From assembly GCA_947508055.1 (NCBI GenBank), contig CANNRR010000007.1:1-49917 (forward strand): a stretch of 49,917 nt of DNA, in the 5' to 3' direction. Source of the DNA: Burkholderiales bacterium. Its GTDB lineage: Bacteria > Pseudomonadota > Gammaproteobacteria > Burkholderiales > Burkholderiaceae_C. Both the position numbers and the translations under genes were made by a program. Positions 1-49,917 of this stretch are shown here, piece by piece (the first letter of the stretch is position 1; the number at the start of each line of letters is the position of its first letter). Below the pieces are notes generated by a model, which worked only from the letters and a program-made list of their open reading frames with translations, was not told the origin of the DNA and made no database searches.

Positions 1-35
1 ATTGCGGGACAGACCTTCAGCTCTGTCCTCAACTG
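1..35. repeat. Intergenic hairpin repeat, copy 1 (downstream of accD)
   Basis: An imperfect inverted repeat (GGGACAGA then TCTGTCC) lies just past the accD stop. It is almost identical to the reverse complement of 14862-14896, with two differences in 35 bases. It belongs to the family also seen at 927-985, 3123-3145 and 10048-10100. There is no U-tract, so it is more likely a mobile or mRNA-processing hairpin than a terminator. Confidence 0.7.
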
Positions 36-36
36 A

Positions 37-909
37 TTAGATGACTGCATCCGCTGGTTGGCGTTGCAACATGGCCAAAGTGCTGGCCACGGTTTTGCGC
101 AGTTCGCGGCGGTCGCAGATCAGGTCGATGGCACCCTTGGTTTGCAGGAATTCTGAGCGCTGGAAGCCGTCGGGCAGGGTGACCCGCACCGTTGACTCAA
201 TGACGCGTGGACCGGCAAAGCCGATCAGCGCCTTGGGCTCGGCCATGACCACATCACCCAGAAAAGCAAAACCGGCACTGACCCCGCCCATAGTCGGGTC
301 GGTCAGCACGCTGATGTAGGGCAGGTTCTTCTTGGCCAGGCGGGTGAGCGCGGCATTGGTTTTGGCCATTTGCATCAGTGAGAGCAGGCCTTCCTGCATG
401 CGGGCACCACCGGTGGCTGTAAAGCATAGGAAGGGGATTTTTTGCTCGATGGCCGATTCCACGCCGCGCACAAAGCGCTCGCCTACTACCGATCCCATGC
501 TGCCGCCCATGAAGTCGAATTCAAAGCAGGCAGCCACCAGGCTGATGCCGTGCACCGCGCCACCCATGACCACCAGTGCATCGGTCTCGCCGGTGTTTTC
601 CAGGGCTTCTTTCAGACGTTCGGGGTACTTGCGGCTGTCCTTGAACTTGAGTGGGTCCACGGGCAGCACTTCCTGCCCGATTTCGAAACGCCCTTCGTTG
701 TCCAGGAACAGGTTGAGCCGGGCGCGCGCGCCGATGCGGTGGTGGTGGCTGCAACTCGGGCAGACGTTCTGGTTCTGCTCCAGATCGGTCTTGTACAGCA
801 CCGTTTCGCAACTCGGGCACTTGATCCACAAGCCCTCAGGGACGCTGCGGCGATCGGCCGGATCGGTCTGTTGAATTTTTGGGGGTAGCAGTTTTTCAAG
901 CCAGCTCAT
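37..909 (-). CDS. accD: Acetyl-CoA carboxylase carboxyltransferase subunit beta
   Basis: This is the beta half of the carboxyltransferase that moves CO2 from carboxybiotin to acetyl-CoA, giving malonyl-CoA for fatty-acid synthesis; it works as AccA2D2 in the cytoplasm. The 290-residue protein begins [12 protein letters not shown] and has the N-terminal zinc finger (CPSC...CPSC, about residues 31-53). A crotonase-type body follows, with the GGARMQEG and GGVSAGFA segments. I chose the ATG at 909 because AAGGTG lies six bases upstream; an in-frame GTG two codons earlier would sit on that ribosome site. It is the last gene of the trpF-trpB-trpA-accD run, the usual betaproteobacterial order, separated from trpA by a hairpin repeat. 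Confidence 0.97.
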
Positions 910-926
910 AGTCACCTTTCAATGTG

Positions 927-985
927 TTGGGGACAGAGCTGGCTCGCTTTGCGTAGCGGCGGTCTGTCCCACAAGGTTTCAGGAT
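927..985. repeat. Intergenic hairpin repeat, copy 2 (trpA-accD)
   Basis: The arms GGGGACAGA (from 929) and TCTGTCCC (963-970) can form a stem around a variable loop of about 25 bases. The flanks (GTTGG on the left, AAGG-TTCA on the right) match copy 4 at 10048-10100, where the arms read GGTCAGA/TCTGACC. It fills almost the whole trpA-accD spacer. Confidence 0.7.
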
Positions 986-989
986 GCGA

Positions 990-1811
990 TTATGAATCCA
1001 AAGCGGTCCGGATTTCTTGCAGGAAGTTCTGGGCTGTTCTGGCCACCTGTTCCCGGCTCTGATTTTCAATCAACTGGATGATCTTGCTGCCAATCACGAC
1101 GGCATCGGCGACCTTTGAAATGGTCTTGGCAGTCTCCGCATCGCGGATGCCAAAACCCACACCCACCGGTACGCTGATGTGCTGGCGGATGCGCGGCAGC
1201 ATGGCTTCCACGGCACCGGTATCCAGTGACCCAGACCCCGTCACCCCCTTGAGCGACACGTAGTACACATAACCGCTGGCCACGCGCGCCACCTGCTCCA
1301 TGCGCGCCTCGGTGCTGGTGGGGGCCAGCAGGAAGATCAGGTCCATGTTGTGGGCGCGCAGGTCGGCTGCGAACACTTCACATTCTTCAGGCGGGTAGTC
1401 GACGATCAGCACACCATCCACGCCAGCCGCCGCCGCATCCTGGACGAATGCGCTGGCGACACCCGGCGCTGCGTGCTTCTGGTCGTAACGCTCGACCGGG
1501 TTGGCGTAGCCCATCAGTACCACCGGGGTGCTATCGTTCTTGGAGCGGAACACGCGCACCATGTCTAGCACCTGGGCCAATCCGATACCAAAAGACAAGG
1601 CCTTGTCACCGGCTTTCTGGATGACCGGGCCGTCGGCGCTGGGGTCGGAAAAAGGCACGCCCAACTCGATCACGTCAGCGCCACCGGCCACCATGGCGTG
1701 CATGAGTTCGGGCGTGACGTCAGCAAACGGGTAGCCTGCCGTCACGAAGGGGATGAGAGCCTTGCGCCCTTGGGCAGCAAGGGTTTGAAAGGTGGTGTCG
1801 ATTCGACTCAT
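990..1811 (-). CDS. trpA: Tryptophan synthase alpha subunit
   Basis: It cleaves indole-3-glycerol phosphate to indole and glyceraldehyde-3-phosphate, and indole is channelled to TrpB in the alpha2beta2 complex. The 273-residue TIM barrel is full length. The catalytic glutamate sits in [11 protein letters not shown] near residue 50 and the catalytic aspartate in the following PSADGPVIQ segment. The phosphate-binding loops are visible ([11 protein letters not shown] and the VPVGVGFGI strand). It follows trpB by 20 bases, so the two are probably co-transcribed and made in equal amounts. Confidence 0.97.
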
Positions 1812-1831
1812 GCTATTACTTTCGTAGCTGC

Positions 1832-3118
1832 TTACGCACGTTTCACGGGGGCTGCGACTATATTTCCCTTAACCGATTGTCCGGTGCAACTGGGTCGGCA
1901 GAAAAACTCGCCGTTGCTGAGGTCGGCCACGGTACCAATATCCTTGTCGCCGCGCCCCGACAGGTTCACCAGGATGGATTGGTCGGGTCGCATGTTCTTG
2001 GCCAGTTGCATTGCGTAGGCCACGGCGTGGCTCGATTCCAGCGCCGGGATGATGCCCTCGGTGCGGCACAGGTAGTGGAAAGCGTCCAGCGCTTCCTTGT
2101 CGGTGATGCCGACGTACTCGGCGCGGCCCATGTCGTGCAGAAACGCGTGCTCCGGGCCGACGCCGGGGTAGTCCAGCCCGGCGCTGATGCTGTGGGTCTC
2201 GGTGACCTGGCCGTTGTCGTCCTGTAGCACATAGGTGCGGTTGCCATGCAGCACGCCGGGGCTGCCGCGCTGAATGCTGGCCGAGTGTTTGCCGCTGTCC
2301 ATGCCTTCGCCGGCTGCCTCCACGCCGATCAGGCGGGTTTTTTCGTGCGGGATGTAGGGGTGGAAGATGCCCATTGCGTTCGAGCCGCCACCGACGCAGG
2401 CAATCACCGCATCGGGCTGTTCCGTCTTGCAGCCAGCCACCTTCAGCATCTCAGGCATTTGCACCAGGCATTCTTCACCGATCACGCTCTGGAAGTCGCG
2501 CACCATCATCGGGTAGGGGTGGGGGCCGGCTACGGTGCCGATGATGTAGAAGGTGTTGTCCACATTGGCGACCCAGTCGCGCATGGCCTCATTCAGCGCG
2601 TCTTTGAGCGTTTTGCTGCCACTGGTCACCGGCACCACCGTGGCACCTAGCAGTTTCATGCGGTAGACATTGGGGCTTTGACGCTTCACGTCTTCGCTGC
2701 CCATGTAGACCACGCATTCAAGCCCATAGCGGGCACAGATGGTGGCGGTGGCGACACCGTGCTGGCCGGCGCCGGTTTCGGCAATCACACGCGGCTTACC
2801 CATGCGCTTGGCGAGCATGGCCTGGCCGATGGTGTTGTTGATCTTGTGGGCACCGGTGTGGTTCAGGTCTTCGCGCTTCAAAAATATCTGCGCTCCACCC
2901 ATTTCGCGGCTCATGCGGGCGGCGTGGTAGACCGGGGAAGGGCGGCCGACGAAATGGGCCAACTCCGACTTGAATTCGGCGATGAAGGGCGGATCAAACT
3001 GGTACTTGGCGTAAGCGTCTTTCAGCTCGTTGATAGCGTGGGTCAAGGTCTCGGAGACAAAGCTGCCGCCGTATTTGCCAAAGTGTCCGGAGGCGTCCGG
3101 TTGTTGGTAGTCGTACAT
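1832..3118 (-). CDS. trpB: Tryptophan synthase beta subunit
   Basis: This PLP enzyme condenses indole with L-serine to give L-tryptophan. The protein has 428 residues. The PLP lysine is in the conserved HTGAHKINN motif (about residue 100) and the phosphate-binding loop is GGGSNAMG. The frame is open for eight more codons back to a TTG, but those codons lie inside the GGTCTGTCCCGCAA half-repeat. The family begins close to MYDYQQPD, so I use the ATG at 3118. No strong Shine-Dalgarno sequence is visible. It is between trpF and trpA in the same transcript direction. Confidence 0.96.
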
Positions 3119-3122
3119 AAGG

Positions 3123-3145
3123 TGCTGCGGTCTGTCCCGCAAGGG
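3123..3145. repeat. Half copy of the hairpin repeat (trpF-trpB)
   Basis: GCGGTCTGTCCCGCAAGG matches the right arm of the GGGACAGA/TCTGTCCC family, but no left arm lies within the 39-base spacer. It looks like a degenerate or half element. Confidence 0.5.
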
Positions 3146-3157
3146 TTTTAGTTAGTT

Positions 3158-3952
3158 TCAGTAGGGGCTATCCGCTGCGCGCACGACGGCAACGAACTGG
3201 GAAATTTTCTCGGGATCTTTGATGCCCTTGAGGGGCTTTCCCTGAGCGTCTACGGCTTCCACGCCGGAGCTCACGTCCACGGCCAGCGATCTACAGCGTG
3301 GCCGTACCTGTGCGATTGCGTCGCCCACGTTTGCAGGTGTGAGTCCACCACTCAAGACGAGGTGAGCGTTGACGTTTGGAGGAAGCAGTGACCAATTGAA
3401 TGTTTTCCCACCGCCGCCAAACCCGTCGACATGGGCGTCGAGCAGGATGGCCTGGGCGTTTGAATAATCTTGGGCAAATTGTACGAGGTCAAAGTCCCGA
3501 GCGCCTTCGTCCAGGGGAATACGGGCGGCGCGCAGCCAGGCTCGGCTGTTGTTCAGAGTTGCAGTAGCGCACTCCTGGGCCGTTTCATCACCATGAAATT
3601 GGACGGCAGCCCCCGGAATCATTGCGCAGGCAGCTATGATTTCAGTAGCGGGTGCGTTGACAAACAACAGCACCGGGGTGATGAAGGGCGGTAGGCGCCT
3701 GGCGAGTTCGGCCGCGCGCTCAACTCTGACAGCGCGTTCGCTTGGGGCATACAACACAAAGCCGATTGCATCCACGCCTGCCGCGACCGCCGCGTCAACG
3801 TCCTGTTCGCGGGTCAGTCCGCAGATTTTGATTCGGGTCCGCGCAAGCGTGGGGGTAGTCAATCCGCCGCCGGGCCGCCCCAAGGCGGATTGGGCCCCCT
3901 CGGGGGGCAGCGCAGCAGACGAAGTCGCAAGCGTGGGGGCAATATCTTTCAT
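3158..3952 (-). CDS. trpF: Phosphoribosylanthranilate isomerase, with repeat-derived N-terminus
   Basis: It performs the Amadori rearrangement of N-(5-phosphoribosyl)anthranilate, the third step of tryptophan synthesis. The (beta/alpha)8 body starts at RIKICGLT (catalytic Cys) and contains the catalytic Asp in LLDAHVDGFGG and the phosphate loop LSGGLTPANV. TrpF is usually about 200-220 residues; this frame gives 264. The extra N-terminal stretch of about 40 residues is encoded by the GC-rich dispersed repeat at 3872-3940. The ATG at 3952 overlaps the truA stop as ATGA, which favours it by translational coupling. A TTG at 3862, nearer the conserved core, is the alternative. Which start is used is open. 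Confidence 0.93.
   Translation of the reverse strand: MKDIAPTLATSSAALPPEGAQSALGRPGGGLTTPTLARTRIKICGLTREQDVDAAVAAGVDAIGFVLYAPSERAVRVERAAELARRLPPFITPVLLFVNAPATEIIAACAMIPGAAVQFHGDETAQECATATLNNSRAWLRAARIPLDEGARDFDLVQFAQDYSNAQAILLDAHVDGFGGGGKTFNWSLLPPNVNAHLVLSGGLTPANVGDAIAQVRPRCRSLAVDVSSGVEAVDAQGKPLKGIKDPEKISQFVAVVRAADSPY
3872..3940. repeat. GC-rich dispersed repeat inside the trpF 5' coding region
   Basis: On the plus strand the order of blocks is GGGCCGCCCCAAG, then GGGCCCCCTCGGGGGGCAGCG, then GTCGCAAGCGTGGGGGC. The same blocks occur twice at 19682-19834 and once, degenerate, at 14069-14137. Part of the right end (CGCAAGCGTGGGGG) is duplicated at 3842-3855, so the insert is flanked by a short direct repeat. 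It is read through in frame as the N-terminus of TrpF. Confidence 0.8.
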
Positions 3953-4731
3953 GGAAGGGCATCATACGCAGGCGTGCGCTCTGGCATGCCCCAGTGGGCG
4001 TCGTAGCGGGGCCCCAGAAAATACAGACCATCGGGTGCGAAGGTGGGGGCAGCGGTCTTGCGGTCGCGGGTGGTAAGCACTTCCAGTATCCATTCGGGTG
4101 ACTTCTTGCCCTGACCGATTTGGATCAGGCAGCCCATGATGTTGCGGATCATGTGGTGCAAAAAGGCATTTGCCTCGAATTCGATGCGCCAGTAGGCGCC
4201 GCGCTTGTGCAGGTCAATTGCAAGCATGTTTTTGATGGGACTTAACGCTTGGCACTGGGACGCGCGGAACGAGGTGAAATCGTGTTCGCCCAATAGGTAG
4301 TTGGCGGCTTGCCGCATGGCCGCTTCATCGAGCGGTCGAAACGACCAACCGACTCGCCCAGCGTCGATGCTGGGCCGCACGGGAGCCTCCAGCAGCACAT
4401 AAGCGTAGCGCCGTGATGTGGCGCAGGCACGGCAGTGAAAGGCGTCGGGAGTGTTGATGGCCCACTGGACCGCGATGTCCCGTGGCAGACAGGCGTTGGT
4501 ACCGCGAACCCAGGAGTGCGTGTCGCGTTCGCGATCAGTGTCAAAGTGGACCACTTGCATCAGGGCGTGCACCCCGGAGTCGGTGCGCCCGGCACACAGT
4601 GTGGAGACGCGCTGGGCGGTGAATTGGGTCAGTGCCTTTTCGAGCTTGTCCTGAACCGTCAGACCCGAGCTCTGGCTCTGCCAGCCCTGGTAGGCTTGCC
4701 CGTTGTAGCTCAGGCCAAGTGCAATCCTCAC
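3949..4731 (-). CDS. truA: tRNA pseudouridine(38-40) synthase
   Basis: TruA isomerises U38-U40 in the anticodon stem of many tRNAs. The 260-residue protein begins MRIALGLSYNG from a GTG codon at 4731. It carries the catalytic aspartate in the family motif CAGRTDSGVHA (about residues 46-56) and the later HHMIRNIMG segment. It lies between fimV (46 bases upstream) and trpF (4-base overlap), the usual betaproteobacterial setting. There is no clear Shine-Dalgarno sequence before the GTG. Confidence 0.95.
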   Translation of the reverse strand: MRIALGLSYNGQAYQGWQSQSSGLTVQDKLEKALTQFTAQRVSTLCAGRTDSGVHALMQVVHFDTDRERDTHSWVRGTNACLPRDIAVQWAINTPDAFHCRACATSRRYAYVLLEAPVRPSIDAGRVGWSFRPLDEAAMRQAANYLLGEHDFTSFRASQCQALSPIKNMLAIDLHKRGAYWRIEFEANAFLHHMIRNIMGCLIQIGQGKKSPEWILEVLTTRDRKTAAPTFAPDGLYFLGPRYDAHWGMPERTPAYDALP

Positions 4732-4777
4732 TTCGCTGTCAAGCCTGCATCAACGCCAAACGCACCGGCGCTCGCGT

Positions 4778-7363
4778 TTAGCTGAGGTTGGCCAGTGCGC
4801 GTTGTGCCTTGGCGCGCAGGTCGCCAGTGGACTCGGCCACGACTTCCTCGATAAGCGCCCGGGCACCATCTTCGTCACCGATCGAGACAAACTCTTCGGC
4901 CAGTGAGAGCTTGGTTTCGAGTGGGTCTTCGCCGATGCTGTCGGGTGCTTCGGTGGGTTTCTCCACCGGCGGCTCCAAATCCAGGGACAAGGAACCCAAG
5001 TCAAACTCAAGCATGCCAGAGTCGTGCACGGGTGCAGGTGACCCTGTCGCCTCTATTGGCATGGTTGCATCGGCGTCGAAGTCAGGCAGATCATGCAGGC
5101 CGCCGTCGTCAAGCTTGAGGCCGTCCATCGAGAGGGAAACATCGGGCGCAGAGGCAGGCTCTTCAGGTGCAGGGGTGGGACCTGGCGCGGACACTTCGTC
5201 CGGAAGATCAAAGTCCATGTCCAAGGGACTGTTTAGGTCGATCGTTGAGGCTTGGACAGGCTGTTCAGCTGCCGGGGTGCTGATCAGCGGCTCGCTGATC
5301 GCACTGGCCGGTTCTTCGTCGAGGGAAAAGTCCAAATCCAGATCGAGATCAACGCCCGAGACGGATTCACCCAACTCTGCACTGGCGGATTGTGCAACCG
5401 TGCTGCCAAAGTCGGGGGCGGGCACGGCCGCAGTCGGTTGGGTTCCAAGGCTTGATGGCGAACCGCCAGCTTGGTACAACGGATTGTTTGGGTCAAAGGC
5501 AATACCCATTTCGCATATGCGGGTCCAGTCGGGGCTGCTATTACCGGTCAGCGCGTAAGCCTGTATGGCCGTGGCTTCGAAATTCTTGGCATCGCGTCGC
5601 TTTGCGAATATTTCCAGTAGTTTGGTGTGAATGGCCAGGCGTCCTGGGTTTGTTTGAACCGCTTCGCGCAGAATTTCCTCCGCCTGCAGATCGCGTCCGT
5701 AGGCCAGGTAGACATCTGCCTCCGCAACCGGGTCGACATCATCCGCTGCGTCGAGCTGACTTGCCGAATAAACCATGGAAGAACCAGTGGCCGGGCTCTC
5801 GTTGTTGGTGTCGACCCGTTGGCCGCCACTTGCGCCAAAGAATGAATCGGGCTGAAGTCGACTTTCCAGGAAAGAACTGTCCATGTGAGACTGATTCTTT
5901 TTATTCTGGCGGTTGCGCCAGAAAGCAAACCCGGCCAATAGCGCTAGCAAGCCACCGGCACCAGCCGGCAACAACGGGTCTTCAAGCAATTCGTCAATAA
6001 ACCCGGGTGGCTCGACAGGCTCTGGTACCGGTAACGCTGCAACTTTGGGTTTGACAGGGGTGGAAGCCGCTGTGGATGCCGGCATTGTCGGCGCAGACGT
6101 TGCAGATACCGGGGGTAATACCGGTTTCAATGGTGCTGCGGGCGCAACAGTAACAGGTACTGCGAGTATGGCGGCTGATGCCGGTTTCTGCTGTGATGCG
6201 GCTATGGCGGGGGCGGGCGGGGGCGCTGCAACCGAAGTTGTCCCCAATTTTTTCAAGTCACTGATGTTCTTGGCAATCTCGGCGGCGCGGCTCGCTGCGT
6301 CCTTGTCGGCACGTTCCTTGGCGATCTTGGCATCACCTGCCGAGGACTGAATGGAACCCTTGGAAAGCGTCAGCTTGTCAGGGGCGACAGTGGCAGACTT
6401 TTTGTCTTCTACCTTGGTGTCAATTGCACCGGTCGTTTTTCGACTGGCAGGGCCGACGGTAGCAACCGGCGCGTTCGAGGCCAGATTGCGACGGAATTCA
6501 TTGAAATCCTTGCTCTGTGCGATTACCGTTTGTGTCGCCTCCGCAGTTGACAGGGTCTTGGCTTGCTCTGCGGTCGGCACATCCAGTACCGCGCCAGCCC
6601 GAATCCGATTGATGTTGTTGTGGATAAAGGCATCCGGGTTGGCACGAATCAGAGCGACCAGCATTTGATCCAGTGACACACCAGAGGCTTTGGTGTTAGC
6701 AGCGATTTTGCTGGCAGTGTCACCTGTTTTGACGACCACACGGTTGGCATCGCTCGGTTGGACGGCTGGTGGCACTTTGGCTGGTGCGGAGGGCTTTCCC
6801 GCAACTGCTGGTTTGAGCGGTGTTGCCGCCCGTGGCGGTTCTGTTGTTGTAGCGGTAGCAGGTGTTTTGGCTATCGTGTTTGTAGCAGGAGTCGGCGCAA
6901 CATTGATTTGTGCCAGCGTAGGCGCAGTCGGTGCTGACTTGCGCAACACTGGCGGGTCAAACAACATGGTGTAGTCGCGCAGGATCCGACCAGACGACCA
7001 ACTGGCTTCGATAATCATGTCGACAAATGGGTCGTTGATCGCGCGGTCGCTGCTCAGGCGAATATAGGCCCGACCGTCGGGGCGTCGCAGTAGTGTGGCC
7101 TGCAAGCTTGACATGGCGGGGTTGTATTCCAGCCCAGCCGCAGCGAAAGCATCCGCGGTGGCGGTGTTGGCTTTCAGCGATGCGGCCTCTTCGGCATTGA
7201 TTTCCGGGACGTCGATTTCGGCGCGCAGTGGTTCGCCCAGTGCCGATTGGACCGTGATACGGCCCAAAGACAAGGCCAAAGCCGCAGTTGTGGATAGGCC
7301 CAGAAGCGCAACGGCAGCAGCAGCTACAGCAGTCTTCTGCCAGCGATGTGACTTAGCAATCAA
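4778..7363 (-). CDS. fimV: FimV/HubP-type polar landmark protein with LysM domain
   Basis: This is a large inner-membrane protein that binds peptidoglycan through LysM and organises the cell pole and type IV pili or motility in relatives such as Pseudomonas FimV. The 861 residues read as follows. A signal peptide covers about 1-30, followed by the conserved FimV N-domain (LGRITVQSALGEPLRAEI). A LysM segment lies around 210-265 (KTGDTASKIAANTK). A long Ala/Pro-rich linker follows, with one membrane span near 465-485 (LLPAGAGGLLALLAGFAFW). The cytoplasmic part has a helical TPR-like segment (YLAYGRDLQAEEILREAV), is Asp/Leu-rich, and ends in the FimV C-terminal motif (DPLETKLSLAEEF). The family and layout are clear; the exact role here is inferred. 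Confidence 0.93.
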   Translation of the reverse strand: MIAKSHRWQKTAVAAAAVALLGLSTTAALALSLGRITVQSALGEPLRAEIDVPEINAEEAASLKANTATADAFAAAGLEYNPAMSSLQATLLRRPDGRAYIRLSSDRAINDPFVDMIIEASWSSGRILRDYTMLFDPPVLRKSAPTAPTLAQINVAPTPATNTIAKTPATATTTEPPRAATPLKPAVAGKPSAPAKVPPAVQPSDANRVVVKTGDTASKIAANTKASGVSLDQMLVALIRANPDAFIHNNINRIRAGAVLDVPTAEQAKTLSTAEATQTVIAQSKDFNEFRRNLASNAPVATVGPASRKTTGAIDTKVEDKKSATVAPDKLTLSKGSIQSSAGDAKIAKERADKDAASRAAEIAKNISDLKKLGTTSVAAPPPAPAIAASQQKPASAAILAVPVTVAPAAPLKPVLPPVSATSAPTMPASTAASTPVKPKVAALPVPEPVEPPGFIDELLEDPLLPAGAGGLLALLAGFAFWRNRQNKKNQSHMDSSFLESRLQPDSFFGASGGQRVDTNNESPATGSSMVYSASQLDAADDVDPVAEADVYLAYGRDLQAEEILREAVQTNPGRLAIHTKLLEIFAKRRDAKNFEATAIQAYALTGNSSPDWTRICEMGIAFDPNNPLYQAGGSPSSLGTQPTAAVPAPDFGSTVAQSASAELGESVSGVDLDLDLDFSLDEEPASAISEPLISTPAAEQPVQASTIDLNSPLDMDFDLPDEVSAPGPTPAPEEPASAPDVSLSMDGLKLDDGGLHDLPDFDADATMPIEATGSPAPVHDSGMLEFDLGSLSLDLEPPVEKPTEAPDSIGEDPLETKLSLAEEFVSIGDEDGARALIEEVVAESTGDLRAKAQRALANLS

Positions 7364-7449
7364 TTTATATGCCTCCGGTGCTGCTCACGCGAGCGGCAAT
7401 TACTATGCTTTTTGCGGGTAGAAACCCCGACCTTCAAAATCTAAAAAGT

Positions 7450-7478
7450 ACCATAACATCAATGTCTTAGCCTGACAA
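7450..7478 (-). promoter_or_regulatory. Candidate sigma70 promoter for fimV
   Basis: On the minus strand TTGTCA (7473-7478) is followed after 17 bases by TATGGT (7450-7455), about 85 bases before the fimV start. An inverted repeat CTTAGC/GCTAAG spans the -35 at 7466-7484. The rest of the 235-base asd-fimV spacer holds no gene that I can support. Confidence 0.5.
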
Positions 7479-7598
7479 GCTAAGAAAGCGCTTAACTTTG
7501 TAAGCAATTCCCGCCGCCCACCATCTTGCCCTTGATTTGTTGCCTGTCGACAACGACATGGGAGTGTAATCGGCTCGAAGCTCCGAAGGTATTCTTAA

Positions 7599-8735
7599 TT
7601 AAGCTGCTAGCAAAATCCGTAGCATCCGGCGCAATGGCTCCGCGGCTCCCCAGAGCAATTGATCGCCAATTGTGAAGGCTCCCACATACTGCGGACCCAT
7701 TGCCAGTTTGCGTACCCTGCCGACCGGAATCGTCATGGTTCCGGTCACCGCCACCGGTGTCAGGTCGCGAATTGTGGCCTCGCGGGTGTTCGAGACAACC
7801 TTGACCCACTGGTTGTCGGCGGCGATCATGGCTTCCAGGTCGGCCACCGGCACATCCTTGTTCAGCTTGAAGGTCAATGCCTGGCTGTGGCAGCGCATCG
7901 CGCCTACACGGACGCAGAAACCATCCACAGGAATCGCGGGAGCACTGAAGCCTTCGCCCATACCCATAATCTTATTGGTTTCCGCCATGCCCTTCCACTC
8001 TTCCTTGGACATGCCATTGCCCAAGTCCTTGTCGATCCAGGGAATCAGCGAGCCACCTAAAGGTACACCGAAGTTCGCGGTTTCCACACTGGTCAGGGCA
8101 CGTTGCTTGGCGATGACCTTGCGGTCGATTTCGAGGATCGCGCTCTTGGGGTCGTCCAACAGGGCCTTTACTTCCGCGTTGAGCGTGCCGTACTGGGTCA
8201 GAAGCTCGCGCATGTGCTGCGCGCCGCCGCCTGAGGCTGCCTGATAGGTTTGGGTGCTCATCCACTCCACCAGACCGGCCTTGTACAGCGCGCCCACGCC
8301 CATCAGCATGCAACTCACGGTGCAGTTTCCACCAATCCAGTTCTTACCACCCTTGGACAGCGCATTCTGGATGACTGGCATGTTGACCGGGTCCAGGATG
8401 ATAACTGCGTTTTTTTCCATTCGCAGCGTGGAGGCGGCGTCGATCCAGTGGCCGCTCCAACCGGCGGCCCGCAGTTTGGGGAACACGTCAGTGGTGTAGT
8501 CGCCACCCTGGCAACTGATGATGATGTCGCAGCGCTTGAGCGCGTCGATGTTGAACGCATCCTGCAAGGTGGTTTCGTTCTTGGCTTGTGCGGGGGCCTT
8601 TCCGCCGGAGTTGGAGGTAGAGAAGAAAACAGGCTCGATCAGAGCGAAGTCGCCTTCGGTTTCCATGCGGTCCATCAGAACCGATCCGACCATGCCGCGC
8701 CAACCGACGAGGCCTACGAGATTACCTACCTTCAT
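7599..8735 (-). CDS. asd: Aspartate-semialdehyde dehydrogenase
   Basis: It reduces beta-aspartyl phosphate to aspartate semialdehyde with NADPH, the branch point to lysine/diaminopimelate, threonine and methionine. The 378 residues include the Rossmann start [11 protein letters not shown] and the catalytic cysteine in [10 protein letters not shown] (about residue 136). [11 protein letters not shown] follows, and the substrate histidine is in the [10 protein letters not shown] segment. This is the gammaproteobacteria-type (E. coli-like) length and motif set. AAGGGCAATGTC before ATG supplies the ribosome site. It lies downstream of leuB in the conserved leuB-asd-fimV order. Confidence 0.96.
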
Positions 8736-8824
8736 GACATTGCCCTTTCAGAAAAATTCAACAAACAAGAATTTGATCTGCCCGGCTCGTCTAGCCGGAA
8801 GGGGCGCGAACGAGACGGGCTCAG

Positions 8825-8941
8825 TTAGCCTTTAATGGTTGTCGTCTTGGTGGTCGAAGGCATCGCCGACGACACACTGGCCCACGCGCCTGTGCCACCG
8901 CAGAAGGGCAGCATCAGAGAAACGGAGCGTTTGATTTGCAT
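8825..8941 (-). CDS. Possible 38-residue exported peptide between leuB and asd
   Basis: A short frame starts MQIKRSVSLM, has a hydrophobic middle and an Ala-Trp-Ala-Ser stretch resembling a signal-peptidase site, and ends TTTIKG. AGG lies four bases before the ATG. It sits in the only sizeable gap between leuB and asd. I recognise no family. The composition is compatible with a tiny secreted peptide, but also with chance in 230 bases of spacer. Confidence 0.3.
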   Translation of the reverse strand: MQIKRSVSLMLPFCGGTGAWASVSSAMPSTTKTTTIKG

Positions 8942-8963
8942 GGCCTGATTGTAAGCGCGACGC

Positions 8964-10031
8964 TTACAGGACCTTGACGACGGCGTCGCCCATCTCGCGC
9001 GTGCTGACACGGGTGGTCCCATCACTGTAGATGTCGGCGGTCCGCAGTCCCTGTGCCAGCACTTTTTGCACGGCGGCTTCGATGCGTAAGGCAGAGGCCT
9101 CCTGGTTCAGGCTGAAGCGCAGCATCATCGCGGCACTCAGAATGGTCGCCAGCGGGTTGGCGATGCCCTTGCCGGCAATATCGGGCGCGCTGCCATGGCT
9201 GGGCTCGTACAGACCCTGGTTGCTCGCATTCAGGCTGGCGGATGGGAGCATGCCAATGGAGCCGGTCAGCATGGAGGCTTCGTCCGACAGAATGTCGCCG
9301 AACATGTTGCCAGTCACGACTACGTCAAAACGCTTGGGCGCCTTGACCAGTTGCATGGCCGCGTTGTCGACGTACATGTGGTCCAGTTCCACGTCGGGGT
9401 ACTGCAGTCCGACCTCGGTTACTACGTCCTTCCAGAACTGGAAGGTTTCCAGCACATTGGCCTTGTCCACGCTGGTTACGCGTTTGCTGCGCTTTCGGGC
9501 AGCCTGAAAAGCTACATGGGCAATGCGCTCGATCTCGGGACGGCTGTAGCGCATGGTGTCGAAGGCTTCCTCGGCGCCAGGGAAGTGACCGTCGGTGGCA
9601 GTGCGGCGGCCACGCGGCTGGCCAAAGTAGATGTCGCCTGTCAGTTCACGGATGATCAGGATATCCAGGCCCGAGATCAACTCGGGTTTGAGGCTGGAGG
9701 CGCCCACCAGTTGCTCATAGCAAATGGCAGGGCGAAAGTTGGCGAACAACCCCAGGTTTTTGCGCAGACCCAGTATGGCCTGCTCGGGACGCAGGGGTCG
9801 GTCCAACTTGTCGTATTTCCAGTCGCCTACGGCACCGAACAGTATCGCGTCGGACTCTTTGGCCAGTTTGAGCGTGGCTTCCGGCAGCGGGTGTCCGTAC
9901 GCCTCGTAGGCGGCACCACCGACTAGGGCAGTTTCCATTTCCAGGGGCAGACCCAGCACATTCAAGACCTTGACGGCCTCGGCCACAATTTCGGTTCCGA
10001 TGCCGTCACCTGGCAGTACTGCGATTTTCAT
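8964..10031 (-). CDS. leuB: 3-Isopropylmalate dehydrogenase
   Basis: It oxidatively decarboxylates 3-isopropylmalate to 2-oxoisocaproate with NAD+, the last leucine-specific step before transamination. The 355 residues contain the start [12 protein letters not shown] and the [14 protein letters not shown] signature. The Mg2+/substrate lysine and aspartates are in SVDKANVLE and in [14 protein letters not shown]. The NAD-binding [18 protein letters not shown] is also present. It follows leuD with a 78-base spacer holding a hairpin repeat. Confidence 0.97.
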
Positions 10032-10047
10032 TTCAGATTTCCATAAT

Positions 10048-10100
10048 CAGTTGGGGTCAGAACACACCGCTTGCGCGAGTGGTCTGACCGCCAAGGCTTC
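10048..10100. repeat. Intergenic hairpin repeat, copy 4 (leuD-leuB)
   Basis: GGTCAGA (10055-10061) pairs with TCTGACC (10083-10089). The flanks AGTTGGGG and CCAAGGCTTCA match copy 2 near trpA, but both arms carry a complementary change (A to T and T to A), which keeps the stem. This is the best evidence that the folded form is what selection preserves. Confidence 0.65.
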
Positions 10101-10109
10101 ACTATTTGC

Positions 10110-10760
10110 TTACGCAATCATTTCGTGGGCTAACCACGGCTTTTGTGCAAGGCGATGGACTTCGTAGGCCTTGATTTTGTCGGCGTGGCGCAGGGTCAAT
10201 CCGATGTCATCCAAACCATTGAGCAGGCAGTACTTGCGAAACGCCTGCACTTCAAAGGGAATTTCCTCTCCTTGCGACTTGACAACGACCTGTCGCTCCA
10301 GGTCGATGGTCAACGCGTAACCGGGGAAGGCCAGGGACTCGCTGAATAGCTGGTCGACCTGTGTTTCGGTCAACACAATTGGCAGAATGCCATTCTTGAA
10401 GCTGTTGTTGAAGAAGATGTCGGCATAGCTGGGCGCGATCAGTGTCCGAAAGCCGTACTGTTCCAGAGCCCATGGTGCATGTTCGCGTGACGAGCCGCAG
10501 CCGAAATTCTTGCGTGCCAGCAGGATGGATGCACCCTGATAGCGCGGCTGGTTCAGCACAAAGTCTGGGTTGGAGCGCCGACTGGCCGGGTCTTGGCCGG
10601 GGAATCCCGCATCCAGGTAACGCCATTCGTCGAACAGGTTTTGACCGAAACCGGTGCGTCTGATCGATTTGAGAAACTGTTTGGGGATGATGGCATCTGT
10701 GTCCACGTTTTCCCGGTCCATGGGCGCCACCAAGCCTTGGTGGATGGTGAACTTATTCAT
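10110..10760 (-). CDS. leuD: 3-Isopropylmalate dehydratase small subunit
   Basis: This small subunit swivels onto the Fe-S subunit LeuC to isomerise 2- to 3-isopropylmalate. The 216 residues start [28 protein letters not shown], the usual LeuD opening, and contain the [13 protein letters not shown] motif and the [15 protein letters not shown] segment. Its ATG overlaps the entericidin stop as ATGA, so the two are translationally coupled. Confidence 0.97.
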
Positions 10761-10885
10761 TTTTTGGCGGCACCTTCGATTTTTTCACCGGCCTTTTGGA
10801 TGTCTTGCCCCATGCCTTTGACGGTGTTGCAGGCGGTGAGCAGGAATGCGGTGGACAGAACCAACAGGGTAATCAGATATTTCAT
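10757..10885 (-). CDS. Entericidin A/B-family lipoprotein
   Basis: A 42-residue frame begins [11 protein letters not shown] and has a lipobox LLTAC with the lipidated cysteine at residue 19. It continues [23 protein letters not shown], the typical short amphipathic, Lys/Gly-rich entericidin tail. Entericidins are small cell-envelope lipoproteins linked in E. coli to stationary-phase lysis. A copy between leuC and leuD is common in Burkholderiales. It starts 25 bases after leuC and overlaps leuD by ATGA, so it must be made with the leucine enzymes. Its physiological role there is unknown. Confidence 0.85.
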
Positions 10886-10910
10886 GAATTTTCTTTCTGG
10901 ACGCTGGGTG

Positions 10911-12359
10911 TTAACTGAATTTGCGCACATCAACAAAGTGGCCGTGAATGGCCGCCGCAGCAGCCATCGCAGGGCTCACCAAATGGGTACGCCCGCCGGC
11001 TCCCTGGCGCCCTTCAAAGTTGCGGTTGCTGGTGGAGGCACATCGTTCGCCGGGTTCCAGACGGTCGGCATTCATGGCAAGACACATGGAGCAGCCAGGC
11101 TCCCGCCATTCAAAGCCGGCGGCCTTGAAAATTTCGTGCAGACCTTCTTTTTCTGCCTGGGTCTTGACCAGACCGGAGCCTGGTACCACCAGGGCCAGCC
11201 TGATATTGCTGGCAACTTTCCGACCGAGCCCTTTTACAATGGCCGCCGCTTCGCGTATGTCTTCGATGCGGCTGTTGGTGCACGAGCCAATGAATACTTT
11301 ATCGACGAACAGATCGTTCAGTGCTTTGCCCGGTTCGAGTCCCATGTAGACCAGCGCGCGTTCGATGGCACCCCGCTTGTTAATGTCTTTCTCCTTGTCC
11401 GGGTCAGGCACACATGCGTCAATGCCCAAGACCATTTCGGGTGAAGTGCCCCAAGTCACTTGTGGCACGATCTGGCTGGCATCGAGCTCCACCGTTGCGT
11501 CGAAATGGGCGTTGGCATCGGAGTGTAGCGTGCGCCAGTAGGCCACCGCCTGATCCCACTCTACAGACGCGGCGTCGCCGCTCACGGCACTGTGTCCGGG
11601 TGCCAGCGGACGACCACGGACATATTCAATTGTTTTCTCGTCTACAGCCACCAGACCCGCGCGGGCGCCGGCTTCAATGGCCATGTTGCAGACCGTCATG
11701 CGACCTTCCATGGACAGCGCACGGATGGCGGAGCCAGCGAACTCGATGGTGTAACCGGTGCCGCCAGCGGTACCGATCGTGCCGATGATGGCCAGCACAA
11801 TGTCTTTCGCGGTCACGCCGCGCGCAGCAACACCCTCAACTTTGACAAGGAGGTTTTTTGCCTTTTTAGCCAACAGTGTTTGGGTCGCCATGACGTGCTC
11901 GACTTCGCTGGTGCCGATGCCCTGCGCCAATGCACCAAAGGCACCATGGGTTGATGTGTGGGAATCCCCGCACACCACCGTCATGCCAGGAAGTGTGGCA
12001 CCGTTCTCGGGTCCGATAACGTGAACGATGCCCTGGCGCTTGGATAGGAAGGGAAAGTATGCAGCAGAACCGAACTCGGCGATATTGCTGTCCAGCGTAG
12101 TCACCTGTTCCTTGCTGGTCGGATCGGTGATGCCATCGTAGCCACGCTCCCAGTCAGTAGTGGGCGTGTTGTGATCGGCGGTTGCCACGATCGAGCTGAC
12201 CCGCCATACCTTGCGTCCGGCCTGGCGCAACCCTTCAAAGGCCTGGGGGCTGGTGACTTCGTGCACCAGATGGCGATCAATGTAGAGAACGGCTGTTCCA
12301 TCTTCTTCGGTGTGGACGACGTGTTCGTCCCAGAGTTTGTCGTACAGGGTGCGTGCCAT
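10911..12359 (-). CDS. leuC: 3-Isopropylmalate dehydratase large subunit
   Basis: LeuC holds the [4Fe-4S] cluster that isomerises isopropylmalate. The 482 residues start [15 protein letters not shown]. The three cluster cysteines lie in the FIGSCTNSR motif (about residue 350) and the GCSMCLAMN motif. [14 protein letters not shown] is also conserved. An in-frame TTG six codons upstream is possible, but the ATG at 12359 fits the family, with GAAAGA nearby. A TATAAAAT element about 35-45 bases upstream may be its -10, but no convincing -35 is visible. Confidence 0.97.
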
Positions 12360-12416
12360 GTGGTGTCTTTCAGTCAAGCCTTCGATTTTATACGCTGGGG
12401 AATAATTGGATGGCCC

Positions 12417-12442
12417 AAAAAAAGGCCCGCTGGAAGCGGGCC
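12417..12442 (-). terminator. Rho-independent terminator of gltA
   Basis: Reading leftwards after the gltA stop there is an 8-bp G+C stem (GGCCCGCT/AGCGGGCC) with a 3-base loop, followed by seven T residues. It separates the sdh-gltA transcript from leuC. Confidence 0.9.
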
Positions 12443-12461
12443 TTTTACTGAATCAAAAGTT

Positions 12462-13772
12462 TTATCGCTGTGCAATTGGCAACACATCACGGCGAACGGA
12501 ACCGGTGAATAACTGGCGTGGTCGACCGATCTTGTATTCGGGGTCGCCAATCATTTCATTCAACTGCGCAATCCAGCCCACCGTGCGTGCCAGCGCGAAG
12601 ACTGCGGTGAACAATCCAACCGGGATGCCAATGGCGCGTTGAACGATGCCAGAGTAAAAGTCGACGTTGGGGTAGAGTTTGCGTGAAACAAAGTATTCGT
12701 CTTCCAGAGCGATTTTCTCCAGTGCCATGGCCAGCTTGAACAGTGGATCGTTTTCCAGACCCAGCGAGGCAAGAACTTCCTTGCAAGTCTCCTGCATGAG
12801 CTTGGCGCGCGGATCGTAGTTCTTGTAAACCCGGTGACCAAAACCCATGAGCTTGACGCCGGAGTTCTTGTCCTTGACTTGTTCCATGAACTGGCCGACC
12901 TTGGAAATGCCACCCATCTTCTGAATGTCTTCAAGCATGTTCAGGCATGCTTCATTTGCACCACCGTGGGCAGGACCCCACAGGCAAGCAACGCCTGCGG
13001 CAATGGCCGCGAACGGGTTGGTGCCGGAGCTTCCGCACAGCCGCACGGTTGACGTTGATGCGTTTTGCTCGTGGTCGGCGTGGAGTACAAAGATGCGATC
13101 CAAGGCGCGCTCGATCACCGGGTTGACCACGTAGTCTTCACAAGGTGTCGCAAACATCATGTGCAAAAAGTTCCCCGCATAGCTCAGGTTGTTCTTGGGG
13201 TACATGTAGGGTTGCCCGGCGCTGTACTTGTATGCCATGGCGACCAGCGTAGGCATCTTTGCAATCAGTCGAATGGCCGAGATGTCGCGGTGCTCCGGAT
13301 TGTTGATGTCGGTGCTGTCGTGGTAAAAGGCAGAAAGGGCACCGACCAGACCCGTCATGATGGCCATGGGGTGGGCATCACGGCGAAAGCCACGCAGGAA
13401 AAACTGCATCTGCTCGTTGATCATGGTGTGGTGGGTTACGCGCTTTGTGAAGTCGGCCTTGTCAGCAGCATCGGGCAGATTGCCGTACAACAAAAGGTGA
13501 CAGGTTTCCATGAAATCGCAGTTGGTTGCCAACTGTTCAATCGGGTAGCCGCGGTACAGCAGTTCACCCTTGTCTCCGTCGATATAAGTGATCGCCGATT
13601 GGCACGACGCGGTGGACAGAAAGCCCGGATCGTAGGTAAACATACCGGTTTGCGCGTATAGCTTGCGAATGTCTACAACATCCGGTCCGACGCTGCCCTG
13701 GTATACGGGCAATTCAACACTCGGGCTGCCATTGCTGAATGACAGGGTGGCTTTGTTTTCCGATAGTTTCAT
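12462..13772 (-). CDS. gltA: Citrate synthase
   Basis: It condenses acetyl-CoA and oxaloacetate to citrate. The 436-residue length and N-terminal beta domain ([21 protein letters not shown]) are those of the hexameric, NADH-sensitive type II enzymes of Gram-negative bacteria. The catalytic histidines are in [10 protein letters not shown] and GFGHRVYKN, and the aspartate in the C-terminal region. It starts 10 bases after sdhE and is followed by a strong terminator, so it is the last gene of the sdhCDAB-sdhE-gltA unit. Confidence 0.97.
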
Positions 13773-13782
13773 TTTCGACCTT

Positions 13783-14139
13783 TCAACAGTTTTTTCTTAA
13801 CATACTCAAAACTTCTTGCACATCTTGACGATCCAGCGGAGCAGCCACCTGGGCGAGTGATTTTCGCGCTAAATGGACATCCAGTAAATCGTTGTCGCTC
13901 AGGTCCATCAGCAACTCCAGCGCTGTAGCTTGGCGAACCGTTAACGTATCACTGAATCGTTTGAAAAAACGCTCAATAAAGAGATCGTTTTCCAGCAGCC
14001 CACGGCGACACCGCCATTTCAGCTTGCTCAGACCTCGTTCGTCGACGACCGCAGAGCACTTTTCCGAGGGGCCGCCCATAGGGAAATTAGCCTCCATCGG
14101 GGGCAGCTCAGTACACACAGGGGCAGGCGTGGGGGCCAT
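13783..14139 (-). CDS. sdhE: SdhE-type FAD assembly factor, with repeat-derived N-terminus
   Basis: SdhE helps attach FAD covalently to SdhA. The core ([20 protein letters not shown]) contains the family's RGxxE motif, here RRGLLEND. The C-terminal helices are complete. Typical SdhE proteins have about 80-95 residues. This frame has 118 because the first 25-30 residues (MAPTPAPV...) come from the degenerate GC-rich repeat at 14069-14137. The ATG at 14139 lies four bases after the sdhB stop, so it is well placed for coupling. An internal ATG or GTG closer to the core is the alternative. Confidence 0.9.
14069..14137. repeat. Degenerate GC-rich dispersed repeat at the sdhE 5' end
   Basis: Plus-strand blocks GGGCCGCCC, GGGGGCAGC, AGTACACACAG and GGCGTGGGGGCC match, in order and spacing, the two tandem copies at 19682-19834 and the copy at 3872-3940, with several substitutions. 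It ends exactly at the sdhE start codon, whose ATGGCCCCCAC is the reverse complement of the repeat end. Confidence 0.7.
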
Positions 14140-14143
14140 ATTT

Positions 14144-14848
14144 TTAGATAGCGCGCATTACCATCATTTCCTTGATCTTGCCAATCGCCTTGGTGGGGTT
14201 CAACCCCTTGGGGCACACGTCCACACAGTTCATGATGGTGTGGCACCGGAAAAGGCGGTAAGGGTCTTCCAGATTGTCCAACCGTTCAGCCGTGGCTTGG
14301 TCGCGGCTGTCGGCCAGGAATCGGTATGCCTGTAGCAATCCGGCTGGACCCACGAACTTGTCGGGATTCCACCAGAAGCTGGGGCAACTGGTGGAGCAAC
14401 TTGCGCACAAAATGCATTCATACAAGCCATTGAGCTCATCGCGCTCTTCGGGGCTTTGTAGACGTTCTTTTTCGGGCGGCACAGAGTCGTTGATCAAATA
14501 GGGCCTGATCGAGTTGTACTGCTTGAAAAACTGCGTCATGTCCACGATCAGGTCCCGGATCACTGGCAGGCCTGGCAGGGGTTTCAATACAATGGTTCCC
14601 GGCAGCGTCAGCATATTGGTCAGGCAGGCCAGACCGTTCTTGCCATTGATGTTCATCGCATCCGAGCCACAGACCCCTTCGCGGCACGAGCGGCGAAATG
14701 AAATGGTGGGGTCCAGTGCCTTGAGTTTCATCAGGGCGTCAAGCAACATCCGCTCGGTGCCGTCCAGCTCGACCTCGATCGACTGCATGTAAGGCTTGGC
14801 GTCCTTGTCCGGATCGTAGCGGTAGATGGAGAAAGTGCGTTTGGTCAT
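14144..14848 (-). CDS. sdhB: Succinate dehydrogenase iron-sulfur subunit
   Basis: SdhB passes electrons from the SdhA flavin to ubiquinone. The 234 residues contain the [2Fe-2S] motif (CREGVCGSDAMN...C, about 59-79), the [4Fe-4S] motif (CILCASCSTSCP, about 144-155) and the [3Fe-4S] motif (CHTIMNCVDVCP, about 201-212). It follows sdhA after a spacer containing a hairpin repeat and precedes sdhE by four bases. Confidence 0.97.
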   Translation of the reverse strand: MTKRTFSIYRYDPDKDAKPYMQSIEVELDGTERMLLDALMKLKALDPTISFRRSCREGVCGSDAMNINGKNGLACLTNMLTLPGTIVLKPLPGLPVIRDLIVDMTQFFKQYNSIRPYLINDSVPPEKERLQSPEERDELNGLYECILCASCSTSCPSFWWNPDKFVGPAGLLQAYRFLADSRDQATAERLDNLEDPYRLFRCHTIMNCVDVCPKGLNPTKAIGKIKEMMVMRAI

Positions 14849-14861
14849 AAATTTCCCTATT

Positions 14862-14896
14862 CAGTTGAGTACAGAGCTAAAGGTCTGTCCCGCAAT
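14862..14896. repeat. Intergenic hairpin repeat, copy 5 (sdhA-sdhB)
   Basis: This is the reverse complement of 1-35 with two mismatches. The arms are ACAGA and TCTGT with partially paired flanks. It occupies the sdhA-sdhB spacer, an unusual place for an insertion within the four-subunit operon. Confidence 0.7.
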
Positions 14897-14899
14897 GTC

Positions 14900-16690
14900 T
14901 CAGAATGTCCTAACTTTCAGGGGCACGGATTCCACTGTCAAGGGCTTCATTTGCACCGGCTTGTAGCTGAGCGAATTGCTTTGGCTGTGCCACAGCGTGT
15001 GCTTGTGCCATTCGGTATCGTTGCGGCCATTCGGGTGCTCTGGCGTATCGTTGTAGTCATCGACGGTATGGGCGCCACGGCTTTCATGACGAGCCGCCGC
15101 CGAGACGATGGTGGCCTGGGCTGCTTCAATCAGGTTGTCCACTTCAAGGGCCTCAATGCGTGCAGTGTTGAACACCCTCGACTTGTCCTTGAGGGTAATG
15201 GCATTCACGCGATTGCGCAATTCGGCGATCTTGATAACGCCTTGGTCCATGCTGGCCTGGGTGCGGAACACACCCGCGTGCAGTTGCATGCTGGCACGCA
15301 GGTCATCGGCCACGTTTTGTGCGTATTCACCGCTAGCTGAGTTGTCCAGGCGCGACAGGCGAGCTATGGTGCGGTCAGCCGCATCGGACGGTAGTGGCTT
15401 GTGGGCCTTGGTTTTGCTGGCGAAATCAACAATGTGGTTGCCCGCTGCACGGCCGAACACCAGTAAGTCCAGTAGTGAGTTGGTGCCCAGGCGGTTGGCA
15501 CCGTGCACACTGACGCAGGAGCACTCGCCCACGGCATACAGACCGTTGACGACGGCGTTGTGCACATCGCCATTAGGCACCACAACCTGGCCGTTCACAT
15601 TGGTAGGAATACCGCCCATCTGGTAATGGATAGTGGGAACGACGGGGATGGGTTCGCGGGTGATGTCCACGTTGGCGAAATTGACGCCAATCTCGTAGAC
15701 CGATGGCAGGCGCTTGTGGATGGTTTCTGCGCCCAGGTGGTCGAGCTTGAGCAGCACGTAGTCCTTGTTGGGGCCGCAGCCGCGTCCTTCCTTGATTTCC
15801 TGGTCCATGGAACGGGATACAAAGTCGCGCGGAGCCAGGTCTTTCAATGTGGGGGCGTAGCGCTCCATGAAGCGTTCACCGTTGCTGTTGAGCAAAATAG
15901 CGCCTTCACCGCGGCAGCCTTCGGTCAACAAAACGCCGGCGCCGGCTACACCGGTGGGGTGGAACTGCCAGAACTCCATGTCTTCCAGCGGGATGCCAGC
16001 GCGTGCCGCCATGCCCAAGCCGTCACCAGTATTAATGAAAGCATTGGTCGAGGCTGCAAAAATACGGCCTGCACCGCCGGTGGCCAGCAGCACAGTCTTG
16101 GCGTGCAGAACATGCAGATCACCGGTTTCCATTTCCAGTGCGGTGACCCCTACGACATCACCTTCGCCGTCGCGGATCAGGTCCAGTGCCATCCATTCGA
16201 CGAAGAAGCTGGTTTTTGCTTCGACATTTTTCTGGTACAGCGTGTGCAACATGGCGTGACCCGTACGGTCGGCCGCAGCGCAGGCGCGTTCGACGGCCTT
16301 CTCGCCGTAGTTGGCTGTGTGCCCACCAAAGGGGCGCTGGTAAATGGTGCCATCCGGGTTGCGGTCAAAAGGCATGCCCATGTGCTCGAGGTCATAGACG
16401 ACCTTGGGCGCTTCGCGGCACATGAATTCAATGGCGTCCTGATCACCCAGCCAGTCCGAGCCCTTGATGGTGTCGTAGAAATGGTAGTGCCAGTTGTCGT
16501 CGTTCATGTTGCCCAGCGAGGCACCAATGCCCCCCTGCGCAGCCACGGTGTGTGATCGGGTGGGAAATACTTTGCTCAGGACGGCAACGTTCAGGCCCGC
16601 ACGGGCCAACTGCAACGAAGCGCGCATACCCGAGCCACCGGCACCGACGATAACGACATCAAATTTTCTTGTTGTAACGGAATAGGTCAT
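14900..16690 (-). CDS. sdhA: Succinate dehydrogenase flavoprotein subunit
   Basis: SdhA oxidises succinate to fumarate. The 596 residues have the FAD-binding GAGGSGMRASL near residue 16 and the histidine for covalent FAD in SHTVAAQGG. The substrate-binding HPTGVAGAG and the ANRLGTNSLLDLLVFG segment are also present. It is typical of the proteobacterial sdh type rather than frd, in keeping with the two b-heme anchors upstream. It starts 27 bases after sdhD. Confidence 0.97.
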   Translation of the reverse strand: MTYSVTTRKFDVVIVGAGGSGMRASLQLARAGLNVAVLSKVFPTRSHTVAAQGGIGASLGNMNDDNWHYHFYDTIKGSDWLGDQDAIEFMCREAPKVVYDLEHMGMPFDRNPDGTIYQRPFGGHTANYGEKAVERACAAADRTGHAMLHTLYQKNVEAKTSFFVEWMALDLIRDGEGDVVGVTALEMETGDLHVLHAKTVLLATGGAGRIFAASTNAFINTGDGLGMAARAGIPLEDMEFWQFHPTGVAGAGVLLTEGCRGEGAILLNSNGERFMERYAPTLKDLAPRDFVSRSMDQEIKEGRGCGPNKDYVLLKLDHLGAETIHKRLPSVYEIGVNFANVDITREPIPVVPTIHYQMGGIPTNVNGQVVVPNGDVHNAVVNGLYAVGECSCVSVHGANRLGTNSLLDLLVFGRAAGNHIVDFASKTKAHKPLPSDAADRTIARLSRLDNSASGEYAQNVADDLRASMQLHAGVFRTQASMDQGVIKIAELRNRVNAITLKDKSRVFNTARIEALEVDNLIEAAQATIVSAAARHESRGAHTVDDYNDTPEHPNGRNDTEWHKHTLWHSQSNSLSYKPVQMKPLTVESVPLKVRTF

Positions 16691-16717
16691 GAAATCAGCC
16701 TTAAGTATTCAGTGGGA

Positions 16718-17083
16718 TCAAAGGCGCCACAAGACCTGGATGCCCCAGCCCGCGCAGCCTACGAGCCAGACAATGGCGAAAACCTGTAGCGCAAGGCGCA
16801 AATAAACAGGTTTGATGTAGTCCATGAAGATTTCGCGCATGCCCACCCAGACGTGATACAGCAGCGTAATGATGATGCAGAAGGTCAGGGACTTCATCCA
16901 CTGGGTCGAAAAAATTCCTGCCCATTTATCGTAGCCGATGGGGCCCTTGGTGAAGAGAACCTGAGCCAGGACGATGGCAGTGAAAAGCGCCATCAGCAGA
17001 CCGGTGACGCGTTGCGCCAGCCAGTCGCGCAGACCGTAGTGCGCACCAACGACGATGCGCTTGGAGCCGTAGTTAACAGACAT
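16718..17083 (-). CDS. sdhD: Succinate dehydrogenase membrane anchor subunit
   Basis: One of the two small anchors that hold heme b and the quinone site of complex II. The 121 residues have three hydrophobic spans (about 27-47, 60-80 and 95-115). RDWLAQRVTG precedes the first span, and YHVWVGMREIFMDY contains the likely heme histidine. It lies between sdhC and sdhA. Confidence 0.94.
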   Translation of the reverse strand: MSVNYGSKRIVVGAHYGLRDWLAQRVTGLLMALFTAIVLAQVLFTKGPIGYDKWAGIFSTQWMKSLTFCIIITLLYHVWVGMREIFMDYIKPVYLRLALQVFAIVWLVGCAGWGIQVLWRL

Positions 17084-17136
17084 AATGGGTTCCTGGATTG
17101 ATAAATCGGAGATGATTGAACTAGGCTGGTGCTTGA

Positions 17137-17580
17137 TCAGTACAAGCCGAACAACTTGGCACCCAGCACTGCGGTCAGACCGAAGCTCAAAATTACGGTC
17201 AACTGAGCGGTTTTTTTACCCGCTTCTTTGGTAACCGTATGGAACAAGTCCATGCGGATGTGGCGCATGCCGGCAAAAAAGTGGTGCAAGTAAGCCCAGA
17301 TCAGCGCTAAAGCGACCAGCTTAATCAAGATGCCTGGTAAGAAACCGATGCCGTTGTTGAATGCGGACGTAAAGCGCGCAAACGAAATTTCGGAGCTGAC
17401 CGATGTGTCAAACATCCAGATGATGAATGGCATCAACAGGAACATCATCAGGCCGCTGGCGCGGTGCATGCCAGACACAATGGAGGCCAATGGCCAACGG
17501 TAACCCGGCAAGTCATTGAACGCATTGATGTTGCGGAATTCGGGCCGTTTGGCTCGGGGTGCTGGATTAAGCTCAGACAT
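17137..17580 (-). CDS. sdhC: Succinate dehydrogenase cytochrome b556 subunit
   Basis: The larger anchor of complex II. The 147 residues show the SdhC opening (RPEFRNINAFNDLPGYRWPL), the SGMHRASG quinone-site motif, the heme-ligand histidines in LHHFFAGMRH, and three membrane spans. The 101 bases between the gntR stop and this start hold only an AT-rich stretch; a TTGGTC/ATATGG pair at 17-base spacing could be a weak promoter. It is otherwise gene-free. Confidence 0.95.
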   Translation of the reverse strand: MSELNPAPRAKRPEFRNINAFNDLPGYRWPLASIVSGMHRASGLMMFLLMPFIIWMFDTSVSSEISFARFTSAFNNGIGFLPGILIKLVALALIWAYLHHFFAGMRHIRMDLFHTVTKEAGKKTAQLTVILSFGLTAVLGAKLFGLY

Positions 17581-17681
17581 GGGCGGGCTTTCTGGGTGTA
17601 ACCATATGTAATTATTGCTGCTCTGACCAAAATTCTATTGCACTGCAACAGGCTGACGCTGGACTTGCATCAACAATCTAT

Positions 17682-18491
17682 TCAATTCAGAGCATTCCGA
17701 TAGTAATGCTTGTTCGTGAGGTACAGGCCACGTCGCATTTCCATGGGAATATCGTTATAAGTGTATGCGGTGCGTTCCACGCTCAGCAGTGGCGATCGGG
17801 CGCTGATTTTCAACAGTGCACACTGTTCGAGATCTGGGAGCACTGCCCTTATTTTTTCTTCTGCCCGTACCATTCGCACGTCAAACTCGGTCTCAAACAG
17901 AGCGTACATGGGGCCGTCGTAGTCCCGCAGGCGCTCGGCCGTCAAGCCTTTAAATGGTGCTGCGGGCAGCCACAGATCCTCCAAAATGGTGGGTGTTGAT
18001 GCGAACGACAACACGCGGCGCACTTGCAGCACGGCATCCCCCTGCCGAATAGCAAGCGCGCGTGCGACCTCTACCGATGCACGCGAACGCTTGCAGTCGA
18101 TGATTTGCCGCTGCGCGGGGCCTTCACTGCTGGGGTCGCCGTTGTCCGGGATTAGTTTGAGAAACCGGTATTGAATTTGGCGCTCGGCGTGGGTGGCAAC
18201 AAAGGTGCCTTTGCCCTGGCGGCGCAGTAGCAAATTTTCAGATGCGAGTTCGTCGATGGCCTTGCGCACCGTGCCCTGGCTGACCTTGAAACGAACTGCC
18301 AGTTCTACTTCGCTGGGAATGGCGGTGCTGGGTTTCCATTCACCAACCTGCAGGCTTTGCAGGATAAGAACCTTGATTTGCTGGTACAGGGGGCTGAAAG
18401 CCGGCGTTTGCTGCGACGCGGCTGACGTAGTGCTCACATCCTGGCTTGGTGCGGCAGTGCTTTCGGGGTAAGGAGTGGGCGTTGCGGGCAT
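17682..18491 (-). CDS. GntR-family regulator with UTRA ligand domain
   Basis: A transcription factor of the HutC/UTRA branch of GntR. After a low-complexity N-terminus, the winged helix (about residues 35-105) has the family segments IPSEVELAVRFKVSQGTVRKA and LLRRQGKGTFV. The C-terminal UTRA domain (VRRVLSF...YDGPMYALFE...LSVERTAY) would bind a small effector. It lies between sdhC and divergent mdh, and an 18-bp palindrome lies in its own promoter. It is therefore a good candidate to repress or activate both the sdh side and the mdh-lyase-acnB side in response to a TCA-related metabolite; that role is inferred. I use the ATG at 18491; a TTG four codons earlier is possible. Confidence 0.9.
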   Translation of the reverse strand: MPATPTPYPESTAAPSQDVSTTSAASQQTPAFSPLYQQIKVLILQSLQVGEWKPSTAIPSEVELAVRFKVSQGTVRKAIDELASENLLLRRQGKGTFVATHAERQIQYRFLKLIPDNGDPSSEGPAQRQIIDCKRSRASVEVARALAIRQGDAVLQVRRVLSFASTPTILEDLWLPAAPFKGLTAERLRDYDGPMYALFETEFDVRMVRAEEKIRAVLPDLEQCALLKISARSPLLSVERTAYTYNDIPMEMRRGLYLTNKHYYRNALN

Positions 18492-18537
18492 GGAAAATGG
18501 CAAAAAAAGTCAGCTTTGAGTCAGTCTCGAATTCGTG

Positions 18538-18565
18538 TTGAATCATATCTTATATAAGATATAAG
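18538..18565 (+). promoter_or_regulatory. Candidate mdh promoter
   Basis: TTGAAT (18538-18543) and TATAAG (18560-18565) are separated by 16 bases, about 115 bases before the mdh start. It overlaps the palindrome and the opposite promoter. Confidence 0.5.
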
Positions 18566-18569
18566 ACAA
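18542..18569 (-). promoter_or_regulatory. Candidate gntR promoter
   Basis: On the minus strand TTGTCT (18564-18569) and TATGAT (18542-18547) are separated by 16 bases. It uses nearly the same DNA as the mdh promoter on the other strand, so the two would compete. Confidence 0.5.
18545..18562. promoter_or_regulatory. 18-bp perfect palindrome, likely GntR operator
   Basis: ATATCTTATATAAGATAT reads the same on both strands. It covers the spacers and part of the -10 hexamers of the divergent gntR and mdh promoters. A palindromic operator in the promoter next to a GntR gene is the usual arrangement for autoregulation. Confidence 0.65.
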
Positions 18570-18682
18570 GTTGACTTTTCCGCAATTTCGGGGGTAAACT
18601 CCAAGACATTCTGAAGGATTCAACCTTTGGCTTGGGTCCCCGAACAGTCGCCGTTTTTTCAACACTTCCTGGAGTTAACACC

Positions 18683-19669
18683 ATGAGCAAAAAGCCCGTT
18701 CGCGTAGCAGTCACCGGAGCCGCCGGTCAAATTGGATACGCCATTCTGTTTCGTATCGCCTCGGGCGAAATGTTGGGTAAGGACCAGCCTGTTGTGCTGA
18801 GTCTGCTGGAAGTTCCGGTTGAAAAAGCCCAGCAAGCCTTGCAGGGTGTGATGATGGAACTGCAAGACTGCGCATTTCCCTTGTTGGTTGGTATGGAAGC
18901 CCATAGTGACCCCTTGACCGCGTTCAAGGATGTTGATTACGCATTGTTGATTGGTTCGCGCCCCCGTGGCCCTGGCATGGAGCGCGCCGAACTGCTCGCC
19001 GTCAACGCCGAAATCTTCACGGCACAAGGCAAGGCCCTAAATGCTGTGGCTAGTCGCGATGTGCGTGTGCTGGTGGTCGGCAACCCTGCCAATACCAATG
19101 CCTACATTGCCATGAAGAGTGCGCCTGACCTGCCACGCAAAAATTTCACCGCCATGCTGCGCCTGGACCACAACCGCGCGTTGAGCCAGTTGGCCTCCAA
19201 GACAGGCAAGGCCGTAGCCGATATCGAAAAAATGACCGTGTGGGGCAACCACTCGCCAACCATGTACGCCGACTACCGTTTTGCCACTATCGATGGCCAA
19301 AGCGTCAAGGACATGATCAATGATCATGATTGGAATGCCAACACTTTTCTGCCCACCGTTGGCAAGCGTGGCGCAGCCATCATCGCAGCGCGCGGCGTAT
19401 CTTCCGCTGCGTCGGCCGCCAATGCCGCCATCGACCATATGCGCGATTGGGCTCTGGGCACCAACGGCAAGTGGGTCACCATGGGTATCCCCTCCGATGG
19501 CCAATATGGCGTCCCGAAGGACACCGTGTTTGGCTTTGCTGTGACCTGCGAAGGCGGTGAATACAAACTGGTTGAAGGCCTGGCAGTGGATGCGTTCAGC
19601 CAGGAGTGCATCAACAAAACCCTGAAAGAGTTGCAAGACGAGCAAGCTGGCGTTGCCCACCTGCTGTAA
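18683..19669 (+). CDS. mdh: Malate dehydrogenase
   Basis: It oxidises malate to oxaloacetate with NAD+. The 328 residues belong to the cytosolic-like MDH group: NAD loop TGAAGQIGY, substrate-binding LRLDHNR, and catalytic histidine in WGNHSPTMY (about residue 190). The ATG at 18683 has GGAG eight bases upstream; the frame extends upstream without a family match. It is divergent from gntR and leads mdh-lyase-unknown-acnB. Confidence 0.97.
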
Positions 19670-19681
19670 GTCGGTACAACC

Positions 19682-19834
19682 GTGCGCAGCGAAGGGCCGC
19701 CCCAAGCAAGCACAGCCCCCCTGGGGGGCAGCGTAGTACACGCAGTGGCAAGAGTGGGGGCCACGTTTGTGCGCAGCGAAGGGCCGCCCCAAGCAAGCAC
19801 AGCCCCCCAGGGGGGCAGCGTAGTACACGCAGTG
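19682..19834. repeat. Tandem pair of the GC-rich dispersed repeat
   Basis: Two nearly identical copies start at 19682 and 19769, a period of 87 bases. The first 66 bases differ at only two positions, including the loop of the CCCCCC-GGGGGG hairpin. Each has GGGCCGCCCCAAG, the hairpin, and GTAGTACACGCAGTG. Because 87 is a multiple of three, the downstream lyase frame stays open through both copies. Confidence 0.9.
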
Positions 19835-20905
19835 ACAGGCGCGTGGTCCTCAACTCACCCACGCAACATTCTTCTTGGCGCTCAGGGCGTTGCGGGATTA
19901 TTGCCGGTGTGTGACCACTACAGCGGTGTGGAGGCGCGCATGGTCAAGAGCCTGCGGTTGCAGGCTGACATGACGCAAGAGTTCGGCGTTTGCGTATTTG
20001 ACGTGACGCTTGACTGTGAAGACGGAGCACCGATTGGTGGTGAGGTTGATCAGGCAAATAGGGTTGCAGCGCTTGCCAATAGTGCGCAAGACGCTCCTGA
20101 TTTGGTAGCGCGTGGGTTGTCTCGACGCGTTGGTGCAAGGCTGCACGCGGTCGATCACGCGTCATTTGCGTCCGATGTCGAGATTGTGGTTGGTGCCGCC
20201 GCTCAGTCACTGAGTTACGTTATGGTTCCGAAAGTGGAGTCGCTTGCCGATGTCGAGTTGGCTGTGGTTGCCGTGGATGGCGCCGTGCGACCAGGGCAGC
20301 GTGCGACTCCCTTGCCATTGCATGTATTGATTGAATCGCCAGCAGCCGTGCATCGGGCGTTCGAGATCGCATCGCATCCCCGTGTAGAGTCTTTGAGTTT
20401 TGGGTTGATGGATTTTGTTTCTGCCCACGGTGGGGCCATTCCCTACACTGCAATGGGCTTGCGCGATGCCAGTGATGGGCTCACTCTGGACCAGTTTTAC
20501 CATCCGCTGGTGGTGCGCGCTAAGCTGGGCATTGCCAGTGCCTGTCATGCCTTTGGCAAAGTGCCATCGCATTGTGTGGTGACCGAGTTGCGCGACGAAG
20601 ACGGCATTGAACGTGCGGCAAAAACAGCGGCCACCGCGTTTGGCTATACCCGGATGTGGAGCATTCACCCCGGACAAATTCGACCGATCCTGCGCGCTTT
20701 CATGCCCTCACGGACCGAACTGGAATTCGCCGCACGCATCGTGCTGCAGGCGCTGTCTGAAGAATGGGCCCCCATTTCGGTGGACGGCAAGTTGCATGAC
20801 CGGGCCAGCTACCGGTACTTTTGGCAAGTACTGGAGCGGGCGAACCAGACCGGATGTGAATTGCCCGAGTCCATGCGGGCTTTTTTCCCTGCTCGAACCC
20901 ATTAG
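19832..20905 (+). CDS. CoA-ester lyase of the HpcH/CitE family
   Basis: The TIM-barrel body matches the citE/malyl-CoA lyase family. [12 protein letters not shown] carries the Mg2+-binding acid, PKVES and the LIESP strand follow, and [11 protein letters not shown] and SIHPGQI are near the C-terminus. These enzymes cleave or form 3-hydroxyacyl-CoA thioesters such as malyl-CoA or citramalyl-CoA. The substrate here cannot be told from sequence. It lies between mdh and acnB, pointing to C4/C5 acid metabolism. The start is uncertain. The frame is open from 19682 through two repeat copies; family-like sequence begins near [11 protein letters not shown], so I use the GTG at 19832, which has no good ribosome site. 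Confidence 0.82.
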
Positions 20906-20920
20906 ACGGGAAGACGAACC

Positions 20921-21499
20921 ATGATGAATCGGTCAATATCTGGGTTGCTGCTCTTGCTGGTAGTGGCACTTCCGGTCCAGGCACTCGTCAACGGCAGCGA
21001 GGTCAAGCCTGCCGCGAAGTCGGTGCGTGCCGTTGGCAAGGCGGCCGTCACCGCTCGCGTTCATGAAGCCAAGCCGCCTGCGGTTTTGTCCGCCGAGCAA
21101 TTGGCCATCGCAGAGAAAGTGCTTTTGGGTACAAGCCAATGTGAGTTGGCGGTCACTGTGAACATGAGGACCGATGCGAACACTGTCGGACGTTTTGTTT
21201 TGGAAGCGGGACGTAATCGCTACCTGCTTGACCCCGTGGTCACAAGCACTGGCGCGGTTCGGTTGGAGGAGGTGTCGTCAGGTGCCGTATGGTTGCAACT
21301 GGCGAACAAGTCGATGCTGATGAATCAGAAGTTGGGCCAGCGCATTGCTGATGACTGCATGAATCCGCAGCAGCAACTGGTCGCGCAGGCTCTCTTACAA
21401 ACCCCCGCGCCACATTTGCTGGATGCGCCCAAGGGCGCGCTGGTACCGCTTGTGTCAGGCAAGGTGGCTCAGGAGATGGTGCCAAATACTATCAAATAG
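20921..21499 (+). CDS. Secreted protein of unknown function upstream of acnB
   Basis: The 192 residues begin with a clear Sec signal peptide (MMNRSISGLLLLLVVALPVQA). The mature part has no transmembrane segment, one cysteine in TSQCELAV and a second in ADDCMNP, which could form a disulfide. I recognise no domain. GGAAGA precedes the start, and the first or second ATG could be used. It begins 15 bases after the lyase. Its last residues (NTIK) lie in the ATAGCTG-type repeat, so the native C-terminus may have been replaced. Confidence 0.75.
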   Translation: MMNRSISGLLLLLVVALPVQALVNGSEVKPAAKSVRAVGKAAVTARVHEAKPPAVLSAEQLAIAEKVLLGTSQCELAVTVNMRTDANTVGRFVLEAGRNRYLLDPVVTSTGAVRLEEVSSGAVWLQLANKSMLMNQKLGQRIADDCMNPQQQLVAQALLQTPAPHLLDAPKGALVPLVSGKVAQEMVPNTIK

Positions 21500-21541
21500 A
21501 TAGCTGGGTATGCCCTTTTGACGGGGGCTGGAGATATTTTT
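21488..21541. repeat. ATAGCTG-type dispersed repeat
   Basis: The segment starts CTATCAAATAGATAGCTG (inverted repeat CTATC/GATAG), continues with TGCCC...GACGGGGGCTGGAG and ends ATATTTTTG. From memory this form (AAATAGATAGCTG, then a GGGCTRGAG, then a T/A run) recurs in intergenic regions of Comamonadaceae genomes. A related copy lies at 30546-30602. Confidence 0.6.
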
Positions 21542-21565
21542 GTTGCTTAAGAAGGAGTGAGAACC

Positions 21566-24151
21566 ATGTTGAAGAGTTACCGTGAACATGTGGCCGAGCG
21601 TGCTGCATTGGGCATCCCGCCGTTGCCGTTGTCTGCCAAACAGACGGGCGAGTTGATTGAGCTCCTGAAATCCCCTCCAAAGGGTGAGGAAGCCACCTTG
21701 GTGGACCTCATCACCCACCGCGTACCAGCCGGAGTGGATGATGCGGCGAAAGTTAAGGCCAGCTACTTGGCAGCGGTCGCCCATGGCACTGAAAAGTGTG
21801 CATTGATCAGCCGCCAGCGTGCGACCGAACTGCTGGGCACCATGCTGGGAGGCTACAACATCAGCCCAATGGTGGACTTGCTCGACGACGCTGCGGTTGC
21901 AAGCCAGGCAGCCGAAGGCTTGAAGAAGACGCTATTGATGTTCGACCAGTTCCACGATGTCAAGGAAAAGGCTGACAAGGGAAATGCGCACGCTATGTCG
22001 GTGTTGCAAAGTTGGGCCGACGCCGAGTGGTTCACTAGCCGCCCCGAAGTACCCAACAGCATCACGGTGACCATTTTGAAGGTGACCGGCGAAACCAATA
22101 CCGACGACTTGTCCCCGGCGCCCGACGCTTGGAGCCGCCCTGACATTCCGTTGCATGCTTTGGCCATGCTGAAGAACAAACGCGATGGCATTACCCCGGA
22201 AGACGACGGCAAGCGCGGCCCGGTGAAATTCATTGAAGACCTGCGGGCCCGTGGCAATCTGGTAGCTTACGTGGGCGACGTGGTCGGCACCGGCTCCAGC
22301 CGCAAATCCGCCACAAACTCGGTGCTGTGGTTCACCGGCGAAGACATCCCCTTCGTGCCCAACAAGCGTTTCGGCGGTGTTTGCCTGGGCACCAAGATTG
22401 CTCCCATTTTCTACAACACGATGGAAGATGCGGGCGCTTTGCCTATCGAACTGGATGTGAATTCCATGAACATGGGCGATGTGGTTGAACTGCGGCCCTA
22501 CGACGGCAAGGCTTTCAAGGATGGCAAGGAGATCGCGTCGTTCCAGGTCAAGAGCGATGTGCTGTTTGACGAGGTCCGCGCCGGCGGCCGCATTCCGCTG
22601 ATTATTGGCCGTGGTCTGACCGCGAAGGCTCGTGAAACATTGGGGCTCAAACCCTCAACACTGTTCCGTTTGCCGCAAGACCCGGTGGACACCAAGAAGG
22701 GTTTCAGCCTGGCGCAAAAGATGGTCGGCCGTGCCTGCGGTTTGCCAGAAGGACAGGGCGTGCGACCGGGTACCTATTGCGAACCCAAGATGACCTCGGT
22801 TGGTTCGCAAGACACCACGGGCCCCATGACCCGCGATGAGCTGAAAGACCTTGCTTGCCTGGGATTCAGCGCCGACCTGGTTATGCAATCCTTCTGCCAC
22901 ACCGCGGCTTATCCCAAGCCCGTTGACGTGAGGATGCACCACGAGTTGCCCGACTTCATCAGTACCCGTGGCGGCATTTCCCTGCGTCCTGGTGATGGCG
23001 TTATTCATAGCTGGCTCAACCGCTTGCTGTTGCCCGACACGGTGGGCACCGGTGGCGATAGCCACACCCGGTTCCCGATCGGTATCAGCTTCCCCGCAGG
23101 CTCCGGTCTGGTGGCGTTTGCGGCTGCCACGGGCGTGATGCCTCTGGATATGCCGGAATCGGTGCTGGTGCGATTCAAGGGCAAGATGCAAAACGGTATC
23201 ACCCTGCGTGATCTGGTGAACGCCATTCCGCTGTACGCCATCAAGGCTGGTTTGCTGACCGTGGAGAAGAAGGGTAAGCAAAATATTTTTTCGGGCCGGA
23301 TTCTCGAAATCGAAGGTCTGCCCAATCTGAAAGTGGAACAGGCGTTTGAGCTGTCCGACGCGTCCGCTGAGCGCTCCGCCGCCGGTTGCACCGTGCACCT
23401 CAACAAGGAGCCGATTCAGGAGTACATCAGCAGCAATATCACCATGATGAAGTGGATGATTGCCAATGGTTATTCCGACGCGCGCACGTTGGCCCGTCGC
23501 ATCGCGGCGCAAGAAGCCTGGCTCAAAGCCCCCCAGTTGCTCAAGGGCGATGCCGATGCAGACTACGCGGCGGTGATCGAAATTGACCTGGCCGACATCC
23601 ATGAGCCCATCCTGGCTTGCCCCAATGACCCAGATGACGTGAAGACATTGGCTGAAGTGGCTGGCGCCAAGATCGACGAAGTGTTCATCGGTTCGTGCAT
23701 GACCAACATCGGTCACTTCCGTGCAGCCTCCAAGCTGCTGGAAAACAAACGCGACATCCCGGTCAAACTTTGGGTTGCCCCGCCGACCAAGATGGATGCT
23801 AAGCAATTGAGCGACGAAGGCCATTACGGCGTTTTGGGTAGCGCCGGTGCGCGTATGGAAATGCCCGGTTGCAGTCTGTGCATGGGTAACCAGGCGCAGG
23901 TGAAGGAAGGCGCAACGGTGTTCTCTACATCGACGCGTAACTTCCCCAACCGTCTGGGCAAGAACAGCTTTGTGTATCTGGGCTCGGCCGAGATGGCTGC
24001 CATCTGTTCGAAGCTGGGTCGCATTCCGACCAAGGAAGAATATCTGGCAGACATGGGCGTGCTGACCGCCGCCAGCGATAAGGTCTACCAGTACTTGAAC
24101 TTTGACAAGATCAGCGACTACACCGAGTCGGCAGCGACGGTCAAGGCCTGA
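21566..24151 (+). CDS. acnB: Aconitate hydratase B
   Basis: It isomerises citrate to isocitrate through a [4Fe-4S] cluster. The 861 residues have the AcnB domain order. First come the N-terminal HEAT-like domain ([22 protein letters not shown]) and the swivel domain ([17 protein letters not shown]). The catalytic domains follow, with [24 protein letters not shown] and GCSLCMGNQ, whose three cysteines hold the cluster. GGAG stands eight bases before the ATG at 21566. An upstream ATG three codons earlier is less likely. Confidence 0.97.
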
Positions 24152-24184
24152 ACCTCAATCTAACGCGCTGCGTCACGTCACAAT

Positions 24185-24210
24185 GGCCCCGTTGCGAAAG
24201 CTGCGGGGCC
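24185..24210 (+). terminator. G+C hairpin after acnB, possible terminator
   Basis: GGCCCCG (24185-24191) pairs with CGGGGCC (24204-24210) around TTGCGAAAGCTG. No proper U-run follows (AGTCCGTTT), so it may be a weak terminator or a 3'-end stabiliser. The remainder of the 138-base gap before the DUF47 gene holds nothing else I can support. Confidence 0.4.
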
Positions 24211-24289
24211 AGTCCGTTTGCGCGGGGCGGTTAAACTTCCCAGTCTTGAAAATCTCAAGAAGTTCGTCGTCTGGTTGAAGGAATTTGTC

Positions 24290-24937
24290 ATGCTGTTTGG
24301 AAAACTACTGCCGCGGGAAGGCAAATTTTTTGAGATGTTCAACCAGCATGCGGACCGCATCGTGGAAGCTGCACACGCGTTTTCCAAGCTGGTGGCAAAC
24401 TACAACGACTTGGATCTGCGTGCGAAATACAACCAGGAAGTCGATGACGCTGAGCGTGCTGCGGACCGGGTCACGCACGAGTGCAACAAAGCCATCCACA
24501 TCACATTCATTACACCCATTGACCGGGAGCAAATTCACTCCCTGATCAACACGATGGATGATGTGGCGGACCTGATTCAGGACTCAGCCGAAACCATGGC
24601 CTTGTACGACGTGCGGCACATGACAGAAGAAATCTCCCGCCTGACCGACCTGAGTGTCAAGTGCTGCGAACGCCTGCGAGATGCCGTCCGGTTGCTGGGG
24701 AATATTGCTGAGCCTTCATCCGCGGAGGCGGCGCTTAAGACTTGTGAGGAGATTGATCGACTCGAGTCGGATGCTGACCGTGTGATGCGCACCGCCATGA
24801 GCAAACTGTTCCGCGAGGAGCCGGATGTGCGCGAAGTCATCAAGCTCAAGGCCATCTATGAGTTGTTGGAGACTATCACTGACAAGTGCGAAGACGTGGC
24901 CAATGTGATTGAGGGCATCGTCCTCGAAAACTCCTGA
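24290..24937 (+). CDS. DUF47/PhoU-like partner of phosphate transporter
   Basis: A cytoplasmic, all-helical protein of 215 residues starting MLFGKLLPREGKFFEMF, the standard opening of the DUF47 (TIGR00153/PhoU-like) family. It has the acidic repeats HADRIVEAAHAF and NTMDDVADLIQDSAE, and a C-terminal DKCEDVANVIEGIVLENS. Members almost always precede a PiT transporter and are thought to control it, as PhoU does for Pst. Here pit follows after 19 bases. AAGGA lies before the ATG. Confidence 0.93.
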   Translation: MLFGKLLPREGKFFEMFNQHADRIVEAAHAFSKLVANYNDLDLRAKYNQEVDDAERAADRVTHECNKAIHITFITPIDREQIHSLINTMDDVADLIQDSAETMALYDVRHMTEEISRLTDLSVKCCERLRDAVRLLGNIAEPSSAEAALKTCEEIDRLESDADRVMRTAMSKLFREEPDVREVIKLKAIYELLETITDKCEDVANVIEGIVLENS

Positions 24938-24956
24938 ATCGGTCGGTCAGACGACG

Positions 24957-25967
24957 ATGGAATCCGTACAAGCGACCCTTTGGGTGGTAGTCATGCTGGT
25001 GGTGCTGGCACTATTGTTTGACTTCATGAATGGCTTTCACGATGCCGCCAATTCGATAGCGACTGTGGTGTCGACCGGGGTTCTCAAGCCTGGTCAGGCA
25101 ATTCTTTTTGCTGCCTTCTTTAATGTTATTGCCATATTCATTTTTCAGCTCAGTGTGGCCGCTACGGTGGGCAAGGGCATTGTTCAACCGGGCGTAGTGG
25201 ACACTCATGTGGTGTTTGGCGCCTTGCTGGGGGCTATTTTTTGGAATGTCATTACTTGGTACTACGGCATTCCCAGCAGTTCGTCGCATGCCCTGATTGG
25301 TGGGATTGTGGGGGCGGTCATTGCCAAGTCCGGGGCGGGAACGCTGGTGTCTGGCGGTATTCTGAAAACGGTGGTGTTTATATTTGTGTCGCCGTTGTTG
25401 GGTTTCGTATTGGGTTCTGCCATGATGGTGATCGTGGCGTGGATATTTCGTAGAAGCCGGCCTTCCAAAGTGGATAAATGGTTCCGGCGTTTGCAGCTGG
25501 TTTCGGCTGGGGCCTATAGCTTGGGCCATGGTGGTAACGACGCGCAAAAGACGATCGGCATCATTTGGATGTTGCTGATTGCGACCGGTTACTCAGCAGC
25601 AGGTTCAACATCGCCCCCAACGTGGGTCATTGTGTGTTGTTACACGGCCATTGGCATGGGCACCATGTTTGGCGGTTGGCGCATTGTCAAGACCATGGGT
25701 CAAAAGATTACCAAACTCAAACCCGTTGGCGGGTTTTGCGCCGAAACCGGTGGGGCGATTACGCTGTTTTTGGCGACCGCGATGGGAATCCCGGTTTCGA
25801 CGACGCATACCATTACCGGTGCCATCGTAGGTGTTGGTTCGACACAGCGCGCCAGTGCCGTGCGCTGGGGAGTGGCGGGCAATATCGTCTGGGCCTGGAT
25901 TTTTACTATCCCGGCCAGCGCGTTTGTCGCGGCGGTTGCCTACTGGTTTAGTCTTCAGATATTTTGA
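24957..25967 (+). CDS. pit: PiT-family inorganic phosphate transporter
   Basis: A 336-residue inner-membrane symporter for phosphate (as metal-phosphate with H+). The two inverted PiT signatures are visible: FMNGFHDAANSIATVVSTG near residue 25 and AYSLGHGGNDAQKTIG near residue 190. About ten hydrophobic spans are present, and SSSHALIGG and STTHTITGAIVG repeat the same fold. The ATG at 24957 fits the family. There is no strong ribosome site, so translation may be coupled to the DUF47 gene. Confidence 0.95.
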   Translation: MESVQATLWVVVMLVVLALLFDFMNGFHDAANSIATVVSTGVLKPGQAILFAAFFNVIAIFIFQLSVAATVGKGIVQPGVVDTHVVFGALLGAIFWNVITWYYGIPSSSSHALIGGIVGAVIAKSGAGTLVSGGILKTVVFIFVSPLLGFVLGSAMMVIVAWIFRRSRPSKVDKWFRRLQLVSAGAYSLGHGGNDAQKTIGIIWMLLIATGYSAAGSTSPPTWVIVCCYTAIGMGTMFGGWRIVKTMGQKITKLKPVGGFCAETGGAITLFLATAMGIPVSTTHTITGAIVGVGSTQRASAVRWGVAGNIVWAWIFTIPASAFVAAVAYWFSLQIF

Positions 25968-26020
25968 ACGGATGTGTCGGTAACACAAACGGGCATCGTC
26001 CGAAACAGGATCTGGTCGGG

Positions 26021-26557
26021 CTACTGCCGCTCCGAGCTGTTTGGCGATGTTGAGCTTCCGCTACCGATGGCTTTGTCCATCAGAACCACGTCCAGCCAGC
26101 GGTCGAACTTCCAGCCGCAATTGGCCAGCAGTCCCACGTGATTGAAGCCGCACGCTCTGTGCACGCCGACCGAGGCCTGGTTGGCCGAATCGCCAATGAC
26201 GGCGATCAACTTGCGAACACCACACCGCTCAGCTTGCGCCATCATTTCAACCAACAGCAATTTGCCGAGCCCTCTTCCGCGTGTTGATGGGGCCAGGTAA
26301 ATTGAGTCTTCGGCGGAGAACCGGTAGGCGGGTCGAGGCTTGAACCAGTTGCAGTAGGCAAATCCCACAACACCGGTTGTATCCTCAATCACCAGATAGG
26401 GCAGGCCCTTGGACAGTACGTCGGCACGGCGTTCGGCCATATCCTGTTCGCTGGGAGGACCAGTCTCAAAGGTGCCGGTTCCATGGAGTACATGATGCGC
26501 GTAAATGGAGGTAATGCTAGGGATGTCTGTGCTGGTGCTGGGGCGAATCTTGGGCAT
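26021..26557 (-). CDS. GNAT N-acetyltransferase (phosphinothricin-acetyltransferase-like)
   Basis: The 178 residues follow the Pat/YncA-type GNAT pattern. IRPSTSTDIPSITSIYAHHVL at the N-terminus and GTGTFETGPPS lead to the acetyl-CoA pyrophosphate loop RGRGLGKLLL (about residues 93-102). IAVIGDSANQASVGVHRACGF follows. Relatives acetylate phosphinothricin, methionine sulfoximine or similar amino acids; the true substrate here is unknown. Its 5' end contains the promoter of the divergent rpsP operon. Confidence 0.9.
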   Translation of the reverse strand: MPKIRPSTSTDIPSITSIYAHHVLHGTGTFETGPPSEQDMAERRADVLSKGLPYLVIEDTTGVVGFAYCNWFKPRPAYRFSAEDSIYLAPSTRGRGLGKLLLVEMMAQAERCGVRKLIAVIGDSANQASVGVHRACGFNHVGLLANCGWKFDRWLDVVLMDKAIGSGSSTSPNSSERQ

Positions 26558-26578
26558 GGATGGGTATCAGGTTATAAT
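26550..26578 (+). promoter_or_regulatory. rpsP operon promoter
   Basis: TTGGGC (26550-26555) and a consensus TATAAT (26573-26578) are 17 bases apart. The -35 lies inside the first codons of the divergent acetyltransferase gene. The predicted leader is about 95 bases. Confidence 0.75.
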
Positions 26579-26598
26579 GGAAAGCTATTCAGAGTGTC

Positions 26599-26616
26599 AC
26601 TGGCCGGGTGGCCAGT
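26599..26616 (+). promoter_or_regulatory. Hairpin in the rpsP leader
   Basis: ACTGGCC and GGCCAGT form a perfect 7-bp stem with a GGGT loop, about 15 bases after the predicted transcription start. No U-run follows. It could be a 5' stabiliser or a regulatory hairpin for the S16 operon; I know of no described element here. Confidence 0.5.
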
Positions 26617-26677
26617 TGCGTGTCTCAACTTTGAATTTAATGGTCGAAAGTAATTTCTGCCACCCAAAGGATAAATC

Positions 26678-26929
26678 ATGGTCGTCATTCGACTCGCCCG
26701 TGGCGGTGCAAAAGCACGCCCGTTTTTCAATATTGTTGTTGCTGACAAGCGTACACGTCGTGATGGTCGCTTCATTGAGCGCATCGGGTTTTATAACCCA
26801 ATCGCTACCGCAAACGAGGAAAGCATTCGCATTGCCCAGGACCGCCTGACGTACTGGAAAGGCGTTGGTGCCCAAGCTTCCCCTACGGTGGAACGCCTGA
26901 TCCAGCAGGCGGCAACAAAAGCGGCCTGA
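26678..26929 (+). CDS. rpsP: 30S ribosomal protein S16
   Basis: An 83-residue protein starting [23 protein letters not shown], the S16 signature, with [15 protein letters not shown]16 is needed for 30S assembly. AAGGA lies before the ATG. First gene of rpsP-rimM-trmD-rplS. Confidence 0.98.
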
Positions 26930-26981
26930 TCCTATCTGCCGCCCAAGGGGTGTTTAACTCCTGCAGCGGCGTCTTACGCGT

Positions 26982-27545
26982 ATGCTTACCGGACTCGAAC
27001 CCGCTGAATTGCCAGCTGATGCCATTGAGGTCGGACGAATTGCAGATGCGTGGGGCATCAAGGGCTGGTTCAAGGTACTACCATTCAGCGCCCACCCAGA
27101 GGCGCTTTTTTCTTCCAAACGCTGGTTTCTGTTGCCCACCCAACGAGGTGCACAGACTTTCACTGGCGTGGCCGGTCTGGCTGTCAAGGAAGCCAAAGAG
27201 CACTCCGATACCGTCGTTGCCACTGCCCACGGCGTGGACGACCGTTCGGCAGCTGAGGCCTTGCGGGGCGCGCGAATCTTCATTTCGCGCTCCAGTTTTC
27301 CAGCAGCCGCTGCCGATGAATACTACTGGGTCGACCTGATTGGCTTGGCAGTTGTTAATCGTCAGGATGAACACATGGGTTCGGTCAAAGAATTACTCTC
27401 CGCTGGACCGCAAACCGTGCTGGTACTGGAGTGCGAGCAGGATGGCAAGGTTTGTGAGCGGATGATTCCGTTTGTGGCCGCATACATCGACGATGTAGAC
27501 CTGCCGACACGGCGCATTCGCGTGGACTGGCAAGCCGATTATTGA
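26982..27545 (+). CDS. rimM: Ribosome maturation factor RimM
   Basis: RimM binds S19 and helps form the 30S head. The 187 residues include the N-terminal RimM domain (IEVGRIADAWGIKGWFKV) and the PRC-barrel domain (YYWVDLIGLAVVN...MGSVKELLSAGPQTVLVL, then IPFVAAYIDDVDL). The start at 26982 has no obvious ribosome site; the family opening supports it. Confidence 0.96.
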   Translation: MLTGLEPAELPADAIEVGRIADAWGIKGWFKVLPFSAHPEALFSSKRWFLLPTQRGAQTFTGVAGLAVKEAKEHSDTVVATAHGVDDRSAAEALRGARIFISRSSFPAAAADEYYWVDLIGLAVVNRQDEHMGSVKELLSAGPQTVLVLECEQDGKVCERMIPFVAAYIDDVDLPTRRIRVDWQADY

Positions 27546-27558
27546 GTCCGGAGTGAGT

Positions 27559-28305
27559 ATGCGCTTCGACGTTGTTACTCTTTTTCCTGAGCTATTTGCA
27601 CCGTTTCTGTCAGTCGGCATCACACGGCGGGCTTTTGAATCCGGGCAACTTGATGTGCAGCTATCCAATCCGCGTGATTTCGCGTCAGGCAACTACCGTC
27701 GGGTCGATGACCGCCCCTTTGGCGGCGGACCTGGCATGGTCATGATGGCCGAGCCACTGGAACAGGCGCTCACCCATATTCGCACTCAGCGCAATGACCC
27801 GGCCCCGGTGGTGCTGTTCTCTCCAGTTGGAAAACGACTGGACCATGCCGATGTGCAACGATGGGCATGCAGTAGTGGTGCCATTTTGCTGTGCGGTCGG
27901 TATGAAGGTATCGACCAGCGTTTTATCGACACCCATGTGAATGAGCAAATCAGTCTGGGCGATTTTGTGCTCTCGGGGGGTGAAGTGGCCGCTATGGCGT
28001 TGCTCGACGCAGTCGCTCGCTTGCAGCGCGGAGTGCTGTCGGACCCCGACAGCCATCAAATGGATAGTTTCAATCCGGCGTTGGATGGCTTGCTCGATTG
28101 TCCCCATTACACCCGTCCTGAAGAGTGGGCGGGGCAACGTGTGCCGGAGGTCCTGTTATCGGGCCACCACGGGCAGATCGAACGCTGGCGCCGTGACCAA
28201 CGACTGCAATGGACGGCTAAGCATCGTCCCGATTTACTAGCAGCAGCGCGTAACGCAGGGCGTTTGACGGAGCTGGATGAGACCGTACTGACACGGAAAT
28301 GGTGA
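27559..28305 (+). CDS. trmD: tRNA (guanine-37-N1)-methyltransferase
   Basis: TrmD makes m1G37, which prevents frameshifting. The 248 residues start MRFDVVTLFPELF and show the SPOUT knot (LCGRYEGIDQR, EQISLGDFVLSGGE) and the RPEEWAGQRVPEVLLSGHH segment. I use the ATG at 27559, with GGAG six bases upstream, rather than the GTG at 27553, which would overlap that site. It follows rimM by 13 bases. Confidence 0.97.
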   Translation: MRFDVVTLFPELFAPFLSVGITRRAFESGQLDVQLSNPRDFASGNYRRVDDRPFGGGPGMVMMAEPLEQALTHIRTQRNDPAPVVLFSPVGKRLDHADVQRWACSSGAILLCGRYEGIDQRFIDTHVNEQISLGDFVLSGGEVAAMALLDAVARLQRGVLSDPDSHQMDSFNPALDGLLDCPHYTRPEEWAGQRVPEVLLSGHHGQIERWRRDQRLQWTAKHRPDLLAAARNAGRLTELDETVLTRKW

Positions 28306-28317
28306 GCTTGCTATAAT
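28288..28317 (+). promoter_or_regulatory. Internal promoter before rplS
   Basis: CTGACA (28288-28293) and a perfect TATAAT (28312-28317) are 18 bases apart and straddle the trmD stop. The leader to rplS is about 85 bases and contains two small hairpins (GCGG/CCGC at 28347-28362 and GCACC/GGTGC at 28370-28384). Confidence 0.6.
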
Positions 28318-28411
28318 GACGGGTTAACTGATCCTCTGTACGGTCGAGGCGGCACTTAGTCCGCTTTGCACCATGTCGGTGCTGGCGCTTACAAGATCGC
28401 ATAAGGAAATC

Positions 28412-28783
28412 ATGAACCTGATTCAAATTCTTGAGCAAGAAGAAATTGCTCGCCTGGGTAAGACCATTCCCGAATTCGCACCTGGCGATACCGTTGTGGT
28501 TAGCGTCAATGTTGTTGAGGGTAGCCGCAAGCGCGTGCAGGCCTATGAAGGCGTAGTGATTGCCAAGCGCAACCGTGGCCTCAACAGCGGTTTCATCGTG
28601 CGCAAGATCTCCAGTGGTGAAGGCGTGGAGCGTACGTTTCAGACCTATAGCCCACTGATCGCAGGCATCGAAGTCAAACGCCGTGGTGATGTGCGTCGTG
28701 CCAAGTTGTACTACCTGCGTGATCGCAGCGGCAAGTCGGCACGAATCAAAGAAAAATTGCCAGCCAAGAAGACAGCGGCTTAA
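28412..28783 (+). CDS. rplS: 50S ribosomal protein L19
   Basis: The 123 residues start [22 protein letters not shown] and contain [27 protein letters not shown] and the [13 protein letters not shown] end, all typical of L19 at the 30S-50S interface. AAGGA precedes the ATG at 28412. It is the last gene of the S16 operon, followed by a terminator. Confidence 0.98.
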
Positions 28784-28804
28784 TTCAATTTTTTGTATTC
28801 AGCG

Positions 28805-28837
28805 AAACCGCCCGGCGAAAGCTTGTGGCGGTTTTTT
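28805..28837 (+). terminator. Terminator after rplS, abutting the NUDIX start
   Basis: AACCGCC and GGCGGTT enclose a 13-base loop and are followed by six T residues. The next base is the A of the NUDIX gene's ATG, so the terminator occupies that gene's whole translation-initiation region. Confidence 0.75.
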
Positions 28838-29524
28838 ATGACCTCAACAAATGTCTTGCCGTCCTTCGATCCGCGCCATGCCCCGGTCGTTGGTGTCGAT
28901 AACCACTTGCCCAGGGTGCCGGCGCTTGCCTTGCAGCCCCAGGCGCTTGAGCGGCGCTTCAAGGTTCCACCAAACTGGACGCCCGAGCTCCGCGGTGAAC
29001 CCCGTTTTTCAGACCGTGCGCCGGTTCATGCTTCGGTGTTGGTTCCCCTGGTCATGCGTGACCATGGGCTGACGGTACTATTGACTGAACGTACGGCCCA
29101 TTTGTCCAGCCACTCTGGGCAAATTGCCTTTCCAGGAGGCAAGGCGGACCCCGAAGATAGCAGCGCAACCGACACGGCACTGCGCGAAGCGGAAGAAGAA
29201 ATTGGACTCAATCGCCAGTTTGTGGAGGTGCTGGGCAGTTTGCCAATTTACACCACGGGTAGTGCGTACATTGTGACCCCGGTGGTTGCGCTGGTGCACG
29301 CCGACTACGTCATGACGATCAACCAGCATGAAGTGGCTGATGCTTTTGAAGTGCCGTTGGACTTTTTGATGGACCCTGCCAACCATCGTCGTCATGCAGT
29401 CGAGTGGGCCGGTTCTCGTCGAGAGTGGTTTTCCATGCCTTACCACGATGCGAAAGCAGAGCGCTTCATTTGGGGCGCAACGGCTGGCATGCTACGCAAC
29501 TTCTATCGGTTTTTGCTGGTTTGA
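28838..29524 (+). CDS. NUDIX hydrolase, CoA-diphosphatase type
   Basis: The 228 residues carry the UPF0035/NudL signature (LLTERTAHLSSHSGQIAFPGG) directly before the Nudix box, whose REAEEEIG core supplies the metal-binding glutamates (about residues 113-135). Relatives hydrolyse CoA and acyl-CoA to 3',5'-ADP and (acyl)phosphopantetheine. The position right after rplS is common in Burkholderiales. The ATG at 28838 touches the rplS terminator and has no separate ribosome site apart from GGCGG in that stem, so expression may depend on read-through. Confidence 0.88.
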   Translation: MTSTNVLPSFDPRHAPVVGVDNHLPRVPALALQPQALERRFKVPPNWTPELRGEPRFSDRAPVHASVLVPLVMRDHGLTVLLTERTAHLSSHSGQIAFPGGKADPEDSSATDTALREAEEEIGLNRQFVEVLGSLPIYTTGSAYIVTPVVALVHADYVMTINQHEVADAFEVPLDFLMDPANHRRHAVEWAGSRREWFSMPYHDAKAERFIWGATAGMLRNFYRFLLV

Positions 29525-29584
29525 ATTGTTCGCAGACTAGTGCTACATGGAAGGTTGAAGGGTCGGGGTCGCTATGATTGGTCC

Positions 29585-30505
29585 ATGAGCTTTCTCTCCA
29601 TACTATTCGCGTTGCTGCTCGAGCAGGCCCGCCCACTGAAGCAGGGCAACCCGGTTCATTTGGTCGTGCGTATATGGGTCCGGTGGGTTGTTCGTAATCT
29701 GGATACCAGCAAACACCACCATGCCTGGTTGGCTTGGTGCGTCGCCGTAGTTGCACCAGCGATCCTGGTTTTCGGTGTGCATTGGCTGTTGGTGTGGTCC
29801 ATAGGATGGATAGCGGCGGCGGCATGGAGCATCGTCACTTTGTATGCCACCTTGGGTTTTCGTCAATTCAGTCATCACTTTACCGAGATTCGTGATGCAC
29901 TCGTCGCCGGTGATGAAGACTTGGCGCGTCAAAGGCTTGCACAGTGGATGCGAATGGATGTCAGCGCTTTGCCCCGCAGTGAGATTGTTCGGCATGTGAT
30001 TGAGCATTCTGTGTTGAGTGCCCATCACCACGTTTTTGGTGTTTTCGCGTGGTACTCCCTGCTGGCCGCCATGGGTCTTGGGCCTGCGGGTGCCGTTTTG
30101 TACCGGGTTGGTGAGTATTTTGCACAGTATGCCAAGCGTCCGATTCAACCCTCCAGCACGCCCTTGAGTCCCGCTTTGCAACTGTCTGCTGGTTCGGCTT
30201 GGCACTTGATGGACTGGGTGCCTACGCGCATTACTGCTCTGGGTTTCGCATTTGTCGGAAGCTTCGAGGATGCGGTTGATAGTTGGCGTCAACACGAGGC
30301 GCAATTTCCTGGCGATAACGATGGTGTCGTGCTGGCGGCGACGGCAGGCGCGGTCAATGTCAAGTTGGGTGCGCTTGAAAGCGGACGCACGTGGCAAACG
30401 CCACAACCGATCCATCTGCGTGCCGTGGTCGGTCTTGTGTGGCGAACTGTGGTGATGTGGATGGTATTTCTGGCTTTGCTGTCGCTTGCCAGACTGTTGG
30501 GCTGA
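29585..30505 (+). CDS. CobD/CbiB-like membrane protein
   Basis: A 306-residue inner-membrane protein with four or so spans (N-terminal MSFLSILFALLLEQARPL and pairs near 65-95, 160-180 and the C-terminus). ALVAGDEDLARQRLAQWMRMD and the FGVFAWYSLLAAMGLGPAGAVLYR segment match the CobD/CbiB family. True CbiB makes adenosylcobinamide phosphate. No other cobalamin genes lie nearby, and the gene sits in a housekeeping block, so I would not assign that reaction. Confidence 0.8.
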   Translation: MSFLSILFALLLEQARPLKQGNPVHLVVRIWVRWVVRNLDTSKHHHAWLAWCVAVVAPAILVFGVHWLLVWSIGWIAAAAWSIVTLYATLGFRQFSHHFTEIRDALVAGDEDLARQRLAQWMRMDVSALPRSEIVRHVIEHSVLSAHHHVFGVFAWYSLLAAMGLGPAGAVLYRVGEYFAQYAKRPIQPSSTPLSPALQLSAGSAWHLMDWVPTRITALGFAFVGSFEDAVDSWRQHEAQFPGDNDGVVLAATAGAVNVKLGALESGRTWQTPQPIHLRAVVGLVWRTVVMWMVFLALLSLARLLG

Positions 30506-30511
30506 AACACC

Positions 30512-31462
30512 TCAGTAACGTTTTTGTGACAATTCAGCAAACAAGTTGCTATATATTTTGTAGCGACTCGTGCTTATTTCACGGAGCCTAGGTGGCAAAA
30601 AACCGTCAGATATCTTTTGCAATGCGGTAATCACACCGCAGCCCGGTTCGTGCAAATGGCTGCAGTTATAGAACTTGCAGTCGGATGCATGGGCCTTGAT
30701 GTCTGGCATCAGACCGGCTAGATGCATGGGTTCAATGTGGTTCAAACCGAATTCTTGAAAACCGGGTGAATCAATGACCGCAGTAGTCTTGGCCGTATCC
30801 ACCCAATACAGCGTCGTGCTGGTGGTTGTGTGCTTGCCAGAGTTGAGCGCGGTAGAGATCGCGTTGGTTACTACTTGTGCGTGAGGTATCAGCCGGTTGA
30901 TCAGCGTGCTCTTGCCAGAGCCTGAAGGCCCCAGCACCAGAGTCGTTTTGCCTCTGAGTACTGCGTCCAGGTTGTGTTCGGTCTCGGGAACTGCATCCCC
31001 CTGTGGTTTGAGTGCCATGGGCAGCACTGTGTAACCCATGTCGCGGTATACCCCCATGCGCTGCCAAGCCCGATCAAAGGGCTCTATCAGGTCGCTCTTG
31101 TTGAGGGCGATGATGGGACGAATGTGCTCTGCCTCGGCGGCAATGAGGGCGCGTGAGAGTTGGCTTTCCGAGAACTCTGGTTCGGCTGCGATCAGGATCA
31201 ACACTTGGTCCAGATTAGCGGCAAAGGATTTGGTGCGGATTTCATCCTGCCGGTAAAACAGGTTGCGACGCGTCTCCACTTTTTCAATCGTGCCTTCGTC
31301 CTCGCTGGCTTGCCACATCACGCGGTCGCCGACCACGGTCTGGTTTTTTTTACCGCGGGGGTGGCAAATCAGTCGTCGGCCGTCAGGGGTCTCAACCCAC
31401 ACATGACGGCCATGACCGGCAATTACCAAGCCAGTTTCCAAAGAGGAGGGTTTTGTTGCCAT
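30512..31462 (-). CDS. rsgA: Ribosome small subunit-dependent GTPase
   Basis: RsgA checks and releases late 30S particles by GTP hydrolysis. The 316 residues have an OB fold, then a circularly permuted GTPase (G4 ALNKSDL, G1 GPSGSGKSTLINRL, G3 DSPGFQEFGL). The C-terminal zinc site is CKFYNCSHLHEPGC. The last 35 residues look unusual: two KIS/EIS-type segments are separated by FLPPRLR, and this stretch coincides with an ATAGCTG-type repeat (30546-30602). A small in-frame insertion there is likely. It converges on the CbiB-like gene with six bases between. Confidence 0.94.
   Translation of the reverse strand: MATKPSSLETGLVIAGHGRHVWVETPDGRRLICHPRGKKNQTVVGDRVMWQASEDEGTIEKVETRRNLFYRQDEIRTKSFAANLDQVLILIAAEPEFSESQLSRALIAAEAEHIRPIIALNKSDLIEPFDRAWQRMGVYRDMGYTVLPMALKPQGDAVPETEHNLDAVLRGKTTLVLGPSGSGKSTLINRLIPHAQVVTNAISTALNSGKHTTTSTTLYWVDTAKTTAVIDSPGFQEFGLNHIEPMHLAGLMPDIKAHASDCKFYNCSHLHEPGCGVITALQKISDGFLPPRLREISTSRYKIYSNLFAELSQKRY
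30546..30602. repeat. ATAGCTG-type repeat inside the 3' end of rsgA
   Basis: CTATATATTTTGTAGCGACTCG, a TTTCACGGAGCCTAGGTGG block and an A-run resemble the repeat at 21488-21541 in order and spacing, although only about half the aligned positions are identical. It is read in frame by rsgA on the minus strand. Confidence 0.45.
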
Positions 31463-31475
31463 GCGCGCCGGGTAC

Positions 31476-32762
31476 TCAGTGGGCGGCGCCCAGAATGCGT
31501 CTCAGGCGTTCAGTGGCGGGCGGGTGCGAATAGTAGAACGCGACATACAGCGGGTCCGGTGTCAGGGTCGATGCATTGTCTTCAAACAACTTGAGCAGGG
31601 CGCCCGCCAACGCGGCGCCGCTGCTCTGTGTTACCGCATAAGCATCTGCTTCGAATTCGTGCTTGCGCGACATCTGGGTAAACACCGGGCCGATGAGCGT
31701 GCCCAACAGTGGCAGCACCATCACGAACAGTAGCAGGGCGAGCGCGTCATTGGCAGCGCCCAGATTGGGCACCACACCCAGCCCAGTGAAAAACCAAGCC
31801 TGTTGGCTGACCCAGCCCAATATAAAGAATCCGACCAAGCTCATCGCGAACATTCCGATGATGCGTTTGATCACATGCCGGTGTTTGAAGTGCCCCAGTT
31901 CGTGGGCCAGCACTGCGTCCACCTCGCTGGGACTGAGTTGATCCAGTAGCGTGTCGTAGAACACCACGCGCTTCGACGCGCCGAAGCCGGTGAAATAGGC
32001 ATTGGCATGGGCGCTACGCTTGCTTCCGTCCATCACGAAAAAGCCTTTCGACGTGAAACCGCAGCGCGCCATCAACTGCGTCACACGTTCCTTGACTTTG
32101 GGGTCTTCGAGCGGTTGAAACTTGTTGAAGAGCGGTGCGATCCAGGTCGGGTAGATCAGCAGGGCAAGCAGGTTGAAGCCCATCCAAACGGAACACACCC
32201 ACAGCCACCACCAGGGTCCGGTGGCGCCCATCATCCAGATCACCAGGGTGATGAAGGGCAGACCAATCAGTGCGGACAGCAGCATCGATTTGGCAAAGTC
32301 CTGCAGCCACAATGTGACGCTCGTTTTGTTAAAGCCAAAACGCTCCTCGATCACAAAGGTCTGGTACAGAGTGAATGGCAAATCCAGCACACCACCAATT
32401 GCAATAAACACCGCCAGCAGCACTACCTGTTGGGACAGACCGTTGCCGAGAACGCTGACCAACAACTGGTTCAATAGGGAAAGCCCACCAAGTAGAGTCC
32501 AGCAGACTGCAACGGCCGCACCCCAAACTAGCTCAATCATTCCAAAGCGTGCTTTGGTGATGGTGTAATCCGCAGCCTTCTGGTGCGCAGATAGTGCAAT
32601 TTTCGCGACAAACGCGGGGGGGACGTCATTGCGATTTCGTGCAACGTGGCTGATCTGGCGGCCGGCCAGCCAGAATTTCAATAAAAGGCTGGCGCAAAGC
32701 GCCAGAGTGAAGACCACGGTGGTGGTGAGCGATGCTGAAGGGTTGAAAAAATTGTCTGTCAT
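31476..32762 (-). CDS. M48-family (Ste24-type) membrane metalloprotease
   Basis: The 428 residues match CAAX prenyl protease 1-like M48 peptidases. Several membrane spans lie in the N-terminal half, the zinc motif HELGHFKHRH (about residue 280) is present, and the third ligand is in RKHEFEADAYAV. The substrate in bacteria is unknown; membrane-protein quality control is often proposed. The frame continues to 33188, but that part is antisense to orn. MTDNFFNPSASLTTTVV at 32762 is the natural start, 37 bases from the divergent orn. Confidence 0.92.
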   Translation of the reverse strand: MTDNFFNPSASLTTTVVFTLALCASLLLKFWLAGRQISHVARNRNDVPPAFVAKIALSAHQKAADYTITKARFGMIELVWGAAVAVCWTLLGGLSLLNQLLVSVLGNGLSQQVVLLAVFIAIGGVLDLPFTLYQTFVIEERFGFNKTSVTLWLQDFAKSMLLSALIGLPFITLVIWMMGATGPWWWLWVCSVWMGFNLLALLIYPTWIAPLFNKFQPLEDPKVKERVTQLMARCGFTSKGFFVMDGSKRSAHANAYFTGFGASKRVVFYDTLLDQLSPSEVDAVLAHELGHFKHRHVIKRIIGMFAMSLVGFFILGWVSQQAWFFTGLGVVPNLGAANDALALLLFVMVLPLLGTLIGPVFTQMSRKHEFEADAYAVTQSSGAALAGALLKLFEDNASTLTPDPLYVAFYYSHPPATERLRRILGAAH

Positions 32763-32799
32763 TGCGCCCGAGTTTAGGTCATAGGCGACAATCAAAGGC

Positions 32800-33372
32800 A
32801 TGGCCGAACCCAACACTCCATTGCTAAGCAAATCTGATAAAAATCTCGTCTGGCTAGATTGCGAGATGACCGGCTTGGACCCCGAGGTAGAGCGCATCAT
32901 CGAAATCGCGGTCATCGTGACTGGCCCCAAGCTGGAGTGCCGAATAGAAGGGCCGGTGCTGGTGATCCACCAGAGCGATGCCCAACTCGACAAGATGGAT
33001 GCATGGAACAAGGGTACGCACGGTAGGAGCGGCTTGATAGCCAAGGTCAAGGCATCGACCATGACAGATGGGCAGGCGCAAGCCGAGTTGATCGCTTTTT
33101 TGAAGCAATACGTTCCCGAAAATGGTTCGCCCATGTGCGGCAACTCCATCGGGCAGGACAGACGCTTTCTGGCCAAGTACATGCCCAAGCTGGAAGCGTT
33201 TTTTCACTATCGAAATCTAGATGTCAGCACGCTCAAAGAGTTGTCCAAGCGCTGGCGTCCCGAAGTCTATGCCGCGTTCAAGAAACAGCAGCGCCATACT
33301 GCACTGGCTGACGTGCACGAGTCTATCGACGAACTGGAACACTACCGGCAGCACTTCCTTAAATTGGAGTGA
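32800..33372 (+). CDS. orn: Oligoribonuclease
   Basis: Orn degrades 2-5-base RNAs, and pGpG, to nucleotides. The 190 residues show the DEDDh exonuclease motifs: [10 protein letters not shown] (Asp20, Glu22), [11 protein letters not shown], and [14 protein letters not shown]. It is divergent from the M48 gene; the promoters of both must lie within the 37-base gap or inside the neighbouring coding region. Confidence 0.97.
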
Positions 33373-33514
33373 TTGAGTGATAGTTTCACAGAATTAGGTA
33401 GAAACCCGAATCCATGGCATAATTGAAGGCTGCACTACAAACAGCAGTGCATTTGTACATCTCCCTTCATTCACCGGGCTCGCCGATATGGGCCCCAAGC
33501 GCTGGAAAAAGTTC

Positions 33515-33582
33515 AGCCGCAGGTTCCGTTTGATGGTTGATGTTTTTTAACCATTGACGGAGTAGCCGCACAACCTGCGGCT
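33515..33582 (+). promoter_or_regulatory. Competing hairpins in the helicase leader
   Basis: AACCTGCGGCT (33572-33582) can pair with AGCCGCAGGTT (33515-33525; 11 bp, perfect) or with the adjacent AGCCGCA (33564-33570; 7 bp, 5-base loop). The two folds exclude each other. GGAG at 33559-33562 lies just before the short hairpin. When that hairpin forms, GGAG is brought close to the start region. Upstream, a CATAAT near 33417 may be the -10. The 230-base gap after orn holds no gene. Confidence 0.5.
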
Positions 33583-33601
33583 CTCGCGTGTGAGTAAAAC
33601 C

Positions 33602-35479
33602 ATGACTGACGCTTTTCAAGTGACAGGTGCCTTTGCGCCTGCCGAAACATTTACTGAACCCCAAACTGCTGTTCACATTGCAGACAACTTGGTTGCAGAC
33701 CCCTGCGGTGTGACCGATGCACCCGAGGAACCCGCAGCGCCTAATGGCTTTGTCGTGATGGGCCTGGCACCAGAACTGGTGCATGCTGTCAAGGACCTAG
33801 GCTATACCCATCCGACCTCGGTTCAGCTCAAAACCATTCCGTTGGCATTGCCTGGCGATAGCGATGGAAAGTCAGCTGCCAAGTACATTGACCTGATGGT
33901 TTCCAGCCAGACCGGTAGCGGAAAGACTGCTGCCTTCTTGCTGCCTGTTCTACACACGCTGTTGAAACAGCAGGCGCAAGCTGAAGCCGACGAGCGCGCT
34001 GCCTTTGAGCGCGAAGTAGCCGAAGCCAGTGCCCGTGGCGAAGTGCCTCCCAAGCGCTCCAAGCGCAAGGACCCGACCAACCCACGCAACTTCAAAGCCC
34101 CTGCACCCGGCGCTTTGATTGTGTGCCCAACGCGCGAACTTGCCCAACAGGTTGCCAACGACGCTATCGATTTGGTGCAGCATTGCCGTGGTTTGCGAAT
34201 TGCCAATATCGTGGGTGGTATGCCTTACCAGTTGCAAATTGCAAAGCTGCAAAATGCCAATCTGGTAGTGGCGACGCCCGGGCGTTTGCTTGATCTGCAA
34301 CGTTCCATGCAAATCAAACTCGATCAGGTGCAATTTTTGGTCGTGGACGAAGCCGATCGTATGTTGGACCTGGGCTTCTCCGACGATCTGGCCGAAATTA
34401 ACCAGCTCACCATCGCCCGAAAGCAGACCATGATGTTCAGCGCCACTTTTGCGCCACGCATCCAGCAACTCGCCGCACGCGTAATGCGCGAACCCCAGCG
34501 CATCACCATTGACAGCCCACAGGAAAAGCACGTCAATATCAAGCAGGTGCTGTTCTGGGCTGACAATGCCCACCACAAGCGCAAGTTGTTGGATCACTGG
34601 CTGCGTGACACCACTATCAACCAGGCCATCGTCTTTGCGAGCACCCAGATTGAGTGCGATGGTTTGGCCAATGACCTGCAGCAGGATGGTTTTGATGCCG
34701 TGGCCTTGCACGGTGCATTGAGCCAGGGCTTACGTAACCGCCGCCTGATGGCGCTGCGCCAGGGGCAAGTGCAGATTTTGGTGGCAACCGATGTGGCTGC
34801 TCGCGGTATCGACGTGCCTACCATTACTCACGTTTTTAACTTTGGTTTGCCAATGAAGGCGGAGGACTACACGCACCGCATTGGTCGTACCGGTCGCGCC
34901 GGGCGTGATGGTCTTGCTGTGACTTTTGCTGAAGTGCGTGATCGCCGTAAGATTTTTGACATCGAAGCCTATACCCGCCAGCATTTCAAATCCGAGACCA
35001 TTCCAGGTCTGGAACCCCAGCAGCGTTTCCCTGAGGCACGCCCGGGTACTGGTGCCAGCTTCGGTGGCCGTGGCAGCCACAATGCGGACCGTGCACCCCG
35101 TGACCGGAATTTTGGCGGTGGTGGCGGTCGCCCAAGTTTTGGCGGCAACCGTGGTGGCAATGCAGGTTTTGGTGATAGAAATGATGCTAGCCCTCGTGGA
35201 GTGGGCGCAGGTAGCTATCAAAACAATAGTGATTTTGGTGGTGGCAATCGTGACAACGGTCCACGCGATGGTGGTGACAACGGCGGATTTAGCTATGCCC
35301 GAAAAGGTGGGTTCAATGACCGCTTTGCCGGTCGTCCCGACGCTGCTGCGCCACGTGGCGGTGACTTCGCAGCCCGCAAGCCAGCGTTCAGCAAGCCCAT
35401 GGCAGTGAAACCCGGCAATGCGGGCAAGGTGTTTGTTCCACGCGATGCCAAGAAACGAGTGGCCCGTACGTTCGACTAA
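33602..35479 (+). CDS. DEAD-box RNA helicase with glycine-rich tail
   Basis: The 625 residues contain the DEAD-box motifs in order: the Q motif (THPTSVQLKTIPLAL), Walker A SSQTGSGKTAAF, PTRELAQQ, VVDEADRML, SATF and the helicase C-domain HRIGRTGRAGRDG. A charged insert of about 35 residues (EADERAAFEREV...KRSKRKDPTN) sits between motifs I and Ia. From about residue 480 the tail is Gly/Arg/Asn-rich with RG repeats, an RNA-binding tail as in RhlE/SrmB-like proteins. Cold or ribosome-assembly roles are likely but inferred. A GTG at 33590 is an alternative start. A structured leader precedes it and a bidirectional terminator follows. Confidence 0.93.
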   Translation: MTDAFQVTGAFAPAETFTEPQTAVHIADNLVADPCGVTDAPEEPAAPNGFVVMGLAPELVHAVKDLGYTHPTSVQLKTIPLALPGDSDGKSAAKYIDLMVSSQTGSGKTAAFLLPVLHTLLKQQAQAEADERAAFEREVAEASARGEVPPKRSKRKDPTNPRNFKAPAPGALIVCPTRELAQQVANDAIDLVQHCRGLRIANIVGGMPYQLQIAKLQNANLVVATPGRLLDLQRSMQIKLDQVQFLVVDEADRMLDLGFSDDLAEINQLTIARKQTMMFSATFAPRIQQLAARVMREPQRITIDSPQEKHVNIKQVLFWADNAHHKRKLLDHWLRDTTINQAIVFASTQIECDGLANDLQQDGFDAVALHGALSQGLRNRRLMALRQGQVQILVATDVAARGIDVPTITHVFNFGLPMKAEDYTHRIGRTGRAGRDGLAVTFAEVRDRRKIFDIEAYTRQHFKSETIPGLEPQQRFPEARPGTGASFGGRGSHNADRAPRDRNFGGGGGRPSFGGNRGGNAGFGDRNDASPRGVGAGSYQNNSDFGGGNRDNGPRDGGDNGGFSYARKGGFNDRFAGRPDAAAPRGGDFAARKPAFSKPMAVKPGNAGKVFVPRDAKKRVARTFD

Positions 35480-35493
35480 AAGCGACTGATGCT

Positions 35494-35524
35494 AAAGAAA
35501 AGGACCCGACGGGTCCTTTTCTTT
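35494..35524. terminator. Bidirectional terminator between helicase and dehydrogenase
   Basis: A perfect 14-bp stem (AAAGAAAAGGACCC with GGGTCCTTTTCTTT) encloses the loop GAC. T-rich arms on both strands make it work for both convergent genes. Confidence 0.9.
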
Positions 35525-35553
35525 TGGTCAGTCCAGCATGTGCACATTTCTTA

Positions 35554-36426
35554 TCAGGACATGCCGTTTCGACTAGCCAGTTCCACAAACAATCCCGAAT
35601 GATCCAGGTCGGCGAGGCCGTGGTCGATGCCTTGCGCATACAAGTGCTCAAACAAGGTGGTGATGGGTGCCTCGTACCCGATCTCATGTGCCGTAGACAG
35701 CGCGTTTCGCAAATCCTTGAGCTGTACCGACATGCGTCCGCGGGGCGTAAAGTCGCGCTCCACCATCCGCTGGCCGTGTACTTGCAGTATGCGGCTGTCC
35801 GCAAATCCACCAGTAATGGCTTCTTTGACTTTGCCCATATTGGCGCCACCGCGTTCGCACAGGAGCAGGGCTTCTGCAACAATGCCTATGGTGGCACCCA
35901 CAATCATCTGATTCGCCAGTTTCGCCAGTTGACCGGCACCAACGGGCCCGACATGCGTGGCCCGACCGAAGACATTCAGCACGGGAATGGCCTGTTCGAA
36001 ACTGCTGGCCTTGCCGCCGGCCATGATGGCCAGTGTGCCGTTTTCTGCACCTATGGTGCCACCCGAGACTGGCGCGTCAAGGTACGTAATGCGCAACTCA
36101 CTTAGGCGCGCCGCGTGGTCCCTGGCTTCCACGGGCTTGATGGATGACATGTCGACCAATAACGCTCCGGGTTTCATTGCGGCCGCAGCGCCAAGATCAA
36201 ATAGCACGTTGCCTACCACTGCGCCGTTGTCCAGCATGGTGATGACGATGTCTGCGTCGCGAACGGCCTCTGCAGGCGATTCGTGCACGATGGCACCCGC
36301 TGCTGCCAGTCGCTGCGCTTTGCTCAATGTGCGATTCCAGACGTGCACCGCGTACCCCGCACCGCACAGGCGACGCCCCATCGGATACCCCATCAGGCCG
36401 ATCCCTAATATCGCAATATTCATCAT
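35554..36426 (-). CDS. NAD(P)-dependent beta-hydroxyacid dehydrogenase
   Basis: The 290 residues belong to the 3-hydroxyisobutyrate dehydrogenase / tartronate semialdehyde reductase family. The Rossmann start is IAILGIGLMGYPMGRRL, the substrate loop DAPVSGGTIGAENG, and the catalytic lysine lies in GAGQLAKLANQMIVG (about residue 170). The exact hydroxyacid cannot be told. Its start codons (two ATGs) face the nosZ promoter region, 297 bases away. Confidence 0.92.
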   Translation of the reverse strand: MMNIAILGIGLMGYPMGRRLCGAGYAVHVWNRTLSKAQRLAAAGAIVHESPAEAVRDADIVITMLDNGAVVGNVLFDLGAAAAMKPGALLVDMSSIKPVEARDHAARLSELRITYLDAPVSGGTIGAENGTLAIMAGGKASSFEQAIPVLNVFGRATHVGPVGAGQLAKLANQMIVGATIGIVAEALLLCERGGANMGKVKEAITGGFADSRILQVHGQRMVERDFTPRGRMSVQLKDLRNALSTAHEIGYEAPITTLFEHLYAQGIDHGLADLDHSGLFVELASRNGMS

Positions 36427-36547
36427 GTTTCCCGATAAGACTTCAGCATAGCGTCCGATGGACGATTGCGGTGTCGAGCAACCTCTGAATTGCTGACAAA
36501 TGACTGACGAAATGCTTCATTTTGGTCGCGATAAATTTGCGACAAAT

Positions 36548-36561
36548 TTGACAAATATCAA
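36548..36561 (+). promoter_or_regulatory. FNR/DNR-type box upstream of nosZ
   Basis: TTGAC-AAAT-ATCAA fits the FNR/DNR consensus TTGAT-N4-ATCAA with one change. Its centre (36554.5) is 41.5 bases upstream of a start predicted from the TATGCA at 36584-36589, the spacing of a class II activated promoter. Direct repeats of CAAATTTG-like sequence surround it. Confidence 0.7.
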
Positions 36562-36583
36562 GCATGCGACATAAGTTTTCTCT

Positions 36584-36589
36584 TATGCA
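36584..36589 (+). promoter_or_regulatory. Predicted -10 of the nosZ promoter
   Basis: TATGCA lies 22 bases after the FNR-type box, placing the transcription start near 36596 and giving a nosZ leader of about 128 bases. No -35 hexamer is needed if an FNR-type activator binds upstream. Confidence 0.45.
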
Positions 36590-36596
36590 TTAAAAC

Positions 36597-36617
36597 CTAA
36601 TCTGGATTAGTTTTTTT
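36597..36617 (+). promoter_or_regulatory. Palindrome plus T-run at the nosZ transcription start
   Basis: CTAATC-TG-GATTAG is directly followed by seven T residues. It could be an operator at +1 or a weak attenuator. Farther down the leader CAAGGC (36669-36674) and GCCTTG (36688-36693) can also pair. Confidence 0.4.
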
Positions 36618-36723
36618 AAAAAGCGCCAAGCCTACTATTCCGGTCGACAAATACCCCGGTCGTGCGTGCAAGGCGATTGTGGTCAGTGCCTTGTAGTGAG
36701 CAATTCAACTTGGAGAGAAGCAT

Positions 36724-39015
36724 ATGAAACGATTGAACAGAACAGCCGTATCGCTGGTGGTTGGCTGCATGGGCTTTGCCGCCTCGGCCGTGTGGGCTGC
36801 TGATAGTCTGCAGGATGTGTTGAAAGAGCGTGGGCTCAGCCAGCAGGATTTGTTGGCCGCGGCCAAGACTTATGTGCCCACCGGAAAACGTGACGAGTAT
36901 GTTGCTTTCAGTTCGGGGGGGCAGTCCGGTCAAGTCATCGTTTACGCCATCCCGTCCATGCGTATCCTGAAATATATCGGTGTGTTCACCCCTGAGCCAT
37001 GGCAAGGGTACGGCTTTGATGAAAGCTCCAAAAAGGTTCTGGCCGGTGGCAAGATTGACGGAAAAGACATCACATGGGGTGACACCCACCACCCGGCCAT
37101 TTCCGAGACAAATGGTGAATACGACGGCCAGTTCCTGTTCATCAATGACAAGGCCAATCCCCGCCTGGCGGTGATTGACTTGCGTGACTTTGAAACCAAG
37201 CAAATTGTAGTCAATCCGATATTCAAATCCGAGCATGGGGGCGCCTTCGTCACCACCAATTCTGAATATGTGATTGAAGCGGCCCAGTATGCGGCACCAC
37301 TGGAGAACAAGAAGTTCTACCCGCTCGAAGAGTTCAACGAAAAATACCGTGGTGGTATCACCTACTGGAAGTTTGACCGCAAGGAAGGTCGCATCGACAC
37401 GGCCAAGTCCTTCTCCCTTGAACTGCCTCCTTACTCGCAAGACTTATCCGATGCTGGCAAGCTGGCTTCTGAGGGCTGGTCTTTCACAAATTCCTTCTGC
37501 TCCGAGCGCTACGTTGGCGGTATCGAAAAAGGCCGCCCCCCGTATGAGGCCGGCTGTTCTGCCAAGGACACTGACTACATGCACGTGATCAACTGGAAGA
37601 AGGCTGCAGAGCTGGTTGCCGCGGGCAAAGCCAAGAAGATCAATGGCCATGACGTGTTGATGATGGAAACCGCCATCAAAGAAGGTATCCTGTTCCTGAT
37701 TCCCGAGCCAAAGTCACCCCACGGTGTGGACGTCACTCCAGACGGAAAGAACATCATCGTCGCTGGCAAACTGGATACCCATGTGTCGGTTTACAGCTTT
37801 GAGAAAATCCAGGCTGCGATCAAGGCTGGCAAGTTTGAATCCAAAGACCCGTACGGCATTCCAGTGATTGCCATGAAGGACGCCATCGCTACCCAAGTGT
37901 CCCTTGGTCTTGGCCCACTACATACTCAGTATGACAGTAAGCCGTGCATCGCTTACACGTCGCTGTACGTGGACTCACAAGTTGCCAAGTGGAACTACTG
38001 TGAAGGCAAGGTGCTGGACAAGCTTAGCGTGCACTACAACATTGGTCACCTTATGACCATGGAAGGTGATTCGACCAAGCCTGCAGGTAAGTACCTGGTG
38101 GCGTTGAACAAGCTCGCCATCGATCGTTTTGTACCCGTTGGCCCTTTGCATCCACAAAATCACCAGCTAATCGATATCAGTGGCGACAAGATGCAGTTGC
38201 TGTACGACATGCCATTGCCGTTAGGTGAGCCGCATTACGTGGTGGCCATTGATGCCAAGAAGCTCAAGCCAGCAGTGCGCTACAAGGTCGGAACCGACAG
38301 TCGTACTGATCAGCCCCACCCCGGTGCTACCAAGGCTGGCGAAGAGCGCACCGTGAAGAAGGGCAACAAGGTCGAAGTGTTCGGAACACTGATCCGCTCG
38401 CACATCACGCCAGAGACCATTGAAGTCGAAGTGGGTGATGATGTCACCATCAACCTGACTAACCTGGAGCGCGCTCAGGACGAAACCCACGGTTTCACCG
38501 TTAGCACCTTCAATGTCCACGCATCGGTTGAGCCTGGTAAGACAGTTGCCGTGAAGTTCAAGGCCGACAAGGAAGGCGTCTATCCTTACTATTGCACCGA
38601 ATTCTGCTCAGCGTTGCACCTCGAAATGCAAGGTTACTTATTGGTGAAGCCTAAGGGATGGAAACCCACCAAGACAGGCGGTTTGGCTGCGCAAAACTAC
38701 ACCGAGGCGGACTACAAGGCGACATTGAAGAAAGTGGCTGATACGCAGGCGATTATTGACTCTGTAGTGGCCTACATCACCAGCGTGAACTACAAGGACT
38801 TCCCGGAAGTCGTTGCGATGGTTGACGACGCCTTTGACCAATTGGGCAAAACCAAGGACATCAAGGTTAAGCACGAAGCAGCTTTCGCCAAAAAAGATTG
38901 GGAAAACGCTAATTTGTGGGCCGAGCAGGTATGGCAGTACCAGGTCAAGACTGCTGACCTTGGATTGCGGGCCAAGACGTTCCTTGAACAAAATGGCGCC
39001 AAAAAGGTCAAGTAA
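36724..39015 (+). CDS. nosZ: Nitrous oxide reductase, clade II type
   Basis: NosZ reduces N2O to N2 in the periplasm. The 763 residues start with a plain Sec signal peptide (no twin arginine), the mark of clade II enzymes. In the beta-propeller, likely CuZ histidines are H122/H123 (DTHHP), H171 (SEHGG), H333 (SPHGVD), H400 (GPLHT), H437 or H442 (HYNIGH) and H504 (GEPHY). The cupredoxin domain holds CuA: H589, C624, C628, H632 and M635. At the carbonyl-ligand position between the cysteines there is Glu626 where clade I enzymes have Trp. About 120 residues follow CuA, helical and without a CXXCH, so there is no fused cytochrome as in Wolinella. GGAGAG lies upstream of the ATG. Confidence 0.97.
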   Translation: MKRLNRTAVSLVVGCMGFAASAVWAADSLQDVLKERGLSQQDLLAAAKTYVPTGKRDEYVAFSSGGQSGQVIVYAIPSMRILKYIGVFTPEPWQGYGFDESSKKVLAGGKIDGKDITWGDTHHPAISETNGEYDGQFLFINDKANPRLAVIDLRDFETKQIVVNPIFKSEHGGAFVTTNSEYVIEAAQYAAPLENKKFYPLEEFNEKYRGGITYWKFDRKEGRIDTAKSFSLELPPYSQDLSDAGKLASEGWSFTNSFCSERYVGGIEKGRPPYEAGCSAKDTDYMHVINWKKAAELVAAGKAKKINGHDVLMMETAIKEGILFLIPEPKSPHGVDVTPDGKNIIVAGKLDTHVSVYSFEKIQAAIKAGKFESKDPYGIPVIAMKDAIATQVSLGLGPLHTQYDSKPCIAYTSLYVDSQVAKWNYCEGKVLDKLSVHYNIGHLMTMEGDSTKPAGKYLVALNKLAIDRFVPVGPLHPQNHQLIDISGDKMQLLYDMPLPLGEPHYVVAIDAKKLKPAVRYKVGTDSRTDQPHPGATKAGEERTVKKGNKVEVFGTLIRSHITPETIEVEVGDDVTINLTNLERAQDETHGFTVSTFNVHASVEPGKTVAVKFKADKEGVYPYYCTEFCSALHLEMQGYLLVKPKGWKPTKTGGLAAQNYTEADYKATLKKVADTQAIIDSVVAYITSVNYKDFPEVVAMVDDAFDQLGKTKDIKVKHEAAFAKKDWENANLWAEQVWQYQVKTADLGLRAKTFLEQNGAKKVK

Positions 39016-39043
39016 GCGTTACTACGTTAAGTGAGTTGTATAT

Positions 39044-39070
39044 CGGGGGGGCGACGTAATCGCCCCCCCG
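39044..39070 (+). promoter_or_regulatory. Very stable hairpin between nosZ and the cytochrome gene
   Basis: CGGGGGGGCG and CGCCCCCCCG form a perfect 10-bp stem, seven pairs of them consecutive G:C, with an ACGTAAT loop. AAGTTCTTT follows rather than a U-run. It is more likely a 3' stabiliser or processing barrier for nosZ mRNA than a full terminator. Confidence 0.65.
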
Positions 39071-39093
39071 AAGTTCTTTGAAAAGGTAAAACC

Positions 39094-39420
39094 ATGACGA
39101 CAAGATTGTTTCTTTCCGCAGTAGTTGCAACTTTGGTGTCCGGCGCCGCATTGGCTGATGGTGCATCGCTATACGCCGAAAAAACGTGCATCGCTTGCCA
39201 CGGTAAGGAGGGGAAAAAGCCTCTCACGCCGACTTACCCCAAACTAGCAGGACAAAACGCTGCCTACATGGAACAGCAAATGCTCGACATCAGGAGTGGT
39301 GCGCGTGCCAACGGCAGCAGTGCTGCCATGAAAGGTGTCATGGTCAACCCCGAGGGGGACCAACTGGTGTCTGATGCCGATATCAAGGCAATCGCCCAAT
39401 ACCTCTCTAAACTGAAGTAA
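39094..39420 (+). CDS. Monoheme c-type cytochrome (c553-like)
   Basis: A 108-residue exported protein: signal peptide to about residue 21, heme motif CIACH (C32-H36), the YPKLAGQNAAYMEQQM segment typical of class I cytochromes, and a likely Met ligand in the AAMKGVM region. Placed directly after nosZ, it probably carries electrons to CuA. AAGG lies before the ATG. Confidence 0.92.
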   Translation: MTTRLFLSAVVATLVSGAALADGASLYAEKTCIACHGKEGKKPLTPTYPKLAGQNAAYMEQQMLDIRSGARANGSSAAMKGVMVNPEGDQLVSDADIKAIAQYLSKLK

Positions 39421-39454
39421 GTTCCCCCACATCCAATAATCTGGAGTCACTGAT

Positions 39455-40198
39455 ATGAAAAAAATTCTTCTACTGGCACTTTCGTTGGCGTTAGCCCCAG
39501 CCTTCTGTGCTGCTGGTGGCCCACCGCCGGCCACGCAGGCGGGTATCGAGGCCAAAGACTACAAGTGGAATGCGCAGGAGGGTGAAAAAATTGAAGCCCT
39601 CAAGCTCAAGGGAACCGCCAAAGATGGGAAAGAGGGCTATGAAGTGTGCGGAGCGTGCCACTTGCCCTCAGGAGCGGGTCGGTCTGACGGCACATTCCCA
39701 CAACTTGCTGGCCAGCACACGACGGTTTTGATCAAGCAGATGGCTGACATCAGGGCAGGCTTGCGTGACAACCCAACCATGTACCCGTTCGCCAAGGAAC
39801 TGACTGACGCTCAAGAACTGGCTAACGTTTCCGCCTACATCGAAAGTTTATGCATTCCAGCGGTTCATGGCATGTATGAAGGCCCTGATGCCGCCAAGCA
39901 GATTGCGGATGGTAAGGCGATGTACGAGAAGGAGTGCATCGAATGCCACAAGGCCAATGGCGAGGGCGTTAAGGACAAGTTTTACCCCGTGCTCGCTGGT
40001 CAGCATTACAAGTACCTGCTGCGTCAGATGACCGAGATTCGCGACGGGAAACGCCGCAATGCGAATCCAGACATGGTGACCATCATCAAGAAATATGACA
40101 ACGCGCAATTGATCGCCATTTCTGCTTACCAGTCAAGCCTGGTCATGCCAGGTTCGATGTGCAAGGCGAGCGTTGCCAAGCCAGTCAAGAAAAAATAA
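39455..40198 (+). CDS. Diheme c-type cytochrome
   Basis: The 247 residues have a signal peptide (to about residue 20) and two class I cytochrome domains in tandem, with heme motifs CGACH (C65-H69) and CIECH (C161-H165). Both are followed by an LAGQH segment. An Ala/Lys-rich tail ends the protein. Cytochrome c4-like proteins of this type link quinol oxidation to periplasmic reductases. Together with the monoheme protein it likely bridges NosGH or a bc1 complex and NosZ. GGAG precedes the ATG. Confidence 0.92.
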   Translation: MKKILLLALSLALAPAFCAAGGPPPATQAGIEAKDYKWNAQEGEKIEALKLKGTAKDGKEGYEVCGACHLPSGAGRSDGTFPQLAGQHTTVLIKQMADIRAGLRDNPTMYPFAKELTDAQELANVSAYIESLCIPAVHGMYEGPDAAKQIADGKAMYEKECIECHKANGEGVKDKFYPVLAGQHYKYLLRQMTEIRDGKRRNANPDMVTIIKKYDNAQLIAISAYQSSLVMPGSMCKASVAKPVKKK

Positions 40199-40207
40199 AC
40201 CACAGAC

Positions 40208-41200
40208 ATGCAAGACCAGACCAAACAGAATCGCCTGATCACCATCCTCACCCTAGTAGCCTTGGTGGCCATGATCAGCGCCTTTTTTGCGCCAATCTGG
40301 TGGGTTTCACTCACCGCGCCCAACTATCCAAAAGACGCCTTTCCAGACGGAATTCGCATTCATTTTCACTTTGACGTGGTGAAAAATGGATGCAGCGCAG
40401 TGGGTGCCAATACGCGCATGGGATCAGAAACACTGCAGGCCGACTTGGGGCATGATACAGAGCGCTACAACCCGATTCTGGACGCCAAAAAGGACGTCAA
40501 TAGAGGCGCGGCGGGTCTGGATTGCGTTCACGAGATGAATACCATCAACCACTACGTTGGCATGTTCCCCATTGCCACCGGCGCACCGGTCGAGAAACCG
40601 CTGGCCAAGTTTTTCTTTGGCTTCTTCGCAGTAATGCTGTTGGGCTTTATTACCCCGGAGGGAAAGCGTCGCCAACTTGTTTTGGGCAGTGGTTTCACCG
40701 CAGTTGCTGTCTGGATGCTGGTGCACCAATTTGCATTGGGCCACTTGGCCGAACACGTTAAGAACTATACGGCCGAGGCTGCTACGTTTTTTAATGAGCC
40801 GGCGCGCATCAAAGTGTGGGGCGACAACGTCACGCTCTACAGCCAGATTGCGATGGGTGGCCTCATCGCAGCTATGGTGGTCGTATTATTTGGGGTTGCG
40901 AAGTTTCGGCGATTTGTGTTGTTGTTAGTACTCGTTCCAAGCTTGCTGCCTCTGTATTTTGTGATCGAGTATGCCGGCTGGCTATGGTTCTTTGGCCACA
41001 ATATGCATGCGTGGGGTGCTTTCACGGTCAAGCCGTTCATGCCGACGCTGTTTGGTGAGGGTAAGGTGGCTCAATTTTCTACCTATTCCTATCCATACTG
41101 GGGTTATGGCCTGTTGATGGTGGTTTTCGTTTGTTTGACGCTGGCCATGCTGTTGCGTCGGCGCCAGTTCCGTGAAGCTGATCAGGGACTTGGGGCATAG
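40208..41200 (+). CDS. nosB: NosB-type membrane protein
   Basis: A 330-residue inner-membrane protein with five or six spans (about 12-33, 134-150, 160-180, 215-235, 240-262 and 295-315). It has a large periplasmic loop after the first span (DGIRIHFHFDVVKNGCSAVG...GLDCVHEMNTINHYVGM) containing histidines and two cysteines. Position directly between nosZ and nosD, length and topology fit NosB, a protein special to clade II clusters whose function is unknown. Assigned by context and general appearance. Confidence 0.8.
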   Translation: MQDQTKQNRLITILTLVALVAMISAFFAPIWWVSLTAPNYPKDAFPDGIRIHFHFDVVKNGCSAVGANTRMGSETLQADLGHDTERYNPILDAKKDVNRGAAGLDCVHEMNTINHYVGMFPIATGAPVEKPLAKFFFGFFAVMLLGFITPEGKRRQLVLGSGFTAVAVWMLVHQFALGHLAEHVKNYTAEAATFFNEPARIKVWGDNVTLYSQIAMGGLIAAMVVVLFGVAKFRRFVLLLVLVPSLLPLYFVIEYAGWLWFFGHNMHAWGAFTVKPFMPTLFGEGKVAQFSTYSYPYWGYGLLMVVFVCLTLAMLLRRRQFREADQGLGA

Positions 41201-41201
41201 C

Positions 41202-42578
41202 ATGGGGGTCAAGCGTTGGTTGATTGTGCCCACCTTGTTGTTGGGTATGACCAGTTTGTTGGTGGCGCGTACCACCGACACGGACGACGACACCAATCGA
41301 CCCCCCGCTCTGGGCGCGACTGCTGATCTCTCCACCGCGCCCCGTGTAGGAGTGGATCGCCCCAAGCCAACATTTCCGTTGTACGAACGTGACAAGCGGG
41401 TGCATGGATTAAAACCCTTTCAGGCCTTGGTGGATGCGGCCAAACCGGGTGACGTTTTGCGTCCTCCTGCGGGGGCGTATGCGGGGCCGGTGGTACTGAC
41501 CAAGCCGTTAACGATTGAAGGTGGAGGTTCGGTCACCATTGATTCGGGAGACCGCGGAACCGTCTTTTCGCTTCAGGCGGATGGCGTTGTGCTGCGCGGC
41601 TTGCATTTGACGGGTTCCGGTGACTCCCATGACACAGACGACTCCTGCCTGGACGTGCGTGGACATCGAAACGTATTGGAAAACCTGGTCATTGATAACT
41701 GCCTCTTCGGGATCGACCTGAAACAGTCGAATGACAACGTCCTTCGCAAAAACACGGTACGTTCCAAACCGGTTGATTTGGGTGTGCGTGGTGACGGGTT
41801 GCGCCTGTGGTACAGCCACCGCAATCTGATTGAAGCCAATGAAATATCCGATTCCCGCGACATGGTGGCGTGGTACTCCAACGACAACATTTACCGACGA
41901 AACGTCGGCACGCGCAGCCGCTACTCTATTCATTTCATGTTCGCCCGAGACAACATTGTTGAGTACAACCGCTTTTATGACAATGCCGTGGGCGTGTACT
42001 TCATGTACACAGAAGGCGGCGTGTTGCGTCACAACCTGATCTCGCACGCGACCGGCGCGACTGGCATGGCGATTGGCTTCAAGGAAGCCAGCAACACCTT
42101 GATAGAGGGCAACGAAGTCATTTACTGTGCGGTTGGCATAGGGTCCGATCTGTCGCCGTTCCAGCCCGATAGCGAGATATGGGTGAAGAACAACCGGTTC
42201 GCATTTAACGGCATTGCCGTGCAATTCACGAGTGAACTCGGGGGCAACGTTTTAACGGACAACATATTTGAAGGAAACCTGACCAATGTAGTGCAGGCCG
42301 GGCGCGGAAAGGCCGGCCTCAACGAATGGAGCGGCAACTACTGGGACGATTACAAGGGCTTCGACCGTGATGGCAACGGCACCGGAGACACGCCATACGA
42401 ACTATATGCATACACTGACCAAATCTGGATCGAACTTCCCATCGCCCGGTTTTTCAAGACCGCCCCGGCAATGGAGTTGCTTGATTTTCTCGAACGTCTG
42501 GCGCCATTCTCCTCACCTGAATTGACGCTGAAAGATTCAATTCCGAAATTCGTCAAGCCAAACTGGGTTCTTGGATGA
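41202..42578 (+). CDS. nosD: NosD, periplasmic copper-site maturation protein
   Basis: A 458-residue exported parallel beta-helix protein with CASH-type repeats (N-V-L-x-x-N and NTLIEGNEVIYC coils) across residues 90-380. With the NosFY transporter it matures the CuZ centre. I use the ATG at 41202, one base after the nosB stop and followed by a signal peptide (MGVKRWLIVPTLLLGM). An ATG at 41172 would overlap nosB. Its 3' end overlaps nosG by ATGA. Confidence 0.93.
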   Translation: MGVKRWLIVPTLLLGMTSLLVARTTDTDDDTNRPPALGATADLSTAPRVGVDRPKPTFPLYERDKRVHGLKPFQALVDAAKPGDVLRPPAGAYAGPVVLTKPLTIEGGGSVTIDSGDRGTVFSLQADGVVLRGLHLTGSGDSHDTDDSCLDVRGHRNVLENLVIDNCLFGIDLKQSNDNVLRKNTVRSKPVDLGVRGDGLRLWYSHRNLIEANEISDSRDMVAWYSNDNIYRRNVGTRSRYSIHFMFARDNIVEYNRFYDNAVGVYFMYTEGGVLRHNLISHATGATGMAIGFKEASNTLIEGNEVIYCAVGIGSDLSPFQPDSEIWVKNNRFAFNGIAVQFTSELGGNVLTDNIFEGNLTNVVQAGRGKAGLNEWSGNYWDDYKGFDRDGNGTGDTPYELYAYTDQIWIELPIARFFKTAPAMELLDFLERLAPFSSPELTLKDSIPKFVKPNWVLG

Positions 42579-43429
42579 CCGATAGCGAAACCCCAAAATC
42601 AGACAGGCCCCCAAAAGTCGGGAAGTCGAAAATGACCAGACAAGACCGGCGCCGCTGGATGCGCACAGTTCTGCTGGCTGGTGGCATTTTTGGTGCTGCG
42701 TTGTCGGGCTATATGCCACTGGCATATGGACAACGAAAGCGATTGCGCCCGCCCGGCGCGCTGGACGAGAAGGACCTATTGGGGTCCTGCATCAAATGCG
42801 GGCAATGTGTGCAGGTGTGCCCCGTACAAGCGATCAAATTAGCAGACCTGGTCGATGGGTTTGGCGTGGGCGTGCCCTACATCGATGCACGTCAACAGGC
42901 CTGCGACTTTTCGTGCGATGCAGTGCAATGCATTTTGGCCTGCCCGACCGGTTCCCTCGCCTACATCAAACCGACATTTCTGCCGGTCCGCGCAGGCGCT
43001 CTGCTGGCGGCCAAACCGGTTCTACTTGCCAAAGAGAAGGATCTGGAGCCCACCCTCAATTTGAAGGAACGCATGGGTATTGCGCGGCTGGTTCGGCCGG
43101 AGTCGTGTCTGGCGGTGCAGGGCAAAGGTTTCAAAGGTCAAACCAGAGGGCCGTCATTCAAGGGACGCATGCGGTACATGACGGTGGACCGTTGGACACC
43201 CATTGCGGTAGCGGACCATCCTTACGACGTTCCCCAGTGCAATTTGTGCGTGTCCGAGTGTCCGGTGAAAGGGGCTATCTCGATTGAAACCTTCGTCGGC
43301 AGCGATGGACACAGGCGCAATCAACCCATAGTCCACGAGCCCTGTGTGGGTTGCGGAGTGTGCGAGATGGTGTGCCCGACCGAGCAGGCTTGCATTGTGA
43401 TTGAAGCGCGCGAGGAGTGGAAAGTATGA
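42575..43429 (+). CDS. nosG: NosG, periplasmic Fe-S protein (NapG-like)
   Basis: A 284-residue protein with a Tat-type N-terminus (DRRRWMRTVLLAGG) and four [4Fe-4S] sites: CIKCGQCVQVCP (72-83), CDFSCDAVQCILACP (110-124), CNLCVSECP (222-230) and CVGCGVCEMVCP (257-268). NapG homologues pair with membrane NapH to oxidise menaquinol. In clade II clusters NosGH is the proposed electron entry to NosZ. It overlaps nosD and nosH by four bases each. Confidence 0.93.
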   Translation: MTDSETPKSDRPPKVGKSKMTRQDRRRWMRTVLLAGGIFGAALSGYMPLAYGQRKRLRPPGALDEKDLLGSCIKCGQCVQVCPVQAIKLADLVDGFGVGVPYIDARQQACDFSCDAVQCILACPTGSLAYIKPTFLPVRAGALLAAKPVLLAKEKDLEPTLNLKERMGIARLVRPESCLAVQGKGFKGQTRGPSFKGRMRYMTVDRWTPIAVADHPYDVPQCNLCVSECPVKGAISIETFVGSDGHRRNQPIVHEPCVGCGVCEMVCPTEQACIVIEAREEWKV

Positions 43430-44406
43430 GCGATTTGCACCACCAGCGTTTTTTCGAGCAAATCGGGATATTGTTCGGTCGTGAACCCAAGAAACCGTTG
43501 GAATTCACCGAGCGCGCGGAACAAGTGCATGAGTTAAAGCGCATGGCCAACAAGACTGACGTGCGTGCCGCCATCATGCTGGCGCACAAAACGCCACATG
43601 GCAACAACTGGCGTAATCGCCGCTGGACATTCTTGGTAGCAATCAACCTTTTTTTCGTTGTCTCCTTTGGTTTTGATATCCAGATACTGGAGGGCTCGCT
43701 GACAGCATCTCGATTGATTGGTTTTCACCTGATTGACCTGAACTCGGCGTTGCAGGTGATGCTGGCGCACAAGCACATTATTGTTAACTTGCTAATCGGT
43801 ACCATGACCGTTTTGGTGATCTGGATACTGTTGGGTGGGCGAACGTTTTGTTCGTGGGTTTGTCCCTACCACCTGATTGCCGAGTGGGCGGAGAAACTGC
43901 ACCTTTTTCTGGCGCGCAAAAAGTTTGTGACCGACCAAAATATGAACCGCAGGTTGCGCACTGCCTTCTGGCTCATCTTTGCGCTGGCAACTTTCGGCTC
44001 TGGCTATACCGTTTTTGAGGCAATTTCGCCCACCGGCATTCTGTCGCGCGCGCTGATTTATGGGCCGGGTGTCGCACTGCTTTGGGTGGCCGCCCTGTTG
44101 CTTTTCGAGATAGTGATTTCACGCCGGGCGTGGTGCCGCTATGCCTGCCCCATCGGTTTGACGTATGGTGTGGTTGGCATCTTGTCGCCGGTCCGTATCA
44201 AATACAAGCTCGACGGATGCTTTCATGAAGGAGACTGTCGTAAAGTCTGTCTGGTGCCGCATGTGCTGGAGACCGTTGTGAAAGGTCGTGCAGTGGATAC
44301 CGAGGTGACCTTGGGCCCAGATTGCACCCGTTGCGGTATGTGCGTGGATACTTGCCCCACAGGCTCATTGACTTTTGACATCAAGGGTCTGTCCAAACTG
44401 TTATGA
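43426..44406 (+). CDS. nosH: NosH, membrane quinol dehydrogenase (NapH-like)
   Basis: The 326 residues have four spans, and two CxxxCP motifs of the NapH/NosR type follow membrane segments (FCSWVCPYHL and WCRYACPIGL). A C-terminal [4Fe-4S] site (CTRCGMCVDTCP) is joined by CFHEGDCRKVC. NapH oxidises menaquinol and passes electrons to NapG; the same is expected here. GGAG precedes the ATG at 43426, which overlaps the nosG stop. An upstream GTG at 43417 is less likely. Confidence 0.92.
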   Translation: MSDLHHQRFFEQIGILFGREPKKPLEFTERAEQVHELKRMANKTDVRAAIMLAHKTPHGNNWRNRRWTFLVAINLFFVVSFGFDIQILEGSLTASRLIGFHLIDLNSALQVMLAHKHIIVNLLIGTMTVLVIWILLGGRTFCSWVCPYHLIAEWAEKLHLFLARKKFVTDQNMNRRLRTAFWLIFALATFGSGYTVFEAISPTGILSRALIYGPGVALLWVAALLLFEIVISRRAWCRYACPIGLTYGVVGILSPVRIKYKLDGCFHEGDCRKVCLVPHVLETVVKGRAVDTEVTLGPDCTRCGMCVDTCPTGSLTFDIKGLSKLL

Positions 44407-44446
44407 GGCATACGCCGCCGCTGTTCCACCTGAGATTATTGCCATT

Positions 44447-45307
44447 GTGATTCGTTTTCAAAACCTAACCAAAACCTTCAGGCGCGCCCGGATTCTCGAC
44501 AACGTCAACCTGCAGGTGGGCCTGGGCGAGCGTGTCGCGCTGATCGGCTCCAACGGCGCTGGCAAAACAACCCTGATTCGTTGTTTGTTGGGCGAGTATG
44601 TTCATGAGGGGCTGGTTCAGATTGATGGCCGCAACCCACGCCAGCAACGCACCGAGGTTTTGGGCATGATAGGTTTTGTGCCGCAGTTGCCCCCGCCTCT
44701 CAAAATGCCGGTGGGTCAGTTGATTGAATTCTCAGCTGCACTGTGCGGCACTGCGCCGCAACGCATACACGAAATTGCAGACCGTTTGGGGCTGGATTTG
44801 AGCGGCATCCTGGCACGCCCCTTTGTCAAACTTTCGGGCGGTATGAAGCAAAAACTGTTGATTGCCATTGCACTGGGGCGTGACGCCAAAGTGCTGGTCA
44901 TGGATGAGCCAGCGGCCAACCTTGACCCCCAAGCTCGCAAGATCTTCTTTGAATTGCTGGCCGAGCGCGCGAGCAGTGCGACCATGCTCATTTCCAGTCA
45001 CCGAATCAATGAAGTCTCTTCACTGGTCAGTCGCGTGGTGGAGCTTGATATGGGAAACGTTGTGCTGGACGAGTCAGTGTCTGACGATGTTGCGCTAACT
45101 GGCATGCTGCGTGCGAGGGTCACTAGCAAGCGCCAGGAACCGGCATTGAACAAAGCGCTGGGTCTGTGGGACTTTCAAGCACTTGATGCAGACCTCACCG
45201 AGTGGGAGGGTCTGGTTGCAGGGCCGGACCGGTTGCGCTTTTTGGGGATGGTGTCGCGCTACGTGTCGGTCGTTAACCACGTTTCCATGACTGAAATCGA
45301 GTTATGA
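44447..45307 (+). CDS. nosF: NosF, ABC transporter ATPase
   Basis: The 286 residues carry Walker A GSNGAGKTT (about 37-45), the Q-loop in GFVPQLP, signature LSGGMKQK, Walker B VLVMDEPAANLDP and the switch histidine in ISSHR. NosF powers NosY for delivery of a sulfur species or other component for CuZ. I use the GTG at 44447 (VIRFQNLTKTF), since the frame upstream overlaps nosH and has no family match. The ribosome site is weak. The stop overlaps nosL by ATGA. Confidence 0.94.
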   Translation: MIRFQNLTKTFRRARILDNVNLQVGLGERVALIGSNGAGKTTLIRCLLGEYVHEGLVQIDGRNPRQQRTEVLGMIGFVPQLPPPLKMPVGQLIEFSAALCGTAPQRIHEIADRLGLDLSGILARPFVKLSGGMKQKLLIAIALGRDAKVLVMDEPAANLDPQARKIFFELLAERASSATMLISSHRINEVSSLVSRVVELDMGNVVLDESVSDDVALTGMLRARVTSKRQEPALNKALGLWDFQALDADLTEWEGLVAGPDRLRFLGMVSRYVSVVNHVSMTEIEL

Positions 45308-45828
45308 GACGACGCCACATACTGGTCTACGGATTTGCGTTGACACCCATGGCGTCTGTCCTGCTCACTGCGTGCGGCGAGGACAAGGACATGCCCAATG
45401 CCATGGCGGTGTTCAAGTGGGACCGCGATGTCTGTACCCGTTGCCGAATGGCAATTTCTGACCGCCGCTTTGCCTGCCAGATCCGCGGCGGCCCTAAAGA
45501 CACTGTCTTCAAATTTGACGACATTGGTTGCGCTGCCACATGGCTGGCTGAAAAAGGCAAAGAGTACCCGTGGATGGCGGATGCCACAACCCGCATCTGG
45601 GTAGCGGAGTTTGCCAGCGCGGGCAAGAACTGGCTGGAAGCAACCACCGCGCACTATGTCGGCGGCAAGACGTCGCCCATGGGTTACAACTACGCAGCCT
45701 ACGCGCAGCGACAGAGCGACAGTATTTCTTTTGACGCCATGGGACAGAAAACCTCTGCGACCTGGCCAGCCAATTGCCATCCGGGCAGCGTCAAGACGGC
45801 ATCTGCCGCCTCTGTACTTTCGAAATGA
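45304..45828 (+). CDS. nosL: NosL copper-chaperone lipoprotein
   Basis: The 174 residues begin with a lipoprotein signal ending LLTAC (Cys24). The NosL domain has the Cu(I)-binding CTRCRMAISD motif and the later FKFDDIGCAATWL and YVGGKTSPMGYN segments. NosL hands copper to apo-NosZ in the periplasm. It sits between nosF and nosY; nosFL-Y is one of the known orders. Confidence 0.94.
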   Translation: MRRRHILVYGFALTPMASVLLTACGEDKDMPNAMAVFKWDRDVCTRCRMAISDRRFACQIRGGPKDTVFKFDDIGCAATWLAEKGKEYPWMADATTRIWVAEFASAGKNWLEATTAHYVGGKTSPMGYNYAAYAQRQSDSISFDAMGQKTSATWPANCHPGSVKTASAASVLSK

Positions 45829-45844
45829 ACGAAGATCTGACACG

Positions 45845-46672
45845 ATGAAACAACTCTGGCTAACGGCCAAACTCGATATGGCGGAGTCTTTGCGTGCACG
45901 CTGGTTCCTTATTTACACACTGGTTTTCGGCGGGATAGTGGCTTTGCTGTTCCTGTTCGGTTTGACTGAGTCACGCGTGCTGGGCTTCATTGGTCTGTCG
46001 CGGCTGCTCGTGACCTATATCCAACTGACCATGGCCATCTTGCCCATCTTTGTGCTGATAACCACCGTGCGCTCGGTGGCGGGTGACCGGGAGGCCGGTG
46101 TTTTTGAGTACCTGCTGTCCCTGCCCGTGTCACTGGGGGCCTGGTTTTGGGGCAAGATCTTGGGGCGCTACCTTGTCATTTTCCTTCCCGTGTTCGGTGC
46201 CATGCTGATGGCCGTCGTGATCGCTCTGGTGCGAGGCATTCCGGTACCCTGGGGCATTTTTGGTTACTACACCGCCTTGCTTGCGGTCATGGCGGCCTGC
46301 TTCTTGGGTATTGGCATGTTGATTTCCTCGCTGGCCCGCAGTACCGATATGGCACAGGGTGCGGCCTTCATGGTCTGGCTCACGTTTCTGCTGTTCCTCG
46401 ATCTGATTCTGCTGGGCGTCATGATTCAGGGTAAGGTGGCACCCGAGATAGCCGTCATGATGGCGCTGGCCAATCCGCTGCAGGTGTTCCGGACCGCTGC
46501 GTTGGCGCTGTTTGACCCGCAACTTATCGTCTTGGGTCCGTCGGCCTTTGTGATTCTGGATACCTTTGGCGTGTTGGGGTACAAGATTTTCGCCCTGGCC
46601 TATCCACTCGCTTTGGGCATAGCGTCAGCCGTCGCGGGGTTTGTGTTTTTCAGACGCGGAGATTTGCCGTGA
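45845..46672 (+). CDS. nosY: NosY, ABC transporter permease
   Basis: A 275-residue permease with about six spans. TVRSVAGDREAGVFEYLLSLPVS is the cytoplasmic coupling segment typical of NosY/ABC-2 proteins, and FRTAALALFDP precedes the last spans. It forms the NosF2Y2 transporter with NosD. The start at 45845 follows nosL by 16 bases. The stop overlaps the thioredoxin gene as GTGA. Confidence 0.94.
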   Translation: MKQLWLTAKLDMAESLRARWFLIYTLVFGGIVALLFLFGLTESRVLGFIGLSRLLVTYIQLTMAILPIFVLITTVRSVAGDREAGVFEYLLSLPVSLGAWFWGKILGRYLVIFLPVFGAMLMAVVIALVRGIPVPWGIFGYYTALLAVMAACFLGIGMLISSLARSTDMAQGAAFMVWLTFLLFLDLILLGVMIQGKVAPEIAVMMALANPLQVFRTAALALFDPQLIVLGPSAFVILDTFGVLGYKIFALAYPLALGIASAVAGFVFFRRGDLP

Positions 46673-47229
46673 CTGGTCTTCCCGCGGGTTGGCTACGAGG
46701 CCCGCGCCTGCTTGCTATTCTGGTTTTTTTGGCGGGGCATGTCGTCGTTGCGGGTAACAATGCAGTGGCAGCCAGCACCCCCGACAGTGCCGTGTTGTTT
46801 GCAGCCTCTTTGATTGATCTGGATAGTCAGGCAGTGACCCTGTCCAAATACCGCGGAAAGCCGTTGATTGTTAATTTCTGGGCACGCTGGTGTGGTCCTT
46901 GCAAGGTCGAAATTCCAGAACTGGTCAGTTTGCAAAAACGCAATACTGGGGTCGAGGTGCTCGGTCTTAATCTGGAAAACAATGCCCCTACTGTGCGCGA
47001 TTTTGCCTTTGCCTACGACGTTAACTATCCTGTTTTTTTAACCAAGGAGCCAGGCTTAGCATTGATGCAGGCCCTGGGTAATAGCAAGTCGGTGCTGCCG
47101 TTCACTGTGGTCATCAATAGCCAGGGCACCATCGTCAGCAGCCATGTGGGCGCCCTGTCGCGTGAGAAACTGGACGCTGCGGTTCAACTGGTTTTGAGGC
47201 CAATGCTCGAACCCAAGCAGGCGCCATGA
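46669..47229 (+). CDS. TlpA-like periplasmic thioredoxin
   Basis: The 186 residues have an N-terminal membrane anchor or signal (about 12-36) and a thioredoxin fold with the WCGPC active site (C75, C78) and the cis-Pro loop SVLPFTVVIN. In this place it probably keeps NosL or CuA cysteines, or the heme-binding cysteines of the cytochromes, reduced. That is inferred from context. It starts at a GTG overlapping nosY and overlaps ubiE by ATGA. Confidence 0.9.
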   Translation: MTGLPAGWLRGPRLLAILVFLAGHVVVAGNNAVAASTPDSAVLFAASLIDLDSQAVTLSKYRGKPLIVNFWARWCGPCKVEIPELVSLQKRNTGVEVLGLNLENNAPTVRDFAFAYDVNYPVFLTKEPGLALMQALGNSKSVLPFTVVINSQGTIVSSHVGALSREKLDAAVQLVLRPMLEPKQAP

Positions 47230-47963
47230 CGACCGAACATGACATTAATCACAGTTTTGGCCGTGAGGCGGTCAATCAGGCGCAAAGACGTGAGCGTATT
47301 CGCATCGTTTTTACTGTGGTGGCGCGGCGCTATGACCTGATGAACGACCTGATGAGCATGGGCATTCACCGGCTTTGGAAACGCACACTGGCCCGGCGCG
47401 TGGGGCATGTGCAGGGGCGGGTGGTCGATCTGGCTGGCGGCACGGGCGATGTTGCGCGACTCCTGTTGGGGCCCGGGCGCGATGTAACGGTGTGTGACCC
47501 CAGTTTGGCCATGATGGAAGTGGGTCAGCAGCGCAAAGGTGGCACGCAATTGCAGTGGCTGGCTGGTGAGGCCGAAAATTTACCAGTGGCTGATGCCAGT
47601 GTCGATTTGCTGACCGTCTCCTTCGGCTTGCGTAATGCAACCCATCTGGAGAAAGCCTTGTCCGAGGCTTTGCGCGTCCTCAAGCCCGGCGGACGTTTTG
47701 TTTGTCTCGAATTTTCGCAACCTGCTTTTTGGCTGGCGCCGTTCTACAACTTGTATTCCTTTCTGGTCATTCCGCGCTTAGGGGCTGCTGTTGCGGGGGA
47801 GCCAATGGCCTATCAATACCTGGTCGAATCCATTCGGCGCTTCCCCACCCAGCAAGGTTTTGCTGACCTGATGCGTGCCGCGGGCTTTGCTGACATCCGA
47901 TGGGAAAATTTGTCCTTTGGAATTGCCTGCTTGCATTTTGGTGTCCGTCCCCATGAAGACTGA
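47226..47963 (+). CDS. ubiE: UbiE/MenG-type quinone C-methyltransferase
   Basis: The 245 residues show the UbiE/COQ5 signatures: VVARRYDLMNDLMSMGIHRLWK, the SAM loop DLAGGTGDVARLL, VSFGLRNATHLEKALSEALRVLKPGG, and the C-terminal YQYLVESIRRFPTQQGFADLMRAAGF. The enzyme methylates 2-polyprenyl benzoquinols and/or demethylmenaquinol. Next to menA, a demethylmenaquinone role (MenG) is more likely than general ubiquinone synthesis, whose gene is normally with ubiJB. It overlaps menA by 11 bases. Confidence 0.9.
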   Translation: MTTEHDINHSFGREAVNQAQRRERIRIVFTVVARRYDLMNDLMSMGIHRLWKRTLARRVGHVQGRVVDLAGGTGDVARLLLGPGRDVTVCDPSLAMMEVGQQRKGGTQLQWLAGEAENLPVADASVDLLTVSFGLRNATHLEKALSEALRVLKPGGRFVCLEFSQPAFWLAPFYNLYSFLVIPRLGAAVAGEPMAYQYLVESIRRFPTQQGFADLMRAAGFADIRWENLSFGIACLHFGVRPHED

Positions 47964-48867
47964 CCGCCCATCCGGTTTGTTGTCCAGCCCTGGCCAGAGC
48001 CTTGTCGTCTGGTGGACGGCCATCCGCCCTCGCACACTGAGCATCGCCGCGACACCTGTGGTGTTGGGTTCAGCCCTGGCCTGGTCTGACGGTGCAGCGC
48101 CATTGTGGCCTGTGCTATTGGCTACGCTGGCCTGCGCCCTGTTGATACAGGTGGGTACCAATTTGCACAATGATGTCGCTGATTTTGAGCGGGGCACTGA
48201 CCGGCCCGACCGCGCTGGTCCGTTGCGCGTGACCGCCGCCGGATGGGTTCAGCCGCGTCGCGTGCGAATAGCCGCCCGGTCAAGTTTTGCCTTGGCATTG
48301 TTGCTGGGCTTCTATCTGGTGGTGCAGGGCGGTTGGCCCATTCTGTTGGCGGGCCTTGCATCGTTGGTAGCAGGTTGGTCCTATTCGGGTGGCGAACGGC
48401 CTATTTCGCACACTGCATGGGGCGAGGTGTTTGTGCTGGTATTTTTCGGTCTGGTTGCCGTGGCGGGCAGCCACTGGCTGCAGCATGGCGATGCCCTGGT
48501 CGATGCCCTGCTGTGTGGCACCATCGTTGGCCTGCCCGCCGCTGCGGTGCTGTTGGTCAATAATTTTCGTGACGTGGAGAACGACTTGCGCAGTGGTCGG
48601 CGCACGCTGGCCGCGCGTCTGGGCGATGCAGGCTCGCAGCGCGCCTATGCGGCTATGGTGCTGCTTCCGGTTGTGTTGGCTGGCGTACTGGCCTCGCATG
48701 GGCGCCCGGGTGTGTTGCTCGCTGGCCTGTCCGCCCCCTATGCCTGGTCGCTCTGGCCGCGCCTGCAACGCAGCGCGGGTGGCGCCGCATTGAACGCGCT
48801 GCTGGGTGCCACCGCACGCTTGGGTTTGATACTGGGTGTCTTGTTGTCCGTGGGTATTTTTCTGTGA
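47953..48867 (+). CDS. menA: 1,4-Dihydroxy-2-naphthoate polyprenyltransferase
   Basis: A 304-residue UbiA-superfamily enzyme with about eight spans. The first Asp-rich motif is NDVADFERGTD (73-83), followed by DRAGPLRVTAAG, which is characteristic of MenA. The second motif is NNFRDVENDLRSGRRTLA (203-220), with SHTAWGEVFVLVFFGLVAV between. MenA replaces the carboxylate of DHNA with a polyprenyl chain, giving demethylmenaquinone. A second specificity for another naphthoate cannot be excluded. The ATG at 47953 lies within the end of ubiE, and the stop overlaps the next gene as GTGA. Confidence 0.9.
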   Translation: MKTDRPSGLLSSPGQSLVVWWTAIRPRTLSIAATPVVLGSALAWSDGAAPLWPVLLATLACALLIQVGTNLHNDVADFERGTDRPDRAGPLRVTAAGWVQPRRVRIAARSSFALALLLGFYLVVQGGWPILLAGLASLVAGWSYSGGERPISHTAWGEVFVLVFFGLVAVAGSHWLQHGDALVDALLCGTIVGLPAAAVLLVNNFRDVENDLRSGRRTLAARLGDAGSQRAYAAMVLLPVVLAGVLASHGRPGVLLAGLSAPYAWSLWPRLQRSAGGAALNALLGATARLGLILGVLLSVGIFL

Positions 48868-49724
48868 GACCGGATGTGGTGCAGACGCTGTTGCCTTTAG
48901 CTCTGGCGTTCATCATGTTTTACCTTGGTCTGACCCTGGTCGTTGGGGATTTTCGGAAGGTTGCCGAGCGCCCCAAAGCGCTGTTGGTCGGGCTTGTTGG
49001 GCAGGTGCTTTTGGTGCCGCTGGCCGGCTTTGCCGTGGCGAACTGGAGTGGCCTGTCTCCGATGATGGCGGTAGGCCTTATGGTGCTGGCGGCATGCCCC
49101 AGTGGCGTAAGTTCGGGGTTGTTGACACACTTGGCCAGGGGCGACACGGCGTTGGCGATTTCCTTAACGGCGGTGACCAGCCTTGCCGCGGTGCTGACGC
49201 TACCGCTGGTCGTGGGCGTCTCGTTTCAGTTTTTCATGGCCAGTCAACTGGGCGTGCAATTGCCGGTTGTGGCGATGGTCAAGGGCATTTTTATTCTCAC
49301 CACATTTCCGGTTTTAGTGGGCATGGTCTTGCGCTGGCGCCTTGCCAGTCATGTCATGCGCGCGGAGCCGATCGTTGGAAAAATAACAACCACGCTGTTC
49401 GTGCTGATTGTGCTCAACACCTTCTGGGATCAGCGCCAAGTGCTGCAGGACAACCTGTCGCTGCTGGGGCCTGCTGTGCTGGTGCTCAACCTGTTCATAC
49501 TGGGCGGTGCCTATTTACTGTCGCAGGTGACCCGGTTGAATCGACGTGATCGCATCGCCGTTGTCACTGAATGTGGTTTGAAGAATTCTGCCCTTGGCAT
49601 TGTCGTTTGCCTGCAATGGCTGCAGCAACCGGCCATGAGTGCGCCCAGCGTCGTCTACGCACTGTCGATGAACGCATTTGCTTTGACGTTTGTCGTTCTG
49701 ATGCGCAAAACCACGAAGCTGTGA
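48864..49724 (+). CDS. Bile-acid:Na+ symporter (BASS) family transporter
   Basis: The 286 residues form eight to ten hydrophobic segments. Features of the BASS fold are FYLGLTLVVGDF near residue 20, AACPSGVSSGLLTHLARGD (about 78-96, the first crossover) and ECGLKNSALGIVV (about 235-247, the second crossover). Members move organic anions, with sodium, from bile acids to keto acids and pantoate. A naphthoate such as DHNA would be a sensible cargo next to menA; this is hypothesis. It begins with a GTG overlapping menA and ends with GTGA shared with the next gene. Confidence 0.82.
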   Translation: MRPDVVQTLLPLALAFIMFYLGLTLVVGDFRKVAERPKALLVGLVGQVLLVPLAGFAVANWSGLSPMMAVGLMVLAACPSGVSSGLLTHLARGDTALAISLTAVTSLAAVLTLPLVVGVSFQFFMASQLGVQLPVVAMVKGIFILTTFPVLVGMVLRWRLASHVMRAEPIVGKITTTLFVLIVLNTFWDQRQVLQDNLSLLGPAVLVLNLFILGGAYLLSQVTRLNRRDRIAVVTECGLKNSALGIVVCLQWLQQPAMSAPSVVYALSMNAFALTFVVLMRKTTKL

Positions 49725-49917
49725 ACGTGTTGCGCGCTACCTTGTTCTGGTTGTTGATCGGATTTTCTGCTGCAATTTCGTCTGCCAGTGTAGGGTCACC
49801 ATCCTTGCAGGCATTGATTGATGCGACGCCGAAGGGCGCCACGTTGAGCCTGGCGCCGGGTGTTTATCAGGGGCCGGTCAGCGTGTTGACGCCTATGGTG
49901 ATAGATGGTGGTCACGC
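49721..49917 (+). CDS. Second NosD-like beta-helix protein (5' end, cut by the window)
   Basis: The frame starts at a GTG overlapping the transporter stop and is open to the window edge (65 codons). It has a signal peptide (VNVLRATLFWLLIGFSAAISSA). Then LQALIDATPKGATLSLAPGVYQGPVSVLTPMVIDGG follows the same pattern as the start of nosD here (FQALVDAAKPGDVLRPPAGAYAGPVVLTKPLTIEGG). So it is a NosD paralogue, continuing to the right. A second, weaker GTG lies two codons later. Confidence 0.8.
   Translation, partial: MNVLRATLFWLLIGFSAAISSASVGSPSLQALIDATPKGATLSLAPGVYQGPVSVLTPMVIDGGH

Follow-up and report, generated by a model that had tools for sequence, protein, structure and literature searches.

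Why should an operon for nitrous oxide respiration carry genes that finish menaquinone, together with a transporter? The window, that is, the whole 49,917-nt stretch of DNA analysed here, is an entire contig (C7) of the assembled genome of a freshwater Burkholderiales bacterium (91.8% complete, 6.8% contaminated), and in it ubiE/menG, menA and a gene of the BASS transporter family lie in a row among nos genes. We consider, with a probability of roughly two in three, that these three genes form a cassette for the salvage of 1,4-dihydroxy-2-naphthoate (DHNA), that the menaquinol it yields is destined for N2O reduction by the clade II chain, and that the cassette was derived from a nos operon equipped with the men pathway.

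A Clade II nos Operon with Quinone Genes Inside

All features described here lie on the + strand of the window. First in order comes nosZ (36724..39015), encoding the Sec-dependent, clade II type of nitrous oxide reductase (TIGR04246, 918.2 bits, cut-off 625), followed by two genes for c-type cytochromes, which are NosC1-like (39094..39420; Pfam Cytochrom_C) and NosC2-like (39455..40198; Cytochrom_C in two stretches) by position. The protein at the place of nosB (40208..41200) also takes its name from position; it has no Pfam match and is conserved in relatives. Then come nosD (41172..42578; Pfam NosD, 114.2 bits), nosG for a NapG-like ferredoxin (42575..43429; best match NapG with 125 bits, short of the 269 set as equivalog cut-off), NapH-like nosH (43417..44406; TIGR02163, 231.9 bits, cut-off 213.05), nosF for an ABC ATPase (44375..45307; Pfam ABC_tran, reading frame as listed from TTG), nosL (45304..45828; Pfam NosL, 25.2 bits, cut-off 24) and nosY for an ABC-2 permease (45845..46672). 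A Sec-type NosZ is thus accompanied by nosB, D, G, H, F, Y and L, as in a clade II nos operon, with nosB, nosF and nosY assigned by position. A weak site, TTGAC-N4-ATCAA, lies 162 bp upstream of the nosZ start (36548..36561) and has one mismatch to what we take to be the FNR consensus; the window has two such sites against 1.32 expected by chance, and an equal number occurred in 39 of 100 shuffles. Counts from a scan for promoters and terminators were likewise no different from those in shuffles.

Behind nosY follow tlp, for a thioredoxin/ResA-like thiol-disulfide oxidoreductase by profile matches (46669..47229), a second genomic copy of ubiE/menG (47226..47963), menA (47953..48867, from the ATG at 47953, while the longest reading frame opens at 47875) and the BASS gene, for a candidate DHNA importer (48864..49724). 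Overlaps are 4 bp between nosY and tlp, 4 bp between tlp and ubiE, 11 bp between ubiE and menA, and 4 bp between menA and the BASS gene. A preliminary description of this DNA had read UbiE/MenG, MenA and BASS as overlapping frames downstream of nosL-nosY-thioredoxin, and profile matches bear out both the frames and the families. It had also placed the quinone genes at the end of the nos operon; they are embedded in it instead, for a second nosD (nosD2; 49727..49917, alternative start 49721) comes 2 bp after the BASS gene. Only the N-terminal part of nosD2 precedes the contig end, but the gene is whole in relatives, in one of which (L041) a Sco1-type gene comes next.

The Two Quinone Enzymes

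MenA transfers a polyprenyl chain to DHNA with decarboxylation, and UbiE/MenG methylates the resulting demethylmenaquinol; both are textbook steps. The MenA of the window is predicted to be a DHNA polyprenyltransferase from its profile matches (TIGR00751, 160.1 bits, cut-off 102.15; NF004751, 275.1 bits, cut-off 264) and from the alignment, in which both Asp-rich motifs of Escherichia coli MenA are retained. A profile search of the source genome found no second MenA, the remaining two UbiA-family genes being CyoE and one whose best match is UbiA, in support of the preliminary reading. In a tree, the 15 MenA proteins linked to a BASS gene form one group (100/99) with the MenA of G091, a genome of another Burkholderiales family, and with that of locus L045 (genome G131), where menA is kept with no ubiE or BASS gene adjoining.

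The cassette UbiE scores 253.8 bits with TIGR01934 (cut-off 158.35) and misses the narrower equivalog cut-offs. Two UbiE proteins over the cut-off, the second being the housekeeping one, are present in all eight cassette genomes examined, and a single one in the cassette-free genome G061. The cassette copies have an ancestry separate from that of the housekeeping UbiE: in the tree they make a group of their own (98/95), apart from the housekeeping copies (99/93), and are nearest to UbiE of men clusters, grouping with that of the G091 men cluster.

The Transporter

By sequence and fold the transporter belongs to the SBF family. It scores 108.4 with Pfam SBF (cut-off 24.3), whereas it reaches 158.6 of the 326.3 demanded by TIGR00841 ("bass"), and therefore it is a divergent BASS protein; the PanS model gives 87 bits (cut-off 400). 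In a phmmer search the best sequence match is PDB 28sv (E 4e-26), followed by 3zux at 1e-20. Among solved structures, the predicted one (mean pLDDT 82.4, pTM 0.83) is matched best in Foldseek by ASBT_NM carrying the organic acid pantoate (TM 0.88, against 8oyg, and 0.82; 22% identity). Foldseek, in whose listed matches 28sv does not appear, bears out the fold but indicates no substrate. Although family and fold are thus shared with ASBT_NM (3zux, 8oyg) and PanS, the protein is a subfamily of its own. Its nearest paralogues in Burkholderiales are 35-39% identical, and no other BASS protein above 39% was found among 399 Burkholderiales genomes with up to 6 candidates scored per genome. In all 15 menA-linked BASS proteins, that of the window included, Gly replaces the Asn before the LARGD stretch, which is presumably part of a sodium site, while Asn is kept in 10 of 10 paralogues. 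We infer that it would transport DHNA, and that it would do so inward.

A plasmid origin of the cassette was considered and rejected: in 72,556 plasmid records the BASS protein had 13 matches at E 1e-30, none of which reached 60% identity, with 37% the highest among the ten matches listed, and MenA had 21 at E 1e-20, all below 60% and none covering at least 80% of the query.

A Transporter in the Place of Five Genes

Seven further genomes (L039-L044 and G015) share the order nosY-tlp-ubiE-menA-BASS-nosD2 with the window, their BASS proteins being 64-89% identical, and dN/dS between the source genome and two relatives is 0.05-0.10 for UbiE, MenA and BASS; the order is not a matter of chance. 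What stands at this place in more distant operons? G091 reads nosY-tlp-ubiE-menA-menB-menC ... menE-menF-menD-nosD2, in which MenA, MenB, MenD and MenF pass their cut-offs while MenC (126 of 130.6) and MenE (232 of 330) are best matches that miss theirs, MenC narrowly and MenE by a wide margin. The Rhodoferax loci have the BASS gene alone between menA and an orthologous nosD2, the NosD2 proteins of seven such loci being 56-61% identical to that of G091 against 41-43% to the first NosD of the window. The operons of G091 and of G085, from other Burkholderiales families, are like that of the window in mixing ubiE, menA and a gene of thioredoxin type with clade II nos genes; they differ in having menB, C, D, E and F, with the BASS gene absent from the stretches read.

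The BASS gene thus occupies the menBCEFD slot of G091, and this is positive support for BASS as a stand-in for DHNA synthesis: with a transporter where the related operon has the remaining pathway, the bacterium probably imports the precursor from neighbours. DHNA, or a very close carboxylated naphthoquinone, would be released by other organisms and carried through the inner membrane by BASS. MenA would prenylate and decarboxylate it to demethylmenaquinol, the dedicated UbiE/MenG would methylate this to menaquinol, and the low-potential menaquinol would be passed to the N2O-reducing chain of NosG/H, cytochromes and NosZ. As to origin, a men-bearing nos operon like that of G091 most likely lost menB-C-E-F-D, with the BASS gene taking the slot between menA and nosD2.

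Is the Cassette Tied to Nitrous Oxide Respiration?

Among the 103 genomes that represent the genus, nine have clade II nosZ. In all nine, ubiE follows tlp, and in eight, which are those whose contigs reach that far, menA and the BASS gene follow too. The cassette is, even so, not exclusive to nos. At six loci ubiE-menA-BASS lies in fetched DNA without nos genes, bar distant ABC-ATPase matches to NosF; thus the module is portable, and NosGH cannot be its sole customer. An M20 peptidase, an OHCU decarboxylase, an RND pump, TctC and others adjoin these nos-less cassettes, and no common menaquinol user was seen among them. Nor is it settled that NapGH/NosGH-type enzymes use menaquinol, as had been assumed beforehand: one paper favours ubiquinol, for which E. 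coli NapGH is thought to be more specific, and questions whether NapGH acts as quinol dehydrogenase when the Qcr complex is in use (PMC6195509). It might therefore be that the cassette salvages DHNA as a general module that came to lie in the nos operon by happenstance; ubiquinol would then feed NosGH, and menaquinol would go to other reductases or to redox balance. We hold this to be rather unlikely, though a serious contender, for every clade II nosZ genome of the genus has at least the first cassette gene and eight have the whole, and two other families have men genes standing among clade II nos genes, in differing orders, which points to a functional tie. It is to be noted that this possibility bears on nothing but the nos link and is in part the same as the reading that we prefer, DHNA salvage for the N2O chain, in which NosGH would be fed by cassette menaquinol.

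Is DHNA Made Inside the Cell?

DHNA salvage further implies that the cassette genomes do not synthesize DHNA. MenD, MenB and MqnA/D (PF02621) were the markers of DHNA synthesis searched for in the cassette genomes. In the source genome neither MenD and MenB of the Men pathway nor MqnA/D of the futalosine pathway passes its cut-off, while menA and menG are present, as in a salvager with menA and menG only. The same absence of all three markers was found in the 14 other distinct genomes with menA-BASS (0 of 15 in total), and so a complete men or futalosine pathway, named beforehand as a finding that would speak against salvage, was looked for by these markers and not found. The 15 comprise 14 Rhodoferax or Rhodoferax-like genomes and one of Rhodocyclales, and include, in records without a MAG mark, strains U11-2br, BLA1 and U2-2l and Rhodoferax antarcticus ANT.BR, which is presumably cultured. 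The strongest MenB candidate of the source genome (G000:C5:45769-46533) was rejected, as it has 314 bits against a MenB cut-off of 342.7 and is BadI by 530 bits (cut-off 467.6); its orthologue in G061 adjoins a BadH-like gene. The MenB-like matches of G042, G053 and G131 are BadI as well (521, 496 and 496 bits), and the best one of G133 (232 bits, against a cut-off of 380) passes the threshold for neither MenB nor BadI.

How do genomes without the transporter compare? One profile search gave MenA matches in 27 genomes, of which 12, below the cut-off, were excluded from counts. Among 18 genomes having MenA with no BASS gene seen adjoining, 12 have MenD, including all three of Rhodocyclus, a genus with MK-8 (PMC8954225); five of the other six are without MenD and one has a fragment only. 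Ignoring kinship, MenD and BASS linkage are associated with Fisher p 1.4e-4 (15 genomes against the 18 and G131), or, again ignoring kinship, 5.7e-4 when all 28 genomes lacking the BASS gene are taken, 14 of them with MenD; since 14 of the 15 cassette genomes belong to one genus or resemble it, these statistics rest on few independent events. MenA without MenD was rejected as a sufficient proof of salvage, because in seven genomes (G006, G026, G032, G053, G061, G081 and G090) a remoter member of the MenA family passes the cut-off, with neither an adjoining BASS gene nor MenD.

It can be imagined that DHNA is made internally, either by enzymes with no kinship to MenB/MenD or MqnA/D or through genes that the assemblies lack, with BASS exporting or importing an unrelated carboxylate. 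Assemblies can miss genes, as the 91.8% completeness of the source genome reminds us, and G015 has an isochorismate synthase over the cut-off, though its best match is DhbC, which we take to be the siderophore type. Alternative forms of quinone enzymes have also been reported (PMC4746308). Loss of MenD, MenB and MqnA/D from each of 15 assemblies is unlikely, however, and the BASS gene sits exactly where menBCEFD would be, which makes internal synthesis improbable. The proposed salvage of DHNA by the cassette is supported by the marker absence in 15 genomes and the gene swap relative to G091, while exclusivity to nos and menaquinol use by NosGH were not supported as first stated.

UbiA-superfamily enzymes change substrate easily, and in other Rhodoferax, where MenD and MqnA/D are missing, a divergent protein resembles MenA, but that MenA and UbiE convert another aromatic acid, imported by BASS, to a different prenylated quinone is very improbable, as both pass their family cut-offs and group with the men-cluster proteins of G091.

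Comparison with Known Systems and Outlook

The Wolinella succinogenes type of nos operon (cf. Hein et al.) consists of nosZ, cytochromes, nosB, nosD, nosG, nosH, nosF, nosY and nosL. The operon of the window shares this gene set, but between tlp and the second nosD it also has the genes that finish menaquinone and a gene for a transporter. Like the cassette genomes, DHNA users with menA and menG only, such as Lactobacillus and Prevotella, keep the late men steps and miss the early ones, and DHNA from other bacteria has been proposed as their precursor or growth factor (PMC4746308; PMC5738691). In the passages concerned, the transport genes are said to be still to be annotated (PMC4746308) or such transporters not to be described (PMC5738691), and a 2023 study leaves the DHNA uptake route of Lactobacillus plantarum open (PMC10746273). 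The cassette genomes differ in having one transporter adjoining menA in all 15, with the set seen within a respiratory operon in eight. In Comamonadaceae, Candidatus Symbiobacter mobilis has neither of the two menaquinone pathways, and its partner is believed to supply menaquinone-7 or else some soluble precursor; free-living members of the family, in which the cassette-bearing nos operon also occurs, make ubiquinone. Symbiobacter differs in being a consortium partner, and no dedicated cassette is named in the relevant passages (PMC4053972). A literature phrase search on DHNA transporter, uptake, import or export gave no match in 5.39 million papers, titles and abstracts among the matches listed showed no paper about menaquinone in cassette-bearing Rhodoferax, and the main text of the R. 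antarcticus genome paper (PMC5374385) mentions neither menaquinone nor ubiquinone.

Exchange of DHNA between bacteria is already known, and for its route into the cell, left open in the papers cited above, the cassette supplies a candidate gene and hosts, including R. antarcticus ANT.BR. It is perhaps an even chance that this BASS subfamily is the dedicated DHNA importer missing from the literature on quinone cross-feeding, that it arose in a nos operon, where a single gene came to replace five biosynthetic ones, and that N2O respiration of these Rhodoferax thereby came to depend on a precursor from other bacteria. If menaquinol does feed NosGH, these bacteria would need neighbours from which a vitamin precursor leaks in order to remove a greenhouse gas.

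A quinone cassette within the nos operon

The window spans the whole of contig C7 (49,917 bases) of its source assembly (4.28 Mb in 389 contigs), which is 91.8% complete and 6.8% contaminated, and a clade II nos operon occupies its final 13 kb. Its nosZ (918 bits, cut-off 625) is followed by two c-type cytochromes, a nosB-position protein, nosD, nosG, nosH, nosF, nosL, nosY and a thioredoxin-like gene (tlp). Downstream of nosZ, a G+C-rich stem-loop of 12 pairs (39043-39071) precedes the first cytochrome gene and could separate nosZ expression from that of the remaining genes. The preliminary description was right that the nos genes run on through short overlaps into ubiE/menG (47226-47963; 4 bp), menA (47953-48867; 11 bp) and a BASS transporter gene (48864-49724; 4 bp), here called the cassette. 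The cassette is contiguous with the operon as described, but internal to it rather than at its end: a second nosD, nosD2, truncated by the contig end and complete in relatives, begins 2 bp past BASS, and therefore ubiE-menA-BASS sits within the nos unit. At the related locus L041, this extended unit continues after nosD2 with a small unknown frame and, at 13479-15415, a Sco1/SenC-type protein and a flavoprotein resembling flavocytochrome c sulfide dehydrogenase.

Markers of DHNA synthesis

Do genomes with this cassette make DHNA themselves? The single MenA match in the window's genome is the cassette menA, the other two UbiA-family genes being CyoE and one with UbiA as best match. Neither MenD nor MqnA/D over the cut-off was found there, and the strongest MenB-like protein is BadI. 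Since one MAG is weak as proof, the survey was extended to 15 distinct genomes with adjacent menA and BASS (the window's, G015, and those of loci L039-L044, L046-L050, L051 and L076). By sequence, L039, L040, L043 and L044 correspond to genomes G519, G012, G042 and G516. DHNA synthesis was scored by MenD, MenB and MqnA/D, and one marker search was run at E 1e-25; no marker passes its cut-off in the window's genome or the 14 others. By these markers, the complete men or futalosine pathway that the preliminary description named as a refuting result was not found. Among 20 genomes scored, isochorismate synthase is over its cut-off only in G015, G085 and G091. That of G015 (G015:C78:261386-262222, L159), a cassette genome without MenD, is nearest to the DhbC model and, judged from its sequence, may perhaps serve a siderophore.

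By comparison, among 18 genomes whose MenA has no visible BASS neighbour (Rhodocyclus, Accumulibacter, Chromatiales and others; the L056 contig stops just past menA), MenD is over its cut-off in 12, a fragment in one and absent in five. MK-8 occurs in the genus Rhodocyclus (PMC8954225), and all three Rhodocyclus genomes have MenD, so that they act as a positive control for the MenD search. Fisher tests that ignore kinship, with 14 of the 15 menA-BASS genomes of, or like, one genus, give p 1.4e-4 for 0/15 vs 12/19 (G131, a Rhodoferax MAG, added) and p 5.7e-4 for 0/15 vs 14/28 (G085, G091 and seven distant-MenA genomes added as well).

A second, long-branched MenA-like kind is found in Rhodoferax and one other family (L082 and L084-L087 in G061, G026, G053, G032 and G006; L093 in G090), with neither ubiE nor BASS alongside and no MenD over the cut-off in these genomes.

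A transporter in the place of DHNA-making genes

G091, a genome of a different Burkholderiales family rated 100% complete, has on one strand nosF-nosL-nosY-tlp-ubiE-menA-menB-menC, then opposite-strand open frames, then menE-menF-menD-nosD2-cytochrome c (L079, G091:C1:780000-797500). MenA, MenB, MenD and MenF exceed their cut-offs, and MenC (126 of 130.6 bits) and MenE (232 of 330) are named by best match. The Rhodoferax order is nosY-tlp-ubiE-menA-BASS-nosD2, and its nosD2 is 56-61% identical to that of G091 vs 41-43% to the window's first nosD, so that the nosD2 genes are taken to be orthologous. With menA and nosD2 as shared flanks, BASS thus occupies the place of DHNA-making genes. In G085, of a third family, the order is menB-menA-tlp-menC, then nosZ to nosY, then ubiE-menE-menF-menD (L080/L081, G085:C46). 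Both families intersperse clade II nos genes with ubiE and menA to menF, each in its own gene order.

A tree of MenA puts all 15 BASS-linked proteins into one group with those of G091 and locus L045 (support 100/99), within which the positions of G091 and the Rhodocyclales locus L051 are not resolved. Cassette UbiE copies are also one group (98/95), with the men-linked UbiE of G091 next (87/90) and housekeeping copies separate from both (99/93); cassette and housekeeping copies coexist in 8/8 cassette genomes examined, and G061, without the cassette, has one UbiE.

Sequence and predicted fold (pLDDT 82.4; closest solved structure ASBT_NM with pantoate, TM 0.88) both assign the transporter to the SBF/BASS family, within which sequence comparison sets the menA-linked proteins apart as a subfamily of their own. 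Of 399 Burkholderiales genomes sampled evenly across the order, eight others gave matches at E 1e-40; their identities are 35-39% throughout, and the short surrounding sequences examined contain no menA. All 15 menA-linked proteins (L051 partial) carry Gly at a motif position ahead of the LARGD stretch where ten paralogues and ASBT_NM have Asn, a residue of a sodium site. DHNA is the sole carboxylated substrate required by MenA and is for this reason the candidate substrate of the transporter.

Link to N2O respiration

Of 103 genomes in the genus, eight have clade II NosZ over the cut-off, and G519 has a fragment of it. ubiE follows tlp in all nine and menA-BASS follows in eight, the contig of G518 stopping inside ubiE; in G012, G042 and G519, nosZ and the cassette are on separate contigs, and the order of genes on each contig is the ground for treating them as continuous. 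Another four genomes contain NosZ of lower score, probably clade I, and the one read, G512, lacks the cassette. Against an exclusive link, ubiE-menA-BASS lies beside unrelated genes at six loci, R. antarcticus among them, where the sequence read contains no nos genes apart from ABC ATPases that match NosF at 28-31%; L051 has menA-BASS without ubiE or nos. At L045 (8962-10867; Rhodoferax MAG BA11), a cassette-type menA stands alone, with a hemerythrin-domain gene upstream and no ubiE or BASS adjoining. Menaquinol is a candidate donor for NosGH: PMC6195509 describes E. coli NapGH as thought more specific for ubiquinol and reports that the dehydrogenase role of NapGH has been questioned.

Proposed DHNA salvage

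Among the titles and abstracts listed, with few subscription papers covered, searches on menA with nos and on DHNA with BASS showed no description of this arrangement, and phrases on DHNA transport returned no paper. DHNA transporters are predicted or noted as missing (PMC4746308, PMC5738691), the uptake route is left open (PMC10746273), and a Comamonadaceae partner is proposed to receive quinone or its precursor (PMC4053972); secretion of DHNA by Lactococcus has been measured (PMC12421875). The BASS substrate and menaquinol use by NosGH are the weakest steps of the salvage reading. With a probability of roughly two in three, salvage is the best-supported reading of the cassette: BASS would import DHNA, from which MenA and UbiE/MenG would finish menaquinone.
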